A DNA stretch of 64,000 bases from positions 124,001 through 188,000 of the forward strand of contig NZ_CP096022.1 in assembly GCF_023115355.1 (NCBI RefSeq). The letters are read 5' to 3'. Under the pieces are notes generated by a model that ran no database searches, was not told the DNA's origin, and was given only the letters and a program-made list of their open reading frames with translations. This stretch comes from Halocatena salina (lineage in GTDB: Archaea; Halobacteriota; Halobacteria; Halobacteriales; Haloarculaceae). Position numbers and translations under genes: made by a program. Numbering within the stretch: position 1 is the first letter of the stretch; the number at the start of each line of letters is the position of its first letter. Below, one piece after another: positions 1-64,000 of the stretch.

Positions 1-164
1 GGATCGGCCGTTTCTGCCGTGGCCGGCTGGGACCCCAGTCCACCCAGAGCGCTGAGAACGCTCATACCGCCGAGTGCCCGCAGATACGCGCGGCGGTTGA
101 GGTGGCTTTTTCGTGTCTCTGTCGCGTCGTCCGTCGATACCGATTGCTCATGATCGCTTGTCAT
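1..164 (-). CDS. Tat-exported protein, N-terminal part only
   Basis: Only the first 54 codons lie in the window; the gene continues beyond base 1. The product begins MTSDHEQSVSTDDA and has a twin-arginine signal around residues 24-30 (NRRAYLR), then a hydrophobic Ala/Gly/Leu stretch and a likely cleavage site near PATAETAD. It is therefore probably exported folded by the Tat route, as most haloarchaeal secreted proteins are. Nothing of the mature domain is visible, so the function cannot be named. The region upstream of its start (165-250) is AT-rich and may hold the promoter. Confidence 0.75.
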   Translation of the reverse strand, partial: MTSDHEQSVSTDDATETRKSHLNRRAYLRALGGMSVLSALGGLGSQPATAETAD

Positions 165-1381
165 GCTAACACATCACCCGTATGCAATTGATACATATAC
201 AATAATATAAAACTTATGTTCACAACAAATTTCATTTCTATATTTACACTATGCCTTCAATTCTGGATACGGAGTATGTAGACCAGTTGTTAGACGAAGC
301 GAACGAAAACGGAACTCTGACAGTCCGATAGTGGGACAGTTTCTGGAAACCCCTTTTCGTCATGATGACTGCCTTCTATTCGCGTTTTTCGTCCGTCACT
401 GCGTTCTCACCACACGTCTCTCTCGTCGATCGGTACTTGGTTATGGAATTTTCTATAGTGACAACCTCCGAACTCCCGTTCTCTTTATATCGAGGTGGAT
501 TTCAACCGTCTTTATTTGTTGTATGGGATTTTTATTCGGTGAATTCATCTAGTTAGGTAGGAGAAGTTCCGAATCAACGATTCGCACACGTTCTTCTATA
601 TAGGAACTCAACTGCTATGCAATAAAATACTCGAGGCTCGTATCGTACAGTATGTTTATGTCGGTCGTCGAGTGGTAGGCAAACGATATTCACTGGTCTT
701 CTCGGCGAAGTCTCGCCCTTAGCTGTCTCATTCCCACGTAGGTAGCCGGTAAAGCGGATATTGATATTACACTGGTACGTCTGTAATGCTATTCCGTGCT
801 GTCGATCATATCGGCTCCGGTATGTACGCAACAGAAAACCGAATCGGGTGTTTGCGAGTAGGCCGTTTCTAACGGACTGAAACGATGCGTCGGGATGGGG
901 CTTCGATTACGGAACAGGCAAATCCACCCTCGGGAGAACACCATGGTTGATTTATCATGGCGAACCCTAACTTGTGGTGGTCTTCAGGATCGAAAAGACG
1001 TCTTGAGCGGTTGGTGAAAAAGGGGTTGCTCTTCGATTCACCGTTCCTGAACGACGAAATCAGCCCCCAACGAAGGAACTCCAGAGGAGGCTACCTGAAA
1101 TCATCCGTGGCCGTCTTACGGTTGCTCACCTGATTGCTGATGACTGTGTAACCGGAGCTATCTACCGTCGGTCATGAGCGCTAACCGGTTGACCAACGAT
1201 CACTTACCCACAGAGCGTTCTTTATTCAATCTCTGACGCAGTATTGGAATTAATTTCTAAATTACAATGTCGTGTCCCAGCGTGTGTAGTACACGTCGCG
1301 TTACTGGAGAGGGGTCGTATCGGGGTTCGCGTCCTCGGCGAGCGATCGCGGGAAAGACCGGATAATCCGGGGGAACCAGTC
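165..1381. other. Intergenic region with small coding relics
   Basis: About 1.2 kb without a convincing intact gene. A 26-codon ORF at 251-331 on the plus strand (begins MPSILDTEYV) has an archaeal-looking, acidic composition but is very short; it could be a truncated gene start. Plus-strand bases 1007-1177 read through 56 codons without an ATG, ending in the segment EIIRGRLTVAHLIADD. This looks like the C-terminal remnant of a lost gene of unknown family. The longer ATG ORFs in this stretch have unlikely compositions and were not accepted. Confidence 0.4.
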
Positions 1382-2590
1382 ATGAATGAAGTTCTCGTCC
1401 TCGACAGTAATGGGCAGGCGGCCCTCAGCATCGTTCGGTCGCTTGGTAGGCACGGCGTCCGTGTCACAGCTGGAACGGAGCGGCGGTTCGCCCTCGGATC
1501 GGTCTCGAAGTACGCAACGGACACGTACCTCCACCCCGACCCGGCCGACGACTGTTATGCCTTTCTCGACCATCTCCGGACGCACTTAGCAGACAACGAC
1601 TACTTCGCGGTCGTTCCGGTTACAGGGAAGACGACGTCACTTCTGTCCCGTCACAAAGCCGAACTCGAACGAACGGGAACGGTCGTCGCTGCTGAGGACT
1701 GGGAGACGCTATCACTCGTGTATGATAAGGCGAACACGTTCGATCTCGCCGCAACGCTCGATATTCCTGCTCCTGCGACGTTTACACCGGAGTCAGCCGA
1801 CGATCTCGATCGGATCCGGGATGAACTGTCGTATCCAGCGGTGATCAAATCGCGGAGTAAAAGCATGTGGACTGCCAACGGAGAACATAAACTGAGCCGC
1901 GTCAACGACTCCTATTACGTCCGCTCACCGGACGAACTCTTATCGACCTACGAAACGATCCGTGAATCGAACGACGTGTTCGAGGAGTATCCGCCGCTGG
2001 TTCAGGAGTACGTTCCCGGTGAAACTCAGACTACCGTCGTTTTGGCTGACGAAGGCGAAATCCTCGCACATTTCCAAGAACGACGGCTTCGGACTGATCC
2101 ACCGAGCGGGGGGAACTCGACGCTTCTTGACGGTGTCCGGAACCAGCGAATGTTCGAGCATGCCCGGTTGTTGATCGAACGATTGGAGTGGACTGGACCA
2201 GCACAGGTTGAGTTCATGAAACGTCCGAACGGGGAGTTTCAGCTCATCGAAATAAATGGTCGATACTGGGGATCGCTTCCTCTCGCGATAAACAGCGGGG
2301 TTGACTTCCCGTGGCTTCACTATCGACTGTTGCGCGGCGAGCGTCCACAGGTGGTGGGAAGCTATCGGACGGATGTCGTCCAACGCCGTCTGCTGTACGG
2401 TGATCTCAACTGGCTCCAACACCATCTCGCGGATGGTGATCTCCGTGCGTTCGGTCCGTTCTGTCGAGCATTCGTCGGTCCAAAGCACACATTCGTATCG
2501 ATCGATGATCCACGTCCCACCGCCATCGCGCTCATCCAAGCAGTTGAACTTGGCACTGGACAGCTTTTGAAGACGCTTCACCTGACGTGA
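1382..2590 (+). CDS. ATP-grasp carboligase-like protein
   Basis: A 402-residue protein that starts MNEVLVLDSNGQAALSIVRS. The start was set at the ATG at 1382, because the 46 codons of open frame upstream look non-coding. The N-terminal third resembles the PreATP-grasp fold. The ATP-grasp domain follows, with a conserved Lys-containing strand (PAVIKSRSK, about residues 150-158), the segment PLVQEYVPGE, and the late metal-binding motif EINGRYWGS. This architecture is that of the carbamoyl-phosphate-synthase-like ATP-grasp proteins (COG3919 type), which join a carboxylate to an amine through an acyl phosphate. The real substrate is unknown. It stands alone; the downstream GNAT gene is convergent. 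Confidence 0.8.
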   Translation: MNEVLVLDSNGQAALSIVRSLGRHGVRVTAGTERRFALGSVSKYATDTYLHPDPADDCYAFLDHLRTHLADNDYFAVVPVTGKTTSLLSRHKAELERTGTVVAAEDWETLSLVYDKANTFDLAATLDIPAPATFTPESADDLDRIRDELSYPAVIKSRSKSMWTANGEHKLSRVNDSYYVRSPDELLSTYETIRESNDVFEEYPPLVQEYVPGETQTTVVLADEGEILAHFQERRLRTDPPSGGNSTLLDGVRNQRMFEHARLLIERLEWTGPAQVEFMKRPNGEFQLIEINGRYWGSLPLAINSGVDFPWLHYRLLRGERPQVVGSYRTDVVQRRLLYGDLNWLQHHLADGDLRAFGPFCRAFVGPKHTFVSIDDPRPTAIALIQAVELGTGQLLKTLHLT

Positions 2591-2655
2591 TATGCGAGCC
2601 GTTGACAGACTTACGACTCGTGGCCGACGCACGCCCTCCTGCCGTAATAACACCT

Positions 2656-3135
2656 CTATATTTTCTTTTTCATTCTAATTGCTGGTATATCTGGGCTTTC
2701 AGCTTCGTTTGTGTTGATCTCCTCTTTTATCTCGAACCCACACGATTCATAGAATCCGACAGCGTTCAATGCTGCATATGTTTCGAGTGATTGTATGTTC
2801 TCTCTACGAGATCGCTTTTCGACATTTTCGATGAGGTTCTTTCCAATCCCGTTTCCAGTGTAGTTTTGATCGATGAAGATGCCAGAAAGATATCTTTCAT
2901 CCAAACGAACGATAGAGAATCCAACTATCTCATCATCATCCTCCGCTATGATAGTATAATAATCATCATCGTCAAAGACTGCATGATCGATGTTCTCCGA
3001 TCCATGATCGGATGACGCTAGCTGTTCTATCTGTTCTTCAGAATAATAGTCACCGGCTTGACTTCGGGTTGCAGCGACTTGTATTCGAGCCATCTCTGAT
3101 GCATCGTCGACCCGTGCACGACGAAGTTCTATCAT
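2656..3135 (-). CDS. GNAT family N-acetyltransferase
   Basis: A 159-residue acetyltransferase that would transfer an acetyl group from acetyl-CoA to an amino group of a small molecule or protein N-terminus. It begins MIELRRARVDDASEMARIQV, typical of the GNAT beta1-alpha1 region. The acetyl-CoA pyrophosphate-binding segment is at about residues 93-103 (FIDQNYTGNGIGKNLIE), and the C-terminal part has the usual AVGFYESCGF strand. The upstream DNA on its strand contains an AT-rich TATA-like element (ATAAGTATTATAGATA) about 20-35 bases before the ATG, which supports this start. It is convergent with the ATP-grasp gene. The substrate cannot be deduced. Confidence 0.88.
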   Translation of the reverse strand: MIELRRARVDDASEMARIQVAATRSQAGDYYSEEQIEQLASSDHGSENIDHAVFDDDDYYTIIAEDDDEIVGFSIVRLDERYLSGIFIDQNYTGNGIGKNLIENVEKRSRRENIQSLETYAALNAVGFYESCGFEIKEEINTNEAESPDIPAIRMKKKI

Positions 3136-3215
3136 ACCTATTGAACTGGTATCTATAATACTTATATGTTAGGTCTATTTCAATAAATATATGAAGTCTT
3201 ATATATCATACTAGT

Positions 3216-3225
3216 AGAACGTTCT
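3216..3225. promoter_or_regulatory. Short palindrome upstream of DsbA-like gene
   Basis: AGAACGTTCT is a perfect 10-base palindrome 122 bases upstream of the DsbA-like ATG and about 80 bases upstream of the divergent GNAT gene. It could be an operator in the shared intergenic region. A palindrome this short can also arise by chance. Confidence 0.25.
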
Positions 3226-3347
3226 GAGTGGGATGTTCTGCACGCTAGATCCGTGGTCGATCTTGACATCAAAAAGGGAAGAACGTAGTGAAGAATCGGT
3301 ACAACCATATGTACGAAGCAGTAGCATCTATCAACAGGAACGTTACA

Positions 3348-4130
3348 ATGGCTCGGAAACTAGGAACGGAACGAACGCGGCGGGCTCTGCTCCGGAGTGG
3401 AGCGCTTGCGCTTGCTGGAGGGATTGCGGGCTGTACTGAAAGCTCAACGAACGCCGGTAACCCACAATCCACATCGACGGAAACGACGCCTCAAAGCACA
3501 TCTACGGATAGCTCTGGTCGTTCATTTCCTTACCTCCACAGTGCATCAGGAACGACCGCATACGGTATTGCACTCGATGATAAGCCAGTGTTCGGACAGG
3601 ACGATGCCCTCGTCGATATGTACTACTGGAGTGAACTGAACTGCAAGTACTGCAGCGAATTTGTGAAGAGGATCTTTCCGCAGATCCTCGAAAACGAAGT
3701 GGCAAATGGGACTCTCCGTGTCGTTGCGCTCGAACTTCCGTATAAAACGGAGAACTCGTGGCCAGCTGCTATTCTAACCACGTGTGTTTGGAAACAAGTC
3801 GCTGATACTGATCCGAACAAGTATTGGGAGTGGTATCAAACCATGTACGAGAAGCAAAAGGAACCAGGAAGTGGATGGGCGGACCAAGAAAACCTGCTCA
3901 ATATCACGGAAAACGTAGGGATCGATCCATCTCCAGTCAAATCGTGTATCGATTCACAGGGAGACCAAATCAAACAAAAGATCGAAGAAGAGATCCCATC
4001 CCAGTCGAAGATACCGGGGACACCGGGCTTTATTCTTTTCAACAGAGATTCGGAGAAATCATCTAAGGTCGTCGGCACCCAACCGTACGAGACGTATGCA
4101 GCCAAAATCAAGGAAGTACAAGGAAACTGA
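3348..4130 (+). CDS. DsbA-like thioredoxin-fold lipoprotein
   Basis: A 260-residue exported thiol oxidoreductase candidate. The start at 3348 places a twin-arginine motif (RTRRALLRSG) directly before a hydrophobic stretch and a lipobox ending at Cys29 (AGGIAGC). It should therefore be a Tat-exported lipid-anchored protein. A Ser/Thr-rich linker follows to about residue 60. The thioredoxin-like domain carries the redox pair C99-K-Y-C102, and a cis-Pro region is visible late in the chain (KIPGTPGFILF). It belongs to the DsbA/DSBA-like family, which forms or isomerises disulfides outside the membrane. No DsbB or CcdA partner is next to it. Confidence 0.85.
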   Translation: MARKLGTERTRRALLRSGALALAGGIAGCTESSTNAGNPQSTSTETTPQSTSTDSSGRSFPYLHSASGTTAYGIALDDKPVFGQDDALVDMYYWSELNCKYCSEFVKRIFPQILENEVANGTLRVVALELPYKTENSWPAAILTTCVWKQVADTDPNKYWEWYQTMYEKQKEPGSGWADQENLLNITENVGIDPSPVKSCIDSQGDQIKQKIEEEIPSQSKIPGTPGFILFNRDSEKSSKVVGTQPYETYAAKIKEVQGN

Positions 4131-4359
4131 ATTTCAGTCATATGATGGGATATTAATGATATGAATCGATAGATATCTCGAACGTGAATCGTTCGATGAT
4201 TCGAATTTGTCCGCTCAACTCGGGTACACAGCATATCACACCACTCTCGGTGTAGGAATTTGGATGGTTCTCTGAATCCGAGTAAGAGATGACGATATCG
4301 AAAATTCGATCAAGACGGAAATACCCTTGTGGTGCTATCACGACTATCAACACTTGCTT

Positions 4360-4653
4360 ATGAGCGAAGACGATCCGTTCGAAGACCTCGACGTTCCAGA
4401 GGACCCGACGGCAGACCTCGATCGTTCGCTCCAGGAACTCACGGTGCGGACTGAACAGCGCAGATACGGGAAGGAAATGGTAATCATCGACGGATTCGAA
4501 ACCGACACCGATCTCGATGATCTCGCGAGCGATCTCAAGTCGGCGCTCGGCACCGGTGGAACGGTCAAAGACGATCGTATTGAAATCCAAGGAGCCCATG
4601 AGAAACGGATTCGAGAACTACTTCGCGAACATGGGTATCAGGTCGAAGGATAG
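4360..4653 (+). CDS. sui1: SUI1/eIF1-type translation initiation factor
   Basis: A 97-residue protein of the SUI1 (eIF1/YciH) family, which in archaea and eukaryotes helps the small ribosomal subunit select the correct start codon. An acidic N-terminal tail (residues 1-25) precedes the SUI1 fold. That fold contains KEMVIIDGF, the LASDLKSALGTGGTVKDD segment, and the final IRELLREHGYQVEG. The glycine-containing turn GTGGT and the basic residue after it are diagnostic of the family. The ATG at 4360 gives the usual length; an upstream in-frame ATG at 4327 adds only 11 unlikely residues. It is monocistronic and convergent with the alcohol dehydrogenase. Confidence 0.93.
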   Translation: MSEDDPFEDLDVPEDPTADLDRSLQELTVRTEQRRYGKEMVIIDGFETDTDLDDLASDLKSALGTGGTVKDDRIEIQGAHEKRIRELLREHGYQVEG

Positions 4654-4686
4654 TTCTCGAAAATAAATTGGAATACAAGCTGTCAA

Positions 4687-5700
4687 TCACGGATGGACGA
4701 CGAGTTTACCGAAGATGTCGCGGTTCTGCATGTCTGCGAACGCCTGATCCGTGTCGGAAAGATCGTATTCGTCGTCGATCACAGGTTCGAGCGTACCATC
4801 AGCAAGGAGTTGAACGAGTGTCTGGAGATCCGTCTGTGTCCCCATCGTACTTCCGATGACGTGTTTGTGGTCCAAGAACAGTTGTGGGACGTCGATCTCC
4901 GATCGGCGACCGGCCGTGCGGCCACAGATCACCATCCGTCCCCCACGTCTGAGCACGTCGAGTCCCATCTCGGTGTATTCGCCACCGAGGTGATTGAGTA
5001 CTGCATCTGGAGCACCGATGTCGGTGACTGCATCTCTAAGGGTTTCCGGGTCGTCCGTCTCGATGGTGAAATCGGTCCCGATCTCAGATAGCCGATCGAG
5101 TTTGGCCGCAGAGGTCGAGGTACCGATCGATCGTGCACCGACGGCGTCGACAAGTTGGGTTGCGGCGACACCGACCCCACCGGTCGCACCAGGAATAAAC
5201 ACGAGATCGCCCGGTCCCACCTTGGCACGCCGGAACATGTGGAGTGCAGTCATGTAGGCGGTCGGAATGGCGGCAGCGGCGGTCGTCTCGACGTTATCAG
5301 GGAGCGTCAGGAGTCGATCAGCGTCCACGACAGCGTGCCCGGCAAGTCCCCCGTGAAACAGACTGAACCGTTCACAGAGGTTTTCGGGACCTTCTCGACA
5401 GAACCGGCATGCACCACACGTCTGATTCGGGCATAATACGACGTGATCACCGGCCGATACTGACTCGACACCGTCGCCGACGTCCGCAACGGCACCGGCG
5501 ATATCAAGGCCGGAGACGAACGGCAGGGCCTCTGAACTAACCATGGCCGAATCACCTTCGAGGATCCAGAGATCGTGACGGTTGATCGCGCACGTATGCA
5601 CATCGATCACCGCCTCTCCCTCAGCTGGTTCTGGAACATTCATCTCTCGGACGGTCACGTCTTCCGGTCCACCGAATCCAGTAAACGCTGCAACCTTCAT
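4687..5700 (-). CDS. Zinc-dependent alcohol dehydrogenase (MDR family)
   Basis: A 337-residue medium-chain dehydrogenase/reductase. The N-terminal GroES-like domain has the catalytic-zinc region (TCAINRHDLWILEGD). The four-Cys structural-zinc loop is seen as CPNQTCGACRFCREG and a following C. The Rossmann domain has the nucleotide-binding turn GATGGVGVAATQL at about residues 170-182. The full zinc-ligand set argues for an alcohol or aldehyde dehydrogenase rather than a zinc-free quinone reductase. It would oxidise an unknown alcohol with NAD(P)+. The gene is separated by 121 bases from the upstream binding-protein gene on the same strand, so co-transcription is possible but unproven. Confidence 0.87.
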   Translation of the reverse strand: MKVAAFTGFGGPEDVTVREMNVPEPAEGEAVIDVHTCAINRHDLWILEGDSAMVSSEALPFVSGLDIAGAVADVGDGVESVSAGDHVVLCPNQTCGACRFCREGPENLCERFSLFHGGLAGHAVVDADRLLTLPDNVETTAAAAIPTAYMTALHMFRRAKVGPGDLVFIPGATGGVGVAATQLVDAVGARSIGTSTSAAKLDRLSEIGTDFTIETDDPETLRDAVTDIGAPDAVLNHLGGEYTEMGLDVLRRGGRMVICGRTAGRRSEIDVPQLFLDHKHVIGSTMGTQTDLQTLVQLLADGTLEPVIDDEYDLSDTDQAFADMQNRDIFGKLVVHP

Positions 5701-5821
5701 ACGAACAGTACGGACGTATTCGGATTAGTTCTTCCGAGGCTGCATCGTGTTGAACATCTTGGGGAACAGCGTCCAAACTCCCGAGGGCGAATTGACGGTA
5801 TTCCGAACGGTTGCGGATGAC

Positions 5822-6985
5822 TCATCTATCGGGATGGATCGGATATCGTGGTTCGACGTGCTGACGCTGCTCTGGCCACACCACGTGTTTCTCATTCCCT
5901 TGCCATTGGACGACGACCGGTGTGTGACCGATCTGTTTACCCGTCTCGGCATCGATCCGAAAACGGCCGTAAAACGTCGTAAAGTCCGACTTTTCTGCGG
6001 TCGTTCGGAGCCGTCGTTGATCGATCGTTCCCGTGGTTGCATCGAAGGCTGCTCCTGTTGTAAGGCATCGTTCGACGATGAGTCCCGTAGCGAACGCTTG
6101 CATGGCTGGATACTCCACGGTCTCCACGGAAGCGTCTTCGAAAAGTTCGACTACATCTGCTGGCGACGGGCCGTAATCCGGACTCTCCCCCAAAACGAGT
6201 TCCCACTGACTCGGGCCGAACACGCCATTGGCCGTCTCGTCGAGCTGTTCGCCGAACGCCGAGATACCGGCGGCCACTACCCCGATCGCCTTCACGCGAC
6301 AACCGCCGGTTTCCACTGCTCGCACGAATCGAACATCGTCTTTGAACGAGCCTGCTGCCAACACGAGATCTGGTGTCTCATTCTGAATGGAATCGACGAT
6401 CGACGTGACATCATCCAGCGGTGGGTCCCATCTGTGTGTCGTACCGACCGTGAACCCCACTGTTCGAGCGTGGGCTATCGCACCAGCCGCAACCGTTCTC
6501 CCGAACGATCCACTGTTCGACCAGCAGACTGTGACCTGCGACGCTGATTGATCTTCGCGTTTGATCAGATCAAGAATCCCATGGAAATAGCGGCTTGCTG
6601 GTGTGAGAACGCTGACGAGCCACTGTGATCTCTCGTCGTAGAGGGCGTTAGTTGCGCCACTGTGATTCCATAGCACGATCTCGTGGGTTTCAGCCACGGG
6701 CGCTACGGCCCGCGTTAGACGGCTGGAGTACGGGCCGAGTAGAATATCGACGTCGTCGTCTCGAATCAGCCGTCGGGTCAGGCACTTGGTCGCAACCGGA
6801 TCACTTTCGTCGTCGTGGTGGACCAACTTGAGCGGCAGTTGCAGGTCATCATCGAGTCGGATTCCCCCGCGATGGTTCGCCCAGCGGATCCAGCGTTTGA
6901 CACCGGCAAGCGTTTGTTTCCCTTGATGGCTAAACTGTCCGCTCTGAGAGACGGGCAATCCGACGGTAACGCAGTCGGGTATCAT
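5822..6985 (-). CDS. LivK-like type 1 periplasmic-binding-fold protein without signal peptide
   Basis: A 387-residue protein with the Leu/Ile/Val-binding (PBP type 1) fold. It begins directly with the first strand of the domain (CVTVGLPVSQSGQFSHQG), then shows the usual segments RRLIRDDDVDILLGPYSS and QNETPDLVLAAGSF. Normal members in haloarchaea have a Tat or lipoprotein signal of about 30-40 residues; none is present here, and upstream sequence does not supply one. No permease or ATPase gene is adjacent. It may therefore be a cytoplasmic ligand sensor, or a stranded substrate-binding protein that lost its leader. The ligand is unknown. Confidence 0.8.
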   Translation of the reverse strand: MIPDCVTVGLPVSQSGQFSHQGKQTLAGVKRWIRWANHRGGIRLDDDLQLPLKLVHHDDESDPVATKCLTRRLIRDDDVDILLGPYSSRLTRAVAPVAETHEIVLWNHSGATNALYDERSQWLVSVLTPASRYFHGILDLIKREDQSASQVTVCWSNSGSFGRTVAAGAIAHARTVGFTVGTTHRWDPPLDDVTSIVDSIQNETPDLVLAAGSFKDDVRFVRAVETGGCRVKAIGVVAAGISAFGEQLDETANGVFGPSQWELVLGESPDYGPSPADVVELFEDASVETVEYPAMQAFATGLIVERCLTTGAAFDATTGTIDQRRLRTTAEKSDFTTFYGRFRIDAETGKQIGHTPVVVQWQGNEKHVVWPEQRQHVEPRYPIHPDR

Positions 6986-7152
6986 GATTATTTTTCCTTC
7001 TCATTCAATGTATTATACTACGATCGCAATGAACCCACCGATCGATGGGTAACGACAGCTCTCGCGTTCATCGTGGTGTTGCGATTCGATCGACCAACGA
7101 ACGAGGCCTTCGCACAGATAGTATGAAGTGGATGGCGAGCGATTCGTGTGGT

Positions 7153-7557
7153 ATGGCCTCGATTCCATCCGAGTTTCATGATTTGTTTGAACAGAAAACG
7201 TTTGCACACCTTGCAACACTTACGCCTGATGGCTTGCCACACGTCACGCCGGTGTGGATCGACTACGACGTGGATGACGACCGTCTACTCGTGAATACGG
7301 AACGAGGACGACGAAAAGAACAGAACGTTCAGAACAACAGATCTGTCGGACTGAGTATGACCGATCCCGCGGATAGATACCGGGCGCTTTCGGTGCTCGG
7401 CACCGTTGATGAGATCACTGAGGACAACGCCCGCGAACACATCGACACGCTTGCTCAACGATACACTGATTCCGAGGAGTATCAACCACCAATCAGGACC
7501 ACTCGGGTCCTCCTCAAAATACGGCCGGATGAAGTAGTCCCTCACGGCGGCGGGTGA
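7153..7557 (+). CDS. PPOX-class F420-dependent oxidoreductase
   Basis: A 134-residue split-barrel flavin/deazaflavin enzyme of the pyridoxamine-5'-phosphate-oxidase-like superfamily. The chosen ATG gives the typical opening MASIPSEFHDLFEQKTFAHL followed by ATLTPDGLPHVTPVWIDYD, the conserved first strands of the TIGR03618-type F420-dependent subgroup. The cofactor-binding segment RGRRKEQNV follows. In-frame ATGs at 7045 and 7123 exist upstream but would add a tail without family character. Such enzymes reduce small organic molecules with reduced F420, which haloarchaea make. The substrate is not predictable. Confidence 0.85.
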   Translation: MASIPSEFHDLFEQKTFAHLATLTPDGLPHVTPVWIDYDVDDDRLLVNTERGRRKEQNVQNNRSVGLSMTDPADRYRALSVLGTVDEITEDNAREHIDTLAQRYTDSEEYQPPIRTTRVLLKIRPDEVVPHGGG

Positions 7558-8004
7558 GTCGGATACGAGCTTCGATCTTCCGTCTCACCGATCGCATTAT
7601 CTTGTAGCGCGTACCTTTCATCTCCGGACGACCGAATCACGACTGTTTGCTAGGGAGATGCCATTCGATAAGACAGAAATGATTGAATGTATAATGGACT
7701 AGTTAAGTATGGTCCGTCAGGAGGCAAAGGGCGACGACCTTCCAAATGCTATCGTTACGAAATTACGCCTGTAAACACAAGTCGTTGTATCGTCTTCTGT
7801 TGACGGCACCTGTCAAGTATCAGCCGATTCGATCCCATTTGCTATCGAAGGCTACTGCGTTCTGGATGGTCAGGGATGGAGTTATCTGTCGAACACAATG
7901 GGCCGAGCACGTACGTGATCACGTACGGCTGATACTGTGGTTCGGCTCTCACTTCCACTGTTCGGTCACATTCATCGAGGTTCAAGAACTGTTCTATCAC
8001 GTAC
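7558..8004. other. Intergenic region without a supported gene
   Basis: About 450 bases between the PPOX gene and the convergent OsmC gene. The only ORF of size (7746-8030) has a composition unlike haloarchaeal proteins (few acidic residues, many Cys/His/Trp) and overlaps the OsmC end, so I do not accept it. The stretch contains a perfect 18-base palindrome listed separately. Confidence 0.5.
7910..7927. repeat. Perfect 18-base palindrome
   Basis: CGTACGTGATCACGTACG is identical to its own reverse complement. It lies in otherwise featureless intergenic DNA between two convergent genes (PPOX and OsmC). It could be a protein-binding site or a cruciform-prone sequence. The position is odd for an operator because no promoter should lie between convergent genes. 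Confidence 0.45.
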
Positions 8005-8430
8005 TCAGACGAGCATCGTGTTTACCGTGATGTCCGTTCCCTCTAGCGCCTTCGAGACCGGACAGTTCTCTTTGGCCTCTTGGGCGTACTCGGTGAACGT
8101 CGATTGGTCGATCTCTGGAACTGCACCCTCAGTATCGAGTTCGATGCTGGTGATCGCGAAGTCACCGTCGACTTGTTCGAGTCGGACCGCTGCTTCGGTA
8201 TGGATCCGCTCGGGCGCGTGGTCGTTCTCTTCGAGGAGCATCGAAAGCGCCATCGAAAAACAGCCCGCCTCGGCGGCACCTATGAGTTCTTCTGGATTCG
8301 TGCCCGTTCCTTCTTCGAACCGTGATTGAAACGAGTACGGTCCCTCGTATGCGCCACTTTCAAGCTCGACCGAGCCGTTGCCGTCCTGCAAACCGCCTTC
8401 CCACGTCGCTTCTGCGTTTCGTACTGGCAT
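8005..8430 (-). CDS. OsmC/Ohr family peroxiredoxin
   Basis: A 141-residue protein of the OsmC family, thiol-dependent hydroperoxidases that protect against organic peroxides. The N-terminal strands (ATWEGGLQDGNGSVEL) and the phrase GTNPEELIGAAEAGCFSMAL are typical of the OsmC branch. Both catalytic cysteines are present: one in AGCFSMAL near residue 60 and one in ENCPVSKALEG near residue 125. The start at 8430 was chosen because the 46 codons upstream in frame are hydrophobic and Cys-rich and look non-coding. Upstream on its strand the DNA is very AT-rich (about 8460-8510) and likely holds the promoter. Confidence 0.93.
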   Translation of the reverse strand: MPVRNAEATWEGGLQDGNGSVELESGAYEGPYSFQSRFEEGTGTNPEELIGAAEAGCFSMALSMLLEENDHAPERIHTEAAVRLEQVDGDFAITSIELDTEGAVPEIDQSTFTEYAQEAKENCPVSKALEGTDITVNTMLV

Positions 8431-8721
8431 ACTACATGCATCTATACGGGATTTTCGGACAATAAGGTACCGCACAGTATTTATACATATACATATAATA
8501 AAATTGTTATAACTAAGACACGCTTCCTCGGCTAACAACCCCTGCGGGAAGTTCTTTTCGGAGCACATCGTGTACGTGACAGAGAGTGTTCGCGTGCTCT
8601 ACGATCGCTGTAAGCGTCTCCTTCGTGCTATTTCTGACAGTCGCTCATCGTTCGGACGACTTGTAAAAGCGCGGTCGGAATTTAGCATCACAACCCACGC
8701 ACTATTCGATGGGACAGAGCA

Positions 8722-9141
8722 ATGGTCGAATCAATCACACTCGAAACAGCCACAGAACTGATCAAGGCGGCAGAGCAGAAAGCTGAAGAGATCGACGTCC
8801 CGTCGGTCATCGCAGTCGCTAATTCGGAGGGAAACCTCATTGCCCAGCATCGGATGGATGGAGCGTGGCTTGCAAGCGTGAATATTTCCCGCTGTAAGGC
8901 GTATACTGCCGCTGCACTACAGATTCCGACCCATGAACTGGCAGACGTGACAACGCCTCGTGAATCCCTGTACGGACTTCAGACCACTGATCGGGGACGG
9001 ATCGTGATCTTCGGTGGCGGCTTCCCGCTTGAACGAGACGGACAGATCGTTGCAACGATCGGTTCGAGTGGTGGTCAAGTAGTGGAAGACATGGAGGTTG
9101 CTCGGGCCGGTGTTGATCGGTTTGAGGAGATGAATGCGTAA
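8722..9141 (+). CDS. GlcG/HbpS family heme-binding-like protein
   Basis: A 139-residue protein of the GlcG/HbpS (DUF336) family. It begins MVESITLETATELIKAAEQKAEEI and continues with SVIAVANSEGNLIAQHRMDGA, the family's core. The later segments KAYTAAAL, RGRIVIFGGGFPLERDG and VATIGSSGG are also typical. Members bind heme or corrinoids, or act as small accessory proteins in catabolic operons, and their exact role is often unknown. Here the gene is alone: OsmC is divergent and the next element downstream is a broken recombinase. Confidence 0.88.
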   Translation: MVESITLETATELIKAAEQKAEEIDVPSVIAVANSEGNLIAQHRMDGAWLASVNISRCKAYTAAALQIPTHELADVTTPRESLYGLQTTDRGRIVIFGGGFPLERDGQIVATIGSSGGQVVEDMEVARAGVDRFEEMNA

Positions 9142-9259
9142 TGCACCTCCCTAGCGGTTGGTTACCTTCTGTAGTCACCCTCGTCGAGCCCCGTAGAACC
9201 GGTTTGGAGCCGATAGCGTTAGGAATCGTCGCCACATCTGTCGGCATACTAACTCGGAG

Positions 9260-10262
9260 TCAGGGACTACATGTCTGTATCTTATTATTATTATCATTTC
9301 TGTTCGTCTGAGAGCGCTGCGATGCAATGTCGTTGGGAACCGTCATTGCTAAACGCTGCTGCCAACCGCTCGCGCATGTGTGACCGTCTGAGTTCTCGTC
9401 GCCGTTCGGTGATAGATAGTTCTCAACTACGACCGCTGCACTGGCACTTCCCTGTTCGGCAGCAATTTCGCCGACCTCCTCGATCACTCGCTCGTGTGTC
9501 GCCGGTAGGCGTCATACCAGAAGCGCCGACCCATTTGGGGGACCGGCTTCTGTCCGCTGATCGACTCGGGGAGTGCAGCCCGGTCGACAAGTGCATCGAA
9601 TCGGTTGAGCACCGTCCGTCGGGCGATGTGGCCGGACTCGGATCGTTGGGAGGGGAAGAGATAGCCGTTTCAGGTAGCCTGCTCGTCGAGTTCTTGTATC
9701 CGGGTCGTGGCCACTTCCTCTCCGAAGAGGATCGACACCTCTCCGGGTCTATTTTTACACCCATCGAACTGCACGTATAAACCGCCATCTCCGTCGAGAA
9801 CGAGCTGGGAGCGATGGAGTGCGGCGACTTCCCATGAGCGTAAGCCCGCACGTAAGTTGCTAGCCGATAGCGCAGCGTATCCACTGAAGAGGCGCTCAAA
9901 TTCCCACGTTCGCGGCGACTGTCGAGATACGCTTCGAGAAGAGTAATCGTCCGTTCGTGTTTGATCCCCCACTCGTATCCCTCGTCAGCGGCAAGTCTGA
10001 GATCATCGGCCCAGAACTCGCCGAACGTCCGATCGTGGTATTCACGTAAAGCATAAACGAGTCCGCGAAAGCTGTTGGCCGACAGCCACGCGTGGGTCGG
10101 TCGCTCAGTTTTGGAATCGTGACCTGCCTGTTCGAATGCTGGCGCGATCACCTCCCAGTAGATGTCGACGAGTTCAGCGAGATCGAGTAGTGTCCAGTGG
10201 ATGTCGTCACTGACCGTGGGTGTCCCTTTAGTCAGTGTCTCCTCGGCCGTCATCGCAACCAC
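9260..10262 (-). pseudogene. Broken tyrosine recombinase/integrase-like gene
   Basis: A decayed integrase-type gene spread over at least three reading frames. Frame one (from 10262) gives the N-terminal SAM-like core-binding part, with HAWLSANSFRGLVYALREYH and TLLEAYLDSRRERGNLSASS, up to about RYRLATYVRAYA. Frame two (about 9850-9670) continues with SWEVAALHRSQLVLDGDGGL. Frame three gives GYLFPSQRSESGHIARRTVL and the C-terminal GRRFWYDAYRRH. A last shift leads into EEVGEIAAEQGSASAAVVVE and NYLS near 9350. The order matches haloarchaeal phage-integrase-like proteins of about 330-380 residues. With three or more frameshifts it cannot make an active enzyme. It marks a past integration event. Confidence 0.75.
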
Positions 10263-10480
10263 CAGGACCTCCGTCGTTTACCGCGATCTCGACAAGTGAG
10301 TAGCCGTGGTGCGGGATGATCTGAGCCGGTCATTTTGTGCCGGTAAGCCGTTTCTCCTATATAGAAGATATGTTTTGTGGGTTCTCAGACCACTGTAGTC
10401 TGGTAACTCTACGGCTCATATCGTAAGAATATGTGTGACAGGAATAAACCTCATGTCGATATAGCAAATCCTGTATGCGA
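10263..10480. other. AT-rich spacer
   Basis: About 220 bases between the broken integrase start and the first dispersed repeat copy. No ORF with coding character is visible. It presumably held the integrase promoter. Confidence 0.4.
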
Positions 10481-10660
10481 GCGTTCCCCAACTTCGGAGG
10501 ATGGTTTTCTGTAAACGGTATTTTTCACTAGAATTTATCTGGAATTTGCCGTGTAGCGTCGATAGAGGGCTTCGTTCGGAATGCTACTCGATCCAGAACA
10601 CTCGGATCAGTTTCTCCCAGAATGCTCGCTAGATCTGGAGAGTGATCCAGACGTAGCTGA
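10481..10660 (+). repeat. Dispersed repeat family, copy 1
   Basis: Begins with the family core CAACTTCGGAGGATGG and TTTCTGTAAACGG, then a diverged middle (GGAATTTGCCG) and ATGCTACTCGAT. The same series of blocks in the same order occurs near 22643, 30965, 49073 and inverted near 41457-41633. This copy is followed at once by a MITE-like inverted repeat (10665-10759), as is the copy at 30965. No consistent protein-coding frame runs through the copies, so it is treated as a non-coding mobile or regulatory repeat. Confidence 0.7.
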
Positions 10661-10664
10661 TGAT

Positions 10665-10759
10665 GGCTAGGTAAGATTCCTAATGCACGGTTTTCTGTGA
10701 AATTTGGAGTTTCAAGCTAAATTTCGCGAGTGGCTATGCATGACGAATCCTACCTAGCC
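10665..10759. repeat. MITE-like inverted repeat, copy A
   Basis: Left arm 10665-10687 (GGCTAGGTAAGATTCCTAAT and GCA) pairs with right arm 10737-10759, whose complement reads GGCTAGGTAGGATTCGTCAT and GCA; 20 of 23 positions agree, with about 49 bases between. A related element occurs at 31142-31239. A part of the right arm (CTACCTAGCCGACATCAG) recurs at about 36563. The short length, terminal inversion and lack of ORF fit a miniature inverted-repeat element or a fused pair of insertion-sequence ends. Confidence 0.6.
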
Positions 10760-10773
10760 GACTTCAGATAGGT

Positions 10774-11215
10774 GCACGAGCCATCGGGCCATGCAGAATC
10801 GATTCGACGTTTTTCGACCGCGAGAACGCGAGTACACACTACTGTCACTGGATGAATTATCGCGTGCAGACACTGAAAACGACAGCACTCGTCGACACAG
10901 GAAGCCAGGCGATTCTCGGCATTCATTGTACGACGACGAAGTGCCACGATACCACCTCGGCTGGCAAGTCACCAACGGAACGCGGGCGACCTGCACAACC
11001 TCGCCGCCGGCGAAGGCTATGATTGGATGGCCTTCCGCGAGAATCTGCGTGAGAAGGGCGTGAGACCGCTGATCAAGTATCACCTCTTCCAACCCGTCGA
11101 TCCGCACGTTATGCGCATGATTGACGGGCCTCGGTATCGCCAGCGAGTGATCTGTGAGACCGTCTTCTCCTCAGTCAAGCGCACGCTCGGCGGTAATGAG
11201 TGGGAAAAGGTTTGA
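10774..11215 (+). pseudogene. IS5-family (ISH) transposase remnant
   Basis: The C-terminal part of a transposase in two frames. The first frame, from about 10774, reads ARAIGPCRIDSTFFDRENAS, then HWMNYRVQTLKTTALVDTGS. This is the region around the second catalytic Asp (LVDT) of haloarchaeal IS5-type transposases. A one-base shift near 10960 continues with GDLHNLAAGEGYDWMAFREN and ends RVICETVFSSVKRTLGG, the region with the catalytic Glu (ETVFS). The N-terminal half is absent. It is a dead fragment. Confidence 0.75.
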
Positions 11216-11685
11216 AAGTCAGTCCACAAAAATGAGATAACTCGACGAGGGGCCGTACACCTGATACACGTCGTTCTAAGCGAGTCTACCGTTTACTGTA
11301 GATTCACTGTGATTTATCTCGATTGAGTCAGTGGCGCTCGAATTCACCCAATACACACTCGAATACGATGGTTTTGAGGCGGATTATATAAAGCTCCGCT
11401 TGCCGACTTACTCTGTCTGTGAACCGGCAGTAGATCGCTTCTACCACCGTTTTCTATGATAGCTCGCAGATCGCGTCTGGATCATTAGGGCCGAGCGTGC
11501 GCGGACCTGGTATCGTGACTTCCGTGAAATTTTGCTGATGTGTGTTATTTACAATATCAAGCGAAGAGTAACACCGTGAATCCACCGCTGTATGGTGATT
11601 CACCAGGACCCAGAAATCCATCCTCCGAAGTAGGGCTCGACAGTACGGCCCCGCCTGGATCATCTACATGCAATCGAACGTAGTG
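11216..11685. other. Intergenic region with a fragment of the dispersed repeat
   Basis: About 470 bases without a supported gene between the IS5 relic and the membrane-protein gene. It contains a 31-base inverted fragment of the dispersed repeat at 11614-11644, listed separately. The minus-strand ORF at 11454-11663 runs through that repeat and shows no family features. Confidence 0.5.
11614..11644 (-). repeat. Dispersed repeat family, short inverted fragment (copy 6)
   Basis: Plus-strand CAGAAATCCATCCTCCGAAG and TAGGG is the reverse complement of the family core CCCTACTTCGGAGGATGG plus ATTTCTG. Only this core is present; the middle and tail blocks are missing. The sharp edges of the match suggest that the core is one end of a mobile unit. 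Confidence 0.6.
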
Positions 11686-12108
11686 TCATTTGTAACTCTG
11701 CTGTAGTAGGATGATCACCGAGACACTGGCGAACAGATCGGGGAGGAACGTGAATGGTCCCGGTGTCACTGGCTGGTGAAAGCCAAACAACAAAGCGATC
11801 AACGGATTCGCCGTCAGTGCGTATAACATTAGCGAGACGATGAATCCGAGGAGGCCCAACGTGAATCGATTCGGCAATCCACGATAGATTCGAGCGTACG
11901 TCAATAGCAACATAATGAGCAGGACAGTGGTGAATGTCGAGAAGAATGTCTTCACGATCAATAGATCAGCGAGTGGCGGCCGTGGCGGCCGTGGCGGAAC
12001 CGGTGCAGGGAAGAGGTATCGAGGGAGGACCACCGAAACGAAGAGAGCGATAACGAGTGCTCCAGTAACGTACGTTAGCGGCCGGACGATCGATCGTTCG
12101 TCACTCAT
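11686..12108 (-). CDS. DUF7521-like four-helix membrane protein
   Basis: A 140-residue integral membrane protein. Four hydrophobic segments are visible at about residues 13-30, 47-68, 80-100 and 115-137. A proline-rich loop (PAPVPPRPPRPP) follows the first helix. The arrangement, and the position directly after an ArsR-like winged-helix gene with an 8-base overlap (12101-12108), match the haloarchaeal DUF7521 family, whose genes usually accompany such regulators. It may act as a membrane partner that signals to or anchors the regulator. No biochemical function is known to me. Confidence 0.8.
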   Translation of the reverse strand: MSDERSIVRPLTYVTGALVIALFVSVVLPRYLFPAPVPPRPPRPPLADLLIVKTFFSTFTTVLLIMLLLTYARIYRGLPNRFTLGLLGFIVSLMLYALTANPLIALLFGFHQPVTPGPFTFLPDLFASVSVIILLQQSYK

Positions 12109-12391
12109 CGTCGGTGAGAGAGGCCTCTTTGGCTATTTCTTCGAGCAAATCGAGATTGGATTCCATCCAGTCGGTAAGGAAATACATCTTTCCGTACTCA
12201 TCTCCTGCTGTGGTAAGTATGTTATTTTCCTCTAACATTTCAAGATGGTGTTGAACGGTTTTGTAGTTCAGATCCAGCTTGTTCGAGAGCTGATTTCGGT
12301 TCATCGGTCGCCGGTTCAACGTTCGAATGATTCGCAATCGGTTCTTTCCACCCTGTGTTCCACCAATTAGCCACCACAGTAGCTGCCTCAT
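12101..12391 (-). CDS. ArsR-like winged-helix transcriptional regulator
   Basis: A 96-residue DNA-binding protein. It starts MRQLLWWLIGGTQGGKNRLR, the usual opening of this haloarchaeal group. The helix-turn-helix is RRPMNRNQLSNKLDLNYKTV, with recognition helix QHHLEMLEEN and a wing at TTAGDEYGKMY. It has the ArsR-type fold without metal-binding Cys residues. Its 3' end overlaps the membrane-protein gene by 8 bases, so the two are translated from one message. A close paralogue has been truncated at 19193-19317 next to the IS6 element. Confidence 0.88.
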   Translation of the reverse strand: MRQLLWWLIGGTQGGKNRLRIIRTLNRRPMNRNQLSNKLDLNYKTVQHHLEMLEENNILTTAGDEYGKMYFLTDWMESNLDLLEEIAKEASLTDDE

Positions 12392-12813
12392 CGACTCGCT
12401 TGGATTTCAACACTCGTGGTATGCGTGCGTTGCATCGGTAGTAGATACTAGAACCCTATCCGACCTACCGCAATCATCTACTTCCCTCTTACCTTTCGAT
12501 GTGGGACCGTCCAATCAACCACCCCACTCTCGGGCGTTCGTGATAGCCTTCCAACGAGAGGGAGAGAGATCATCCAGCGATCGGCGTAGAACCCTGCTGC
12601 ATCGACGCATTGTGGGTCGAATTTGTGCCTAATTTCTGCAGAATATACCTGTCTTTTTGGCAATAGGTTATGGTCGTTCGAGGGCCAGCACGATTCGTAA
12701 CTACGTATGAGTTGTACATCAGTTCATAGCGGAACGTCGATTCACTGTCGTAATGGTTGCTATCGTCTCACTGTCTGCTGTCGGTCGGTTGGTAGGGGGG
12801 ACAGTACGCACAG
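12392..12813. other. Divergent intergenic region
   Basis: About 420 bases between the winged-helix gene (minus) and the GT39 gene (plus). No ORF with coding character. The motif AATTTGTGCC at about 12618 also occurs near 19410 upstream of the truncated winged-helix paralogue and, inverted, near 18152. It may be part of a regulatory site of this gene group. Confidence 0.4.
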
Positions 12814-14916
12814 ATGAGCGATAGTTCGCCGATCCACTCGCCGTTCGATAGCGTGTCGTCTCTCTTCGAGGAGTCGTTTTTAGAACGACTCGTACTCGGA
12901 GGGATCCTCTGTCTGTCGGCGATCTTGACGTTGTTCAGACTTCCCAGTGAGGGATACGGTAACCTCTATTATGCGGCGGCGGTCAAAAACATGCTCCGGA
13001 GCTCGGAGAATTTCTTCTTTGTGGCGTTCGATGCGGGCTACGTCACGGTCGACAAACCACCGCTCGGGCTGTGGATACAGACAGCTAGTGCGGGGCTGTT
13101 CGGGTTCAACGGCTGGAGTATGATTCTCCCCCAAGCTATCGCGTGCGTGCTGTCGGTGGCACTGGTGTATGTGCTGGTGGGGCGGACATTCGGATCGTGG
13201 GCAGGGGTTGTAGCGGCGCTGACGATGGCTCTGACGCCAATCGTGATTCCCACAAGTCGGAACAACACGACCGACATGCTGGTGGTACTGGCCGTGCTCG
13301 CCGGGGCATACTTCCTGCTTCGGGCGGCCGAAACTGGTCGTCGCCGGTGGCTGTTCGCCTCCATGACTGCGGTAGGGCTGGGATTCAACATCAAGATGAT
13401 GCAGGCCTATCTCGTCTTGCCGGCGTTCTATCTCGTCTACCTGCTCGCATCACGGATGTCGGTACGACGTCGCTTTATGGATCTCGTCCTCGCAACCGGC
13501 GTGCTGTCGGTCATCTCGTTTGCATGGGCGACGATCGTCGCGTTGATACCAGCCGCCCAGCGTCCGTTCATCGGATCGACAGACACGAACTCCATCTTCA
13601 GCTTGATCGTCGGCTACAACGGCATCCAGCGCCTCCTTGGCATCAATCGAGGGATGACCAGTGGAGGCAGTGGTGGCGGCGGAATGGCTGGCGGTGGGTT
13701 CTCACACGGTGCAGCGGGTCCGTTGCGGCTGTTCAATCAACAGCTCGCCGGACAGATCAGCTGGCTCATCCCACTCGCATTGATCGGTCTCCTCATTGCA
13801 GGATATCGGTATCGGGATCGGTGGCCACTCGACGCGCAGAGTCGATCCGTCGTGCTGTGGGGAACGTGGTTTCTCACCGCGGCAACGTTCTTTAGCGTCG
13901 CCGGATTCTTCCATCGCTACTATCTGGTCATGCTGGCCCCAGCCGTCGCAGCCCTTGTGGGGATCGGGCTGACGGAGCTGTGGGACATGTACCGAACGTC
14001 TGGACCACAGGGATGGTTACTCCCCGGTGCGTTGCTCGTGACGGCTAGCGTGCAGGCGTACATTCTGCTCGATTATCCCACCTTTGCTGGCGTGCTGCAA
14101 CCGGTCGTGCTGGGTGGAACGATCCTCGCAACAGCCGTTCTCGTCGTCGCACGCGTTCGGGAGGAATCGCACCGGGGAGTAGCAAAAGGGGCGGTGGTCG
14201 TGGCGCTCATCATCCTATTGGTTGCGCCAACGATCTGGGGAGCGTTCTCGATCGTCTCCGGATCAAACGTCACGATCCCGTCTGCGGGTCCGATGACGAT
14301 GGATACCGGTGGATCGGCCCCGTCGGGTGGACCATCCTCCGGACAGTTCGGTGGGGGCGCTCCACAGCTCAATGGGAGCGGTGGGGCTTCGTCGTCGGTT
14401 CCGGCGATGGCCGGTGGGATGTCCGGCGCTGGACCGGCGACGTCGGACACCCAGACGAGTGACGCACTCACGTCGTATCTGGAAGCTAATCAGGGGAACG
14501 CGACGTATCTCGCGGCTGTCGATGGCAGCGCGATGACGGCCGCACCGATAATGCTCGCCACCGACGAACCCGTCATTTCGCTCGGCGGCTTCAGCGGGAG
14601 CGATCCGGTGATGAATTCGAGCGAACTGGCCACACTCGTAGCGCAGGGGGACGTCCGGTACGTCGTCACCAGTGAGAGACCGATGGGCGGCCTTTCTGGT
14701 GGGACGAACGACTTCATGGCGAACCGAACAGGAGGATCGCCGCCATCGGGCGGAATGGGCTCAATGTTCGACGGTGGCCAGCAGAGCGAAACCACAGAGT
14801 GGGTCGAGAACAGCTGTCGATCCGTACCGAACGATCAGTGGCAATCGGGCACCTCGAATGACTCGACGATCACAAGCTACACGCTCTACGACTGCAGCTC
14901 TGCGGTGAGTAGCTGA
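12814..14916 (+). CDS. GT39-type membrane glycosyltransferase
   Basis: A 700-residue polytopic protein of the ArnT/PMT-like GT39 superfamily, which moves a sugar from a lipid-phosphate donor to an acceptor on the outer face of the membrane. The first external loop carries the family signature with Asp80 (YVTVDKPPLGLWIQ). About a dozen hydrophobic segments follow up to residue 480. Two Gly/Ser/Met-rich stretches are unusual: residues about 278-302 (MTSGGSGGGG) and about 490-545 (DTGGSAPSGGPSSGQFGGG). The soluble C-terminal domain ends near residue 700. It opens a three-gene run with the flippase-like and GT2 genes; its stop codon overlaps the next start. Confidence 0.88.
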   Translation: MSDSSPIHSPFDSVSSLFEESFLERLVLGGILCLSAILTLFRLPSEGYGNLYYAAAVKNMLRSSENFFFVAFDAGYVTVDKPPLGLWIQTASAGLFGFNGWSMILPQAIACVLSVALVYVLVGRTFGSWAGVVAALTMALTPIVIPTSRNNTTDMLVVLAVLAGAYFLLRAAETGRRRWLFASMTAVGLGFNIKMMQAYLVLPAFYLVYLLASRMSVRRRFMDLVLATGVLSVISFAWATIVALIPAAQRPFIGSTDTNSIFSLIVGYNGIQRLLGINRGMTSGGSGGGGMAGGGFSHGAAGPLRLFNQQLAGQISWLIPLALIGLLIAGYRYRDRWPLDAQSRSVVLWGTWFLTAATFFSVAGFFHRYYLVMLAPAVAALVGIGLTELWDMYRTSGPQGWLLPGALLVTASVQAYILLDYPTFAGVLQPVVLGGTILATAVLVVARVREESHRGVAKGAVVVALIILLVAPTIWGAFSIVSGSNVTIPSAGPMTMDTGGSAPSGGPSSGQFGGGAPQLNGSGGASSSVPAMAGGMSGAGPATSDTQTSDALTSYLEANQGNATYLAAVDGSAMTAAPIMLATDEPVISLGGFSGSDPVMNSSELATLVAQGDVRYVVTSERPMGGLSGGTNDFMANRTGGSPPSGGMGSMFDGGQQSETTEWVENSCRSVPNDQWQSGTSNDSTITSYTLYDCSSAVSS

Positions 14917-15944
14917 TGGTCGATCGACCGTCGATTCGGAACCACATTTGCAGCCCAAGAAACGTTATCTCATTTCTCCTCGGCCTGGGGTTGTTGGTAC
15001 TCACCGTGCGGAGTGTGACCACTGTCGACGTAGACGCCGTGCTGACGTCGCTCCAAGAGGCCGATCCACTCTGGTTCGTGGCTGCACTTTGTCTGTTCCA
15101 GGGTCTCGGAATCGTCCGCTCGCTACGCTGGCAGCTCCTACTAGAGAATGTCGGATACACAGTGCATGGCGATAGTCGAATCGGTTCCATCACCGAACTC
15201 ACTCGGATCATCTATCTCGGATGGTTCGCAAACTGTGTGACAGTTGCCCGCCTCGGCGACGTCTATCGCTGTTCGGTGCTCCACCGCTCGACAGACGCCG
15301 ATATCAGTGTCACCGCTGGTACCGTCCTCACTGAACGGATCGTCGACATAGCCATCCTGGTGGTAGCACTCGTCGCTACGGTCATCGTCGTCTTCTGGGG
15401 CGACGTTCCACCAGCTGTTCTTCAGGCGACGATGATCGGTACTGGGCTACTCATCGTTGTCATCAGTGGACTCCTCGTGATCGATCGGGCCGGAAGGTCG
15501 TTCGATCGATGGCTTCCAAGTCGTGTACAGAGGATCTATCGTCGGGTGCGGCGTGGAACGGTCGATTCGCTCGATCGGTATCCCCAGCTCGTCGGCTACA
15601 CCGCGATCGGCTGGCTGTTCGAAGGGATGACTATGTATCTCGTCGGGGTCGCACTCGGTGTCGACCTGTCGTTTGGGGGTGCGTTCGTCGCGGCACTCGT
15701 CGGCGTGTTGCTCTCGACGATTCCGATCACCCCAGGTGGACTCGGCGTTACCGAGGCCGGGATCGCGCTCGTCCTCGGATGGGTTGGACTGGATCCGACA
15801 GCGGTCGCCGCTGTCACTATCTGCTACCGGCTGATCAGCTACTGGAGCGTAGTCGGCATCGGTGTAACGGTCTACGCGATCGGCTTATGGTATCCCATCT
15901 CCCTGTCGGTGAATCGTCGGACGAGAAGTACAGATCAATTGTAA
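14916..15944 (+). CDS. Flippase-like / lysylphosphatidylglycerol-synthase TM-domain protein
   Basis: A 342-residue membrane protein of the UPF0104/LPG_synthase_TM family with about eight hydrophobic segments. The start GTVLTERIVDIAILVVAL and the segment STIPITPGGLGVTEAGIALV are strongly conserved family features. In the characterised haloarchaeal AglD protein this domain is the C-terminal half of a fusion with a GT2 glycosyltransferase. Here the two halves are separate neighbouring genes. The ATG overlaps the GT39 stop by one base (TGATG), so translation is coupled. It probably works in handling of dolichol-linked sugars. Confidence 0.87.
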   Translation: MVDRPSIRNHICSPRNVISFLLGLGLLVLTVRSVTTVDVDAVLTSLQEADPLWFVAALCLFQGLGIVRSLRWQLLLENVGYTVHGDSRIGSITELTRIIYLGWFANCVTVARLGDVYRCSVLHRSTDADISVTAGTVLTERIVDIAILVVALVATVIVVFWGDVPPAVLQATMIGTGLLIVVISGLLVIDRAGRSFDRWLPSRVQRIYRRVRRGTVDSLDRYPQLVGYTAIGWLFEGMTMYLVGVALGVDLSFGGAFVAALVGVLLSTIPITPGGLGVTEAGIALVLGWVGLDPTAVAAVTICYRLISYWSVVGIGVTVYAIGLWYPISLSVNRRTRSTDQL

Positions 15945-15955
15945 TTTAGATCATT

Positions 15956-16678
15956 ATGAACGAAGCAGTCGACGTCAGCATCGTATTGCCCGCCTACAAC
16001 GAGGAATCGACCATCGAAGCAGCGACGACAACGACCGTCGAAACGCTGGATTCGTTCCTGCCAAGCGATTCGTTCGAGGTAATCGTCGCCGAAGACGGCT
16101 GTACGGACGAGACACCAGAGATCGCCAACCGACTAGCAGACGAACATGATCGAATTCGTCACTTCCACAGCGATGGGCGCGCTGGTCGCGGCGGGGCGCT
16201 TTCACGGGTATTCGAAGCCGTCGACAGCGACGTCGTCGGCTACATCGACACCGATCTCGCCACCGATATGTCCCACCTCGAACCTCTCGTCGAGAGCGTT
16301 CGGAGGGGGCCATACGACGCAGCTACTGGCTCACGGCTGCTCCCCGAAAGCAACGCGAATCGATCTGTGAAACGTTATGTCGCCAGTCACATTTACAACG
16401 GCCTAGTTAGAACGTGTCTGTCCTCGACGATTCACGACCATCAGTGTGGCTTCAAGGTATTCGATCGGGAGCTCCTCGAAGCGGTTCTACCGACGGTAGA
16501 GGATCACCATTGGTTCTGGGACACCGAGATTTTAGTCCGGGCCCAGCGAATGGGTTTCCGGATCCACGAGTTCCCTGTCGTGTGGAACCCCGGTGAGGAT
16601 ACGAGCGTCGAGATCGTTCGGGATGGGGGATATATGGGCTATCACGTGTTTCGACTGGCAGTCCAATTCGTCCAGTAG
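15956..16678 (+). CDS. GT2 glycosyltransferase (dolichyl-phosphate sugar synthase-like)
   Basis: A 240-residue GT-A fold transferase starting VDVSIVLPAYNEESTIEAA after a four-residue lead. The nucleotide-sugar site has EDGCTDET, and the metal-binding DxD is in VVGYIDTDLATDM, near residues 100-104. It lacks C-terminal membrane helices, unlike DPM1-type enzymes with anchors. It would charge dolichyl phosphate with a sugar from a nucleotide donor. It lies 11 bases after the flippase-like gene; together the pair reproduces the two domains of AglD. Confidence 0.88.
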   Translation: MNEAVDVSIVLPAYNEESTIEAATTTTVETLDSFLPSDSFEVIVAEDGCTDETPEIANRLADEHDRIRHFHSDGRAGRGGALSRVFEAVDSDVVGYIDTDLATDMSHLEPLVESVRRGPYDAATGSRLLPESNANRSVKRYVASHIYNGLVRTCLSSTIHDHQCGFKVFDRELLEAVLPTVEDHHWFWDTEILVRAQRMGFRIHEFPVVWNPGEDTSVEIVRDGGYMGYHVFRLAVQFVQ

Positions 16679-16805
16679 TACGAATCCCCACAATTCGGCT
16701 GGCCAATCGAAATCGAGCGGGTTTCTCCGATGACTCTCGGTAATGAGCCATCCATCAGTAGAAAGCATCGTCATCGGGAGTGGCCCGACCGGTGATCAAG
16801 CTAAG

Positions 16806-17783
16806 CTACGGTCGACCCTGTCTGTTCGAGAGTTGCGTGTGGGCGCCGATCAATCCATCGTGGATGGATAGATCGACGATACGTGCATCCGTATCCACGA
16901 TCGATCGGCGAACGGTTGCCGATTCGATCGTCGTTCCGGGAAAGACCACTGTCCGTTCGATGGTCGAATCGACGAGTGTCGCGTCGTCCATCACGTACAC
17001 GTCGTCGCCGATGGTTACGTTCTCGAGCGTCGCACTCTCAGCGACGTATGACTCACCGTCGAGCTGCCAGGCGAGGGCTTCGAGGTAGCTCTCCTGCGTT
17101 CCGATGTCGAACCATGCTCCATCGAATGTGTAGGCGTGGGTTGACTTTCGTTCCTGAAGCCACTGGACGAACCACCCCGGTTCGTCTGGATTATTGCCTT
17201 CGGCGAGATAGCAATCGAGCAGCGATAACGTCTCTCGTGGGAATCCATAGCAGGCAACCGAAACGAGTGAGCTGGTTGGATCATCGGGTTTCTCCGAAAA
17301 GCCGACGACACACCTATCGTCGAGTTCCAGCACGCCGTAAGGCGTTGCGTTCTCGGGTGTGCCCACGTCGTAGGCTGCGATCGTGGGTGCTGCCCACATC
17401 TCGAATGCATCGATAAAATCGGCGATATCGAAGCTAAACAGGTTATCACCCCCGATCACAACCATATCGTCCTCGATGTCTTCTCGTTCAACGAGCCGGG
17501 TGAGTGCACCGACGACGCCGAATTTCTCCCGTTCGGCACTCGATCGTTCGATCGACAGCTGGGGTTTCTCGAACTCACTGTCACGGAGATACGTGCTGAA
17601 TTCGGCACCGAATCGCTCGTTGGTGCTGACATATACCATCTCGATTCGATCCTCAATCTCCAGTTCCCGCAGGATGTGATCGATGACCGTCGCTTCGCCG
17701 ACCGGAAGGAACATCTTCGGTCGATGTTTCGTAATCGGCCAGAGCCGCGTGGCGTAGCCCCCCGCGAGGACGACAGCTTTCAT
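16806..17783 (-). CDS. Sugar-phosphate nucleotidyltransferase
   Basis: A 325-residue enzyme that would make a nucleotide sugar from a sugar 1-phosphate and an NTP. It opens with the signature MKAVVLAGGYATRLWPITKH and RPKMFLPVG. The metal-binding region is VVIGGDNLFSF, and the sugar-binding segment is ATPYGVLEL with VGFSEKPDDP. The last 70 residues are a left-handed beta-helix-like repeat (ATLENVTIGDDVYVMDDATL). It is similar to the glucose-1-phosphate thymidylyltransferase-like enzymes of archaeal N-glycosylation (AglF type). It is convergent with the GT2 gene and likely supplies donor sugar for this island. Confidence 0.88.
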   Translation of the reverse strand: MKAVVLAGGYATRLWPITKHRPKMFLPVGEATVIDHILRELEIEDRIEMVYVSTNERFGAEFSTYLRDSEFEKPQLSIERSSAEREKFGVVGALTRLVEREDIEDDMVVIGGDNLFSFDIADFIDAFEMWAAPTIAAYDVGTPENATPYGVLELDDRCVVGFSEKPDDPTSSLVSVACYGFPRETLSLLDCYLAEGNNPDEPGWFVQWLQERKSTHAYTFDGAWFDIGTQESYLEALAWQLDGESYVAESATLENVTIGDDVYVMDDATLVDSTIERTVVFPGTTIESATVRRSIVDTDARIVDLSIHDGLIGAHTQLSNRQGRP

Positions 17784-18456
17784 GTAGTTCCCTCACAACG
17801 TGTGGCGCCAAAGCAGTCGTTCGCGTTGCTCACAATGACAACGCCGGTGGTTGATCCATCGGCCGCTTCTCGTCTAGTAGTCACTTCTCCAAATTCCGGT
17901 TTCGTACGTGCGTGTCGTTTCATAGTAGCAGTGTCGTTCGTGTACGCTTCGAAGGGCAGTGAGCAGGTCCCGACAAACACAGATTCTGCCATTCGTCGCA
18001 CACGTCGGGCGTAGAGCCACCCCAAAATGACGGTCGCTTCGAAGTGCCCATCGAAAGCTAACTATCGTTTCGGGTGTGTCTCCACGTGTATTGCCACCCT
18101 GCATTGGGTTATCTCTTGTCCGAAATTCCACATAATTAACCGGGGACTGAGGCACAAATGTGGCCAAAATCGCCAGCGCTTCTCGAGATCGCTCCCGGAA
18201 ACAGCCCTCGGGATGCTATCGGTCATGGGAGGCAATGTGAAAATTATTTGGAAATAATTCATGTCCGAATTAGTAAACGATTACCACCGATCGTTTCATA
18301 GCGCTTGGTGTATGGTCACCACACAATTCTCCAGCCCACGGCAATTGACCTCATGCCTTTGGAAATCCCTAGAGTCCTTACGAACAGATCGTTCACTGGT
18401 TATAAACTGGCTTATTTATATCTTCACTAATAATAGGGATATTTAGCCAAAAACAC
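17784..18456. other. Intergenic region left of the IS6 element
   Basis: About 670 bases without a supported gene. Bases 18121-18215, read on the minus strand, resemble bases 19360-19440 read on the plus strand, with shared blocks such as ATTTTGG and AATTTGTGCC. So the two flanks of the IS6 element carry an inverted, diverged copy of the same upstream region. The short ORFs in this stretch have no family character. Confidence 0.4.
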
Positions 18457-19192
18457 GGCACTGTCTAGTTTAGCACTTCGTCGGCTGGCGTTCGTCCATC
18501 GAGCGATTGATGCGGTCTCTGATGATTGTAGTAGTGCACAAATTGTTCAATCCATCTGCGGGCACTCCGCCGACTGCCCACCCACGAGTTATGGAAACGG
18601 TCAACTCGCATTTTGAAGGTGTGATACCACTTCTCGATGAGGTTTCGGTCGGTATAGTCGACCTGTCCGTTCAACCCCAATCGAGCAAGGGCAGTCCGGT
18701 AGCCGAACTGATCGACGAGAAACACCGCCTCGGAGAGATCGTGTTTCTCGCGGAGTCCATGCAGGAACGCAGCTGCCGGATCGGTGCCGTGGCGTCCGAA
18801 CAACTGGGCGTCGAGAATCAACTTCGTGTCGAGGTCTATTGCAGCGTACAACCAAGACCATTCACCGTTAATCTTGACAGCAGTCTCATCAATCGCGACC
18901 CGCGACGGCGGCGGGTCAGAAACGCTGTCAGCCAGCCGGTGTACCCAGTTCCAAACCGCTCCGTGAGAGCGTTCGACGCCGAGTTCTGAAAGAATAGTTG
19001 TTATCTCCCGAAGTGAACAACCGGTTGCATGGAGACGGACGGCGAACGCCCTGACGGGCGTCGTCGTCCGCTCATTCTCCCAAGATTCTTCTAAATCTGT
19101 ATCGTAGCTCTCGCTGAGCAGGTCTGCGAGCATTTGATCCAACAAACTCAACGGCCTGCTCACCTCTCAAACTGGCTCAACTAGACAGTGCC
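18457..19192 (-). mobile_element. IS6-family insertion sequence
   Basis: A 736-base element with terminal inverted repeats. The left end at 18457 reads GGCACTGTCTAGTTTAGC and the complement of the right end at 19192 reads GGCACTGTCTAGTTGAGC, 17 of 18 identical. The single transposase gene fills the space between. The outside 8-base flanks (AAAAACAC left, TTCAGGTC right) are not direct repeats. The usual IS6 target duplication is thus missing, which suggests a later deletion or recombination at one end. The right end interrupts a winged-helix gene. Confidence 0.93.
18465..19163 (-). CDS. IS6-family transposase
   Basis: A 232-residue DDE transposase of the IS6 family (ISH14/15/29-like). An N-terminal HTH lies in TGCSLREITTILSELG. 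The catalytic triad can be followed as D in VAIDETAVKINGEWSWLYAA, D in VDYTDRNLIEKWYHTF and its neighbourhood, and E in the same NLIEKW block. The end FVHYYNHQRPHQSLDGRTPA is diagnostic. The length is normal and the frame is intact, so the element may still be active. A decayed relative lies at 22800-23203. Confidence 0.93.
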   Translation of the reverse strand: MSRPLSLLDQMLADLLSESYDTDLEESWENERTTTPVRAFAVRLHATGCSLREITTILSELGVERSHGAVWNWVHRLADSVSDPPPSRVAIDETAVKINGEWSWLYAAIDLDTKLILDAQLFGRHGTDPAAAFLHGLREKHDLSEAVFLVDQFGYRTALARLGLNGQVDYTDRNLIEKWYHTFKMRVDRFHNSWVGSRRSARRWIEQFVHYYNHQRPHQSLDGRTPADEVLN

Positions 19193-19317
19193 TTCAGGTC
19201 CAATTCGTTCGACAGCTGATTGGTGTTCATTGGACGCTCTTCTAGCGTGCGGACGATCCGTAACCGGTTTCGCCCGCCACGGGAGCCCCCAATGAGCCAC
19301 CATAGCAACTGTCGCAT
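19193..19317 (-). pseudogene. Truncated winged-helix regulator gene
   Basis: Only the first 40 or so codons remain. Translation from the ATG at 19317 gives MRQLLWWLIGGSRGG, then RNRLRIVRTLEERPMNTNQL, nearly the same as the intact regulator at 12101-12391. The homology stops at SNELDLK, exactly where the IS6 right end begins. The rest of the gene, and any DUF7521 partner, is not on the other side of the element. The insertion was therefore followed by loss of the downstream half. Confidence 0.85.
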
Positions 19318-19486
19318 TTAATAGCATTAGAGACTACTCTGCGTATATAGATTTGTCTTTCTACTCAGCCGCTTTCGGGAATTAGAGATGCTCTGGCCAT
19401 TTTGGGCTAATTTGTGCCCGACTCTTGTGGGATCAGTGCGTAAATTCGGAAATTGCTGATAAGCGTACGTACGCTTCTTCCCTGAT
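19318..19486. promoter_or_regulatory. Divergent upstream region of truncated regulator and small DUF7123-like gene
   Basis: Contains the AATTTGTGCC motif near 19410, also found near 12618 upstream of the intact paralogue. A diverged inverted copy of the block 19360-19440 lies at 18121-18215 on the other side of the IS6 element. The sequence probably carried the promoter of the winged-helix gene and still carries that of the small gene at 19487. Confidence 0.35.
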
Positions 19487-19738
19487 ATGGACGCGCGATC
19501 CGAGACCCAACCGAAGGGCAACGTGAAACGCAAGGCGCTAGAAGCCTATCTTCGTCGAAAAATCGCAGACGGACATCACTACTTCAAAAGAAGGAAAATA
19601 GCCGCAGAGACAGACCTGTCCTCGAAAGAAATTGGTGCTTTGCTCTTCCAACTCCAAGGTTCAGCGTCCGAATTTTCCGTTACTAAATGGGGTTACAGCG
19701 GTGGGACGACGTGGTACATCGAACGGAATTCCGAGTGA
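19487..19738 (+). CDS. Small DUF7123-like protein
   Basis: An 83-residue basic protein: KRKALEAYLRRKIADGHHYF, then AAETDLSSKEIGALLFQL and a final KWGYSGGTTWYIER. The pattern (a helical segment, a winged-helix-like SSKEIGALLF, a closing strand WGYS..TTW) fits the haloarchaeal family I know as DUF7123, proposed to be a small nucleic-acid-binding domain. It lies 72 bases before aglB on the same strand and may be co-transcribed with it. The function is unknown. Confidence 0.72.
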   Translation: MDARSETQPKGNVKRKALEAYLRRKIADGHHYFKRRKIAAETDLSSKEIGALLFQLQGSASEFSVTKWGYSGGTTWYIERNSE

Positions 19739-19810
19739 CCCGAAATAGCCCGCAGTTCCCTAGTCTCAACAAACCGACTCACCCCATATTTCCAGAGATC
19801 CTTCCCACGC

Positions 19811-22549
19811 ATGACTCAGTGGTCCGATCAACTCAACTCCGACACCGCGACTGCATGGCTCAAAGACCAATACCAGATCCCAGCTCTCCTACTCTTGGCA
19901 AGCTACATGTTATGGACTCGCATTCAAGGCTGGTCCACATTCGTAAGCAGCGGCCAAGTGTTATTCAGCGGCAATGACGCATGGTATCACTATCGGCAGG
20001 TTACGTATACCGTAGCAAACTTCCCGCAAACAATGCCGTTTGATCCGTGGACGTCATTCCCAACAGGAACCGTCTCTGGTCAATTTGGAACACTCTACGA
20101 CCAGCTCGTTGCAACCGTGGCACTCGTACTCGGTGCTGGAAGTCCCACGGAACAAACCATCGGTCTCACACTCCTGTTCACCCCGGCAGTTCTGGGGACG
20201 CTCGTGATTATCCCCACGTATCTACTTGGACGACACTTTGGTGGCCGACTTGCCGGTATCGGCGCTGTCGTCGTCTTAGCATTGACCCCCGGTGCATTCC
20301 TTCAACGGACCATGGTCGGCTTCTCCGATCATCACGCCGCTGAAACATTGTTCCAGGCGTTTGGAATGCTGGCTGTAATGCTTGCCGTCCAAACGGCTGA
20401 ACGTGAAAAACCCGTCTTTGAGGTGATTCAAGCGCGAGAGTTCCAAGCAGTCAAAAAACCATTCGTTCGCTCGATCCTTGCTGGAATTGCTGTAGCACTG
20501 TACGTGTCCGTTTGGCCACCTGGTGTCGTTATTGCGTTCATCCTTGCCGTATTCTATGGCTTACACCTGACCGCAGAGTTCATTCGTAACCGAAGCCCGG
20601 AACACGTCGCGCTTCAGGGGATCATCTCGTCACTGGTCACTGCACTCATCTTGCTTGTTCCGATGTCCACACTGGGACTCAGCTCGACGGATTTCTCACT
20701 CCTCCAGCCATTACTATTCGTTCTCGTTGCAGTTGGGCTCACGATTTTGGCTACCTTAGCTCGCTTCATCGAATCGCGCTCACTCCCGACAAAATACTAT
20801 CCTGGCATTCTCGGTGGAGGGACGATTGCCCTTGCATTACTTGTTCGAGTGATCGCCCCAACACAGTTCGAGTACTTCGTCAGTCAATTCTATCGTATTT
20901 TCGGGTATGATGCGAGTGCCAGTGCTCGAACAATCGGGGAAGCACAGCCAATTCCACTCGACTCCGTCGAGACATTCATGCTGGAGTCGTACGGGCTTGC
21001 TTTCCTCGCTGCAGTTGCAGGAGCTGTGCTTCTCATTACGAAGTATCTTCGCGCCCAAGATTCACGGGGATCGGATGTCGCCCTCCTAGTCTGGTTCGCG
21101 TTAATGACGATGGCGACTCTAACCCAGGTCCGCTTCGACTACTACCTCATCATCCCAGTCGCCGTGTTGACGGGTGTTTGTATCGCCTGGGTCAGTCGAA
21201 AAACAGGGCTACAGAAGCTCGATAACGTCCGGAACATCAGTGCATATCAAGTAATTATAGGAGTGCTGATCGTCTCTCTTCTAGTTGGTCCATTCGTCTC
21301 GTCAATTGGAGCGAGTGGAGTGACTCTTGACTCAACGACTGTCGCAGAGAGCAACCAGCCAGGTGAAGTCACGGCTTGGGAGGACAGTCTTGCCTGGCTT
21401 CAGTCGAACACCCCTTCGGAAGGAACTTATGGAAACCCGAACGCAACAGCAATGTCGTACCAAGCGACGGTTTCACAAACTGCGGATTACGAATACCCAT
21501 CAGGAGCGTACGGGGTGGTATCGTGGTGGGATTACGGCCACTTCATCACAACCCTCGGTGAACGGATCCCGGTTGCAAATCCGTTCCAACAAGGCTCGAC
21601 GACCGCTGCGGATTTCCTCCTGTCCAGTAATGAAACCGCAGCAAACGACTTCGTCACTTGGGACGACGAGCAAGCGCAGTACGTGATGCTTGACTGGAAA
21701 CTGACTACCCCCGGATCGGAAAAATATACCGCACCGACGGCCTTTACGACCGATGAAAACCTGACCTCAACAGATCTTGTCGAACCAGTGTACCAGTCAA
21801 CGAATACTAGCATACAGTTTGCCGGGTACATCAAACAACAGCAACACTATGACAGTCTTCGTGTCCGTTTGTACCAATACTACGGAAGTGCGGTTGATAC
21901 GCAACCAATCGTCGTTGACTGGGAAACTCAACAGGTACAGACATCGAGTGGCGACATCACTACTATCGCTACAACCCCGTCTGACGGCCAGTTCATCAAG
22001 CAGTTCGAAAATATGACTGCTGCCGAAGCATACGTTCAGAGTGACGGAACCTCACAGATTGGCGGTGTTTCCGGGCTGCCCTCCGACCGAATTCCAGCAC
22101 TGGAACACTACCGGTTAGTTCACGCCAGCGACTCACAGTACAGCGTGTCTACTCTCACAGGAATATCTCAAGGGTCGTGGGTGAAGACATTCGAACGCGT
22201 GCCGGGCGCAGAGATCGACGGGCGAGCACCGGCTAATTCAACGGTTACTGCCTCGGTTCAGCTATCAATCCCGAACCAGAACTCAACATTCACGTATACC
22301 CAGCAAGCGGAAACTGGAGCGGATGGCGAGTTCACAATGACACTCCCCTACTCTACCACAGGATATGAGAATTGGGGCGTTGACGCAGGATACACCAACG
22401 TCAGTGTTCAGGCGACAGGCCCGTATAGCTTCAGTCTCACGAACACAACGAACGAATCCACGACGGCGGCCACTACGATTGACGTTCCGGAAGCGAAGGT
22501 AATTGGAGAAGACACAACCGCGATCAACGTTACCCTCTCTACTGACTGA
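19811..22549 (+). CDS. aglB: Oligosaccharyltransferase AglB (STT3 family)
   Basis: A 912-residue catalytic subunit that transfers a lipid-linked glycan to Asn in N-X-S/T sequons of exported proteins. The first extracytoplasmic loop has the metal-binding Asp in SGNDAWYHYRQVTYT; the second acidic motif is in GFSDHHAAETLFQ. About 12 hydrophobic segments reach to residue 500. The acceptor-binding WWDYG motif is at residues 572-576, inside YGVVSWWDYGHFITT. The large C-terminal domain is Thr/Ser-rich. The length is normal for haloarchaeal AglB. It is probably the endpoint of the glycosylation genes upstream, despite the IS6 insertion between them. Confidence 0.95.
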   Translation: MTQWSDQLNSDTATAWLKDQYQIPALLLLASYMLWTRIQGWSTFVSSGQVLFSGNDAWYHYRQVTYTVANFPQTMPFDPWTSFPTGTVSGQFGTLYDQLVATVALVLGAGSPTEQTIGLTLLFTPAVLGTLVIIPTYLLGRHFGGRLAGIGAVVVLALTPGAFLQRTMVGFSDHHAAETLFQAFGMLAVMLAVQTAEREKPVFEVIQAREFQAVKKPFVRSILAGIAVALYVSVWPPGVVIAFILAVFYGLHLTAEFIRNRSPEHVALQGIISSLVTALILLVPMSTLGLSSTDFSLLQPLLFVLVAVGLTILATLARFIESRSLPTKYYPGILGGGTIALALLVRVIAPTQFEYFVSQFYRIFGYDASASARTIGEAQPIPLDSVETFMLESYGLAFLAAVAGAVLLITKYLRAQDSRGSDVALLVWFALMTMATLTQVRFDYYLIIPVAVLTGVCIAWVSRKTGLQKLDNVRNISAYQVIIGVLIVSLLVGPFVSSIGASGVTLDSTTVAESNQPGEVTAWEDSLAWLQSNTPSEGTYGNPNATAMSYQATVSQTADYEYPSGAYGVVSWWDYGHFITTLGERIPVANPFQQGSTTAADFLLSSNETAANDFVTWDDEQAQYVMLDWKLTTPGSEKYTAPTAFTTDENLTSTDLVEPVYQSTNTSIQFAGYIKQQQHYDSLRVRLYQYYGSAVDTQPIVVDWETQQVQTSSGDITTIATTPSDGQFIKQFENMTAAEAYVQSDGTSQIGGVSGLPSDRIPALEHYRLVHASDSQYSVSTLTGISQGSWVKTFERVPGAEIDGRAPANSTVTASVQLSIPNQNSTFTYTQQAETGADGEFTMTLPYSTTGYENWGVDAGYTNVSVQATGPYSFSLTNTTNESTTAATTIDVPEAKVIGEDTTAINVTLSTD

Positions 22550-22642
22550 GTGACATCGCTTCTCTCTATTGATGAGTAAAGCGAGCACCTCAGAGCTTGA
22601 ACTTGAGGCGGTTCACTCGTAAGCAAGTCTAGATTCCAATAG

Positions 22643-22799
22643 TTCCTAACTTCGGAGAATAGATTTCTGTAAACGGCTTTTACTTACGCATGCTGAAGTG
22701 GAATTTGCAATATTATGCCACAAAAAGGCTTCTATCGGTATGCTATTCGATCTGTGATACTGTGGCAAGACTCCCTGAAAGCCCCTGACTAGCGCGCGA
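22643..22799 (+). repeat. Dispersed repeat family, copy 2
   Basis: Starts TTCCTAACTTCGGAGAATAG and TTTCTGTAAACGGC, then GTGGAATTTGC, CCACAAAAAGGCTTCTATCGG, TATGCTATTCGATCTGTGAT and ACTGTGGC. The blocks match the copy at 30965 in order and spacing up to the common GCGCGATC near 22797. There the match stops, where the IS6 relic begins, so that relic has cut the repeat's right end. Confidence 0.7.
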
Positions 22800-23203
22800 T
22801 CACCTCTGTTTGTCAGAAGTTGGCTCAGTAGATTCGTAATGCATAGCTATCTGCGAAGTATAGATCCCGAGCCCAGCTGTGCATGAGCAATCTACCGCGA
22901 TCTCGTTGACCACGAGCTGCGCCGCCGAAGCCGTCGGCGGGTCTGAAGTCTTCTCACCGACACGGTGAACCCACTGAAACGCCGCTTGATGCGAGCGGAA
23001 GACGCTGAAGATTTCGAGCGTCGCAGCCATCTCCCGAAGTGAAACACCCATTGAACGGAGCCGCACTACGATCGTTCTCAGGATGCTCGCGGTGCTCTCG
23101 TTGTCTCAATACTCAATAAAGGGCGTCTCGATGGTCTCTGTGAGCTGTTTTTGGAGGTTCACCCAGCCAGTCCAAGAACTGCTCATATATTGCCTAGACA
23201 GTA
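22800..23203 (-). pseudogene. Decayed IS6-family transposase
   Basis: A relic of an IS6 element. The minus-strand frame from 23066 to 22800 includes MRLRSMGVSLREMAATLEIF, then AAFQWVHRVGEKTSDPPTAS and VNEIAVD, colinear with the intact IS6 transposase at 18465 (CSLREITTILSE, WVHRLADSVSDPPPS, IDETAV). Earlier codons near 23180-23070 contain in-frame stops. After the first catalytic region the homology is lost. The sequence CCTAGACAGTACC at 23191-23203 resembles the IS6 terminal repeat. The element is inactive. Confidence 0.75.
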
Positions 23204-23895
23204 CCGAAGACACCGTTTTTCATTCGTGGAACGATGTCACTTGAGTTGAACTGGAGAAGCTGTTCAACTTCGTGTTCAAATCCGAGTTCAGTGAGCCACC
23301 GTGCCGTACCGCTAGTGCGGATATCCGTTTTTATCGTTTCTTCTGCAGTTTCCGTGAGGTTACCCGAAAAATGACGCTTGACGAGTTCGACCCCGGCACT
23401 GTCCTCCGGTGTTGGATTCCCGCGACGGCCAGCGGCGACCAACCACACGTCACGACCGCGGCCTTCGAGAGCTGACGCGATTGCCGCAGCGTTGACCGTA
23501 CTCGCAACAAATATCTCACGATCATAGCCGATCCGCTCGACCGCCCGCGTTCCATTCGAGGTCAGGATACCGACTGGCCGTTCCTCAATGTTGTGGGTGT
23601 CAAGTACCGATGGCAGCGGTCCTGAATCGAACCCGTCGATTGCCCGCCCCTCTTGCTCGCCAACAAGGAACGCGTCGTTAGTGGTCTCCGCAAAGGCGAG
23701 CGCGGTGTCGACATTGGCAAAGGGCTTGACATAGGCTGCATCCGCCTCGAACAGCTGCACAATGCTCGTCGAGGAGATGATAACGTCGATAACCACGAAG
23801 TCCCCGGCGGGCGTCGGTTCGGGAACGTCTTCGAGCCGGTCAAGTGTGTGTACTACGGGCTCGTCGGTGTTTACCTCCGTTCGCTCGTGGCTCAT
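23194..23895 (-). CDS. comB: ComB-like 2-phosphosulfolactate phosphatase family protein
   Basis: A 233-residue protein of the ComB family, Mg-dependent phosphatases that in coenzyme M biosynthesis release sulfolactate. Seen here are VVIDVIISSTSIVQLFEADA, FLVGEQEGRAIDGFDSGPLP, GILTSNGTRAVERI and GRRGNPTPEDSAGVELVKRH, all family blocks. Haloarchaea are not known to need coenzyme M, so another phosphate ester is likely. Its ATG overlaps the kinase-like stop by 4 bases (ATGA), so the two are translated together. The final codons GTV and the stop lie within the IS6 terminal-repeat relic, so the original C-terminus may have been altered. Confidence 0.82.
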   Translation of the reverse strand: MSHERTEVNTDEPVVHTLDRLEDVPEPTPAGDFVVIDVIISSTSIVQLFEADAAYVKPFANVDTALAFAETTNDAFLVGEQEGRAIDGFDSGPLPSVLDTHNIEERPVGILTSNGTRAVERIGYDREIFVASTVNAAAIASALEGRGRDVWLVAAGRRGNPTPEDSAGVELVKRHFSGNLTETAEETIKTDIRTSGTARWLTELGFEHEVEQLLQFNSSDIVPRMKNGVFGTV

Positions 23896-24950
23896 AGGGG
23901 CTGGTCTCCCTCGATGATGCTGACCGCCTGCTCGGCCATCGCCGGCACACCGTCGTCCATCATCTCGTAAAACCGGTTGTCACTATTGCCCATTAGATAT
24001 CGTGCGTAGAACATCTCCCCGAGAGCGGCCATTTTGTAGACAGCAAGAGCTCGGTAGAATCGGTGGTTGTCGACCGTAAATCCGGTTTTTTCCTCGTACC
24101 GTTCGGTGAGAGCGGCACGCGTGGGATACTCGCCGGTGGTCAGGAACGGCGGAGAGATGGTCTGCATGATGGGTGGAAGCGGGTCCTTCTCTTCTGGCCA
24201 GAAAAACAACAGCCAGCCGAGGTCACAGAGGGGATCGCCCAGCGTACTCATTTCCCAGTCGAGCACGCCAGCGATTTCGGGAGGTGTTTCCGGTCCGAAA
24301 ATCACGTTGTCGAGTTTGTAGTCACCGTGAACCAGCGCGGCTGGCGGATTGGTGGGAACGTTTTCGGTGAGCCAGTCCCCAACTCGTCCGATTTCTGGGA
24401 CTTCCCGTTTGGCAGTCGTCTCCTCGAACGCCCACTCGATCTGTTCGGTCCAGCGCTTGACCTGCCGTTCGGTGAACCCCTCTGGGTCACCGAAGTCATC
24501 CAGACCGACTGACTCGTAGTCGACGGTGTGAATAGCAGCGAGCGTGTCGACCATTTCCTCACCGATACGACGCTGGTGGTCCGGGTCGTTGAATCGACCG
24601 GGTGCCGAAAATCGTAGCACATCGCCGTCGACGCGCTCCATCACGTAGAAGACGCTCCCAATGACCGACGTATCCTCGCAGGCCGCGACCGTCCGCGGCA
24701 CCGGAACGTCGGTACCTTGGAGTGCGTCGATGGGAGTGTACTCTCGAAGGATGTCGTGGGCGGTGTCGGCGGTTTCGCCCGGCGGCGGACGACGGACGAC
24801 CAGTTCTCGGTCGCCCCACGTCACGAACAGGGTCTCGTTCGAGAAGCCCTCCTCGTGGCGTTTCACGTCGAACGTCTCGGTCTCGCCTAGTTCGCTTGCG
24901 AGGAACTCCCGCAAACCGTCACGGTCAACGAGGTCGGTTACTTCTGTCAT
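23892..24950 (-). CDS. APH-like kinase (ACAD10/11-type phosphotransferase domain)
   Basis: A 352-residue kinase of the aminoglycoside-phosphotransferase-like family. Visible motifs are the Brenner catalytic loop HGDYKLDNVIFGPE and the metal-binding block VLDWEMSTLGDPLCDLGW. An N-terminal lobe has RHEEGFSNETLFVTW and ELVVRRPP. These, with FYVMERVDGDVLR, match the stand-alone kinase and the kinase domain fused to the dehydrogenase in ACAD10/ACAD11, where it phosphorylates 4-hydroxyacyl-CoA. The acyl-CoA dehydrogenase is divergent, 540 bases away. It is the first gene of a pair with the ComB-like phosphatase. Confidence 0.88.
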   Translation of the reverse strand: MTEVTDLVDRDGLREFLASELGETETFDVKRHEEGFSNETLFVTWGDRELVVRRPPPGETADTAHDILREYTPIDALQGTDVPVPRTVAACEDTSVIGSVFYVMERVDGDVLRFSAPGRFNDPDHQRRIGEEMVDTLAAIHTVDYESVGLDDFGDPEGFTERQVKRWTEQIEWAFEETTAKREVPEIGRVGDWLTENVPTNPPAALVHGDYKLDNVIFGPETPPEIAGVLDWEMSTLGDPLCDLGWLLFFWPEEKDPLPPIMQTISPPFLTTGEYPTRAALTERYEEKTGFTVDNHRFYRALAVYKMAALGEMFYARYLMGNSDNRFYEMMDDGVPAMAEQAVSIIEGDQPL

Positions 24951-25494
24951 TGCAACTCAGACGTCCCCCGTGCGTACTCGGAGTTCTGATAGGTGATGTT
25001 CACACAGACTTTATTGAAAGAATCGAAGGTTAGTGTTGGGCCTTCTATACGAGGTCGTTGTCTGGATGAGCGGTCCTGAACGAGTGAACGTAGCTCTCGA
25101 GAGAAGGCAACTGCGGCGCGTCAGTTCCCGAGCTAACTATCAATATCCAGCAACTCGCGCGGCTCACCATCGCTATCACCAAAGCAACAATGATCAAACA
25201 CGATGTATGCGTACCCAGCATCGTGGAATCGCTTGACGAATGCGGTCTCATCCTCGAATCGAAAATCGGTTCGGGACGCCCATCCTCCCTGAGGAGGGGA
25301 AAGCAACCATTATCACAGCTTTTCCTCAGATGTGGGGCAAGTTTTCCGTCAGGTTCTATGCGACGTGCAGCGTTTGCGTCACACCTTTCATCGTTACAGT
25401 GAGCGCTGAAATCCAAGTCCGTATTCACGACCCTTACGGGCTCCCTCGTATCGAAGGCTCAACATTAACTACCAGTTCTCTCGATGAAGCCAGT
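24951..25494. promoter_or_regulatory. Divergent control region with long inverted repeat
   Basis: About 540 bases between the kinase and the acyl-CoA dehydrogenase. Plus-strand 24968-25054 matches the reverse complement of 25444-25530 at about 70 percent by eye, so about 87 bases of the dehydrogenase's upstream region and first codons are copied, inverted, before the kinase. On the minus strand the copy translates MNITYQNSEYAR (GTG start), against MDIRYQDSERAR for the dehydrogenase. It then ends at a TGA that overlaps the kinase ATG. The middle (25055-25443) has no convincing gene. Confidence 0.6.
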
Positions 25495-26778
25495 GTGGAT
25501 ATCAGATATCAGGACTCCGAGCGTGCACGAGAGGTCAGCGACCGAACTCGACGGTTCATCGATGAAGTAGTGCTCCCACAGGAGCGGGAACTGCTCGGCC
25601 AGCGCGACGAGCGCAGCGACGCCGACCGTCACGCGGAGGGCGAGCGATTGGTTGAGGAACTGCGCGAAGAGGCGCGCAAGCACGACGTGTTCGGTCCACA
25701 GATTCCCGAGAAGTACGGTGGCCTCGGTCTCGACTTCGGCGACCTGTTGCCGGTGTTCGAGCAGGCTGGCCGGAGTATCTTCGCCATGTCAGCGATGCAT
25801 GTCGCCGCGCCCGACGAGGGAAATATGCATATCTTGGAGGAGGCGGGCACAGAAAAACAGAAGGAAGAATTCCTCCGGCCGTTGGCGAACTGCGAAGTCA
25901 CGTCCGGGTTCTCCATGACTGAACCGATGAACGGGGCGGGGTCGGATGCGAAGAAGATCAAGACTACGGCGAAAAAGGACGGCGACGAGTGGGTCATCGA
26001 CGGCCACAAGTGGTGGACGACACAGGGCAGCGATGCTGACTTCCTGATCGTTGCCGCCCGCACCGACCTCGACGCCCACCCCTACGTCGGTACCTCGCTG
26101 TTCGTCGTGCCGGGCGACGCCAACGGCGTGGACGTGGCTCGGGACATCCCTCACATGGGTGAGGCTGGGATTGCCCACTCCGAAATCATCTACGACGGTG
26201 TCCGAGTCCCCGAGGAGAACCTGCTCGGAGCCGAAAATGGCGGGCTTGCCATCGCCCAGCAGCGCCTCGTTCCCGCCCGACTCACTCATTGTATGCGTTT
26301 CATGGGGATGGCAGACCGCTCGCTCGACGTCGCGAAGGCCTATATGGACGAGCGCACCGCCTACGGCGAGCGCCTCAGCGAGAAACAGAACGCCCGATTT
26401 GAGATCGCCGACGCAGAGATGCGCCTGCATTCCGCCCGGACAATGGTGCGTCACGCCGCCCGAACCTACGCCGAAACGGGTGATGCGAGCACTGAGTGTG
26501 CGATGTCGAAGGTGTTCGCCGCCGAAACCGTACAGGAGGTTATCGACACTTGTGTACAGGCCTGCGGCGGCAACGGCATCGGGAAGGACCTCCCGCTCGC
26601 TGATTTCTACGAGAATGTGCGGTGTTTCCGCATCATCGATGGGGCCGACGAAGCACACTTGCGCTCGGTCGCAAAGCGCGCGTTCGACGACGAGGAAATC
26701 AAACCCGAAGAGGTCGAACACGTCACGCGATTCCGTGCTGATACCGATTTGACCAGTGTAGGAGAGGATGCATCATGA
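25495..26778 (+). CDS. Acyl-CoA dehydrogenase (ACAD10/11-like)
   Basis: A 427-residue FAD-dependent dehydrogenase. The GTG at 25495 was chosen because MDIRYQDSERAREVSDRTRR begins the family's first helix, and the 85 codons upstream look non-coding. Family blocks: GPQIPEKYGGLGLDFGDLLP, GFSMTEPMNGAGSDAKKIKT, HKWWTTQGSDADFLIV, CVQACGGNGIGKDLPLADFY and the end RIIDGADEAHLRSVAKR. These are closest in style to ACAD10/11 dehydrogenase domains. It may eliminate phosphate from, or oxidise, a phosphoacyl-CoA made by the divergent kinase. Its stop overlaps the next ATG. Confidence 0.9.
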   Translation: MDIRYQDSERAREVSDRTRRFIDEVVLPQERELLGQRDERSDADRHAEGERLVEELREEARKHDVFGPQIPEKYGGLGLDFGDLLPVFEQAGRSIFAMSAMHVAAPDEGNMHILEEAGTEKQKEEFLRPLANCEVTSGFSMTEPMNGAGSDAKKIKTTAKKDGDEWVIDGHKWWTTQGSDADFLIVAARTDLDAHPYVGTSLFVVPGDANGVDVARDIPHMGEAGIAHSEIIYDGVRVPEENLLGAENGGLAIAQQRLVPARLTHCMRFMGMADRSLDVAKAYMDERTAYGERLSEKQNARFEIADAEMRLHSARTMVRHAARTYAETGDASTECAMSKVFAAETVQEVIDTCVQACGGNGIGKDLPLADFYENVRCFRIIDGADEAHLRSVAKRAFDDEEIKPEEVEHVTRFRADTDLTSVGEDAS

Positions 26779-27548
26779 GCACGCTCGATAGATTCAGACT
26801 GGACGACGACGTGGTACTGATTACAGGCGCTGCCTCGGGTATCGGAAAGACCTACTCTGAGGCGTGTGCCGACACAGGTGCAACGCTCGCACTCGCAGAC
26901 ATCGATGCCGAGGGGGTCGAGGCGGTTGCCGACGAGCTCGATGCCGAGACGATCGCCATGGAGGTCGACGTCACTGACCACGAAGCGGTCGCCGAGATGG
27001 TCGAACGGGTCACGGAAACATTCGGCGGTCTCGACGTCGCTTTCGCCAACGCCGGTATCGGCCGACTGAGTTCACCAGTCAATGGGTACTCCATCGAGGA
27101 GTGGGATGACGTAATGGATGTCAATCTCGATGGAGTCTTCTACACCATCCGGGAAGCTTCTAGGGTAATGGAGGAAGGTGGAAGGATAATCACGACGGCG
27201 TCGGTGCTCAGTTCGGTCGCCTCTGAGTACCCCGGCGTCGCTGCCTACGTCGCCTCGAAGGGTGGCGTCGCTCAACTCACCAAACAGGCTGCCGCTGATC
27301 TCGGTAGACGAGGGATTCGAGTCAACGCGATCGCACCCGGGTGGACACATACCGGTATCGGTGGTGGCGCATTCCGCAAGGATTCGGGAATGGATGCGAT
27401 GCACGAGCAGATGGCCGAGGAGACGCTGCTCGGTCGACTCGGCGAACCGGACGATCTGAAGGGTATCGCGCTCTTTCTCGCGAGCGATGCTTCGGCATAC
27501 TGCACGGGGAGCGTATTCACGGTTGACGGAGGCTGGACGACCACATGA
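26775..27548 (+). CDS. Short-chain dehydrogenase/reductase
   Basis: A 257-residue classical SDR. The cofactor motif TGAASGIGKTY lies near residue 16, an acidic residue after the second strand (LADIDAEG) favours NAD over NADP, and the catalytic Y-x-x-x-K is in AAYVASKGGVAQL. The Ser is in TTASVLSSVASE. The C-terminal VFTVDGGWTTT is typical. The ATG overlaps the acyl-CoA dehydrogenase stop (ATGA). It could act as the 3-hydroxyacyl-CoA dehydrogenase step of the same degradation pathway, but the substrate is inferred from context only. Confidence 0.9.
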   Translation: MSTLDRFRLDDDVVLITGAASGIGKTYSEACADTGATLALADIDAEGVEAVADELDAETIAMEVDVTDHEAVAEMVERVTETFGGLDVAFANAGIGRLSSPVNGYSIEEWDDVMDVNLDGVFYTIREASRVMEEGGRIITTASVLSSVASEYPGVAAYVASKGGVAQLTKQAAADLGRRGIRVNAIAPGWTHTGIGGGAFRKDSGMDAMHEQMAEETLLGRLGEPDDLKGIALFLASDASAYCTGSVFTVDGGWTTT

Positions 27549-27615
27549 GACGAGAACTCCAACGAGCGGAGCCAACCGAACGTCGTTTCATCACCATCCA
27601 GTGTGCACCACACCC

Positions 27616-28623
27616 ATGACAGTACCACTTGACCTCGTAGTGAGCGTTTCAGACCACGACTCGCTCGATGGAGTGGCCGCACAGGCCCGTCGTGCCGAGG
27701 AGCACGGCTTCGAGCGTGTCTCGGCTGGCGAGACGACTGGCTGGGATATGGTGACGACATTCGCCGTCATCGGCGAGCGAACAGACCATATTGGACTTTC
27801 GAACGACGTGCTCTCTCCGTATGGCCGCTCGCCGACCGTCCTCGCCCAGACCGCCTTGACGATGCACGAGGCGACCGGCAGGCGATTCAGGCTCGGACTG
27901 GGGACGAGTTCGCCCGCCATCGCCGAACGCTGGCACGGAGTAGCCTTCGACCGACCGCTTCGACGTCTCCGGGAGACCATCGATATCGTCCGGGCGGTGT
28001 ACGAAGGCGGCTCCGTGAGCTACGATGGTGAGGTCTACCAGCTGGGCGGCCTTTCCTACGACCGGTCCGTGCCCGAGAATCCGCCACCGATAGACGTCGC
28101 CGCTCTTGGCCCGAAGGCTGTCGAACTCGCTGGGCGGTTCGCTGACGGGTGGGTACCACAGTTGTTTACTGTTGCGGGCCTCAATGAGCGAATGGATGAC
28201 CTCCGACGCGGAGCGGAGTTGGGCAGCCGTGACCCAGCGGACCTACGGGTTGCCCCGCTCGTGCGGTGTTTCGCCAGTGATGACCCAGAGCGTGCCCGTG
28301 AGGAAACTCGGATGATGGTGGCCTTTCTCATCGGTGCGTACGGTCCCTTTTATGGCCAATCTATCGCCGAACAGGGTTACGAGGATGTCGTTGGAGAGAT
28401 ACGAGCCGCGTGGGAGGACCGGGATTTAGCTACCATGGCATCCGCGCTTCCCGACGACCTCTTGGATGGTGTTGCCGCTGCGGGGACACCAGAAGAGGTG
28501 TGCGAGCGAGTCAAGCAGTTCGCCAATATCGATAACGTGAGCGCGGTACGCATCGGCTTCGTCCGCGGAATGGGACCAAAGGACAAGCAAACGACGATGG
28601 AAGCACTCGAGGAGATACTGTAG
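27616..28623 (+). CDS. LLM-class F420-dependent oxidoreductase
   Basis: A 335-residue luciferase-like TIM-barrel enzyme. It starts MTVPLDLVVSVSDHDSLDGV and shows RRAEEHGFERVSAGETTGWD, RRFRLGLGTSSPAIAERWHG, the block RRLRETIDIVRAVYEGGSVS and PIDVAALGPKAVELAGRFAD, all characteristic of the F420-dependent subgroup (methylene-H4MPT-reductase-like). It would perform a hydride transfer with F420 or a monooxygenation with flavin. It lies 67 bases after the SDR and is probably in the same transcription unit as the acyl-CoA dehydrogenase. Confidence 0.88.
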   Translation: MTVPLDLVVSVSDHDSLDGVAAQARRAEEHGFERVSAGETTGWDMVTTFAVIGERTDHIGLSNDVLSPYGRSPTVLAQTALTMHEATGRRFRLGLGTSSPAIAERWHGVAFDRPLRRLRETIDIVRAVYEGGSVSYDGEVYQLGGLSYDRSVPENPPPIDVAALGPKAVELAGRFADGWVPQLFTVAGLNERMDDLRRGAELGSRDPADLRVAPLVRCFASDDPERAREETRMMVAFLIGAYGPFYGQSIAEQGYEDVVGEIRAAWEDRDLATMASALPDDLLDGVAAAGTPEEVCERVKQFANIDNVSAVRIGFVRGMGPKDKQTTMEALEEIL

Positions 28624-29157
28624 CCAATCTCACCAGATATCTTCCTTCATCTGTCACAATGCCACAAACCGTTTCGATAGGTACCTACGAGTCCGGACGG
28701 CAGACCCGAGATGCGGGGATGTGTCCATCATCATTCCGGTACATTCATTGACGGTAGAGGAGAATGCTCCCGATCGTGGTGTTGACTACATGGGTGTTTC
28801 AGTCGTCGGTTGCGCGCGTCGCTACCGAAGCCGGCTTCGGCGGCGGCCACACAGACGGAGCTACTAAGCGGAGATGATTGACAGACACCCCATCAGTTCC
28901 ATCTGCACCCCGCATGACGATCGATTCGTCGGAGATCATTGTTATATCCCAAGAACAACCGATATTGTGTACGCGAATCGAGAGAGTGACGTGACCGATG
29001 TGAGGCTCATCACTCACAGGTGTAAGGAGAAGTCGGGAACACTACTGAGCGGACAGACCACAGTATCTTCATCACCCAGGAAATGGCATGAAATGTATCG
29101 TAGAAAAATAGAGCATTACAGTGTAAGTAGCTATTCATTCCTCCCCAGTCTTTTGCC
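28624..29157. other. Intergenic region before an ISH transposase
   Basis: About 530 bases without a supported gene. A plus-strand segment near 28815-28878 reads VATEAGFGGGHTDGATKRR before a stop; it might be the tail of a lost gene. The last 100 bases are AT-rich and presumably contain the left end and promoter of the transposase element, but I could not find a clear terminal inverted repeat. Confidence 0.35.
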
Positions 29158-30762
29158 ATGAGTGCCGCAAATGAGTCTGAACGGGTGCTTGATGATGGAC
29201 TTACATGGCTCGAAACGGCGCCAACGCTCGTTGACTTCATTCGGGAGCTGAACGTGCATCTGTTCTTTCAGGACGAGGACGACGAGCGCTTCGAAATACT
29301 CGCGTACGATGCTGTCCCAACCGTTCGTGCACTGTTCTGCCGTGAATTCGCTGGGCTCTCGTGGCACGGCCTCTACGAGTGGCTCTCCACAGAGGACCGA
29401 GCCGTTCGGCTTGGCTTCGATCCGGCGAAGTTCGGCCCCTACAATACGGCTCCAACCCGTCAAACGCTCACGACCGCGTGGAATGTCCACCTCTCAGATG
29501 AGACCAAGCGTTCGATCCTCTCAGTGAGTGAGCGCCTCGTCGCTGCTGCGTACGAGAACGAGACCACCCTTGATCTCCGGCTACCCCGACACGTCGACGA
29601 GACCGATTCAGATCTCCGTGAACGACATGTCGGTGAGTTCACCACCGAGCAAATTCGCAAACACGTCCGGCATGCTCGCGAGACTGTCTTCGGTGCGTTC
29701 GACTCTGGTCGAGCCGGGAATGCGGTGTACCCCGACAGTCGCTTCGATGAACTTCAGGCACTGATGGCGCTTGGCGGCTCTGGAACGCCTCAGGGCCAAT
29801 CGCGTATGGAGAATTTCTTCGGCGAGGACTACACGCCTCACGGAGATACCCACCTCCGGACGGTCAAGCAATACACGCCTGCAATGATTCAAGCAGGCTT
29901 CGATCGGTCGATCGACAATCTCCTTGACGCAGTCAATCATCTCCAGATCCTTCAACCACCCGTCACTGTCACCATCGACATTACGACCTGGCCCTACCAC
30001 GCCGAGGACGACATTCCTGCCGAGGTCAGCGGCACGAAGCGAGCCGACGAGACAGCCTACAAGTTTGCCACGCTCTCGCTGGTCGGCAAGAGCATGCCGA
30101 TCGTCTTGGCATATGCACCGGTGATCGAGAGTTCCGAGTGGGACGATAATCCACCACACCGTTACCATCGAACCGTGCGAAGACTAGTTCAGCGAGCGCA
30201 GGAATTTGTGACGATCGACCTCGTTCTCGCAGACCGTGGCTTCGACTCGATGAAGGTCTACCAGACGTTGGACAATCTCGGCGTTCGGTACCTCCTGCCG
30301 AAGATCGAACGCTCCCCCGAACTCGAGTGTATCGATCGGATGGACCAGGATGGTGAAGACGTTGCGGTTGAGCAGGTGAACGTCGCAGTCGAGACGGGCT
30401 CGCACGAGTGTCGCATCCTCTACGTGCCCAGGAGGGATGATGAGACACAGGCATTCATCACGAACGAGTCGATCGATCCCGAGGACGCCGAAGCATGGGT
30501 CGACCACTACGCCTATCGGTGGTGTATCGAAAACGAGTATCGCTCGATCAAGCAGGAATTTCTTGCAAGGACATCCTCGAAAGACCACGCACTGCGCATC
30601 TACTACTTCGTGTTTGGGATTCTGATGTACAACGTCTGGCGGCTCACGGATGTCCTGCTGAAAGCGACGGTGTCACGTGAGATCACCGACTATACGCCGG
30701 TTATCACAGCTGGTGAGTTGGCTGACTGGATCGCGATCCATCTCCAACTCGACGCTGGCTAA
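29158..30762 (+). CDS. ISH-type DDE transposase
   Basis: A 534-residue transposase with an intact frame. The catalytic triad can be placed at D274 (TVTIDITTWPYH), D359 (VLADRGFDSMKVY) and E458 (RWCIENEYRSIKQEF). After the triad come the usual FGILMYNVWRLTDVLL and a short tail. The N-terminal 240 residues carry the DNA-binding part (HLFFQDEDDERFEILAYDAV). It is a long relative of the IS4-like ISH transposases; I could not assign an exact ISH family. A paralogue with a nonsense codon lies at 47202-48884, and a more distant one at 35010-36392. Confidence 0.88.
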   Translation: MSAANESERVLDDGLTWLETAPTLVDFIRELNVHLFFQDEDDERFEILAYDAVPTVRALFCREFAGLSWHGLYEWLSTEDRAVRLGFDPAKFGPYNTAPTRQTLTTAWNVHLSDETKRSILSVSERLVAAAYENETTLDLRLPRHVDETDSDLRERHVGEFTTEQIRKHVRHARETVFGAFDSGRAGNAVYPDSRFDELQALMALGGSGTPQGQSRMENFFGEDYTPHGDTHLRTVKQYTPAMIQAGFDRSIDNLLDAVNHLQILQPPVTVTIDITTWPYHAEDDIPAEVSGTKRADETAYKFATLSLVGKSMPIVLAYAPVIESSEWDDNPPHRYHRTVRRLVQRAQEFVTIDLVLADRGFDSMKVYQTLDNLGVRYLLPKIERSPELECIDRMDQDGEDVAVEQVNVAVETGSHECRILYVPRRDDETQAFITNESIDPEDAEAWVDHYAYRWCIENEYRSIKQEFLARTSSKDHALRIYYFVFGILMYNVWRLTDVLLKATVSREITDYTPVITAGELADWIAIHLQLDAG

Positions 30763-30964
30763 GCGTGCTGCACTGCCGTGTGGAGAACGTCACACGGAGC
30801 GACAGCTCTCGCCATAACCTCCGCTAGTCGGCGATAGTAGTGCTATCCACGTCGATTCCCAGTTCCATTCTCGAGGCACACTGTGCGACGAGATGATTTC
30901 TGAGACAATGTTCTGAATTGAAGGTGACGGCATCAATGTCCCGTTTACACTCCGAAGTCAGGGC
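30763..30964. other. Downstream flank of the transposase
   Basis: About 200 bases that should contain the right end of the insertion sequence. No gene. The dispersed repeat starts right after, as it also does about 190 bases after the related transposase at 47202-48884. Confidence 0.4.
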
Positions 30965-31141
30965 GTTCCCAACTTCGGAGGATGGATTTCTGTAAATGGC
31001 CTTTTCTCACACTGATCGAAACGGAATTTGCGATACCGTGGCACGAGAAGGCGTCTATCCGTATGCTAGCCAGTCTCAGATACTGGGTCGAACACTCCAG
31101 TGAGTGGCTGGTAATCGTGCGATCTACTCAAGGCTCCTGAA
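30965..31141 (+). repeat. Dispersed repeat family, copy 3 (most complete)
   Basis: Blocks in order: GTTCCCAACTTCGGAGGATG, GATTTCTGTAAATGGCCTTT, ACGGAATTTGCGATACCGTG, GCACGAGAAGGCGTCTATCC, GTATGCTAGCCAGTCTCAGA, TACTGGGTCGAACACTCCAG, TGAGTGGCTGGTAATCGTGC, GATCTACTCAAGGC. The inverted copy at 41457-41633 matches along its whole length. It is followed directly by the MITE-like inverted repeat at 31142-31239, the same order as at 10481-10759. Confidence 0.75.
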
Positions 31142-31239
31142 GTCAGGCAGGTGGATTTCTCATGCACGGCTGGGATCGAAAACAACACCGGAGTCTAAAT
31201 TACGCCGGGAGCTGTGCATGACGAATCAACCTAGCTGAC
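31142..31239. repeat. MITE-like inverted repeat, copy B
   Basis: Left arm 31142-31167 reads GTCAGGCAGGTGGATTTCTC and ATGCAC. The complement of the right arm 31214-31239 reads GTCAGCTAGGTTGATTCGTC and ATGCAC; 21 of 26 positions agree. The 46-base centre differs from that of copy A (10665-10759), but the arms are clearly related to it. This indicates that the arms, not the centre, are under constraint. Confidence 0.6.
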
Positions 31240-31352
31240 CTCTGCTGTATCTAGTATTCAAAACAGTGTATTCTCGAAACAACTCCTGTGAGAATCCCGA
31301 TGTGAGAACCTTCACCGATGTAAATTAAGCATCCCGGCTCCAATTATCCGCT

Positions 31353-32030
31353 ATGGCAATCGTCGCAGAAATTCTCCTTGCGGACCGAACGCTCCCGTTA
31401 GTTGGTCTAGCGAGTTCAATGCCAAGTAACAACGTGCCGATCTCCAATATAATCCCGCTCGAAGATGGACGACTTCTCGTTGAAGTGACTGTAGCCGACA
31501 ACTGGCGAAAGGCGTTCGAGCAGAGTGTCGATACCCAACCTGAAATCGTTGACGCGATAGAAATCGGACGGACAGCAGAAGGATGGTTCTATCGATTGAC
31601 CATCGACGACGAATCTGGACTCGTTGTCTCTCACGACCACGAGAATTTTAGAGGCGTATTGATGAACGCGACGGTTACCGACGAAGGGCTGCGCCATCAG
31701 AAGGTGTTCTCCGACTACGATGCGCTTGACACGCACCGAGACCTCTGCGCGGCCCATGACATCTCGTTCGACTTGCTGAATATCGCAGCGGACCCCGAAA
31801 ACCCTGGAGAACCAGATCAGTTTGGACTCACAAAGAAACAGTATCGGGCAATTTCGATCGCGTTCGCCCAGGGGTATTACGATTCGCCACGTGCTCTGTC
31901 AACGCAGGAACTCGCTAACGAACTTGGGATCTCTGGTCCATCTGCGTCTGATCTCCTCCGCCGAGCCGAGAAGCAACTCATCAGTCAGACCCTCGGTCCG
32001 ATGTTGGCAGTAAATCCGCGTGCCCAGTAG
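31353..32030 (+). CDS. HTH-10 (bat-type) transcriptional regulator, copy 1
   Basis: A 225-residue regulator. The C-terminal 55 residues are the HTH-10 domain (PF04967 type): FGLTKKQYRAISIAFAQGYY, DSPRALSTQELANELGISGP, SASDLLRRAEKQLI. The N-terminal part is the bat-associated sensor-like module (MAIVAEILLADRTLPLVGLA) with no recognisable PAS or GAF domain. Haloarchaeal proteins of this form regulate neighbouring metabolic genes. A paralogue of the same length stands at 33162-33839, with a convergent SDR gene between them. Confidence 0.9.
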   Translation: MAIVAEILLADRTLPLVGLASSMPSNNVPISNIIPLEDGRLLVEVTVADNWRKAFEQSVDTQPEIVDAIEIGRTAEGWFYRLTIDDESGLVVSHDHENFRGVLMNATVTDEGLRHQKVFSDYDALDTHRDLCAAHDISFDLLNIAADPENPGEPDQFGLTKKQYRAISIAFAQGYYDSPRALSTQELANELGISGPSASDLLRRAEKQLISQTLGPMLAVNPRAQ

Positions 32031-33002
32031 CTATGCGGGCTGTGGTTCTTCAAGCTCAAACGTGACTCCGGTCAACTCTTCAGAGATATCCCAAAGACGG
32101 CGTGCAGTAGGATGGTCATAGGATGTCGCGTTTGAAACGACGCGAGTCGGGTTTCCTCGCATTTCTAAGAACCCGTCCGGACCGAAGTAGTGGCCCCCGT
32201 CGACGTTCTCAGCTGTCGCGGCATAAAGTGCTGGAAGCACGCCGGTAGAGGCGGATTGTGTGAGGAAGGTGTTTACAAATTTCGAAAATATTTTACGAAT
32301 AGTAGAGGTCTCCATCTCGGAATCGCCGTCGGGGAGTTCTGTCGCCGACGAGCCAGGATGAGCGGCGACAGCAATCGTATCGGTCCCAATTGCGCGAAGT
32401 CGACGGTCCAGTTCGTACGTGAACAGCAAATTTGCGAGTTTGCTCTGCGCGTACGCCTCGAATCGGCCGTATGACTGTCTTCCGTTGAGATCGTCGAAAT
32501 CGATTTCGCCAGTCCCATTTCTGTGGGCTACACTGCTCTGCATGACGATACGCGTCTCGCTGTCCGTCTCTAAAAGATGGTCAATGAGGAGTCCAGTGAG
32601 TGCGAAGTGTCCGAGGTGGTTAACGCCGAACTGTAGTTCGAATCCGTCTTCCGTCGTCGAGTACGGCGTCATCATCACACCAGCGTTGTTGAGAAGTACA
32701 TCGAGTCGGTCGAACTCGGAATCAAACTCGGTGACGAACTGTCGAATCGATGCTTGGCTTCCAAGGTCGAGTTCCAGCACCGTCAGTGATGCACCGGTGG
32801 TCATTGACTCAATTTCTCGCCGTGCACGGTTTCCCCGCTCAAGACTCCGGCATGCCATGACGACGTGCGCACCCTTCTGCGTGAATGCCTTGGTCGCTTC
32901 GAATCCTAGCCCACTGTTCGCGCCAGTCACGATGACTGTGCGGCCAGATTGGTCGGGCATATCCTTTGCAGTCCAGTCATCCGATTGTGTCGACGTTTCC
33001 AT
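32031..33002 (-). CDS. SDR family oxidoreductase (retinol-dehydrogenase-like)
   Basis: A 323-residue short-chain dehydrogenase of the larger, retinol/protochlorophyllide type. The cofactor motif is TGANSGLGFEATKAF, with ACRSLERGNRARREIES after the second strand, suggesting NADP binding. The NNAG motif is LLNNAGVMMTPY, and the catalytic Tyr/Lys pair is in YAQSKLANLLFTYELD. The gene runs towards the first HTH-10 gene and its stop codon abuts that gene's stop. Its promoter region faces the second HTH-10 gene. Regulation by one of these is plausible. Confidence 0.9.
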   Translation of the reverse strand: METSTQSDDWTAKDMPDQSGRTVIVTGANSGLGFEATKAFTQKGAHVVMACRSLERGNRARREIESMTTGASLTVLELDLGSQASIRQFVTEFDSEFDRLDVLLNNAGVMMTPYSTTEDGFELQFGVNHLGHFALTGLLIDHLLETDSETRIVMQSSVAHRNGTGEIDFDDLNGRQSYGRFEAYAQSKLANLLFTYELDRRLRAIGTDTIAVAAHPGSSATELPDGDSEMETSTIRKIFSKFVNTFLTQSASTGVLPALYAATAENVDGGHYFGPDGFLEMRGNPTRVVSNATSYDHPTARRLWDISEELTGVTFELEEPQPA

Positions 33003-33161
33003 CCTCTGATCAAAGTGAGTCTACGGTCCTGAGTGCTGTGCTAATATAGAAGTACATTTAAATACACTCTTGTGGAGGCACAACAGGATATGAATGAATA
33101 TGAGTCGGCACCGGCTGTACCGATCTAGAGGATTAAGTCTGCGTAGCGTCTCCTACTTCCT

Positions 33162-33839
33162 ATGACAGTGACTGCGGAACTCCTCATCAGTTCACCCTCG
33201 CTTCCGTTCGTTAGTTTCGCAGAATCGTTACCGTCCAATCAACTCGAGTGTGAACACGGCCTGTGTCTCGGAGGGGACTCTCAGGTGTTCGTCGTCCATC
33301 TCGACCCGGCTGATGGTGTTACCGAAGATGATCTCATTGCTCTCGATGAAGTAGTAGGGACAACCCCCATTGGACGCGAGAGCGGCAGGGACGTCTATCA
33401 GCTCAGCGTCAAACTGGAGGATATTGTTTCGGAAGCGTTCGTTCCCGGACGGTTCGCTAAGGCTCAGATAGAACTAACGATCATCACTTCAGAGGGCTGG
33501 TACGAAAAGAAGATATTTCGGGATTATGAGTCGTTCAATAATATGCGGAATCATTGCGATGAGCATGGCATTCGGGTTGATCTTATCTCGATCACACAAG
33601 ATTCTCCGTCCCCAGATGAACACACACAGTATGGGCTAACTGACCGGCAATACGAGGCATTGGCGCTCGCTATCTCTCGCGGATACTACGATAATCCCCG
33701 ACAGGCCACGGCCGGCGACTTAGCTGAGGAGATGGGTATTTCTCAACCCTCAATGTCGAATCTTCTTCGCCGAGGAGAGCGCCAGTTACTCACGTCGACG
33801 ATCGGGACACAGCCATCGCTGACTAACCTTTCGACGTGA
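33162..33839 (+). CDS. HTH-10 (bat-type) transcriptional regulator, copy 2
   Basis: A 225-residue paralogue of the regulator at 31353. The start MTVTAELLISSPSLPFVSFA aligns with MAIVAEILLADRTLPLVGLA. The HTH domain is YGLTDRQYEALALAISRGYY, DNPRQATAGDLAEEMGISQP, SMSNLLRRGERQLL. It is divergent from the SDR gene (160 bases between starts) and upstream of the aldo/keto reductase. Overall identity to copy 1 looks moderate, so the duplication is not recent. Confidence 0.9.
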   Translation: MTVTAELLISSPSLPFVSFAESLPSNQLECEHGLCLGGDSQVFVVHLDPADGVTEDDLIALDEVVGTTPIGRESGRDVYQLSVKLEDIVSEAFVPGRFAKAQIELTIITSEGWYEKKIFRDYESFNNMRNHCDEHGIRVDLISITQDSPSPDEHTQYGLTDRQYEALALAISRGYYDNPRQATAGDLAEEMGISQPSMSNLLRRGERQLLTSTIGTQPSLTNLST

Positions 33840-34083
33840 CATTATCTTTTCATTTCTTCAATCATAAATTTATGGTATCAATTCCATTGATTATCGCTGT
33901 TTTCCCGCAAGCGTTGTCATATCGATATGTAATCCCATGCTTGAACCACTTCCTGAGTCTCTATCAGATGCTGCTATCCGGTACGCTCTATGGAGGGGTG
34001 TTCGGGCTAGGCGAAGGGACTTAAAGGGGGTTTTAGAATAGCATCGAATCCAAATTGCGTGCAGTCTACATTCAAATGTAGAA
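33840..34083. other. AT-rich spacer before the aldo/keto reductase
   Basis: About 240 bases with no gene. It is richer in A and T than the flanking genes and should hold the reductase promoter. No clear terminator or operator was recognised. Confidence 0.4.
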
Positions 34084-34935
34084 ATGGAAACCGTCAAGCT
34101 AAACAACGATGTGGAAATGCCGATCCTCGGATTCGGTACGTATCAGATCGAGGATCTCGAAGTATGTGAACGAAGCGTCTCCGAAGCTCTCCGTACCGGG
34201 TATCGTCTCATCGATACTGCGTCCGGGTACGAGAACGAAGAGGTTGTTGGCAGAGCGATCGAGACGAGCGATGTGGCGAGAGAGGACGTGTTCGTCACCA
34301 CGAAGCTCTGGATACAGGATGCTGGCTACGAAAGCACGAAGCGGGCGTTTGAACGGTCACTCGATCGACTAGGACTGGACTATCTGGATCTGTATCTGAT
34401 CCATCAGCCCTTCGGTGACGTTCATGGCTCATGGCAAGCAATGGAGGACCTTTACAACGATGACAAGATTCGAGCTATCGGTGTTAGCAACTTCCACCCG
34501 GATCGCTTGATCGACCTGATCGTCCAGAACGAGGTCGTTCCCGCAGTCAATCAGATCGAGACACACCCCTTCTACCAGCGGATCGAAGACGCTGAGTTCC
34601 TGAGAAGGCATGAGATTCAGCACGAGTCCTGGGGGCCGTTCGCTGAAGGACGGAACAACCTCTTCGAGAACGAGGTGCTGGTTTCGATCGGCGAGCAGTA
34701 TAGCAAATCGGCTGCACAGGTCGTTCTTCGATGGCTGATACAGCGAGGAATTGTTGCAATCCCCAAGTCAGTCCATGAGGAGCGGATGGTCGAGAACTTC
34801 GATATCTTCGATTTCGAGCTGAGTAATGAAGATATGACCACGATCTCAGAGCTAAATGAGTCTGAATCACTGTTCCCTGACCACCGGGACCCAGAATTTG
34901 TCAAACAACTGAGCGAAGTGGAAGCCGATACCTGA
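34084..34935 (+). CDS. Aldo/keto reductase
   Basis: A 283-residue NADPH-dependent reductase of aldehydes or ketones. The catalytic tetrad of the family can be followed: Asp in [13 protein letters not shown], Tyr in the same block (GYEN), Lys in VFVTTKLW and His in [10 protein letters not shown]. The cofactor-binding end has [20 protein letters not shown]. The usual pair of segments around [12 protein letters not shown] is present. It may be regulated by the HTH-10 protein upstream, and could share a substrate class with the nearby SDR. Confidence 0.92.
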
Positions 34936-35009
34936 GCGCTCACGAGCGCTAACTCCTCTTCAGTTCCACCAGTCCTCAGCCGCTTTCCGATCGGATCGAC
35001 ACTGACGCA

Positions 35010-36392
35010 GTGGTTGAATCAGATGCTGACAGCCGTCCCGAACACCAGTTCATCGCCGAGAAGACCGACGAGGGCTGGCAGCAGGCCCAACCGTTTGTGA
35101 CCGACGTCTTCGCGCTCGATCGGGGACAGAACTGGGAGATCCACGAGAACGCCTTCTGGGAGCAACATGCCTATATGGGGATGCGCGAGGACATGTACGC
35201 CCGCAGCGGTCCGGCCTCGTTCTCCCTCGATACGACGCGCGAGCGTATCCCAACTGGATCGACCCACCGCTACCAGATCGGGAAACCCTCCGTCACGGAG
35301 ATCCGAGAGATGCTCCGGAACACCACTCGGATGCTCATTGCACGGGCTCGCCAGAACGGCGAACTCGACGGGTCAGTCTTTGCGGCCATCCACGTGACCA
35401 AGGGCTTCCCGTTCACTGGCGATACAGAAGATCACAAGGACGACATTCTCGGATATAAGGACGGCAACGAGTACTACCAATGGGCGGTGTGCAAGATCGT
35501 CGGGATGGATGTTCCGCTGGTCCTTGACGCCATGCCACGCGAGCGCGGCCAGTCGAAGCACGAGATCGTCGAGAAGCTTCTGTCGCAGGCAACCGAGATG
35601 GTCGACATCGACCTCGTGATGATGGATCGGGAGTTCGATAGCGAGTCGGTGAAGGACACCTGCGAGGAGTACGACGTTCACTACCTGAATCCGACGCGCA
35701 TCTTCGCCACCAGCGACGAAGCAGACACCATCGCATGGATGTACCGCAACGGCAAGCGCTTCCACGTCACGGAGGGGAAAGCCGACGATGGAACGCCCAC
35801 GCGCAAGCAGGTCTATCTCCCGAAGCAATCGAACTCGGATGATGAGGATGAGGACGACGATCTCTCAGCAGTCTGGACGGGGATGTGCGGTGAGTGGGAG
35901 TTTGAGGACATAGAGGGCGAACCGAGCGAGGGGATGTCGTTCTCGCGGCTACTGGCGGACATCCGGCGCGAAGAGGATGTCGAAGAGCGGAAGAAGAAAG
36001 CACAGGAGGGAGAGGTGGACACCAGCGAAACCGTCGTGTTCGAGACGAATCACCCCTACGTAACCGCCAGTAACGCCGACGATCAGCAGATGGACGGGAG
36101 GGCGTTCATCCACATGATCGAGCGCCTCATCCGATGGTATCGCCGCCGTTGGGGTATCGAGAACGGCTTCAAGAAGCAGAAGCACTTCATGGTGCGAACC
36201 ACCTCAACTGAGTGCGACTATCGGTTCTTCAATTTCGCGTTCGCGTGCGTGCTGTATAACGTTTGGCGGCTGGTCGATCTGCTGGTGAAACTCGCCATCG
36301 ACGGCGAGAACACGTCGTACGCACCGCGCGTCGATGCGAACCAGTTTCTGACCGTCGCCAAGCAATTCTACGGTCTCGACCCGCCTGATTGA
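35010..36392 (+). CDS. ISH-type transposase with a substituted first catalytic Asp
   Basis: A 460-residue transposase, GTG start; the open frame extends 19 codons further upstream without an ATG. It resembles the other two ISH transposases in the catalytic core: VDIDLVMMDREFDSESVKD (second Asp) and RRWGIENGFKKQKHFM (Glu). At the first Asp position it has His128 (VFAAIHVTKGF) where relatives have AIDIT. One base change (GAC to CAC) explains it. An acidic insert (about residues 275-285, SDDEDEDDDLSA) separates the second and third motifs. It is likely inactive unless a different residue serves. Confidence 0.8.
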   Translation: MVESDADSRPEHQFIAEKTDEGWQQAQPFVTDVFALDRGQNWEIHENAFWEQHAYMGMREDMYARSGPASFSLDTTRERIPTGSTHRYQIGKPSVTEIREMLRNTTRMLIARARQNGELDGSVFAAIHVTKGFPFTGDTEDHKDDILGYKDGNEYYQWAVCKIVGMDVPLVLDAMPRERGQSKHEIVEKLLSQATEMVDIDLVMMDREFDSESVKDTCEEYDVHYLNPTRIFATSDEADTIAWMYRNGKRFHVTEGKADDGTPTRKQVYLPKQSNSDDEDEDDDLSAVWTGMCGEWEFEDIEGEPSEGMSFSRLLADIRREEDVEERKKKAQEGEVDTSETVVFETNHPYVTASNADDQQMDGRAFIHMIERLIRWYRRRWGIENGFKKQKHFMVRTTSTECDYRFFNFAFACVLYNVWRLVDLLVKLAIDGENTSYAPRVDANQFLTVAKQFYGLDPPD

Positions 36393-36794
36393 CGCCCGGC
36401 CACCTCAGTGACTGCCGGTTCGTGAGCGGCGGCACTGTTCAGCAGACGTTCATTTCACAGCCTGATCGGATGATTCCGAGATGTCGACCCGAAACTGACC
36501 AGTGGCTGTTTATCACGCTGAGAAAATGACCGAAACGAACACTCGATCCGTGCATTGATCGGCTACCTAGCCGACATCAGCGTATAACAACGCATATCGG
36601 TCACTGCCCATGATTGAGCCACCTCCCGATGGTCGGTATCACGGGATTGAATCAGTATAGCCGGATTGGCTTGCGCGTTCGAGCGCTATCTACAATGGCA
36701 CATCTGAGGATCTCATTGCTTCCCCCTGAAACGCTTCGAAGAGTACCTCACGTCGCCAACGAATCCCACGTCTGTCAATTCCAACCCAGTAGTG
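36393..36794. other. Transposase downstream flank
   Basis: About 400 bases with no supported gene. At 36558-36571 there is CGGCTACCTAGCCG, a near palindrome whose right half resembles the right arm of the MITE-like element at 10737-10759. It could mark an end of the insertion sequence. Confidence 0.35.
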
Positions 36795-37007
36795 TTATAT
36801 TCGATAGTGTATTGATGACAACACCTTACGATATTGTAACGCGACAGACAACAATATCACATAGCTAATGACAGCAATTCCTACACCGATGAATAAGATA
36901 TTTGGACCACATTCGTCACCGACGCAGACGCCATGTTCAAACCCATACCAGATTATGTAACACCCAGCTAAAACAACCGTAATGTCAAATACTGTTATTA
37001 CATTTTT
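36795..37007 (-). pseudogene. Small membrane protein reading frame without a start codon
   Basis: Reading the minus strand from 37007, 70 codons remain open after a TAG. They read VITVFDITVVLAGCYIIWYG, FEHGVCVGDECGPNILFIGV and GIAVISYVILLSVALQYR, then a short polar tail and TAA. Two transmembrane segments and a CVGDEC loop are obvious, and the composition is protein-like. There is no ATG, GTG or TTG near the beginning. It is either a gene with a lost 5' end or one with a frameshift close to its start. The family is not recognised. Confidence 0.4.
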
Positions 37008-37652
37008 CTATCCCATTAATATGGTTTTGAAATATGGAATATGTAATACTCACTATTTGAACCAGAAGCGGAGGACAATGGCTATAGCCATGGATGTTTC
37101 CTCACTCTGTACAACAACGTATATAGACGAAAGTATAAGATTTCTATTAGAAAAGACTCGGGCGCAAACGGCTCTCGTCTCCGTTGCGTTACGGATTGAT
37201 GGTAACACACTGACTGTCGAGACTTATGAAGCCCATCGTGATGACGCCATCCTCATGGTGGTGTCATTGCTCGTATGTTCGGCTAGAATGCGATTGAAGC
37301 GGCGATCGGACTGGAAACCGATGCTCGGGGGCTTAAACCGAGTAAAACGCTTGCTCGGCTCCGAGGAGTGTACAGTACGCGAATACGGGGTTGAATAGCA
37401 CTGATCAATCGAGACTGAACGGCAAAGAGCTGGGCGAAGGCAAGTGCGATCGCGAAGATCCCCAGTTCGTTCCGATCGATTCGGTGGATATACGCCACAG
37501 TCTGTGGTTCTATGAGACGATCTCTCACTGAACGAACACGCGATCCACGATAGGACGACAGTTCGGAGCAACCCTCACCCTCTGATAGCTCGCTATCGCC
37601 GACACTGGCACGGACCCGAACAGTCTCAGTGATTGGGACCGTTCATGTCTGT
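37008..37652. other. Intergenic region, unassigned ORFs
   Basis: About 640 bases. The plus-strand ORF 36982-37398 and the minus-strand ORF 37283-37528 (begins MRDRLIEPQTVAYIHRIDRN) overlap, and neither has a recognised family. The minus-strand one contains a believable hydrophobic segment (GIFAIALAFAQLFAV) and could be the start of a frameshifted membrane protein. I could not decide between them. Confidence 0.3.
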
Positions 37653-37880
37653 ATGCGGAACCAGCGGACACCACTGAGTCATACTGAACAAGCCGCGCTT
37701 GAGCGACTGTATGAAGACTACAAGCCGGTTGCAGGCAGTTTTTCACGAGCGGTGGCCGTCACCGCGCTTACAGAGCTCGATTGTGAGCCGTCCGTTGCCC
37801 ACAGCGTTCTCGATCGGTTGCTCTCAAAGGGATATCTGTATGCCGTCGATGGGGACCTCCATATTACCGACAGTCCATAG
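37653..37880 (+). CDS. Small winged-helix-like hypothetical protein
   Basis: A 75-residue protein starting MRNQRTPLSHTEQAALERLY (the ATG at 37653). The pattern of helices (HTEQAALERLYEDY, VAVTALTEL, VAHSVLDRLLSKGYLYAVDG, DLHITD) resembles a minimal winged helix with a beta-hairpin at the end. It ends about 45 bases before a truncated TPR reading frame; the two might originally have been one regulator with an N-terminal winged helix. The function is unknown. Confidence 0.5.
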   Translation: MRNQRTPLSHTEQAALERLYEDYKPVAGSFSRAVAVTALTELDCEPSVAHSVLDRLLSKGYLYAVDGDLHITDSP

Positions 37881-37926
37881 CGAACGTGCTTCAACCTGAC
37901 TGGGGTTCGTCTATAAGGTGCTGTGA

Positions 37927-38583
37927 CTCGTCCTGAACCGCCTCGCATCGGGACGTAGAGCGTCGTTTCAATCCCGTGTTGGGTTTGTAGGGTGCTGTGA
38001 CCATTGCAAACGAGGACTTAATATCGTTCAGGATGCCGGTGTCCCAGATTTGAAAGCGCTTGGTCTACTCAACCTCGGAACAATTGTGCTCGAGCACGAC
38101 GACATAGACGGGGCAGAGGAGCACATCCGACGAAGCTTGGTCATCTGGGGCGAAACAGAGAACATTCAGTACAGGGCAATGGGACGTCTGTTTCTCGGTG
38201 TCACCATGCGCAAGCGCGGTGCTTTTGCTGCTGCTACAACCCACCTCACAGAGGCGTTGTCACTCTGTCGTGATGGTCACCCTTACGGGGAGGCGAAGAC
38301 GCTGATCGAATTGGGTGAGACTGCCCGTGCGCAAGGGAACCTAGCACAGGCCAGTGAGCGTTTCGAGACAGCCATAGCGTTATACCGCGAGATGGGTGCT
38401 GTGCGCGATGTGATTGAGAGCGTAGAACGACTCGCAGCGATCCTCAAGAACCAGAACGAGGCCGAAACCATACGTGAACACTACGAAATGGCAGTTACCC
38501 TGGCTCAGGATGCCGAATTCGATGTGTCCGTATCGATCGACGAATATTGGGTGGTCGACGACGCAAGTGATAATGACGACTGA
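37927..38583 (+). pseudogene. 5'-truncated TPR-repeat protein
   Basis: The frame is open from 37927 but the first possible start is a TTG at 38050. Coding character begins earlier, at about 38010 (RGLNIVQDAGVPDLKALGLL). At least four tetratricopeptide units follow: ALGLLNLGTIVLEHDDIDGA, AMGRLFLGVTMRKRGAFAAA, AKTLIELGETARAQGNLAQA, DVIESVERLAAILKNQNEAE. An acidic tail ends the protein. TPR arrays mediate protein contacts and in haloarchaea often follow a DNA-binding domain. The start has evidently been lost. A short direct repeat (GGTGCTGTGAC) at about 37916 and 37991 lies at the break. Confidence 0.55.
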
Positions 38584-39447
38584 GATCGAATACTCCGTTT
38601 TCTAAGGTGTTTCGATAGACTGAACGTCGTTTGAGGTGCTCGCAGAGGTCATCGATATCGAGGGGAACTGACCGGTACCGACTCTGAGACACTTCCGTGA
38701 TGCGATATCTGATGTCGGCTAGCTGGCCCAGCAATGCATAATTCAGGACGCTTTTAGGGAGACCGTTGGTTGGCTCTCGACAGTAGCTGAGGTCACAGCA
38801 GGCAAGAATGACGCGAACGCGTGACTCGACGAACTATGATTTCACTCACGACGTTCGTCTCGGAGCGTCAGCGAATCTATTGTAATAGATTTGCTGGCGA
38901 GACGACGATGAATATCATCAGTGCATTCGGGGACACGAGACGACTCACGGACGTTCGTTGAATGCGGCCTGTGCATATCTCGGTGTACGGCCCGATAAAT
39001 TCAAGGACGCCGTCGCTTCAGTTGATGCACGTCTATGAGGTCGACCGACTTGATGATCTACTGGAGATAGAGACACGCATCGTTAACGTTGCCCTCGACT
39101 ATATGACGGTCGACCTCCGTAGGGAGCAAAGTTGAGGAAATCGACGCAATCCTCGAGATGCTTCGACGTTCGGGTTGCTCCATGTCGCTGGCGAGCGCCT
39201 CGGTAGTGACTGCTTCGTCGTGGGCCATCCCCGTCTCGGAACTGGATACTTTCCGCGAATCTCTTGCACACGTTAGACACGGGGGAGTACCGAACGGCAG
39301 TTCCACCTCATTCTTGTTGCGAATTTAGGGAACACCTCAACCCCAATATAAACGAACAAAAAAGTATATGTATATGTTTTCAAGTAATCATTCACAATGT
39401 ATCGATGACATAATTATTCATCCGGTCGTGGTCTCAGTTGTCGATCT
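38584..39447. other. Intergenic region with a decayed reading frame
   Basis: About 860 bases. Plus-strand bases 39034-39135 read EVDRLDDLLEIETRIVNVAL and DYMTVDLRRE. After a shift, 39133-39327 reads EEIDAILEMLRRSGCSMSLA and further to a TAG. Together these look like one frameshifted acidic protein of unknown family. The convergent minus-strand ORF at 39058-39306 is its shadow. A strong hairpin at 38856-38904 is listed separately. Confidence 0.35.
38856..38904. repeat. Long hairpin-forming inverted repeat
   Basis: CGTCTCG near the left end and CGAGACG at the right end form the outer stem. CAGCGAATCTATT and AATAGATTTGCTG form the inner stem around a two-base turn (GT), with a small one-sided bulge between the stems. 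About 20 base pairs can form. No U-run follows, so it is not a typical terminator. It may be a structured RNA element or the fused ends of a small mobile element. Confidence 0.5.
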
Positions 39448-40386
39448 ATGATGCAGGACGACTCCGCTGACGTGACCGGCAGTACAGCATCACCTGACGA
39501 ACCGACGAACAGCGATTCTACCAAGAGATCATCCCCCTTGACGAGCCAACCACTGAGTCGGCGAACACTATTGAAGGGAACAGCATCGGCAGCTATCAGT
39601 GTGACTGGGTTGGCTGCAGTCAGTGGGACCGCAGCCGCGGGAAGCTTTGGGTATGAATGTCATCATGAACCAGCACAAGCACCAAGTTGGTTTGGATATC
39701 TCGATCCATGGTCCCAATCTGAACATAATTTGCCGAATGCCTCCAATGGCCTCACTATCTATATTCATGGATTCCAAACTGGCAGACAGGGGGCAATTGA
39801 TGACGGACACGAAGTATGGAGACACCTGCGTGACTTAGGCTATGAAGGATCCAGCTTTTCCTTTATTTGGCCATCCGGTTCTTCGGTAACCGATTGGGGG
39901 ACAGCCCTCGAAAATTGCGACATGGTTGGCACATGGCTCGCAGACTATCTGCATGGACGTGGCTGGACGGGAAACAATGATAAACGTGTTAATCTTGTCT
40001 GCCATTCACTTGGCGCAAAGGTGGCTCTAGAATGTCTCGATTATCTTGCGGGGGTCCATAACGATTGGATAGATATCGTACATTTCCTTGGTGGTGCTGT
40101 GTATGATCGGAATGTTGGTGGAGGTTACAAGCCCGGTATACAACAGGGATGTTGGCATCTGCACAACTGGCATAGCAAAGATGATCCCGTTCTTAGGGAT
40201 GTCTACCGGGAGATTATGGATGGTAAGTGGCCAGTAGGATATAAAGGTATTGCCACTGGTCCAAAACCAGATAATTATACTGATCATGCAACAGGAATGA
40301 AACAGCACTGTCAGTACATTGATTATAAGTATGGTGTGGTAGACGATTTAGCACCCACTATGTTAGGATTGCATCAATCTAAATAA
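39448..40386 (+). CDS. Tat-exported alpha/beta hydrolase
   Basis: A 312-residue secreted hydrolase. Residues 1-40 are a Ser/Thr/Asp-rich leader, followed by the twin-arginine motif LSRRTLLKG and a hydrophobic stretch ending at TAAAG, about residue 65. The alpha/beta hydrolase fold shows the oxyanion strand LTIYIHGFQTGRQG and the nucleophile elbow VCHSLGAKVALE. The likely acid and His lie in KDDPVLRDVY and DHATGMKQH. It resembles DUF726-like or lipase-type esterases. The second half is clearly more AT-rich than the flanking genes, suggesting acquisition from elsewhere. Confidence 0.82.
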   Translation: MMQDDSADVTGSTASPDEPTNSDSTKRSSPLTSQPLSRRTLLKGTASAAISVTGLAAVSGTAAAGSFGYECHHEPAQAPSWFGYLDPWSQSEHNLPNASNGLTIYIHGFQTGRQGAIDDGHEVWRHLRDLGYEGSSFSFIWPSGSSVTDWGTALENCDMVGTWLADYLHGRGWTGNNDKRVNLVCHSLGAKVALECLDYLAGVHNDWIDIVHFLGGAVYDRNVGGGYKPGIQQGCWHLHNWHSKDDPVLRDVYREIMDGKWPVGYKGIATGPKPDNYTDHATGMKQHCQYIDYKYGVVDDLAPTMLGLHQSK

Positions 40387-40422
40387 AAATATAGAATTTC
40401 TTTACTATTTCTAGATATAATA

Positions 40423-40623
40423 TTAATAAGGGTGTGTGCTATATAACCATAGGTGTTCATCAAGTGGTGATTCGATGAATTCAGTTTGTTGTACGAGGTC
40501 ATATTCCGATTCTAACGACTCTGGCCCTTCCACACGTGCGTTCCTGATGGTGGCTGGGACGCCGATCTGTCGGTCGGTTCTGTAGTCGAGTAGACTAACG
40601 ACCAGTATTATGGAATGATACAC
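40423..40623 (-). CDS. Short acidic hypothetical protein, probably truncated
   Basis: A 66-codon frame with a GTG start. It reads ILVVSLLDYRTDRQIGVPAT, then NARVEGPESLESEYDLVQQT and ends SPLDEHLWLYSTHPY. The composition is fully haloarchaeal and the end looks like a natural C-terminus. The N-terminal border coincides with the start of a tail-sheath-like fragment on the other strand (40625), so it is probably the tail of a larger gene cut by that insertion. The family is not recognised. Confidence 0.4.
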   Translation of the reverse strand: MYHSIILVVSLLDYRTDRQIGVPATIRNARVEGPESLESEYDLVQQTEFIESPLDEHLWLYSTHPY

Positions 40624-40624
40624 A

Positions 40625-41256
40625 GTGCCACGCCCAGACCAGTTAGTAGACATCACGGTCGACGCGGATATCGGTGCAGCGCCGCGCGACCAGTTCAGCA
40701 CAGTTGCCCTCGTCGGGAGTCCCCCGACGAGTGAAGAACCAACAGATGGGTTCAACAACGCAACCCGTCATACCGACGCTGCAAGCGTCGCGACGGCGTT
40801 CGGTGATGGATTGGATGTCCACAACGCTGCGACCGAGGCATTCGCCGAGGACGTCGGCGCGGTGTGGGCGATCGTTCTCGAGGCGACTGAGACGACCGAG
40901 GTCGTCGGTGAGAGAGTGAATCGACGAACTCCGAGACCGTCTCGACCGTCCCTATCTCGAGGACGTCGCCGGTCGCGATTCAGGTCGACGGCAGCGGAAC
41001 TGACGTGAGCGCCGTCACCGAGTCGCCACCGTCCCAGCCGTCGGCCGGAGAGGCCGTGTACAACGCCGACACGGGAGCGGTCGCAACCGGCGACTCGACG
41101 AGCGGGACCGAGATCGAGGTCACGTACACAACGCTCTCGTGGACGGCCGCCCTCGACGAGCTCGGTGCTCGAAGTAGTTCGAACGTGGTAAAGAAGGGAA
41201 CCGAGTCCATCGCAAGGAAATGGCTAAAATCCGTTGTGTTTGTACTCATTAGATAG
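40625..41256 (+). pseudogene. Frameshifted virus tail-sheath-like fragment
   Basis: Frame one from the GTG at 40625 reads MPRPDQLVDITVDADIGAAP, then DQFSTVALVGSPPTSEEPTD and DAASVATAFGDGLDVHNAAT. This is the style of N-terminal domains of contractile-tail sheath proteins in haloviruses. Near 40915 a shift moves the frame to ESTNSETVSTVPISRTSPVA and on to GEAVYNADTGAVATGDSTSG. After about 41180 the sequence loses this character and ends in an AT-rich tail. Sheath proteins are normally 400 or more residues, so most is missing. The assignment is from pattern memory and is uncertain. It would be a provirus relic. Confidence 0.5.
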
Positions 41257-41456
41257 CAAAATGAATATTAGTGCCATGTTTGTCTGGAAAACCGTGCCAA
41301 ACTCAGAATTTAGTGAATTCCAGTTTGCGTACAGCATTACTCATGAACTTGAATCAAAGGTATTTCTCTCGGATTCAGTTCCTCATTTTCCAACTCAGAA
41401 TCAGGATGCTGATAGAGGATATGACCTGAATTGGCAAGAAGAACCTTCATCGCTTG

Positions 41457-41633
41457 CTGATCAGGCCTCAAGTAGATTGCACAATTACCAGCTACTTGCT
41501 GGAATATTCAGGCCAGTATCTGAGACCGACTAGCATACCGATAGAAGCCGTCTTGTGGCACGAATGTACAAATTCCATCACGACTTGCGTGAGCAAAAGC
41601 TATTTACAGAAATCTATCCTCCGAAGTAGGGGA
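41457..41633 (-). repeat. Dispersed repeat family, copy 4 (inverted)
   Basis: Read on the minus strand it gives CCCTACTTCGGAGGATAGAT, TTCTGTAAATAGCTTTT, ATGGAATTTGTACATTCGTG, CCACAAGACGGCTTCTATCG, GTATGCTAGTCGGTCTCAGA, TACTGGCCTGAATATTCCAG and GCTGGTAATTGTGCAATCTA. It matches the copy at 30965-31141 over the full length. No MITE-like palindrome follows it. Short ORFs that run through this and the other copies align to each other only because the DNA does. Confidence 0.72.
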
Positions 41634-42535
41634 TTGCCACAACCTCGGAAGATGGTTTTGATGGGTGCCTTTTATTCGACTCCAGAGCTGATGAATCTGT
41701 AGATGTCTATTGGCTTTAGTGGTTCGTGAGTCAGAACGGTAGTCGATCGAGAGCGATCGGTAGCCTCGGACTCATTGTCATCTGTTTTTGATAGATTACT
41801 TATATTAATCATCCTCAAACCTGCCTTTAGATTTCTCATGACGATCCTCCTCTATCTAACCGGAGCATTACTGATAGCAGCGACTTTCAGTGCTCGTGGT
41901 TGGATACCAAAGCGTTTACTCCCTCGTAAACGGCTCCTCGTAGTTCTTCGCCATCTGCCTATTCGTGGTGTTAGTGGTGAGATGGACTATACCCCGATAC
42001 TGACTGCGGATGAGTGTCTTGAACTCATTTCGTTAATGCTGATGCTACCGAATCAGATGCTGGACGTACAATTCGGTTCGTCCCTGGCGAGTGACAACGC
42101 TTTTGTGATTGTCCAACTAATGAATTTGAACCATCATCGAACCCATCCAATGAGTGGTATACCTACCTTACCTATCTGCGGAATCCTTCGATCCAACCAA
42201 TACACGTCGCTGTCCGAGGATGAGTACGACTATCTAGTTCTAGCACTAAGCCCCGTAACCGTCAGTCACGTCGGGTGCGTTCAATTGAGAGATAATTATC
42301 ACTCCTTCAGTCGAGGGTATTCCCAATCGATCGACTCTGCAACGGGTGAAAACAGATACGGATTTGAACTGCCGTTACCTGCCTTATAGGCTAGTGCTCT
42401 GTCCACGTTGAGTTATATCATAGTGAGGATTCATCGCAAACACCGAGCTCGTGTATTGGATTGACGATAGTATGTCACTTCCACACACACCACCATAGCG
42501 GATTTGAATTGGGGAACAATTGGTCATAATAACGA
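41634..42535 (+). pseudogene. Degenerate region with an ISH transposase C-terminus
   Basis: The plus-strand frame 41775-42389 has no family identity as a whole, but its middle (about 41971-42060) reads RGVSGEMDYTPILTADECLE and LISLMLM. This is nearly the same as the C-terminus of the transposase at 47202-48884 (GVDGEMDYAPVLTAGECVEL). Just upstream, MTILLYLTGALLIAA resembles its FAVLLYNIWRLTDFLL helix. So a transposase end lies here with an insertion or rearrangement between the two blocks. The last part (42180-42389) may come from another lost gene. Confidence 0.5.
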
Positions 42536-42961
42536 ATGTCGGACCCCTTTGCGCAGACACTCCATGATACCTATTCCGATAACCAGCATGAATCACTGCG
42601 GTATCGAAACGGCGAGGACATGCGAGGGGTCGGTATCGAACGCTACTCCCAAGAATACGCTTCAGGCGAGGACGATTGGTTCCCATCATGGTTCGATAGC
42701 TCGCTCTTCGATTTGAGAGTGAGAAATGAGAAATATGTACGCACTTCGAGATATCTTCGAGCGCAATCAATTCGCATCAGCGCCTGCGATCGGTACCTAG
42801 ATGAGTCTGTCCCGGTCGATGTAAGGTCTCGAGCAGCTTCTCGTACCGATGCCGATGAAGAGTGGGTCCTCACAGGCCTTGAACCATCGTTGCTGAATCT
42901 GTTATCAACTCGTGATAGAGCTACTTCAGCGACACCGGCGGTAGCCCCAGGATGTAGGTGA
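42536..42961 (+). CDS. Hypothetical protein upstream of ABC exporter
   Basis: A 141-residue frame starting MSDPFAQTLHDTYSDNQHES. The first 85 residues are acidic and look genuine (GEDDWFPSWFDSSLFDLRVR, NEKYVRTSRYLRA). The rest is more Arg/Ser-rich and less convincing. It ends 4 bases before the ATG of the first ABC half-transporter, so translation could be coupled. No family is recognised. The N-terminal part could also be a gene fragment read into a new tail. Confidence 0.45.
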   Translation: MSDPFAQTLHDTYSDNQHESLRYRNGEDMRGVGIERYSQEYASGEDDWFPSWFDSSLFDLRVRNEKYVRTSRYLRAQSIRISACDRYLDESVPVDVRSRAASRTDADEEWVLTGLEPSLLNLLSTRDRATSATPAVAPGCR

Positions 42962-42965
42962 GACC

Positions 42966-44879
42966 ATGAGTGAGTCATCTGATTTTCAGGTTCCAAATAA
43001 CATTGGAAACCCTCTCCAGCATCTGATCGACCAGTATACTCGGTCCTACACGCTCCGCTATGGTATCGCTGCTATCGGGATGTTCTTCGCGCAGGTGCCA
43101 CAGCGAGTACCGGCACTGGTTGTTGGGGTTGCACTTGACGCGATACTGTTCGCCGAGACTCCGTACACGCTTCCCTTCGTTCCGAATAGTCTGATTCCGA
43201 TCGCTACTGAACCGCAGATTCAGTTCACTGTTGGGCTGCTCGTCGCCGCGTATCTCCTCGATACTGGGCTGAATTGGGCTGCCGGGCGGGTCAGTGGAAC
43301 TGCTCGCTACTGGACGCTACACGATATCCGCGTCGATACGTTCGATGCACTCGTCACTCATCATCTACGGTTTTTCGATAACCGGCAAACAGGTGACGTG
43401 ATGAGCGTCCTCAACAACGACGTCAGTAATCTTGCCCAGTTTAGCGAGAACGTCTTTCGAGGGATCAGCTTTCTCTCCCAACTCCTCGTTGCTTTTGGGT
43501 TGATGCTGACGCTCCAATCCCAACTTGCGGTACTGCTCCTACTCATGCCAATCATGCTAGCACTTTTGAGTCGGTGGTATACGACCCGCGTCGAACCGAT
43601 CTACGAGGAGGTCCGCAAAAGTGTCGGGTTGGTGAACGCCCGACTCGAGGATAGCATCAATGGTATTGCGACAGTCAAGAGCTTTGCTCGCGAGGACGAC
43701 GAACGCGCGGCCGTCGAAGCAGCGTCAAAGGAATACCGGGATCGAAAGTGGTCGGCTATTCGGCTTCGACTCACGTTCGATCTCAGCAGTTGGACGATTT
43801 CGTCGTTCGCTTTCATCGGGTTATTCGCCATCGGCTCATACATGGCTCTCAACGGCGCTCCGGCACTGCTAGGTGATTCGCTGACAGCCGGGGCGCTTTT
43901 GACCTTCCTGTTGTACACCAAATCGTTCTACCAGCCAGTCCGACAGCTCATGCTCGAAGTGCTCGACAGCTATGAGAACGCGCTGGCATCGAGCAAACGC
44001 ATCGTCGCCATCCTTGAAAGTGATCGTCTCGATCCCGCTGCCGGGCATGATTTGCAGGTCAATGCGGGGCACGTCGAGTACGATACCGTTTCGTTCAGTT
44101 ACGCCGGTGCCGACGAACAAACGTTGTCTGGAGTAGATTTCACGGTCGAACCGGGGTCACTCGTCGGAATCGTCGGCCCAACCGGGGCCGGCAAGTCGAC
44201 GATTATGAAGCTCCTCTTCCGGTTCTACGATCCTGACGACGGGACCATCAGGATCGACGGGACTGACATTTGTGACGTGTCGCAACGTAGTCTTCGGGAA
44301 CACCTCGGTTACGTCTCGCAGGATCCATTCCTGTTCTACGGGACGATCCGTGAGAACATCGCGTACGGCGTCGACGATACCGATCAAACCGCCATAGAGG
44401 AAGTTGCAACTCTCGCCGGTGCACACGAATTCGTCACGCAGCTCGGCGCGGGCTACAGCACGCAGGTCGGCGAACGTGGTGGAGATCTGTCTGGTGGGCA
44501 ACGTCAGCGGATCGCTATCGCTCGTGCCCTGCTTCGGGACCCTCCTATCCTCATCTTGGATGAGGCGACGAGCCACATCGACAACGAGACCGAACGACAG
44601 ATCCAACGGAGCATCGATGCGCTCGCCGGTGATCGGACGATATTTGTAATCGCTCACCGGCTTTCGACCGTCCGTAACGCTGATCAAATCATCGTCGTTG
44701 AGGATGGTCGGATCATCGAATGTGGCACGCACGAGAGTCTTCTTGATGACAGTGGGACGTACGCGGACCTCTGGCGGGTACAGGTCGGCAAGACGGATTC
44801 GGTTTCAGACACATTCCTTGACACAACTGTCGGTAATCGGAGTGGCTTCGATGGAGAGACAGAGGAGGTGTTTCGATGA
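42966..44879 (+). CDS. ABC exporter half-transporter, subunit 1
   Basis: A 637-residue MsbA/MdlB-like protein with an N-terminal six-helix permease domain (about 30-330) and a C-terminal ATPase. Walker A is GPTGAGKST at residues 404-412, the signature LSGGQ at 508-512, and Walker B with catalytic Glu in ILILDEATSHID. The H-loop is FVIAHRLSTV. All ATPase motifs are canonical. The stop overlaps the next gene's start (ATGA), so the two half-transporters are made together and probably form a heterodimer. The exported substrate may be a lipid, drug or peptide; the sequence does not tell. Confidence 0.93.
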   Translation: MSESSDFQVPNNIGNPLQHLIDQYTRSYTLRYGIAAIGMFFAQVPQRVPALVVGVALDAILFAETPYTLPFVPNSLIPIATEPQIQFTVGLLVAAYLLDTGLNWAAGRVSGTARYWTLHDIRVDTFDALVTHHLRFFDNRQTGDVMSVLNNDVSNLAQFSENVFRGISFLSQLLVAFGLMLTLQSQLAVLLLLMPIMLALLSRWYTTRVEPIYEEVRKSVGLVNARLEDSINGIATVKSFAREDDERAAVEAASKEYRDRKWSAIRLRLTFDLSSWTISSFAFIGLFAIGSYMALNGAPALLGDSLTAGALLTFLLYTKSFYQPVRQLMLEVLDSYENALASSKRIVAILESDRLDPAAGHDLQVNAGHVEYDTVSFSYAGADEQTLSGVDFTVEPGSLVGIVGPTGAGKSTIMKLLFRFYDPDDGTIRIDGTDICDVSQRSLREHLGYVSQDPFLFYGTIRENIAYGVDDTDQTAIEEVATLAGAHEFVTQLGAGYSTQVGERGGDLSGGQRQRIAIARALLRDPPILILDEATSHIDNETERQIQRSIDALAGDRTIFVIAHRLSTVRNADQIIVVEDGRIIECGTHESLLDDSGTYADLWRVQVGKTDSVSDTFLDTTVGNRSGFDGETEEVFR

Positions 44880-46711
44880 GTGTCCGTGATCGAATCGTGG
44901 CCGGGACCGACGAGCAACAGCCACTCCTTACACTTGTCTGGAAGAGCAAGGGAAACGACCTCGGATATGCCGGCGTCGGTATCGTTACGTCGTTTGTTGC
45001 TCAGTCGTTGAGCAGCCTCGATATGTTCATCATCGGGTTAGCGTTCGATGCGGTATTCAACGATCAGGCATATACGATCCCGTTATTTCCAAACGGATGG
45101 ATTCCAGGCAATCCGACTCAGCAGCTCGTCTTCACCGTCGCGCTTTTAACCGGAATCAAGCTCGTCGATTTGGGCTTTGGAATTTGCTCGGAGTGGGCAT
45201 TCTCCTTGTTCGCACAGCGGCTACTCCACCGGATTCGCGTCGACGCGTTTGACACCGTCCAACGACTCAATATGAATTTTTTCGATCGTCACCAGACGGG
45301 CGATGTGATGAGCGTCCTCAACAGTGACGTGAACGCACTCGAACGGTTCTTGGAGTTCGGGCCCAGTCTCGCTACAACGGGACTCACGATACTAGTCAGT
45401 TCGCTCGTCTACATGGCACTGTTGAACTGGCAACTCATGCTCATTTCACTAACAATCGCTCCAGTTCTTTTCGCGATCAACAGCTGGTTTGGGAATCGAC
45501 ACGAGATCCGAAACGACGATGTCCGCGAAGAAACTGGCCGGTTGAATGCCCTCTTAGAGACGAATATCAGCGGTATTCAGGTAGTCAAAGCCTTCAGCGG
45601 CGAGCGCCACGAGACTCAGCGAGTCAGCAACCTATCTGACAGGCACCGAGTGGTGAACTGGCACGCCCACCTCGTCAATGTCCGTCACCAACCGTCAATG
45701 CGCCTCCTCGCTGGTGCTGCATTTATTGTCACACTGTTTATCGGGACCGAATGGGTTATCGATGGGGAATTTTGGGTCTTTTCGGGAACGCTCACTGCCG
45801 GTGAACTCATCCCATTCATGTACTACACCCAAGCTCTCGTCCGGCCGGTTCGTTTCGCCGCCTGGTTCACAGGATTGTACAAGGGAGCGACATCGGCAGC
45901 CAAACGAATACTCAGTGTCCAGCGTATGAACCCATCACGAGACGAAGAGAAGACAGATTTTATTAATCCAGACGGACATATCACATATAATAATGTCTCA
46001 TTCAGCTACCCTGGCACCGACGAACCGGTGATTCATGACATAAATATCGAGATCGAACCAGGCGAGACAGTCGGATTTGTCGGCGAAACAGGAGCTGGGA
46101 AATCGACACTTCTCAAATTCTTATTCGCATTCTACGATCCGGACGACGGGACGGTTCGTGTGGATAGCACCGATGTACGCGATCTCTCACGAACATCGCT
46201 CCGACGCTCGATCGGCTACGTTGCGCAGGACCCTTTCCTCTTTACTGGAACGATCCGTGAAAACATCACATACGGGGTCGATGAGACTGCCGACGACACT
46301 ATCGTTGCAGCTGCGAAAGCGGCGGGTGCACACGAGTTTGTCAGCCAGTTGGATGATGGGTATGATGCACAGGTGGGCGAACGTGGTGTGACGTTGTCGG
46401 GGGGACAGCGCCAACGGCTTGCCATCGCTCGGGTTCTCCTCGCGGATCCACCGATGTTTGTGTTCGATGAGGCGACGAGCCACGTGGATAACCGTACCGA
46501 GGTCCTTATCCAGCGGTCGCTTGATGAGGTGACCGCCGATCGGACCACGCTTGTCGTGGCCCATCGACTCTCAACTGTCCGCAATACCGACCGGATCGTC
46601 GTTCTCGATAGCGGCGAGATTATCGAGCAGGGGACACACGAGGAGCTTTTGGACCGTGATGGGACGTACGCGGACCTCTGGAACGTTCAGGTCGGGGCAG
46701 TCAGTGAGTAG
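44876..46711 (+). CDS. ABC exporter half-transporter, subunit 2
   Basis: A 611-residue partner of the preceding gene with the same domain order. Walker A GETGAGKST is at residues 403-411 and LSGGQ at 507-511. The Walker B/Glu block is MFVFDEATSHVD. The permease domain has coupling-helix sequences close to subunit 1 (FFDRHQTGDVMSVLNSDVNA against FFDNRQTGDVMSVLNNDVSN), indicating an old tandem duplication. Many heterodimeric exporters have one degenerate ATP site; here both have the catalytic Glu, so both sites may hydrolyse ATP. Downstream DNA is AT-rich and without a gene. Confidence 0.93.
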   Translation: MSVRDRIVAGTDEQQPLLTLVWKSKGNDLGYAGVGIVTSFVAQSLSSLDMFIIGLAFDAVFNDQAYTIPLFPNGWIPGNPTQQLVFTVALLTGIKLVDLGFGICSEWAFSLFAQRLLHRIRVDAFDTVQRLNMNFFDRHQTGDVMSVLNSDVNALERFLEFGPSLATTGLTILVSSLVYMALLNWQLMLISLTIAPVLFAINSWFGNRHEIRNDDVREETGRLNALLETNISGIQVVKAFSGERHETQRVSNLSDRHRVVNWHAHLVNVRHQPSMRLLAGAAFIVTLFIGTEWVIDGEFWVFSGTLTAGELIPFMYYTQALVRPVRFAAWFTGLYKGATSAAKRILSVQRMNPSRDEEKTDFINPDGHITYNNVSFSYPGTDEPVIHDINIEIEPGETVGFVGETGAGKSTLLKFLFAFYDPDDGTVRVDSTDVRDLSRTSLRRSIGYVAQDPFLFTGTIRENITYGVDETADDTIVAAAKAAGAHEFVSQLDDGYDAQVGERGVTLSGGQRQRLAIARVLLADPPMFVFDEATSHVDNRTEVLIQRSLDEVTADRTTLVVAHRLSTVRNTDRIVVLDSGEIIEQGTHEELLDRDGTYADLWNVQVGAVSE

Positions 46712-47201
46712 TATCCAGCGGTTCAGATATTGTTTACTACATAACACACGCCTCTCCAACGCTTAAATGAAATAATATATTTACATCAAATATATAACAT
46801 ATGAGAAGTATTGAATACTCTGAAAGAAAGTACACATCAGGATCATCCAAGGTATGGACACCTTCGAATGAGGTATATTTTTATTCAATAATTCTATAAT
46901 AACACATATTGATTCTGGGTTCTGTCGCTTCGTCGCCACACAGTGTTTCTATCAATGAACTACAGTCGGGGATTTTATATCATTCTGAAGGTACGATCAT
47001 AGCGGTCGCGATCCATTTTGGGACGCTTCACCTTTGAAATGCTTGGTGGTACCTACTCGTAATCTGGCTATTGCTAGAAGAGAACGGCTGTCATCAACGG
47101 CCCAGCAATAGCTCATGATGGTCGTTGTGGGTGGATAATGAGTATACGGATAGTACGTATATTGATATAATACTTGTAGGAATGGCTTTTTCCGTTTCTG
47201 T
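46712..47201. other. AT-rich intergenic region
   Basis: About 490 bases. A 32-codon ORF at 46801-46899 on the plus strand (begins MRSIEYSERKYTSGSSKVWT) could be a truncated gene start, but nothing confirms it. The second half should contain the left end of the following ISH element; no inverted repeat to its right end was found by eye. Confidence 0.4.
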
Positions 47202-48884
47202 GTGGACGCTGATCGAGACGTGGACGAAGAACATCCCCGCACTATCAACATCAGTGTGATCCAGGGAGATCCGACGGAAGGGATGGATTCTCAAACTGGA
47301 CGATTGACCGATGCGTATTGTGTTGGTATCAAGCTTCAGGAACATCTCCGCGAGGGAGCTTCTCTTGGTGAGGGGTTGAAGGCGATTGATGGGCCGTTTG
47401 ATCAGCTCAATGACGGCTATCCGGCGTGGCATCCTGCATCCTACTCATTCCACGGTATGCTCAAACTCTTTCTGTATCGTGAGATAACAGGGGAGAGCTA
47501 TCGATCGCTTGCCCGCTCTCAGGACCGAGCTAGTGTGTTCGGCCTGAATCGAATGCCCGATGAATCGGTTCTGTCGCGGACCTGGCGCAAGCGCTTCGAC
47601 GCGGCCGTCCGGGCATTCATCACGACAGCCGCGCACTTCCTCGTCAAAGAGATTCATGATACTACAATTACTGTTCCTGCCGTGCGGCCAAAGGAGGAGG
47701 TACTCGATGCGGACACTGGTGGCTGTTCGTCGCCTGGTGAACCAGACGCTTCAGGAGATATGTTCACAGGCGAGGAGATTCACCGCACGACCCGTCTTGC
47801 CCGAACCTATAGCTTTGAGGCGTTCGAGTCCGGGAGAGCCGGGAACGCCACCTACGAGGATACTCAATTTTTCGAGCTACAGACGTTCATGGGGATGGTT
47901 GGGTGTGGCACTGCACAAGGTGCCGCTCGCTTCCAATTTCGGCGCGGGAAGGAGTATGGCCCGCATGGGGATACCCACCTCCGTGCAGTCAAGCAGTTTG
48001 AGCCTGCGACGCTGATCGATGGCTTCGACAATGCCACGGAGCGACTGCTCTCGGTCATCCAATCCGAAGCGTCGTTTCGTCGCCCAGTGACAGTAGCGAT
48101 CGACATCACGACAGTGCCGTACTACGGCGATGTCGAGGCGATGCCGATGGTGAGCGGAACCCCCGACAGAGACCGAAGAGCGCTCAAATTTGCGACGTTG
48201 TCGATTGTCGGTTGGAATATTCCGCTTGTCCTCGCTGTCGAGCCGGTCCGAGAGAGTTCACCGTGGGACGAGAATCCGCCGAATCAGATCCACCGCGTCG
48301 TCCGGCGATTAGTCCGGCGGGTGAAGGAGTACGTGCCGATTGAGAGGGTGCTCTGTGACCGTGAGTTCGACTCGATGCAAGTCTTCCAGACGCTCTCGAG
48401 TCTGAATGTGAACTATCTCATCCCGAAGCGAATGACCAGCTCCGAACGGGAGATGATCGAGACGATGGAAGCAGATGGGCAGGAGGTCGCCGTCGAATCG
48501 ACGTCGGTCCACGTTAAGACAGGCTCGCATCCGATGCGATTCCTGTACGTCCCATCGGTCAATGGTACGGGAACGACCGTGTTCGCAACGAATCTCCGGG
48601 TCGGATCTGACGAGGCCGAATCACTCTACTGACGCTACAACCGCCGGTGGGAGATCGAGAATGAATATAAATCGATCAAAGGTGATTTTCTGGCGAAGAC
48701 ATCCTCAAAGGACTACCGTGTCCGCCTGTTCTATTTCGTCTTTGCGGTACTCCTGTACAACATCTGGCGACTCACTGATTTTCTGCTGAAGGCAGGTGTC
48801 GACGGAGAGATGGACTATGCTCCGGTACTGACTGCTGGCGAGTGCGTCGAGCTCATTTCGTCAGCGTTAATTCCACCCGACTAA
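47202..48884 (+). pseudogene. ISH-type transposase with an in-frame nonsense codon
   Basis: A 561-codon frame from a GTG, interrupted by TGA at 48630-48632. The first two catalytic residues are present, D301 (TVAIDITTVPYYGD) and D386 (VLCDREFDSMQVF). The third, E486 (RRWEIENEYKSIKGDF), lies just beyond the stop. The frame continues without further damage to PPD-stop at 48884. It is a paralogue of the 29158 transposase but with a different N-terminal domain (DAYCVGIKLQEHLREGASLG). As written, it would give an inactive 476-residue product unless the stop is suppressed. Confidence 0.88.
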
Positions 48885-49072
48885 GCGACTGACCTATCGC
48901 CGAGGTAGCGGCTCGTGAGTGGTGACGCTCTCCAGAGTCGCATAAATTAGTACCAGTTCCCATAAACGACCCGAGCACGTCGGGAAAATCACTAGACACG
49001 GATCTAAATCAGAGAAATGAGCCCGAAACAGTTGATAATTGCTGTCGAAGTTGAATATATTCCGAAACTGAG
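48885..49072. other. Downstream flank of the transposase
   Basis: About 190 bases that should include the right end of the insertion element. No gene and no recognised inverted repeat. Confidence 0.4.
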
Positions 49073-49180
49073 GCTCCCTACTTTGGAGGATGGAGTTCTG
49101 TAAACGGCTTTGTCTCATGTGGATCAGAACGGCATTCGTAAAATCGTTCCACAAAAGGCTCTCTATCAGTATGCTACTGG
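49073..49180 (+). repeat. Dispersed repeat family, copy 5
   Basis: Begins CTCCCTACTTTGGAGGATGG and TTCTGTAAACGGC, followed by GAACGGCATTCGTAAAATCG and CCACAAAAGGCTCTCTATCA, then GTATGCTACTGGCTCC. The match to the family ends there; the later blocks (GATACTGG, GCTGGTAAT) are absent. It stands about 190 bases after the transposase gene, as copy 3 does, and about 100 bases before a TetR gene. Confidence 0.7.
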
Positions 49181-49278
49181 CTCCACGAAACAGAGACAAA
49201 ACGTTCTGGATTCACCTGAGACGCGCACGATCGACTGGAACAGAACCCTCATAGGAATGAATAGCCGATGTAATTACA

Positions 49279-49917
49279 ATGAGTACTGCACCGGAGACAG
49301 AACGGCGCATTAGAGAAGCCGCATTTCGGGCACTCGTCAAACACGGATACGCAAGTCTCTCGCTTACAGACATTGGCGAAGAGCTGGGCCAAAACCCATC
49401 AATTATATATCATTATTTCGACGATAAGGACGATCTATTACTATCAATGATTGATGTATTTGTTGATATTTTCGTCGACGAACGAACAGAGCAGCCGATT
49501 ACGGACGCTGAAGATGAGCTCAGGATGATAATCGATCAAATACTACATCCACAACCCGATCATGTACACAAGGTTATGTCATCTCCTCCTGAAAACATAG
49601 AAACAGCAGTTTCACGGGTGTTCGTCGAATTGTGGGCACACGCGATCTGGGATGATGACTTCCGTTGCGAAACGACAGAAGTAGAAAATAGCCTCCGAGA
49701 AATACTTACTCGGACAATCCGTACTGGAATGGAACGCGGAGAATTCCGATCGGTCAATCCAGAATTAACAGCGGAGCACATATTCTTCCTGCTCAAACAA
49801 GGGCTACACACACATGCGACGACGAACCGTGCTGCTATCGATCGCGTTCACACACTTGTGAACCAAATTGTAGATGAGTTGTCTACAGACAAGCAAAGCG
49901 AGTGCCTCGGGGCTTGA
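49279..49917 (+). CDS. TetR/AcrR family regulator 1
   Basis: A 212-residue repressor-type protein. The N-terminal HTH is RRIREAAFRALVKHGYASLS, then LTDIGEELGQNPSIIYHYFD, with the family's YHYF helix. The remainder is the all-helical ligand-binding and dimerisation domain. It lies 158 bases upstream of a cytochrome P450 gene on the same strand. Between the two, just before the P450 ATG, is an A/T-rich element with a CGTTCA core. It probably responds to the P450 substrate or a related compound. Confidence 0.9.
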   Translation: MSTAPETERRIREAAFRALVKHGYASLSLTDIGEELGQNPSIIYHYFDDKDDLLLSMIDVFVDIFVDERTEQPITDAEDELRMIIDQILHPQPDHVHKVMSSPPENIETAVSRVFVELWAHAIWDDDFRCETTEVENSLREILTRTIRTGMERGEFRSVNPELTAEHIFFLLKQGLHTHATTNRAAIDRVHTLVNQIVDELSTDKQSECLGA

Positions 49918-50055
49918 TTCCGAGGCGGTTCACAGAGTTCAAGGCAGGATTAGTCCGATAGCCGTCCGATCTCATTCCTGGTTGCTACACAGTTTCCTCC
50001 ACTGGCTCCGAAAGAATCGAACACGACGCTCTATAGTCCAAAAGGCCTATAATTA

Positions 50056-50073
50056 ATTAATCGTTCAATTAAT
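50056..50073. promoter_or_regulatory. Candidate TetR operator at P450-1 start
   Basis: ATTAATCGTTCAATTAAT: two ATTAAT arms (each a palindrome) around CGTTCA. It ends two bases before the P450 ATG at 50076. The reverse complement contains TGAACG, as does the perfect palindrome at the start of the third P450 (61282-61295). A protein bound here would block transcription start, since haloarchaeal messages are often leaderless. Confidence 0.45.
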
Positions 50074-50075
50074 GC

Positions 50076-51302
50076 ATGCAGTCTTCCGATTCAGTTGTTG
50101 GGGTGGGCCAGCCGCCAGCAGCCATCCAAAGCCACAGCGGACAGCTTTCACCGTTCGAGTGGTACGCCGAGATGCGTGAGAAGACCCCCGTTTGTTTCGA
50201 CGATCAGCGAGAGACGTGGGATGTCTTCCGGTTTGAGGATGTCAATCGTGTGCTCAGGGATCACGACGCGTTCACTGCGAACCGCGCCTTTAAAGATGAC
50301 ACATCCAGCAACGACGAAGACACCGGATCGATACTGCAGACAATGATCACGACCGATCCACCCGAGCACACACGACTTCGAGGGTTCGTCGACGAACGGT
50401 TCCAACCGGGAACGATACGGGAATACCAGCCTCGCGTGGAGAACGTGACGAAGAGACTTTTAGACGATCTCGAAGGGAACGAAGCGTTCGACTTCGTCGA
50501 TGAGTTTGCGATTCCACTTCCCGTCATCGTCATCGCCGAATTGTTAGGAATCCCCGCTGAACGGCGTGATCAGTTCAAGGCGTGGTCGGATGCGCTTGTA
50601 GCACGTCCTGAGGAAACCACCCAGGCGGAGTTACAACGAATACAACAGGAACGGCAACGGGCCCAACAAGAGATGGGACGATATTTCGCAACGCTACTGG
50701 CAGAGCGACAGGGCAGCGATGGCGACGACTTGATCACGCTCATTGCGAACGCGGAGGACTTATCTAGGGGAGAAAAAGTCGGGTTCTGTATCCTCCTCCT
50801 CCTAGCGGGTAACATCACCACGACGAATCTCCTCACCAATGCGATCTGGACCCTCGAAGAACAGGAGATGACGAACGCTGTTCGGACAGGAGACGTTGAC
50901 CGGGAACAGACCGTCGAAGAAGTGCTTCGATATCGGTCTCCGATTCAATCATTGAAACGTATCGCCATCAAAGATGTCGAGTTAAACGGCCGGTCTATCC
51001 AGACCGGAGATGTCGTCACACTCTGGCTGGGTGCTGCGAACCGCGATCCAGCGATCTTCGATTCTCCTGAGACATTCCGGTCCGAGCGGAAGCCAAACCG
51101 ACACATTGCATTCGGTACTGGGGTACACTTCTGTCTGGGCGCACATCTGGCACGCATGGAAGCGGATGTAGCCCTGAAACAACTCCTCGCTCGCTTCGAC
51201 CGACTGGATGCGGATCTCTCGGATTTAGAGCCGTTGAACAGCCTTTACGGTCTCGAATCCCTTCCCTGTGAAGTGCACAGGAATACCCTGTCTGGGGAAT
51301 AG
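50076..51302 (+). CDS. Cytochrome P450 (1)
   Basis: A 408-residue soluble P450 that would hydroxylate an organic substrate with O2 and electrons from a ferredoxin system. The heme-ligand loop is FGTGVHFCLGAHLARME with Cys353. The K-helix ExxR is in EEVLRYRSPIQ, and the I-helix has LLLAGNITTTN, where Asn takes a position often acidic. The start MQSSDSVVGVGQPP places SPFEWYAEMREKTPVCFD about 25 residues in, as in the other two. It stands downstream of TetR 1 and is presumably its target. No ferredoxin gene is in the window. Confidence 0.93.
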   Translation: MQSSDSVVGVGQPPAAIQSHSGQLSPFEWYAEMREKTPVCFDDQRETWDVFRFEDVNRVLRDHDAFTANRAFKDDTSSNDEDTGSILQTMITTDPPEHTRLRGFVDERFQPGTIREYQPRVENVTKRLLDDLEGNEAFDFVDEFAIPLPVIVIAELLGIPAERRDQFKAWSDALVARPEETTQAELQRIQQERQRAQQEMGRYFATLLAERQGSDGDDLITLIANAEDLSRGEKVGFCILLLLAGNITTTNLLTNAIWTLEEQEMTNAVRTGDVDREQTVEEVLRYRSPIQSLKRIAIKDVELNGRSIQTGDVVTLWLGAANRDPAIFDSPETFRSERKPNRHIAFGTGVHFCLGAHLARMEADVALKQLLARFDRLDADLSDLEPLNSLYGLESLPCEVHRNTLSGE

Positions 51303-51536
51303 GGTACTGGTCGCGGATTGAAGAATGATATATTTCTGTGAATCTCATGGACGCGAGGGACACAATTTTCTCGCGAGAGGACGTTTACCGGTCTGCTAGT
51401 TGGTCTGGGATATCAGGTCGAGGTCATAGCAAGTGGTACTGCGAGTGGAGCTACGAGGCGCCGAGAACTGCTCGGAGCTACCGTGCTTTTCACGTGCTGT
51501 CTTGCGGTCTGCCTCGTCGGTTTCACTGGTCCAGTC
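51303..51536. other. Spacer between convergent P450 genes
   Basis: About 230 bases between the ends of P450-1 and P450-2. No gene or clear terminator was recognised. ORFs here are on the antisense side of P450-2. Confidence 0.4.
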
Positions 51537-52754
51537 TCACGTGTAGAAGTGCATCGGTACTTCGTCGAATCCGTAGATCCGCGGATTGAACCCCGGCTGC
51601 AGTTCATCGAACTCAACCGCGCATTCGATCGACTTGACGCGGTCTGTAATAGCTTCAATGACGATGTCACCTTCGAGTAACGCTAGTGGTGCACCGAGAC
51701 AGTAGTGGAGTCCCTTGCCGAACGAAATGTGGGGATTCGGTTTGCGTTTGGGGTCGAACTCATCGGGATCATCGAACTTCCGTTCGTCCCGGTTCGCCGA
51801 CCCGACCCATAGACAGATCTGGTCTCCTTCTGGGATTATCGTCCCGTTTATTTCGACATCTTCGACGGGAGAGCGGCCCGCCATCGACTGGAGTGCCGTC
51901 CGATACCGGAGCGATTCCTCGAATGCCAGTTTCTGGTTGATCTTGCCGTCTCGGAGTTGGGAGTACACATCCTCTTCCGCGAACGTCCAGAGGGCGATGT
52001 CGATACTTTTTGCTGACGTCTCGACGCCGGCAGAGTACAGAAAGATCGTCATCCAATACTGTTCTTCTTCCGATAGGTCGTCCGCCTGTGCGATCCTCGA
52101 AATGACGCCATCTTTTGGGTCTCGGGCGCGCTTATCGAGTAGATACTTGAAATACGCCTCCATTACATCGTGCCCTCCGGGACCGAACGTTTTGCCGTCC
52201 ACCGTGATGGTCATCGGCTCGGCTTCCGTGGTATCCAGGACTTCGGTCACGAGTTCCGTGAGTTGATCTGTGTGGTCGCTTGGGACACCAAGAATCTCGG
52301 TGATCGACCAAACGGTGATCGGCGTGGACAATTCGTTGGCAACGTCGATGGCACTGCCGGTTTCCAACACTTGGTCGAGTAGTTTGTCGACCTTCGTTCG
52401 GAGTTCCGGACGGAAGTCCCGCAGTTTCCCCGGCCGGAAGAAGTCGTCAACGGCCCCTCGCTGCCGTTGGTGGTCGGGTAGGTCCGTGTCGCCGAAGACC
52501 CTCGCGCCGAAGGCTCCGACCGGATCGATATCAGATATCTTTGATGAGATGAACGTCTCATGGTTCGTGAGGATACGCTCGACATCGTCGTAGCGAAACA
52601 CGTCCCACCGTTTGCGGTTCTCGTCGTATCGAATCGGGTTGGTCTCTCGCATCTCCTTGTACCAAGAGTACGGATTGCGCTGGGCCTCGATGGAATCGAT
52701 TTCAGTAGGAAGTTTTTCATCTAGCTCAGGGTTTGGATTCGCCTGCATTTCCAT
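51537..52754 (-). CDS. Cytochrome P450 (2)
   Basis: A 405-residue P450. The ATG at 52754 gives MEMQANPNPELDEKL and the usual NPYSWYKEMRETNPIRYD; the open frame further upstream is antisense to another gene fragment and was not used. The heme loop is FGKGLHYCLGAPLALLE with Cys352. The position after LA, normally Arg, is Leu here. The I-helix is YSAGVETSAKS and the K-helix FEESLRYRTALQ. An AT-rich element (AATAAAACTT) about 30 bases before the ATG may be the TATA box. The substrate is unknown. Confidence 0.93.
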   Translation of the reverse strand: MEMQANPNPELDEKLPTEIDSIEAQRNPYSWYKEMRETNPIRYDENRKRWDVFRYDDVERILTNHETFISSKISDIDPVGAFGARVFGDTDLPDHQRQRGAVDDFFRPGKLRDFRPELRTKVDKLLDQVLETGSAIDVANELSTPITVWSITEILGVPSDHTDQLTELVTEVLDTTEAEPMTITVDGKTFGPGGHDVMEAYFKYLLDKRARDPKDGVISRIAQADDLSEEEQYWMTIFLYSAGVETSAKSIDIALWTFAEEDVYSQLRDGKINQKLAFEESLRYRTALQSMAGRSPVEDVEINGTIIPEGDQICLWVGSANRDERKFDDPDEFDPKRKPNPHISFGKGLHYCLGAPLALLEGDIVIEAITDRVKSIECAVEFDELQPGFNPRIYGFDEVPMHFYT

Positions 52755-52811
52755 ACTAATAGGCGGTTTCGGGAAAGCTGTAAGTTTTATTGTGAATGTA
52801 GTTTTGTAATT

Positions 52812-53321
52812 CCCAAGAGCGTTCGGGCCGACCGCCAGTGCGAACCGAGCGACGTCTTCTACGTTGGCAAGGGGGGCAAAACGGTCTTCGAGGGAGAGAA
52901 AGCGGTCAAGCAGGACTTCTATGTCAACACGTTCTACGAGCTCCCGTTTTCGTCGTGCCTCTACGACGAGATACTGTTCGTCGAGGACTGGGGTTTGGGC
53001 TCCTACCACACGTCCGTGAGTTTTCCGACCGGCGAAATGCTACTCACTGACCCAGACCAGTTCGGGATCGAATGGGGATGGGACTTCGAGAAAGACGAGA
53101 TCGATCCGGACGCCACGTACGTCTCAGAAACCAGATCCTCCATGTTTTGGCGGTTCGATGGGGACGCCAAGCTGATTGGGGAGGAAGTCTTCAACCGGAA
53201 GCCCGACACCGTGCGGAAGGCCAATGACGACGACATCATCATGACCAAAGAGAAACGGACCGAGATTACAAAGCAGTACTGGCCTGAAGAGATCAAGGCA
53301 GAACTCGAGGCGGAGACGTGA
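52812..53321 (+). pseudogene. 5'-truncated NTF2/SnoaL-like protein
   Basis: The frame is open from well upstream but no start codon precedes 52995, while coding character already begins near 52850 (DVFYVGKGGKTVFEGEKAVK, then CLYDEILFVEDWGLGSYHTS). The second part, from the ATG at 52995, reads PTGEMLLTDPDQFGIEWGWD and ends YWPEEIKAELEAET. The alternating strands and length fit an NTF2-like/SnoaL-like small domain, a fold often found with P450 pathways. The 5' end has been lost at the junction with the P450-2 promoter. The family call is tentative. Confidence 0.45.
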
Positions 53322-53733
53322 TCGGGCGCCTACAACTGTGCACCTACTGGTCATGTAGATAATACTTCTGCAAGCAGATGATTTCAAAAATGAGTGCTCC
53401 GAACCGTCGATTTCTCATCGACGCGCACCGGCGGTACCTGCTGATGGCTGTTACGACGAGTATCCCACGCTGGTAACCCGTGCCGCGAATTCCGTCATGG
53501 AGAATATTCGAATGGACGTACCTGCCAGGAGACACAGCAGCCCACCGATCCGTTACAGATGTAAAACCGTAATTTCGGGTTATCAATGGTGAAAATCAGC
53601 TCAGCTCAATTCCGCTTTGCGGAACGGACAGTCAAACAACCCATATTATGAATGACACACTAATCTGTTGCCATTCAGTGGCCTATATTCCGCAGCACGA
53701 AAAATATTAGAAGTTAGGTATCATATCGCATTT
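53322..53733. other. Upstream region of the IclR regulator
   Basis: About 410 bases without a gene. It contains a coding-like relic at about 53483-53526 (CREFRHGEYSNGR), which resembles 57388-57432 (WPEFRHEVYSNGR). It also has the palindrome 53610-53624 and the AT-rich element TATTCCGCAGCACGAAAAAT at 53686, whose second half resembles TTCCGCACGAAAAGTATT near 57524. Confidence 0.5.
53610..53624. promoter_or_regulatory. IclR-type operator palindrome
   Basis: TTCCGCTTTGCGGAA: six-base arms TTCCGC/GCGGAA around a three-base centre, 110 bases upstream of the IclR ATG. IclR proteins bind palindromes of this size. A half-site TTCCGC recurs at 53689-53694 within the promoter. Autoregulation is the simplest reading. 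Confidence 0.55.
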
Positions 53734-54504
53734 ATGGCTGGACGATCTGCGACAGACGGGGGAGTGAAATCCGACGAGACGCTCTTTTCGATCATCGAGG
53801 CGTTGCAATCGGGGGCGTGGACCGGCGTCTCGGAGATCGCTAGAGAGATCGACGTAGCCAACAGCACCGTACACCGTCACTTGCAGTCGCTGCTGACCCA
53901 TGAGTTCGTCGTTGAGCACAACGGTCGGTACCGGCTGGGCTATCGGTTCCTAGAACTTGGAGGAGCAGTTAGGTCGAGCGACGACCTCGTCAATCAGGTT
54001 CGACCGGTGGTTACCGATCTCGCGACAGAAACCGGCGAGACAGTTCACTTCATTATCGAGGAGCACGGCCGTGGGATCGTTGTCTATCATGAGGCAGGAG
54101 CGAACGCTACCCCTGTAGTCGTTTCTACCGGGGCACGCTTTCCTCTACATACCAGTGCTGCGGGCAAAGCGATCATGGCCGAGCTCTCGGACGAACGCAT
54201 ACACGACATCGTCGATCGACACGGCCTCAACGCGCTCACAGACCGGACCATCACGGACGAGGAAAAGCTGTTTGCGGAGTTGGAGACGGTCCACGAGCAA
54301 GGTATCGCGTTCAATCGTGGTGAGAACAACGAGGTGGCCCGCGGCGTGGGGGCCGCGATCATCCGGCCGAACGGCGAGGTCCTCGGCGGCCTGACCATCG
54401 TGGGCCCCCCTCACCGAATGTCGGGCGAACGCTTTGAGGAGGAGATTCCAGCGTTGATTCACAGCACTTGTCAGGAGTTCGAGGTTCTCGTTACCCACCT
54501 GTAG
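53734..54504 (+). CDS. IclR family transcriptional regulator
   Basis: A 256-residue regulator. The ATG at 53734 gives MAGRSATDGGVKSDETLFSI, then the winged helix VSEIAREIDVANSTVHRHLQ and SLLTHEFVVEHNGRYRLGYR. The C-terminal ligand-binding domain has TGETVHFIIEEHGRGIVVYH, SAAGKAIMAELSDERI and GVGAAIIRPNGEVLGGLTIV. Haloarchaeal IclR proteins control catabolic genes for aromatic compounds, organic acids and sugars. It is convergent with the SDR gene and probably controls that and the acyl-CoA ligase. Confidence 0.93.
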   Translation: MAGRSATDGGVKSDETLFSIIEALQSGAWTGVSEIAREIDVANSTVHRHLQSLLTHEFVVEHNGRYRLGYRFLELGGAVRSSDDLVNQVRPVVTDLATETGETVHFIIEEHGRGIVVYHEAGANATPVVVSTGARFPLHTSAAGKAIMAELSDERIHDIVDRHGLNALTDRTITDEEKLFAELETVHEQGIAFNRGENNEVARGVGAAIIRPNGEVLGGLTIVGPPHRMSGERFEEEIPALIHSTCQEFEVLVTHL

Positions 54505-54561
54505 CGACTATCCGGGCGCTATGGGCTGCGCTATCGGCGAGAAAACGTGGCGACGAGGCAG

Positions 54562-55332
54562 TTAGTCCGCAGCCTGACCCCCGTCAACGGGGACGGTGTG
54601 GCCAGTGACGTAGCTGGCGTCCTCCGAACAGAGGAAAGCGACGACGCCGGCCATCTCCGCCGGTTTCGCGCCGCGATCCATCGGTACCTCGGTCATCGCG
54701 TCCATGCTAAAGGGCAGCGATTCGACGTCATCAGCCATTTTCAGGTTCGTAGCGATGTTCGTCTCGGTGGGTCCCGGTGCGATGGCATTGATTCGGACGC
54801 CTCGTGTGGCATACTCCAAAGCGACCGTTTTCGTGAGACCGACGACGCCGTGCTTACTGGCCGAATAACTCGCCAGTCCAGGCATGCCGACCAATCCGGA
54901 TTCCGAGGCTGTGTTGACGATTGCTCCACCGCCGTGCTCAACCATGACGGGAAGCTCCGCCCGCAGACACGTCCAGACACCCTTCAGGTTGATGTCGAGC
55001 AGACGATCCCACGCGGCCTCGTCAACGTCGGTGACGTCTTCAAAGCTCGTGAGGATGCCGGCGTTGTTGTGCGCGAAATCTAAACCGCCATAGGTGTCGA
55101 CGGCGACATCGACCATGGCCTCGACCGACGCCGGATCGGTAACATCAGCTTCGACAAACGTCGCCTCACCGCCGTCGTCATCGATCAGTTTGGCCGTCTT
55201 GTGGCCGCTATCGGTATCGATGTCCGCGATCACAACCGATACCCCTTCCTCAGCGAACCGCTGGGCAGTCGCGCGGCCGATACCCGATCCAGCACCAGTA
55301 ACTACAGCTGTCTTCCCATCAAGTCCTCTCAT
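54562..55332 (-). CDS. Short-chain dehydrogenase/reductase (FabG-like)
   Basis: A 256-residue classical SDR. It has [15 protein letters not shown], the acid after the second strand (IADIDTD, NAD-type), NNAGILTSF, the catalytic Ser in [10 protein letters not shown] and YxxxK in YSASKHG. The end [11 protein letters not shown] is normal. The ATG at 55332 was chosen over one 22 codons upstream because the domain begins [13 protein letters not shown]. It is 163 bases downstream of the acyl-CoA ligase on the same strand and may be in its operon. It could oxidise the alcohol made by a P450. Confidence 0.92.
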
Positions 55333-55495
55333 GATCGAAATCCGAGTTGAACTTTCAACCAAAGCCTCATAAACGTCTAGGGATCGCCGATCCCACAACC
55401 CACTCGGTGGGCCGGGCAGCGGAGTAACGCGAACACCACCCCCTGTTACATGCCGCGGATCACGGCTCCGAACGCCGCCATCCTAATCACGGCAC

Positions 55496-57115
55496 TCAAT
55501 CGCTCTGGCGGTCCTGTTCCTGTTTTCGCAGCTGAATCCGGCGTATTTTCCCGCTAGACGTCTTCGGGAGTTCCTCGACGAACTCGATGCGGCGAGGATA
55601 CTTGTAGGGCGCCGTCTCTTTTTTCGTGTGATTCTGGATCTCCTCTGCGAGTTCGTCATCCCCTCGGTGCTCGTCTCGAAGCACGATGTACGCCTTCACG
55701 ACGTTCCCGCGCTCGTCGTGAGGACTCGCAACGGCGGCAGCCTCGGCGACTGCCTCATGTCCGATGAGCGCGTCCTCGACTTCGAACGGTCCGATGCGGT
55801 AACCAGCCGAGAGGATGATATCGTCGGCCCGACCCTCGAAGAAGAAGTAGCCGTCCTCATCACGGGAAGCAAGATCTCCAGTCCGATAATACGTTCCGCC
55901 GAACGTCTTCCTGTCGAGATCGGGGTTTTCGTAGTATCCATCGAAAATGCCTGGACAATCGACAGGGACAGCGATCTCGCCTATTTCGCCGATCTCGACC
56001 TCGTCTTCCTCTTGGGTATCGATGATGATCGTTCCGAGCCCGGGCGTCGGCTTCCCCATGGAGCCGGGCTTGACGTCGATGCCCGGATAGTTCGATACGA
56101 GTGCGACGGTCTCGGTCTGTCCGTAGCCGTCGCGTGGCGTGACACCGAACGCCTCCTCGAACGCCTCGATAGGTTCGCGGTTCAACGGCTCGCCCGCCGA
56201 GAGCGCGTCGGTCAGTTCGAGATCCCAATTCGAGAGGTTTTCCTGGGTAAACATGCGGTACTGCGTGGGAACGGCACAGAGCTTCGTGACGCCCTCGTCA
56301 GCCATGATATCGAGGAAGGTTTCGGGTTCGAACTCACCCTCATAGAGGAGTTGGGTAGCGCCCGAGGTCACACCGACGCCGACCGGACTCCAGAACCACT
56401 TTGCCCACCCCGTACCCGTGGTCGCCCACATGAGCTCGTCATCCACGTCGGTGCTTTCGTCGAATCCCCACCAATGTGGGCCGTTCACGGCATTAAACGC
56501 ATGCATCCACCGATGCTTGTGCATGACAGGTTTGGGCTGTCCGGTCGTCCCGGAGGTGTAATTGATGCTCATCGGATCCTCAGCGGTGAGATCGGGACCA
56601 TCGTGGCTGGTGGACTCGCCGTTCAGGAGGGCATCGAAGGCCTGCCACTCTCCGGGTCCGCCGTCTAGTGCGATGAACGTGTCTAAAGGCGTCTCATCTA
56701 GTACTGGCTCTACCATATCCGTCAGGTGTTCGTGACAGACGATGGTGGTCGCTTCGCAGTCGTTAGCCCGGAACTGGATGTCTTTCGGTCGTAGCTGCGA
56801 CGAACACGGTACGAGGAGCGCCCCACGTTTCAATACGCCGAACTGGATGGCGAAAGCGTCCGGATGACGAGGAAACAGATGCATGACGCGGTCGCCTTTC
56901 CCGACGTTGAGGTCGGCGAGCGCATTCGCGAACCGGTTCATGTCGTCTCGGAGATCTCCGTACGTTCGCTCGGCTGCTGTCCCTTGCTCGTCGCGATAGA
57001 TTACTGCGACACGATCTTCGAACGACGCGGCGTGGTCCTCAACGACAGCCGGTAGGTTGTAGTCTGTTGGAATATCCCACTCGAACTCGGCCACGTTGGG
57101 GTCGTGTTCGTCCAT
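55496..57115 (-). CDS. AMP-forming acyl-CoA ligase
   Basis: A 539-residue adenylate-forming enzyme that activates a carboxylic acid to its CoA thioester. The P-loop-like motif is INYTSGTTGQPKPVMHKH, the adenine-binding A5 motif is RDGYGQTET, A7 is YRTGDLASRDEDGYFFFEGR and the C-terminal catalytic Lys is in LPKTSSGKIRR. It is closest to medium-chain or aryl acyl-CoA synthetases (WWGFDESTDVDDELMWATTG). The ATG at 57115 is preferred to one 8 codons upstream. It would supply CoA esters for the pathway whose first steps may be the P450s. Confidence 0.93.
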   Translation of the reverse strand: MDEHDPNVAEFEWDIPTDYNLPAVVEDHAASFEDRVAVIYRDEQGTAAERTYGDLRDDMNRFANALADLNVGKGDRVMHLFPRHPDAFAIQFGVLKRGALLVPCSSQLRPKDIQFRANDCEATTIVCHEHLTDMVEPVLDETPLDTFIALDGGPGEWQAFDALLNGESTSHDGPDLTAEDPMSINYTSGTTGQPKPVMHKHRWMHAFNAVNGPHWWGFDESTDVDDELMWATTGTGWAKWFWSPVGVGVTSGATQLLYEGEFEPETFLDIMADEGVTKLCAVPTQYRMFTQENLSNWDLELTDALSAGEPLNREPIEAFEEAFGVTPRDGYGQTETVALVSNYPGIDVKPGSMGKPTPGLGTIIIDTQEEDEVEIGEIGEIAVPVDCPGIFDGYYENPDLDRKTFGGTYYRTGDLASRDEDGYFFFEGRADDIILSAGYRIGPFEVEDALIGHEAVAEAAAVASPHDERGNVVKAYIVLRDEHRGDDELAEEIQNHTKKETAPYKYPRRIEFVEELPKTSSGKIRRIQLRKQEQDRQSD

Positions 57116-58187
57116 ATGAGGAATGATAGACAGTAGCACTTAATACTTGCTCCACACATGCAAATTACATATTGGGGATACTCCGGGGGAACGGATGGTA
57201 TTGAACAGTATCGCGGGTACGTTCTTCGCCGCTCGGTAAAGGCGTTACACTCAAACGACAGAACAGTGTTCGGCCGAATATGCGTATAAGGGCACCCAGC
57301 AGCCGATTAGATGGGTCGCTCGGTGCTCACACACCGGCAGTAGTCCGCCGATAGTCCTTGTGACGGACCCCAACTTCCGACCCCACGACCGTTGGCCCGA
57401 ATTCCGCCACGAGGTATATTCGAATGGACGCGCTAAACCGCTTTCACTTCGTGGAACGAATTGGCAAATCACCTCGCCGTTACAGACAACCACAAGTCAA
57501 ATAGCACTATTCCACAGCGGGTGTTCCGCACGAAAAGTATTGGTCGTATTTCAAATCGGTCTATGGTTTGTTTCTGGCCGTCTCGACCAAGTATGATTAC
57601 AGACGTACGTCTGTAACCCGAGAGCGATCGCTGTTCTGAGTCGGGCAAGGTATGACGACCACAAGTAGACCGATAAGTCCCAGTTGCCGAAACTACAGTG
57701 GGCACCGATCGAACGTCTACGACGATCGCATCGCGTATCGCATCTTCGGGACAGTTCATCCGTCATTACCGAATGGATCAGTGCAATATGAGTGGACGGT
57801 AGCCTCCTGATGATCTGGTTGCGATCGTTCAGCTCTGAGAAGCCCATACGAGGCCACTGGTGGGACTTTTTGTCCGCCCCTATACAGCTCGGGATCCGTA
57901 ACTCGATAGATCTACATCATAACTTAATTAATGTAATAATGTAATCATACAAATAAACTGAGTTTACTATCCGATTATACCGGACAGCTACGAGCCGGTC
58001 GTGGTGACAGTGACACCGTTCGTAATACCTCAAACACGACGTTGACTTCCCTTTTCGAAGGGAACACTGTGTAGGGGCAATGCGCTCGTTCAATCTCGTC
58101 ACGAATATCCGTACACAGTTTAGAGAACTCACCGGTATGTTCGTCGACGACCTCCCTCGTCTTGCTACGGGTCGTCGGCAGCTCCCG
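57116..58187. other. Intergenic region with relic of an IclR-type promoter
   Basis: About 1.07 kb without an intact gene. The GTG ORF at 57360-57596 begins MTDPNFRPHDRWPEFRHEVY and continues SNGRAKPLSLRGTNW; part of it recurs near 53483. Downstream of that segment, TTCCGCACGAAAAGTATT at about 57524 resembles the IclR promoter element near 53691. So this is a diverged duplicate of the region before the IclR gene. The stretch 57915-57965 is strongly AT-rich. ORFs at 57469-57847 lack coding character. Confidence 0.45.
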
Positions 58188-58937
58188 TTACCAGTTCAGA
58201 ACCGCAGCTATCGCCTCATCAGCGTCGCCGGTGGGCGAGAATTCACAGCCGACGTAACCATCGTATCCCGTCTCCTCGATCGCCTCGAAGATGTTCTTGT
58301 AGTCGAGTTCACCAGTTCCCGGTTCGTGCCGACCCGGAACGTCGGCTACGTGAAAGTGACCGATACTGTCGACGTTCTCAGTGATGTTTTGGATGATGTT
58401 ACCCTCAGAGATCTGTTGGTGATAAATATCATAGAGCAATCTGATGTTCGGTGAGCCGACGGTGTCGATGATCTCGTATCCTTCCTCGGACGTTTCGAGG
58501 TAGTGCTCCGGATGGTCGACCGCCGTATTCAGTGGTTCCAGAACCAGCGTCACCCCCGCCGCTTCAGCGTCAGGCGTGACCCGAGAGAGGATGTCGACGA
58601 TAGAATCGCGCTGTGTCGTCCGATCCAGTCCGTCCTGATCCGGACCGGTCGTCACGATGAGTGAGGGAACCCCGAGGGTGACTGCCGTTTCGATCGACTC
58701 CCGAATGGTCTCGACGGCGTCGCCGGCTGCGCTGGGATCGGTGAGTGTTCCGCCTGCGACGCAGCTGACGATCGGAATATTCGCAGCGGCAGCGGCGTTC
58801 TCGATTTTATCGAGGTCCTTTCCACGCCAGTCCCAGAATTCGACGGCGTCGGCACCCGCCTCGGCGGCCCGCGTAATTCTCTCGTGGAACGGCTCGTCGT
58901 CGTACACCATCTCTATGCAGATGGAAATGTTCGGCAT
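58188..58937 (-). CDS. Hydroxypyruvate isomerase-like TIM-barrel protein
   Basis: A 249-residue xylose-isomerase-like barrel of the Hyi type. It has DAVEFWDWRGKDLDKIENAA, VTLVLEPLNTAVDHPEHYLE with the metal-binding Glu, LLYDIYHQQISEGNIIQNI with Asp and His ligands, and a final GYVGCEFSPTGDADEA. Hyi enzymes interconvert hydroxypyruvate and tartronate semialdehyde; relatives act on other keto sugars. The ATG directly follows the upstream dehydrogenase stop (58937/58938), so the two are co-translated. The pair suggests oxidation and isomerisation of a sugar or polyol. Confidence 0.9.
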   Translation of the reverse strand: MPNISICIEMVYDDEPFHERITRAAEAGADAVEFWDWRGKDLDKIENAAAAANIPIVSCVAGGTLTDPSAAGDAVETIRESIETAVTLGVPSLIVTTGPDQDGLDRTTQRDSIVDILSRVTPDAEAAGVTLVLEPLNTAVDHPEHYLETSEEGYEIIDTVGSPNIRLLYDIYHQQISEGNIIQNITENVDSIGHFHVADVPGRHEPGTGELDYKNIFEAIEETGYDGYVGCEFSPTGDADEAIAAVLNW

Positions 58938-60041
58938 TTACTCTCCCTCCGCCGATACGGGAGCCAGTGCGCCAGATTCAACCATCGCTTCGAGTGGGTT
59001 GTCGTCGATGTTCAGCGGGAGATCGACTCGACCGCGGCGGCGAGCGGACTCCCACGTAGCGAAGATCAGCTCGGTCGCGTTCAGCGCATTCTCCGCGCCA
59101 AGTTCCGGTTTCTCACCAGCCTTGAGGCAGCGAACGTTTTCGGCGATGGCGCGGTCGATGAACTCCCAACTGTGCAGGCCGTCATCGGTCTCGACTGCCT
59201 TCCACTCCTCGTCGCCGGCACGGCGGATTCGCAGCGTCGGTAACTCCTCGTCCTCGGCGGAGGGACCGAGTTCGATCGTGCCACGGGTACCGGTCAGGCG
59301 ATGGTGACAGCCGACGGCGTTTGCTGGGCCCCTGCCATCAGTGCTGTCGCTCGTTCCGAGACCATTGACACCGTTCTCGTACTCCCAGAGAACGACGGCC
59401 TGATTCTTGTTGTGCGAACCGAAGAGAATGTTCTCCTCGCTGTACTCGATCTGACCGAGTGCCCAGTCGCCGGGCACCTCGTCGTTAAAGTAGTTACAGA
59501 GATCAAAGGAGTGAGATCCGTAATCGAAGATGCCGGCTGGAGAGGCGAATTCGATTCGCTCGAGGTCGCCGATCGCACCACTGTCGAGCAATTCCTTTGC
59601 CGTTCTGACCGCGTCACTGAACCGCCGCTGGTGGTTGAACGTTAACTGGACATCATGACGACTTGCTTCCTGGACCATCAGGCGCGCCCCGCCGTAACTG
59701 TCGGCCATCGGTTTCTCGCAGTGAATCGCCTCGACGACGCCCGACCGAATGCAGTCGATCGCGATCCAAGCATGGACCGCAGGAGGTACACACAGTGAGA
59801 CGATGTCAGGGTTGACCGCCTCGAACAGTTCGTCATACGCCTCGAAGACGTTTTCCCCATGAATGTCGAACGCCTCGGCGAACGTTTCAGCGTTCTCGCG
59901 AACGATGTCCGCACACGCGATGAGGTCGCACTCCGGATGGCTTTCGTAGGCAGTAGCGTGATGATAGGCCATCGCGTAGCCGTCTCCATCGGGAGCATCC
60001 GGTTCTGTGCCGGTACCGATAACAGCGACTCGGTAAGACAT
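58938..60041 (-). CDS. Gfo/Idh/MocA family oxidoreductase
   Basis: A 367-residue NAD(P)-dependent dehydrogenase. The Rossmann start is YRVAVIGTGTEPDAPDGDGY, with an insertion of several residues (EPDAPDGDG) in the usual glycine loop. The family signature is HCEKPMADSYGGARLM. The C-terminal domain has DSGAIGDLERIEFASPAGIF and DYGSHSFDLCNYF with the catalytic His. It would oxidise a cyclitol or sugar. A TATA-like element (AATTATTATACG) lies about 25-35 bases before the ATG. It is the first gene of a two-gene operon with the Hyi-like gene. Confidence 0.9.
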   Translation of the reverse strand: MSYRVAVIGTGTEPDAPDGDGYAMAYHHATAYESHPECDLIACADIVRENAETFAEAFDIHGENVFEAYDELFEAVNPDIVSLCVPPAVHAWIAIDCIRSGVVEAIHCEKPMADSYGGARLMVQEASRHDVQLTFNHQRRFSDAVRTAKELLDSGAIGDLERIEFASPAGIFDYGSHSFDLCNYFNDEVPGDWALGQIEYSEENILFGSHNKNQAVVLWEYENGVNGLGTSDSTDGRGPANAVGCHHRLTGTRGTIELGPSAEDEELPTLRIRRAGDEEWKAVETDDGLHSWEFIDRAIAENVRCLKAGEKPELGAENALNATELIFATWESARRRGRVDLPLNIDDNPLEAMVESGALAPVSAEGE

Positions 60042-60113
60042 ACGCTTCGATAGTAGAGAGCACGTATAATAATTGTCACTGTCAAGACGTACCGGATTAG
60101 AAGGACGATACGC

Positions 60114-61280
60114 TCAGGTACGAACTGAGATCGGGAGCGTCTGTAATCCCCAAAGGGTCGGCGTCGTGATCGGGGTGCGTTCATCGGTCGTGACATCCAC
60201 ATCCGAAATTCGGTCGAAGAACACGCGAAGAACGGTTCTGGCCTCGAGTCGGGCTAATGGCGCACCCAAACAGACGTGAATACCCCTTCCAAACGTCATA
60301 TGGGGATTCGGTTTCCGTTCCGGATCGAAGGTTTCGGGATCGTCGAACTGCCGTGGATCCCTGTTCGCTGATCCAACCCATGCAACGATTCGATCACCTT
60401 CCTGAATGGTGTTGCCGTGGAGTGCAACGTCTTCGGTCGCGGTTCGTACGACGGTGTGGACCGACGGCTGATACCGCAACACTTCCTCAATCGCGGTATC
60501 GAGGTCGATAGCACCCACTCGAACGTCCGAAATGAAGTCGTGTTCGGTAAACATCCAGATGGCATTTGTCAGAAGAGTAACTGTCGTATGACTCCCGGCA
60601 AGCAACAACAGTGCACAGAAATTGTATATCTCTTCCGCAGTCATCTCTTTTCCGTCCGGTGTCGCATGAATCACCTCCGAGAGGATGTCATCCGTCGGGG
60701 TCTCCTTGCGTTCCTGAACCAATCCAGTAATGTACTCTTTTAGCTCGCGTTGGGTGTTATCGCCATCCTGTCTTACCCCCGTAAGGATCTCCCGTTTCTC
60801 TCGCGGAATACCGAGGATCTCACCGATGACGATCGCTGGAATCGGAGCTGCAAACTCCGAAGCAAAATCGAATTCGGTTCCGTCTGCGAGGATCTGATCG
60901 AGTTGTGTATGCGCTAACTCTTCGAAATTCTCCTCAAACTGACGCAGATATCCCGGTTGAAAGTATTCGTCGACGATCCCGCGAAGACGTTCATGTTCTG
61001 GGGGATCCCTGTTGATCATCGTTTCCCCGAGATCGAGCGCACTGTCCTCGCTTTCATTTCCCAGGGATATATCGTGTTCAGAGGAGAACGTGTCGAAATC
61101 GGTAAGTACGGTTTGTATATCATCGTACTGGAACATATCCCAGCACTCACGTGTTTCGTCGTATCGAACAGGAGCCGTGTCACGCATCTTCTGATACCAC
61201 GGATACGGATCCAACTGTCCTTCGGGAGAAGCGATCGGATCTGGCATGTGGTCTACAGTGAAACTCTCCGAACCATCCAT
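60114..61280 (-). CDS. Cytochrome P450 (3)
   Basis: A 388-residue P450. The start at 61280 (MDGSESFTVDHMPDPI) places LDPYPWYQKMRDTAPVRYD as in the other two P450s. The heme loop is FGRGIHVCLGAPLARLE with Cys337. The I-helix LLAGSHTTV and the ExxR in EEVLRYQPSVH are canonical. A perfect palindrome at 61282-61295 touches the start codon. It is divergent from the TetR 2 gene, which has a similar sequence in its promoter, and so is the likely regulatory target. The substrate is unknown. Confidence 0.93.
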   Translation of the reverse strand: MDGSESFTVDHMPDPIASPEGQLDPYPWYQKMRDTAPVRYDETRECWDMFQYDDIQTVLTDFDTFSSEHDISLGNESEDSALDLGETMINRDPPEHERLRGIVDEYFQPGYLRQFEENFEELAHTQLDQILADGTEFDFASEFAAPIPAIVIGEILGIPREKREILTGVRQDGDNTQRELKEYITGLVQERKETPTDDILSEVIHATPDGKEMTAEEIYNFCALLLLAGSHTTVTLLTNAIWMFTEHDFISDVRVGAIDLDTAIEEVLRYQPSVHTVVRTATEDVALHGNTIQEGDRIVAWVGSANRDPRQFDDPETFDPERKPNPHMTFGRGIHVCLGAPLARLEARTVLRVFFDRISDVDVTTDERTPITTPTLWGLQTLPISVRT

Positions 61281-61281
61281 A

Positions 61282-61295
61282 ACTGAACGTTCAGT
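61282..61295. promoter_or_regulatory. Perfect palindrome, candidate TetR operator
   Basis: ACTGAACGTTCAGT is identical to its reverse complement and lies one base upstream of the P450-3 start codon (minus strand). A 12-of-14 match, ACTGACCGTTCATT, lies at 61592-61605, close to a TATA-like TTTATCC in front of the divergent TetR 2 gene. The pair suggests repression of both genes by TetR 2. Confidence 0.65.
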
Positions 61296-61591
61296 CAGCA
61301 TCAGTGAAAAGTGTTTCGACCGTATTGATACATGTACGTTACGCTTCCCTACAGCAGCACGTCGTTTGCTGGACGCCAAAATACACTCTGGGGACATCTC
61401 GGCAGCGCCCGAGCGTTTCGTCAGCTGTCGGAGTGTGATACATGACAGAGTAACGTCTCCGGACAACTGAGTATCGAGAAGAACGAACGGTACACAAACC
61501 GTTGCCGTATCCGTGATAACGGTTGCAAACACGTTCGAAGCTCAAGTATCCAACTCATCCTCGTGATGTGTGGGACCCCAAGCTTTATCCT

Positions 61592-61605
61592 ACTGACCGT
61601 TCATT
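61592..61605. promoter_or_regulatory. Second copy of the TetR-type operator
   Basis: ACTGACCGTTCATT matches the palindrome at the P450-3 start at 12 of 14 positions. It lies 116 bases before the TetR 2 ATG, just after TTTATCCT, which could be the TATA box. This spacing implies an untranslated leader of about 100 bases, or an earlier start codon such as the one at 61640. Confidence 0.5.
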
Positions 61606-61720
61606 AAGGGTATAGAATGGGTAGTGCTATCACCTCTTTTTGTCCCTAGTGTGCAACCGCATTCGAAACGCCACACATCGTCAGACCGAACACGACCGAC
61701 AACGACGAAACTACCAACTG

Positions 61721-62329
61721 ATGTCCATCGATTCAGCCACCCAAAACTGGAGTACCGCCGAACGAAAGATCATGGAAGCGACCTACCGCGCGATGCTCGA
61801 ATACGGATATTCGGGCCTTTCGATTTCGAGGATTGCCGACCAGTTCGATAAGTCGAAAGCATCGATATACTACCATTACGATTCGAAGGACGACCTTCTG
61901 CTCGCGTTTCTCGACTTCGTCGTCGACCGGTTCAAAACCGATTTCGCAGAGGGAGTCGACGAGGATCCCAACAGCGCTCTCACTACCGTCATCGAAAAGC
62001 TGGTCCCACTTCGGATGAACGACGAGGAGTTTCAGGGACAGAGGGTACTCATCGAGTTGCGATCACAGGCGACCAGAAACGATGCTTTCCGCGAGAAATT
62101 CACCGAAATCAATGAGCTGTTAGTGAGAACCATCTGTGAAATCATCGAGCGTGGTATCGAAAATGGGACGTTCCGCGATGTTGAGGCTGCTCGTGTTGCC
62201 GAACACATCGTTGCCACGGTCAACGGCTCGACGATCGACCGCGTTACGACCGACCGCGAGACTGCCCCTGCTGCGGTTCGCATCTCACTCGTCTCGTATA
62301 TCGATTCCGAGCTGAGGTCACATCGGTGA
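61721..62329 (+). CDS. TetR/AcrR family regulator 2
   Basis: A 202-residue regulator starting MSIDSATQNWSTAERKIMEA. The HTH is YRAMLEYGYSGLSISRIADQ, then FDKSKASIYYHYDSKDDLLL, very like TetR 1 in the recognition helix (SIIYHYFDDKDDLLL). The C-terminal domain is helical, with a ligand pocket of unknown specificity. An alternative start at 61640 would add 27 residues of basic, unlikely sequence. It is divergent from P450-3. The similarity to TetR 1 suggests that the two TetR-P450 pairs arose by duplication. Confidence 0.9.
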   Translation: MSIDSATQNWSTAERKIMEATYRAMLEYGYSGLSISRIADQFDKSKASIYYHYDSKDDLLLAFLDFVVDRFKTDFAEGVDEDPNSALTTVIEKLVPLRMNDEEFQGQRVLIELRSQATRNDAFREKFTEINELLVRTICEIIERGIENGTFRDVEAARVAEHIVATVNGSTIDRVTTDRETAPAAVRISLVSYIDSELRSHR

Positions 62330-64000
62330 GTAGGTCGATCGCTCTCACCAGCGTGGATGGTGAAGTACGTCGTATCGGTGGGCATGTAACAGGCCAGCAG
62401 TAGAGATCCGACTTCTCCAAACCGAGCTGTCGAACGTACCTGTTCGATCTCCGTCGTGAACCTCGAATGAATGGTTTCGACCACAACCAAGGCCTTCGAG
62501 CAGTCTGTTCGGGATCAGGTGTACGTGCCAGTGAAGTGCGGACTGAGGAGCATCCAACGGTTCCAGACGTACCAAGCAGGTATTGAAGCGTCGGTCCCAC
62601 GATACAAACATCGAATTCTTTGTACACTAATTCGTGGACAGTTCCGTTTTCCATCACTATTCTAACACTCAATGAGCATCCGAACGTGTTTCCAGTGGAT
62701 CCCCCGTCGTGCGCTCGTAGTGGAGCCACTGTTTCTCCTCATCATCCGTTCCGTGATAGACGACGGTGTCGAACGTGCCGTCGTCCCAGAGGCGGATCTT
62801 GCCGTTCGAGGTGCCGGCAACTCTTCGGTCACAAGATCAGACATTCAGTCGATGAGCGGTTCTATCAGTAAAATCCCTTCCGATCGTATGGTGGTACTGT
62901 CTCGTTCTCCCACAGCCACGCGAGGAGGCTGGTCATGGTCGTACCGGTGGTTAGCAATCGGCAGCTGTACCCAAGACCGCGAGAAAACGTGACGGAAGTT
63001 ATTCCGGCAGGCACTACCTCTTGGGCAGTCGCCTCGTCCGGATCAGTTCACCGCACAGGAGTGTATTGATACGGTCAACGAGGGCGAAAGATACCGTTCT
63101 CTTTAGTTAACCAACAATCAGGATCTGAGAATGGGAATCGACTGACGGGTGAACGGGCCATGAGAAACTCTCGACAGTAACACTATCAACTGTCACTAGG
63201 AATCATACTGTTCGTATCGATATCAATCGGAAGTAATAGAGCCATGTAGTTGTTCTTCGACGAACTGCCTCTGCTGTGCAGCAACAGCCATACGATCTAG
63301 TTCGCCTGCACACCACATGTAGCGGGCTGATTACTAATGATATATAAAATTCATATAATTTATTAATAATTATTCATCCCTTAGTTTCGTATAATCACTT
63401 GTGTTTCCACGTACAGCACTCTCCACCAGTCGCGATACTAGTCAGCATAGCTGTGGGCCGATCAGTTTCAAGGTGCGTGGTCTGGCTATGACACCTAATC
63501 CGTCGAACTAAAACACCCATTGTCTAGTGAATAGAACGAAGAAAAAGATGTGGGTAGGAAAAGAATTTTATCGACGGGTAGATACGGTTCTATAACGCCC
63601 GATGAAGCGGCTAGCCGAGGGCATCAGTGAACACGGGCTATCCCCGTACTCGCGTCCCGAACGTGTCGTGAATGGACGCACCTAACTAGTGAGCGTATCC
63701 ATTCCAGGTCACGAGACAACCTGTTGTTTCGCCATATTTTTTAGTGTTCGATGGGGAACGTCGTTTCTATATGATTCAGATGAGCTTGACAGACGTACCC
63801 TTGTAACACCGAAGATAGTGACACCTCTCGTCGGATAGTATATTCTATATCCGCCAGACGTATTAACCCTTTCCACAATCTGAGAAGTGAATATGAACAA
63901 AGCGATACAGTACGAAGATTTGCATCTGTTCTTAAAATTCTCTACCTTATGAATAGAAATGGCGATATCAGACGTTGATCGGCCGGTTTCTGATATCAGA
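62330..64000. other. Gene-poor end of the window with coding relics
   Basis: About 1.67 kb without an intact gene. On the minus strand, 62669-62833 reads RRVAGTSNGKIRLWDDGTFD, then TVVYHGTDDEEKQWLHYERT and ends DPLETRSDAH-stop. This acidic fragment looks like a true C-terminus of a lost protein. In another minus frame near 62950-62880, MTSLLAWLWENETVPPYDRK may belong to the same lost gene. A 27-codon ORF at 63602-63685 (begins MKRLAEGISEHG) is too short to judge. The stretch 63330-63375 is very AT-rich. Confidence 0.4.

Follow-up and report, generated by a model that had tools for sequence, protein, structure and literature searches.

The stretch of Halocatena salina DNA analysed in this study (the window, 64,000 nucleotides) contains five neighbouring genes, encoding a ComB-like protein, an APH-type kinase, an acyl-CoA dehydrogenase (ACAD), an SDR oxidoreductase and an F420-dependent enzyme (Table 1). 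The arms headed by the kinase and the ACAD are divergent, and in each of them the first two genes overlap by 4 bases: the start codon of the ComB-like gene lies on the kinase stop codon (ATGA), and that of the SDR gene on the ACAD stop codon. All five genes had been described in an earlier note on this DNA, and profile matches together with recovered motifs, including HGDYKLDN and DWEMSTLGDP of the kinase, show that they are real; the range given for them (23892-28623) nevertheless leaves out the ComB-like gene. The reading frame of the ACAD is open from position 25240 (512 aa), with a non-homologous N-terminal extension, and translation likely begins at the GTG codon at 25495, near which homology starts. 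The F420-dependent protein most likely begins at 27616 rather than at 27487, judging from its TIGR04024 match, which begins at residue 48.

Table 1. Coordinates (in the window), strand and assignment of the genes and of the divergent intergenic region.
Feature	Position	Strand	Assignment
ComB-fold gene	23194..23895	-	PF04029, E 2.7e-38; haloarchaeal subfamily, putative phosphatase
APH-type kinase	23892..24950	-	PF01636, E 8.7e-54; putative 4-hydroxyacyl-CoA kinase, LvaA / ACAD10-11 kinase-domain type
Intergenic region between divergent arms	24951..25494	.	between kinase and ACAD
ACAD, LvaC/ACAD10-11 type	about 25495..26778	+	N, M, C domains; catalytic Asp, HCMR motif
SDR oxidoreductase	26775..27548	+	putative LvaD-like 4-oxoacyl-CoA reductase
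LLM F420-dependent oxidoreductase	27616..28623	+	TIGR04024; outside conserved unit

Our results support the assignment of the kinase and the ACAD to the types found in ACAD10 and ACAD11, with which mammals and bacteria degrade 4-hydroxy fatty acids, as the earlier note had proposed; neither of them groups with an unrelated family, and ACAD11 is among the best PDB matches for both. Using the diagnostic residues published for ACAD11 (PMC12440821, ACAD11 numbering), we found that the window ACAD retains all signatures of the ACAD10/11/LvaC enzymes (R626, R631, H634-C-M-R637 and D753). The phosphate pocket (R626, H634, R637) and the HCMR motif are located in the segment QQRLVPARLTHCMR, and the catalytic Asp replacing Glu (D753) in FRIIDGADEAH. 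The same residues (R626, R631, H634, C635, M636, R637, D753) are kept in 36 partner-type ACADs, and none of the 8 further ACADs encoded in this genome has the set. In the ACAD tree, in which LvaC was represented by bacterial kinase-linked ACADs together with ACAD11, the window protein is placed with these enzymes, apart from ordinary ACADs (support 100/100). The closest large group to the kinase is formed by ACAD11 and the bacterial partner kinases (support 89/98, in a tree with a single remote outgroup, 9fsg, which lies far off). The kinase contains the catalytic Asp of the HGD motif and the following Asn (D220, N225), as well as a CoA-binding Arg beside the alphaC Glu (RE in AHDxxRE), which is missing in 9fsg; the published R86 is not matched exactly.

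It is therefore highly probable that these two proteins carry out the chemistry of phosphorylation followed by elimination. The kinase would phosphorylate the 4-hydroxyl group of an acyl-CoA, and the ACAD, with its Asp base, FAD and Arg/His/Arg phosphate pocket, would eliminate the phosphate, giving 2-enoyl-CoA with no net oxidation. The SDR protein may convert the 4-oxo form to the 4-hydroxy substrate, so that both 4-hydroxy- and 4-oxoacyl-CoAs could be fed into beta-oxidation. We infer each of these reactions, as well as the chain length of the acyl group. An alternative is that the same chemistry is applied to another hydroxyacyl-CoA, e.g. branched, cyclic, isoprenoid-derived or with a hydroxyl at a position other than C4. 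The haloarchaeal ACADs form a sister clade, not nested among the bacterial and ACAD11 enzymes, so their substrate may differ; the haloarchaeal kinases also form a clade of their own, and the surroundings name no substrate. Such a substrate is quite unlikely, given that the phosphate pocket of ACAD11 is fully kept and that ACAD10 takes 4-hydroxy, and not 5- or 6-hydroxy, acids (PMC11342911).

A survey of other genomes revealed that the neighbourhood is conserved, which agrees with the earlier expectation. The ComB-like gene adjoins an intact kinase gene in 18 of the 23 haloarchaeal genomes with this ComB subfamily, and in one further genome a kinase remnant precedes an orphan ComB-like gene. 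In 13 of the 23 the ACAD gene is divergent from the kinase-ComB pair, and the full unit (ComB-kinase and ACAD-SDR) is present in 8 genomes. The distance between the kinase stop and the ComB start ranges from -20 to +23 bases among relatives, whose ComB proteins share 45-62% identity, except for one near-identical relative. The recurrence of the pair, its stop-to-start spacing and the changing surroundings led us to reject a chance adjacency of the two genes. The SDR copy following the ACAD gene is 78-81% identical in 6 other genomes, and 98% identical in genome G043. In that genome, as here, the gap between the kinase and ACAD genes is 545 bp, compared with 77-127 bp in other A-type relatives. 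The extra DNA occurs only once genome-wide, and a search for inverted repeats in it found none; the idea of a repeated or mobile element was therefore dropped.

The unit ends with the SDR gene. The F420-dependent enzyme scores well above the TIGR04024 cut-off (477 bits against 345) and had been counted as a member of the cluster, but no other unit carries its gene; moreover, a 98%-identical relative diverges between the SDR and F420 genes, which places the latter outside the module. Neither a CoA ligase gene within the unit nor an lvaB- or lvaE-like gene among its ORFs was observed; the missing ligase counts against the pathway proposed above. The genes around the unit vary between genera (HNH, peptidase S49-like, DUF5814, PAS/response regulator, alpha/beta hydrolase and topoisomerase VI), and gave no clue to the substrate.

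The ComB-fold protein exceeds the PF04029 cut-off, its fold matches that of 1vr0 (TM 0.84), and 19 relatives keep without exception the core residues common to ComB chains of solved structure. This likeness, together with a ComA homologue on another contig of the window genome, might suggest that the gene encodes a true 2-phosphosulfolactate phosphatase, located next to the kinase gene by accident. This is scarcely credible. Identity to the known ComB proteins (1vr0, 2yyv, 2z0j) is 22-27%, and the scores fall far under every ComB equivalog cut-off. In this subfamily, the canonical Arg (position 40, after the first Asp) and the NS-P motif are replaced. ComA is absent from 16 of the 19 genomes with this subfamily (the window genome is one of the three with a homologue), and the coupling with the kinase is conserved despite unlike surroundings. 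A role in coenzyme M synthesis as the general function was therefore rejected: the window protein is similar to 2-phosphosulfolactate phosphatase in fold and invariant core residues, but differs in its missing Arg and NS-P, its link to a kinase, and in mostly occurring in genomes without ComA.

The earlier note had proposed that this protein proofreads or reverses the phosphorylation. Coupled translationally to the kinase, it most likely works as a phosphatase, which would return stalled phospho-intermediates to the hydroxy form. Its candidate targets are 4-phosphoacyl-CoA or the free 4-phospho acid, and such a return might avoid their build-up and the tying up of CoA. We infer this substrate and this purpose, and give a catalytic repair role an even chance. 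ComB is missing from most haloarchaeal kinase-ACAD pairs, and is thus inessential to the route. This bears on the possibility that it acts on the main path, working alongside the ACAD to take off phosphate in the forward reaction, a role put forward for the histidine phosphatase of Pseudomonas citronellolis, whose gene occupies the place of lvaB (PMC6692424). We regard this as very improbable, since plain hydrolysis of 4-phosphoacyl-CoA only regenerates 4-hydroxyacyl-CoA, ACAD10 and ACAD11 eliminate phosphate unaided (PMC12440821), and many kinase-ACAD pairs lack ComB. Alternatively, the pathway might operate as proposed, with the ComB-fold protein serving as a brake, which binds and restrains the kinase instead of hydrolysing its product. 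The HAD domain of ACAD10, the closest analogue that has been studied, restrains its kinase in this manner with negligible phosphatase activity (PMC11342911), which also counts against a catalytic role, and the tight gene coupling suggests a fixed stoichiometry; still, a brake seems unlikely, since the ComB core residues are invariant in the 19 relatives, while in the HAD domain of ACAD10 the DxD motif is partly lost.

Taken together, we consider it probable that the four genes at 23194-27548 constitute a haloarchaeal lva-like module with repair by a ComB-type phosphatase. Such a protein would fill the slot that bacterial clusters give to a histidine phosphatase, Haloferax-like genomes to a HAD protein and ACAD10 to a HAD domain. 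The phosphatase had earlier been presented as a new element, which holds for the ComB fold in this role but not for a phosphatase beside the kinase, already known in the histidine phosphatase and HAD forms. The novelty lies in the ComB fold as a kinase partner, and in the overall picture, with phosphatases of at least three unrelated folds. We tentatively suggest that the 4-hydroxyacyl-CoA kinase was joined by a phosphatase on at least three independent occasions (ComB, histidine phosphatase, HAD), and that the ComB subfamily may be the first of its fold to act on phospho-acyl-CoA or phospho-fatty acids. If so, disposal or repair of the phospho-product would be a general need of the pathway. 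The haloarchaeal unit, a third version that is apparently catalytic and unrelated to the other two, makes it testable why the kinase of a short-lived intermediate travels with a phosphatase. Since ComB is separately encoded and tightly coupled to the kinase, the question of the partner is suited to purified proteins and gene deletions.

The separate kinase and dehydrogenase genes, which the earlier note had highlighted, are already the bacterial form, LvaA and LvaC of P. putida (PMC12440821, PMC11342911), so the "split" arrangement is not new. The haloarchaeal unit resembles the lva operon in that kinase, ACAD and SDR are encoded by separate genes lying close to each other, and in an ACAD with the catalytic Asp and HCMR. 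It differs in being archaeal, with a sister-clade ACAD, in its two divergent arms, and in the coupling of the kinase gene to one for a ComB-fold protein; no lvaB- or lvaE-like gene was seen among its ORFs.

A further parallel in gene content is the lva cluster of P. citronellolis LA18T, which lacks lvaB (PMC6692424), and similar bacterial clusters of the same gene kinds; they unite kinase, phosphatase, ACAD and SDR genes, with the phosphatase directly beside the kinase. Their phosphatase, where present (as is often the case), is of the histidine type (PF00300), in contrast to the ComB fold (PF04029) of the haloarchaeal unit. Mammalian ACAD10 and ACAD11 share the kinase and ACAD types and the diagnostic residues, and ACAD10 also has a phosphatase-like domain, but these are fused in one chain and the domain is HAD and not ComB.

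Within haloarchaea, a literature search with the terms tried found no paper on this route. The Haloferax-like set, represented by pHME132 of H. mediterranei, which carries kinase, ACAD and HAD genes, has the same divergent kinase and ACAD types (62-63% identity). There, a HAD hydrolase gene lies beside the ACAD gene (in all 12 Haloferax-like genomes with this ACAD), whereas here ComB lies beside the kinase. The haloarchaeal genes would thus add archaea to the organisms that degrade 4-hydroxy acids by phospho-elimination, and for H. mediterranei, which grows on levulinate (PMC12455835), its set is a candidate gene basis for such growth.

The unit comprises four genes in two divergent arms, namely a kinase followed by a ComB-like gene, and an acyl-CoA dehydrogenase (ACAD) followed by an SDR gene. 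Its contig (C4, 365 kb) belongs to a haloarchaeal genome of 4.0 Mb. The kinase stop codon and the start codon of the ComB-like gene overlap (ATGA), as do the ACAD and SDR genes. The ComB-like gene falls immediately outside the segment proposed in the earlier note (23892-28623). The ACAD probably starts at a GTG codon well inside its open frame, since homology to relatives begins there. The gap between kinase and ACAD (24951-25494) is 545 bp in the window and in the sister genome G043, compared with 77-127 bp in other A-type units; the additional ~0.4 kb of this divergent promoter region is single-copy DNA, in which a search for inverted repeats found none. Three transposase-like genes (rve_3/DDE and DDE_Tnp_1; 18465-19163, 29158-30762 and 35010-36392) flank the unit. 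An AglB-type oligosaccharyltransferase gene lies at 19811-22549, and two HTH_10 (Bat-like) regulator genes (31353-32030 and 33162-33839) are located near SDR and aldo/keto reductase genes.

Genes of the unit, and the haloarchaeal HAD hydrolase gene discussed in the text (region L103)
Feature	Coordinates	Strand	Assignment
Kinase	23892-24950	-	PF01636 (Pfam)
ComB-like gene	23194-23895	-	PF04029 (Pfam); downstream of kinase
ACAD	frame open from 25240, likely start 25495	+	ACAD domains (Pfam)
SDR gene	downstream of ACAD, overlap 26775-26778	+	PF13561 (Pfam)
HAD hydrolase gene beside LvaC-type ACAD	L103 4879-5601		

Residues, trees and matches among solved structures support the earlier assignment of the kinase and ACAD to the ACAD10/11-like types. 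Among solved structures, the ACAD matches 4hr3 best in sequence, followed by ACAD11 (8v3u, 8v3v, 2wbi). In the cryo-EM study of ACAD11 (PMC12440821), D753 is assigned the role of catalytic base and the phosphate pocket is made up of R626, H634 and R637; the ACAD step was disrupted when the pocket residues were replaced. The window ACAD has equivalents of all four and the entire HCMR motif (QQRLVPARLTHCMR, FRIIDGADEAH). This full pattern recurs in 36 further sequences from haloarchaea, bacteria and ACAD11 (another two deviate at C635 only) and in none of the eight other ACADs of the window genome, six of which carry Glu at the base position. In the maximum-likelihood tree, the kinase-linked/ACAD11-type ACADs are separated from the genome's other ACADs (support 100/100), with the haloarchaeal sequences as sister clade of the bacterial kinase-linked ACADs plus ACAD11. 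The top matches of the kinase are 9o56 (“aminoglycoside phosphotransferase”), 3dxp and the ACAD11 kinase domain. It carries the AHDxxRE motif as well as R176, the Asp of HGD and the Asn that follows it (the published R86 has no match by number); only AHDxxRE is discriminating, because the other three residues also occur in the outgroup. In the kinase tree, the haloarchaeal sequences lie next to the bacterial and ACAD11 kinases, distant from the single 9fsg outgroup, with branch order among themselves weakly resolved.

The AlphaFold2 model of the ComB-like protein (pLDDT 92.6) has the fold of ComB (TM 0.84 to 1vr0), and the fold comparison matched it to no other. Three solved ComB chains share D37, E80, N114-G115-T116, N135 and D165, and all 19 relatives keep these residues unchanged, whereas other residues stand in place of the NS-P motif and of the Arg that follows the first Asp; we infer from this combination an active phosphatase whose substrate would differ from that of ComB. 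A homologue of ComA, the synthase supplying the ComB substrate, is encoded by three of 19 ComB-subfamily genomes, i.e. that of the window (G000:C1:1450444-1451190), G043 and G075, and is absent from the other 16. A distant ComB-like family (26-35% identical) is widespread in haloarchaea; one such gene (region L138, 3935-4681; Halobacterium hubeiense pSTJ001) is coupled to a PHP-domain gene, not a kinase, and this pair adjoins ABC/ECF transporter genes.

The ComB subfamily was located in 23 genomes, all haloarchaea or euryarchaeal MAGs, by searching 146 genomes of the family for the kinase, ComB, ACAD and F420 genes, examining the regions around matches, and scanning prokaryote species genomes with an alignment of ComB. 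Identity to the window's ComB is 45-62%, apart from a close relative at 99%. Named carriers include Halorientalis pallida, H. persicus, H. regularis, Haloglomus halophilum and Halovenus carboxidivorans. The proposed ComB-kinase linkage proved to be conserved: the ComB gene directly follows the kinase (intact or contig-cut) in 18 of the 23, and its start is -20 to +23 bases from the kinase stop in 14 loci. A nineteenth genome (G047) retains a kinase remnant before ComB, matching the last 72 kinase residues, and in G096 the kinase is gone, yet the genes around ComB match those in Halovenus. The divergent ACAD is present in 13 of the 23 genomes and the SDR behind it in eight; neighbours beyond the unit vary from genus to genus. 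Other haloarchaeal kinases (58-64% identical) show the same divergent pairing with ACADs of the same type without ComB, which is therefore an accessory to one branch of the kinase-ACAD system.

The F420 enzyme, previously counted as a member, is a bystander. Identity to the nearest relative, YIM A00010 (G043; 98.2% over 17308-27580), ends at the junction between the SDR and F420 genes, and no other mapped unit has an F420 homologue beside its kinase or ACAD. The gene is the third TIGR04024-type copy in the window genome, 77% identical to a copy on contig C2.

Enzymes of the LvaA/LvaC and ACAD10/11 kind convert 4-hydroxyacyl-CoA via 4-phosphoacyl-CoA to 2-enoyl-CoA (PMC11342911, PMC12440821), and LvaD, according to the cited work, reduces levulinyl-CoA to 4-hydroxyvaleryl-CoA. 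The haloarchaeal kinase, ACAD and SDR would catalyse the same reactions, so that a phosphorylation-elimination route for 4-hydroxyacyl-CoA may operate, with the ComB protein presumably dephosphorylating stalled phospho-intermediates. Free 4-phospho acid, likely derived from hydrolysis of the CoA ester, has been seen in mammalian cells (PMC11342911), and could, we suggest, be a dead end because the ACAD10/11 kinases require the CoA ester (PMC12440821). The growth of H. mediterranei on levulinic acid (PMC12455835), for which no gene has been assigned, fits the proposed route.

The separation of kinase and ACAD, which the earlier note highlighted, is not new, being already known from bacteria (LvaA and LvaC; PMC11342911, PMC12440821). 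What makes the system of interest is the phosphatase, whose fold is unrelated to those found at the same position elsewhere. In haloarchaea, a HAD hydrolase forms another type of phosphatase partner; its gene lies directly beside the LvaC-type ACAD, <200 bases away, in each of the 12 Haloferax-like genomes (genus g3) that have this ACAD (G007, G009, G013, G014, G020, G026, G030, G031, G034, G036, G037 and G038), and also beside the ACAD on H. mediterranei pHME132. The HAD domain of human ACAD10, again differing from the ComB fold, restrains the kinase and has negligible phosphatase activity (PMC11342911). In the lva cluster of P. citronellolis, a histidine phosphatase gene, rather than one of ComB fold, replaces lvaB (PMC6692424). 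We found the same arrangement in plasmid records of Azoarcus, Caballeronia, Burkholderia, Streptomyces, Azospirillum, Deinococcus, Ideonella, Pseudoalteromonas and Rhodobacterales. The histidine phosphatase directly adjoins the LvaA-type kinase, often overlapping it, in 12 of 14 inspected bacterial regions (L106, L125-L132, L134, L135 and L137; Proteobacteria, Deinococcus, Streptomyces), a proportion biased by the choice of regions with one such phosphatase as query; ten of these 12 contain a full-signature ACAD.
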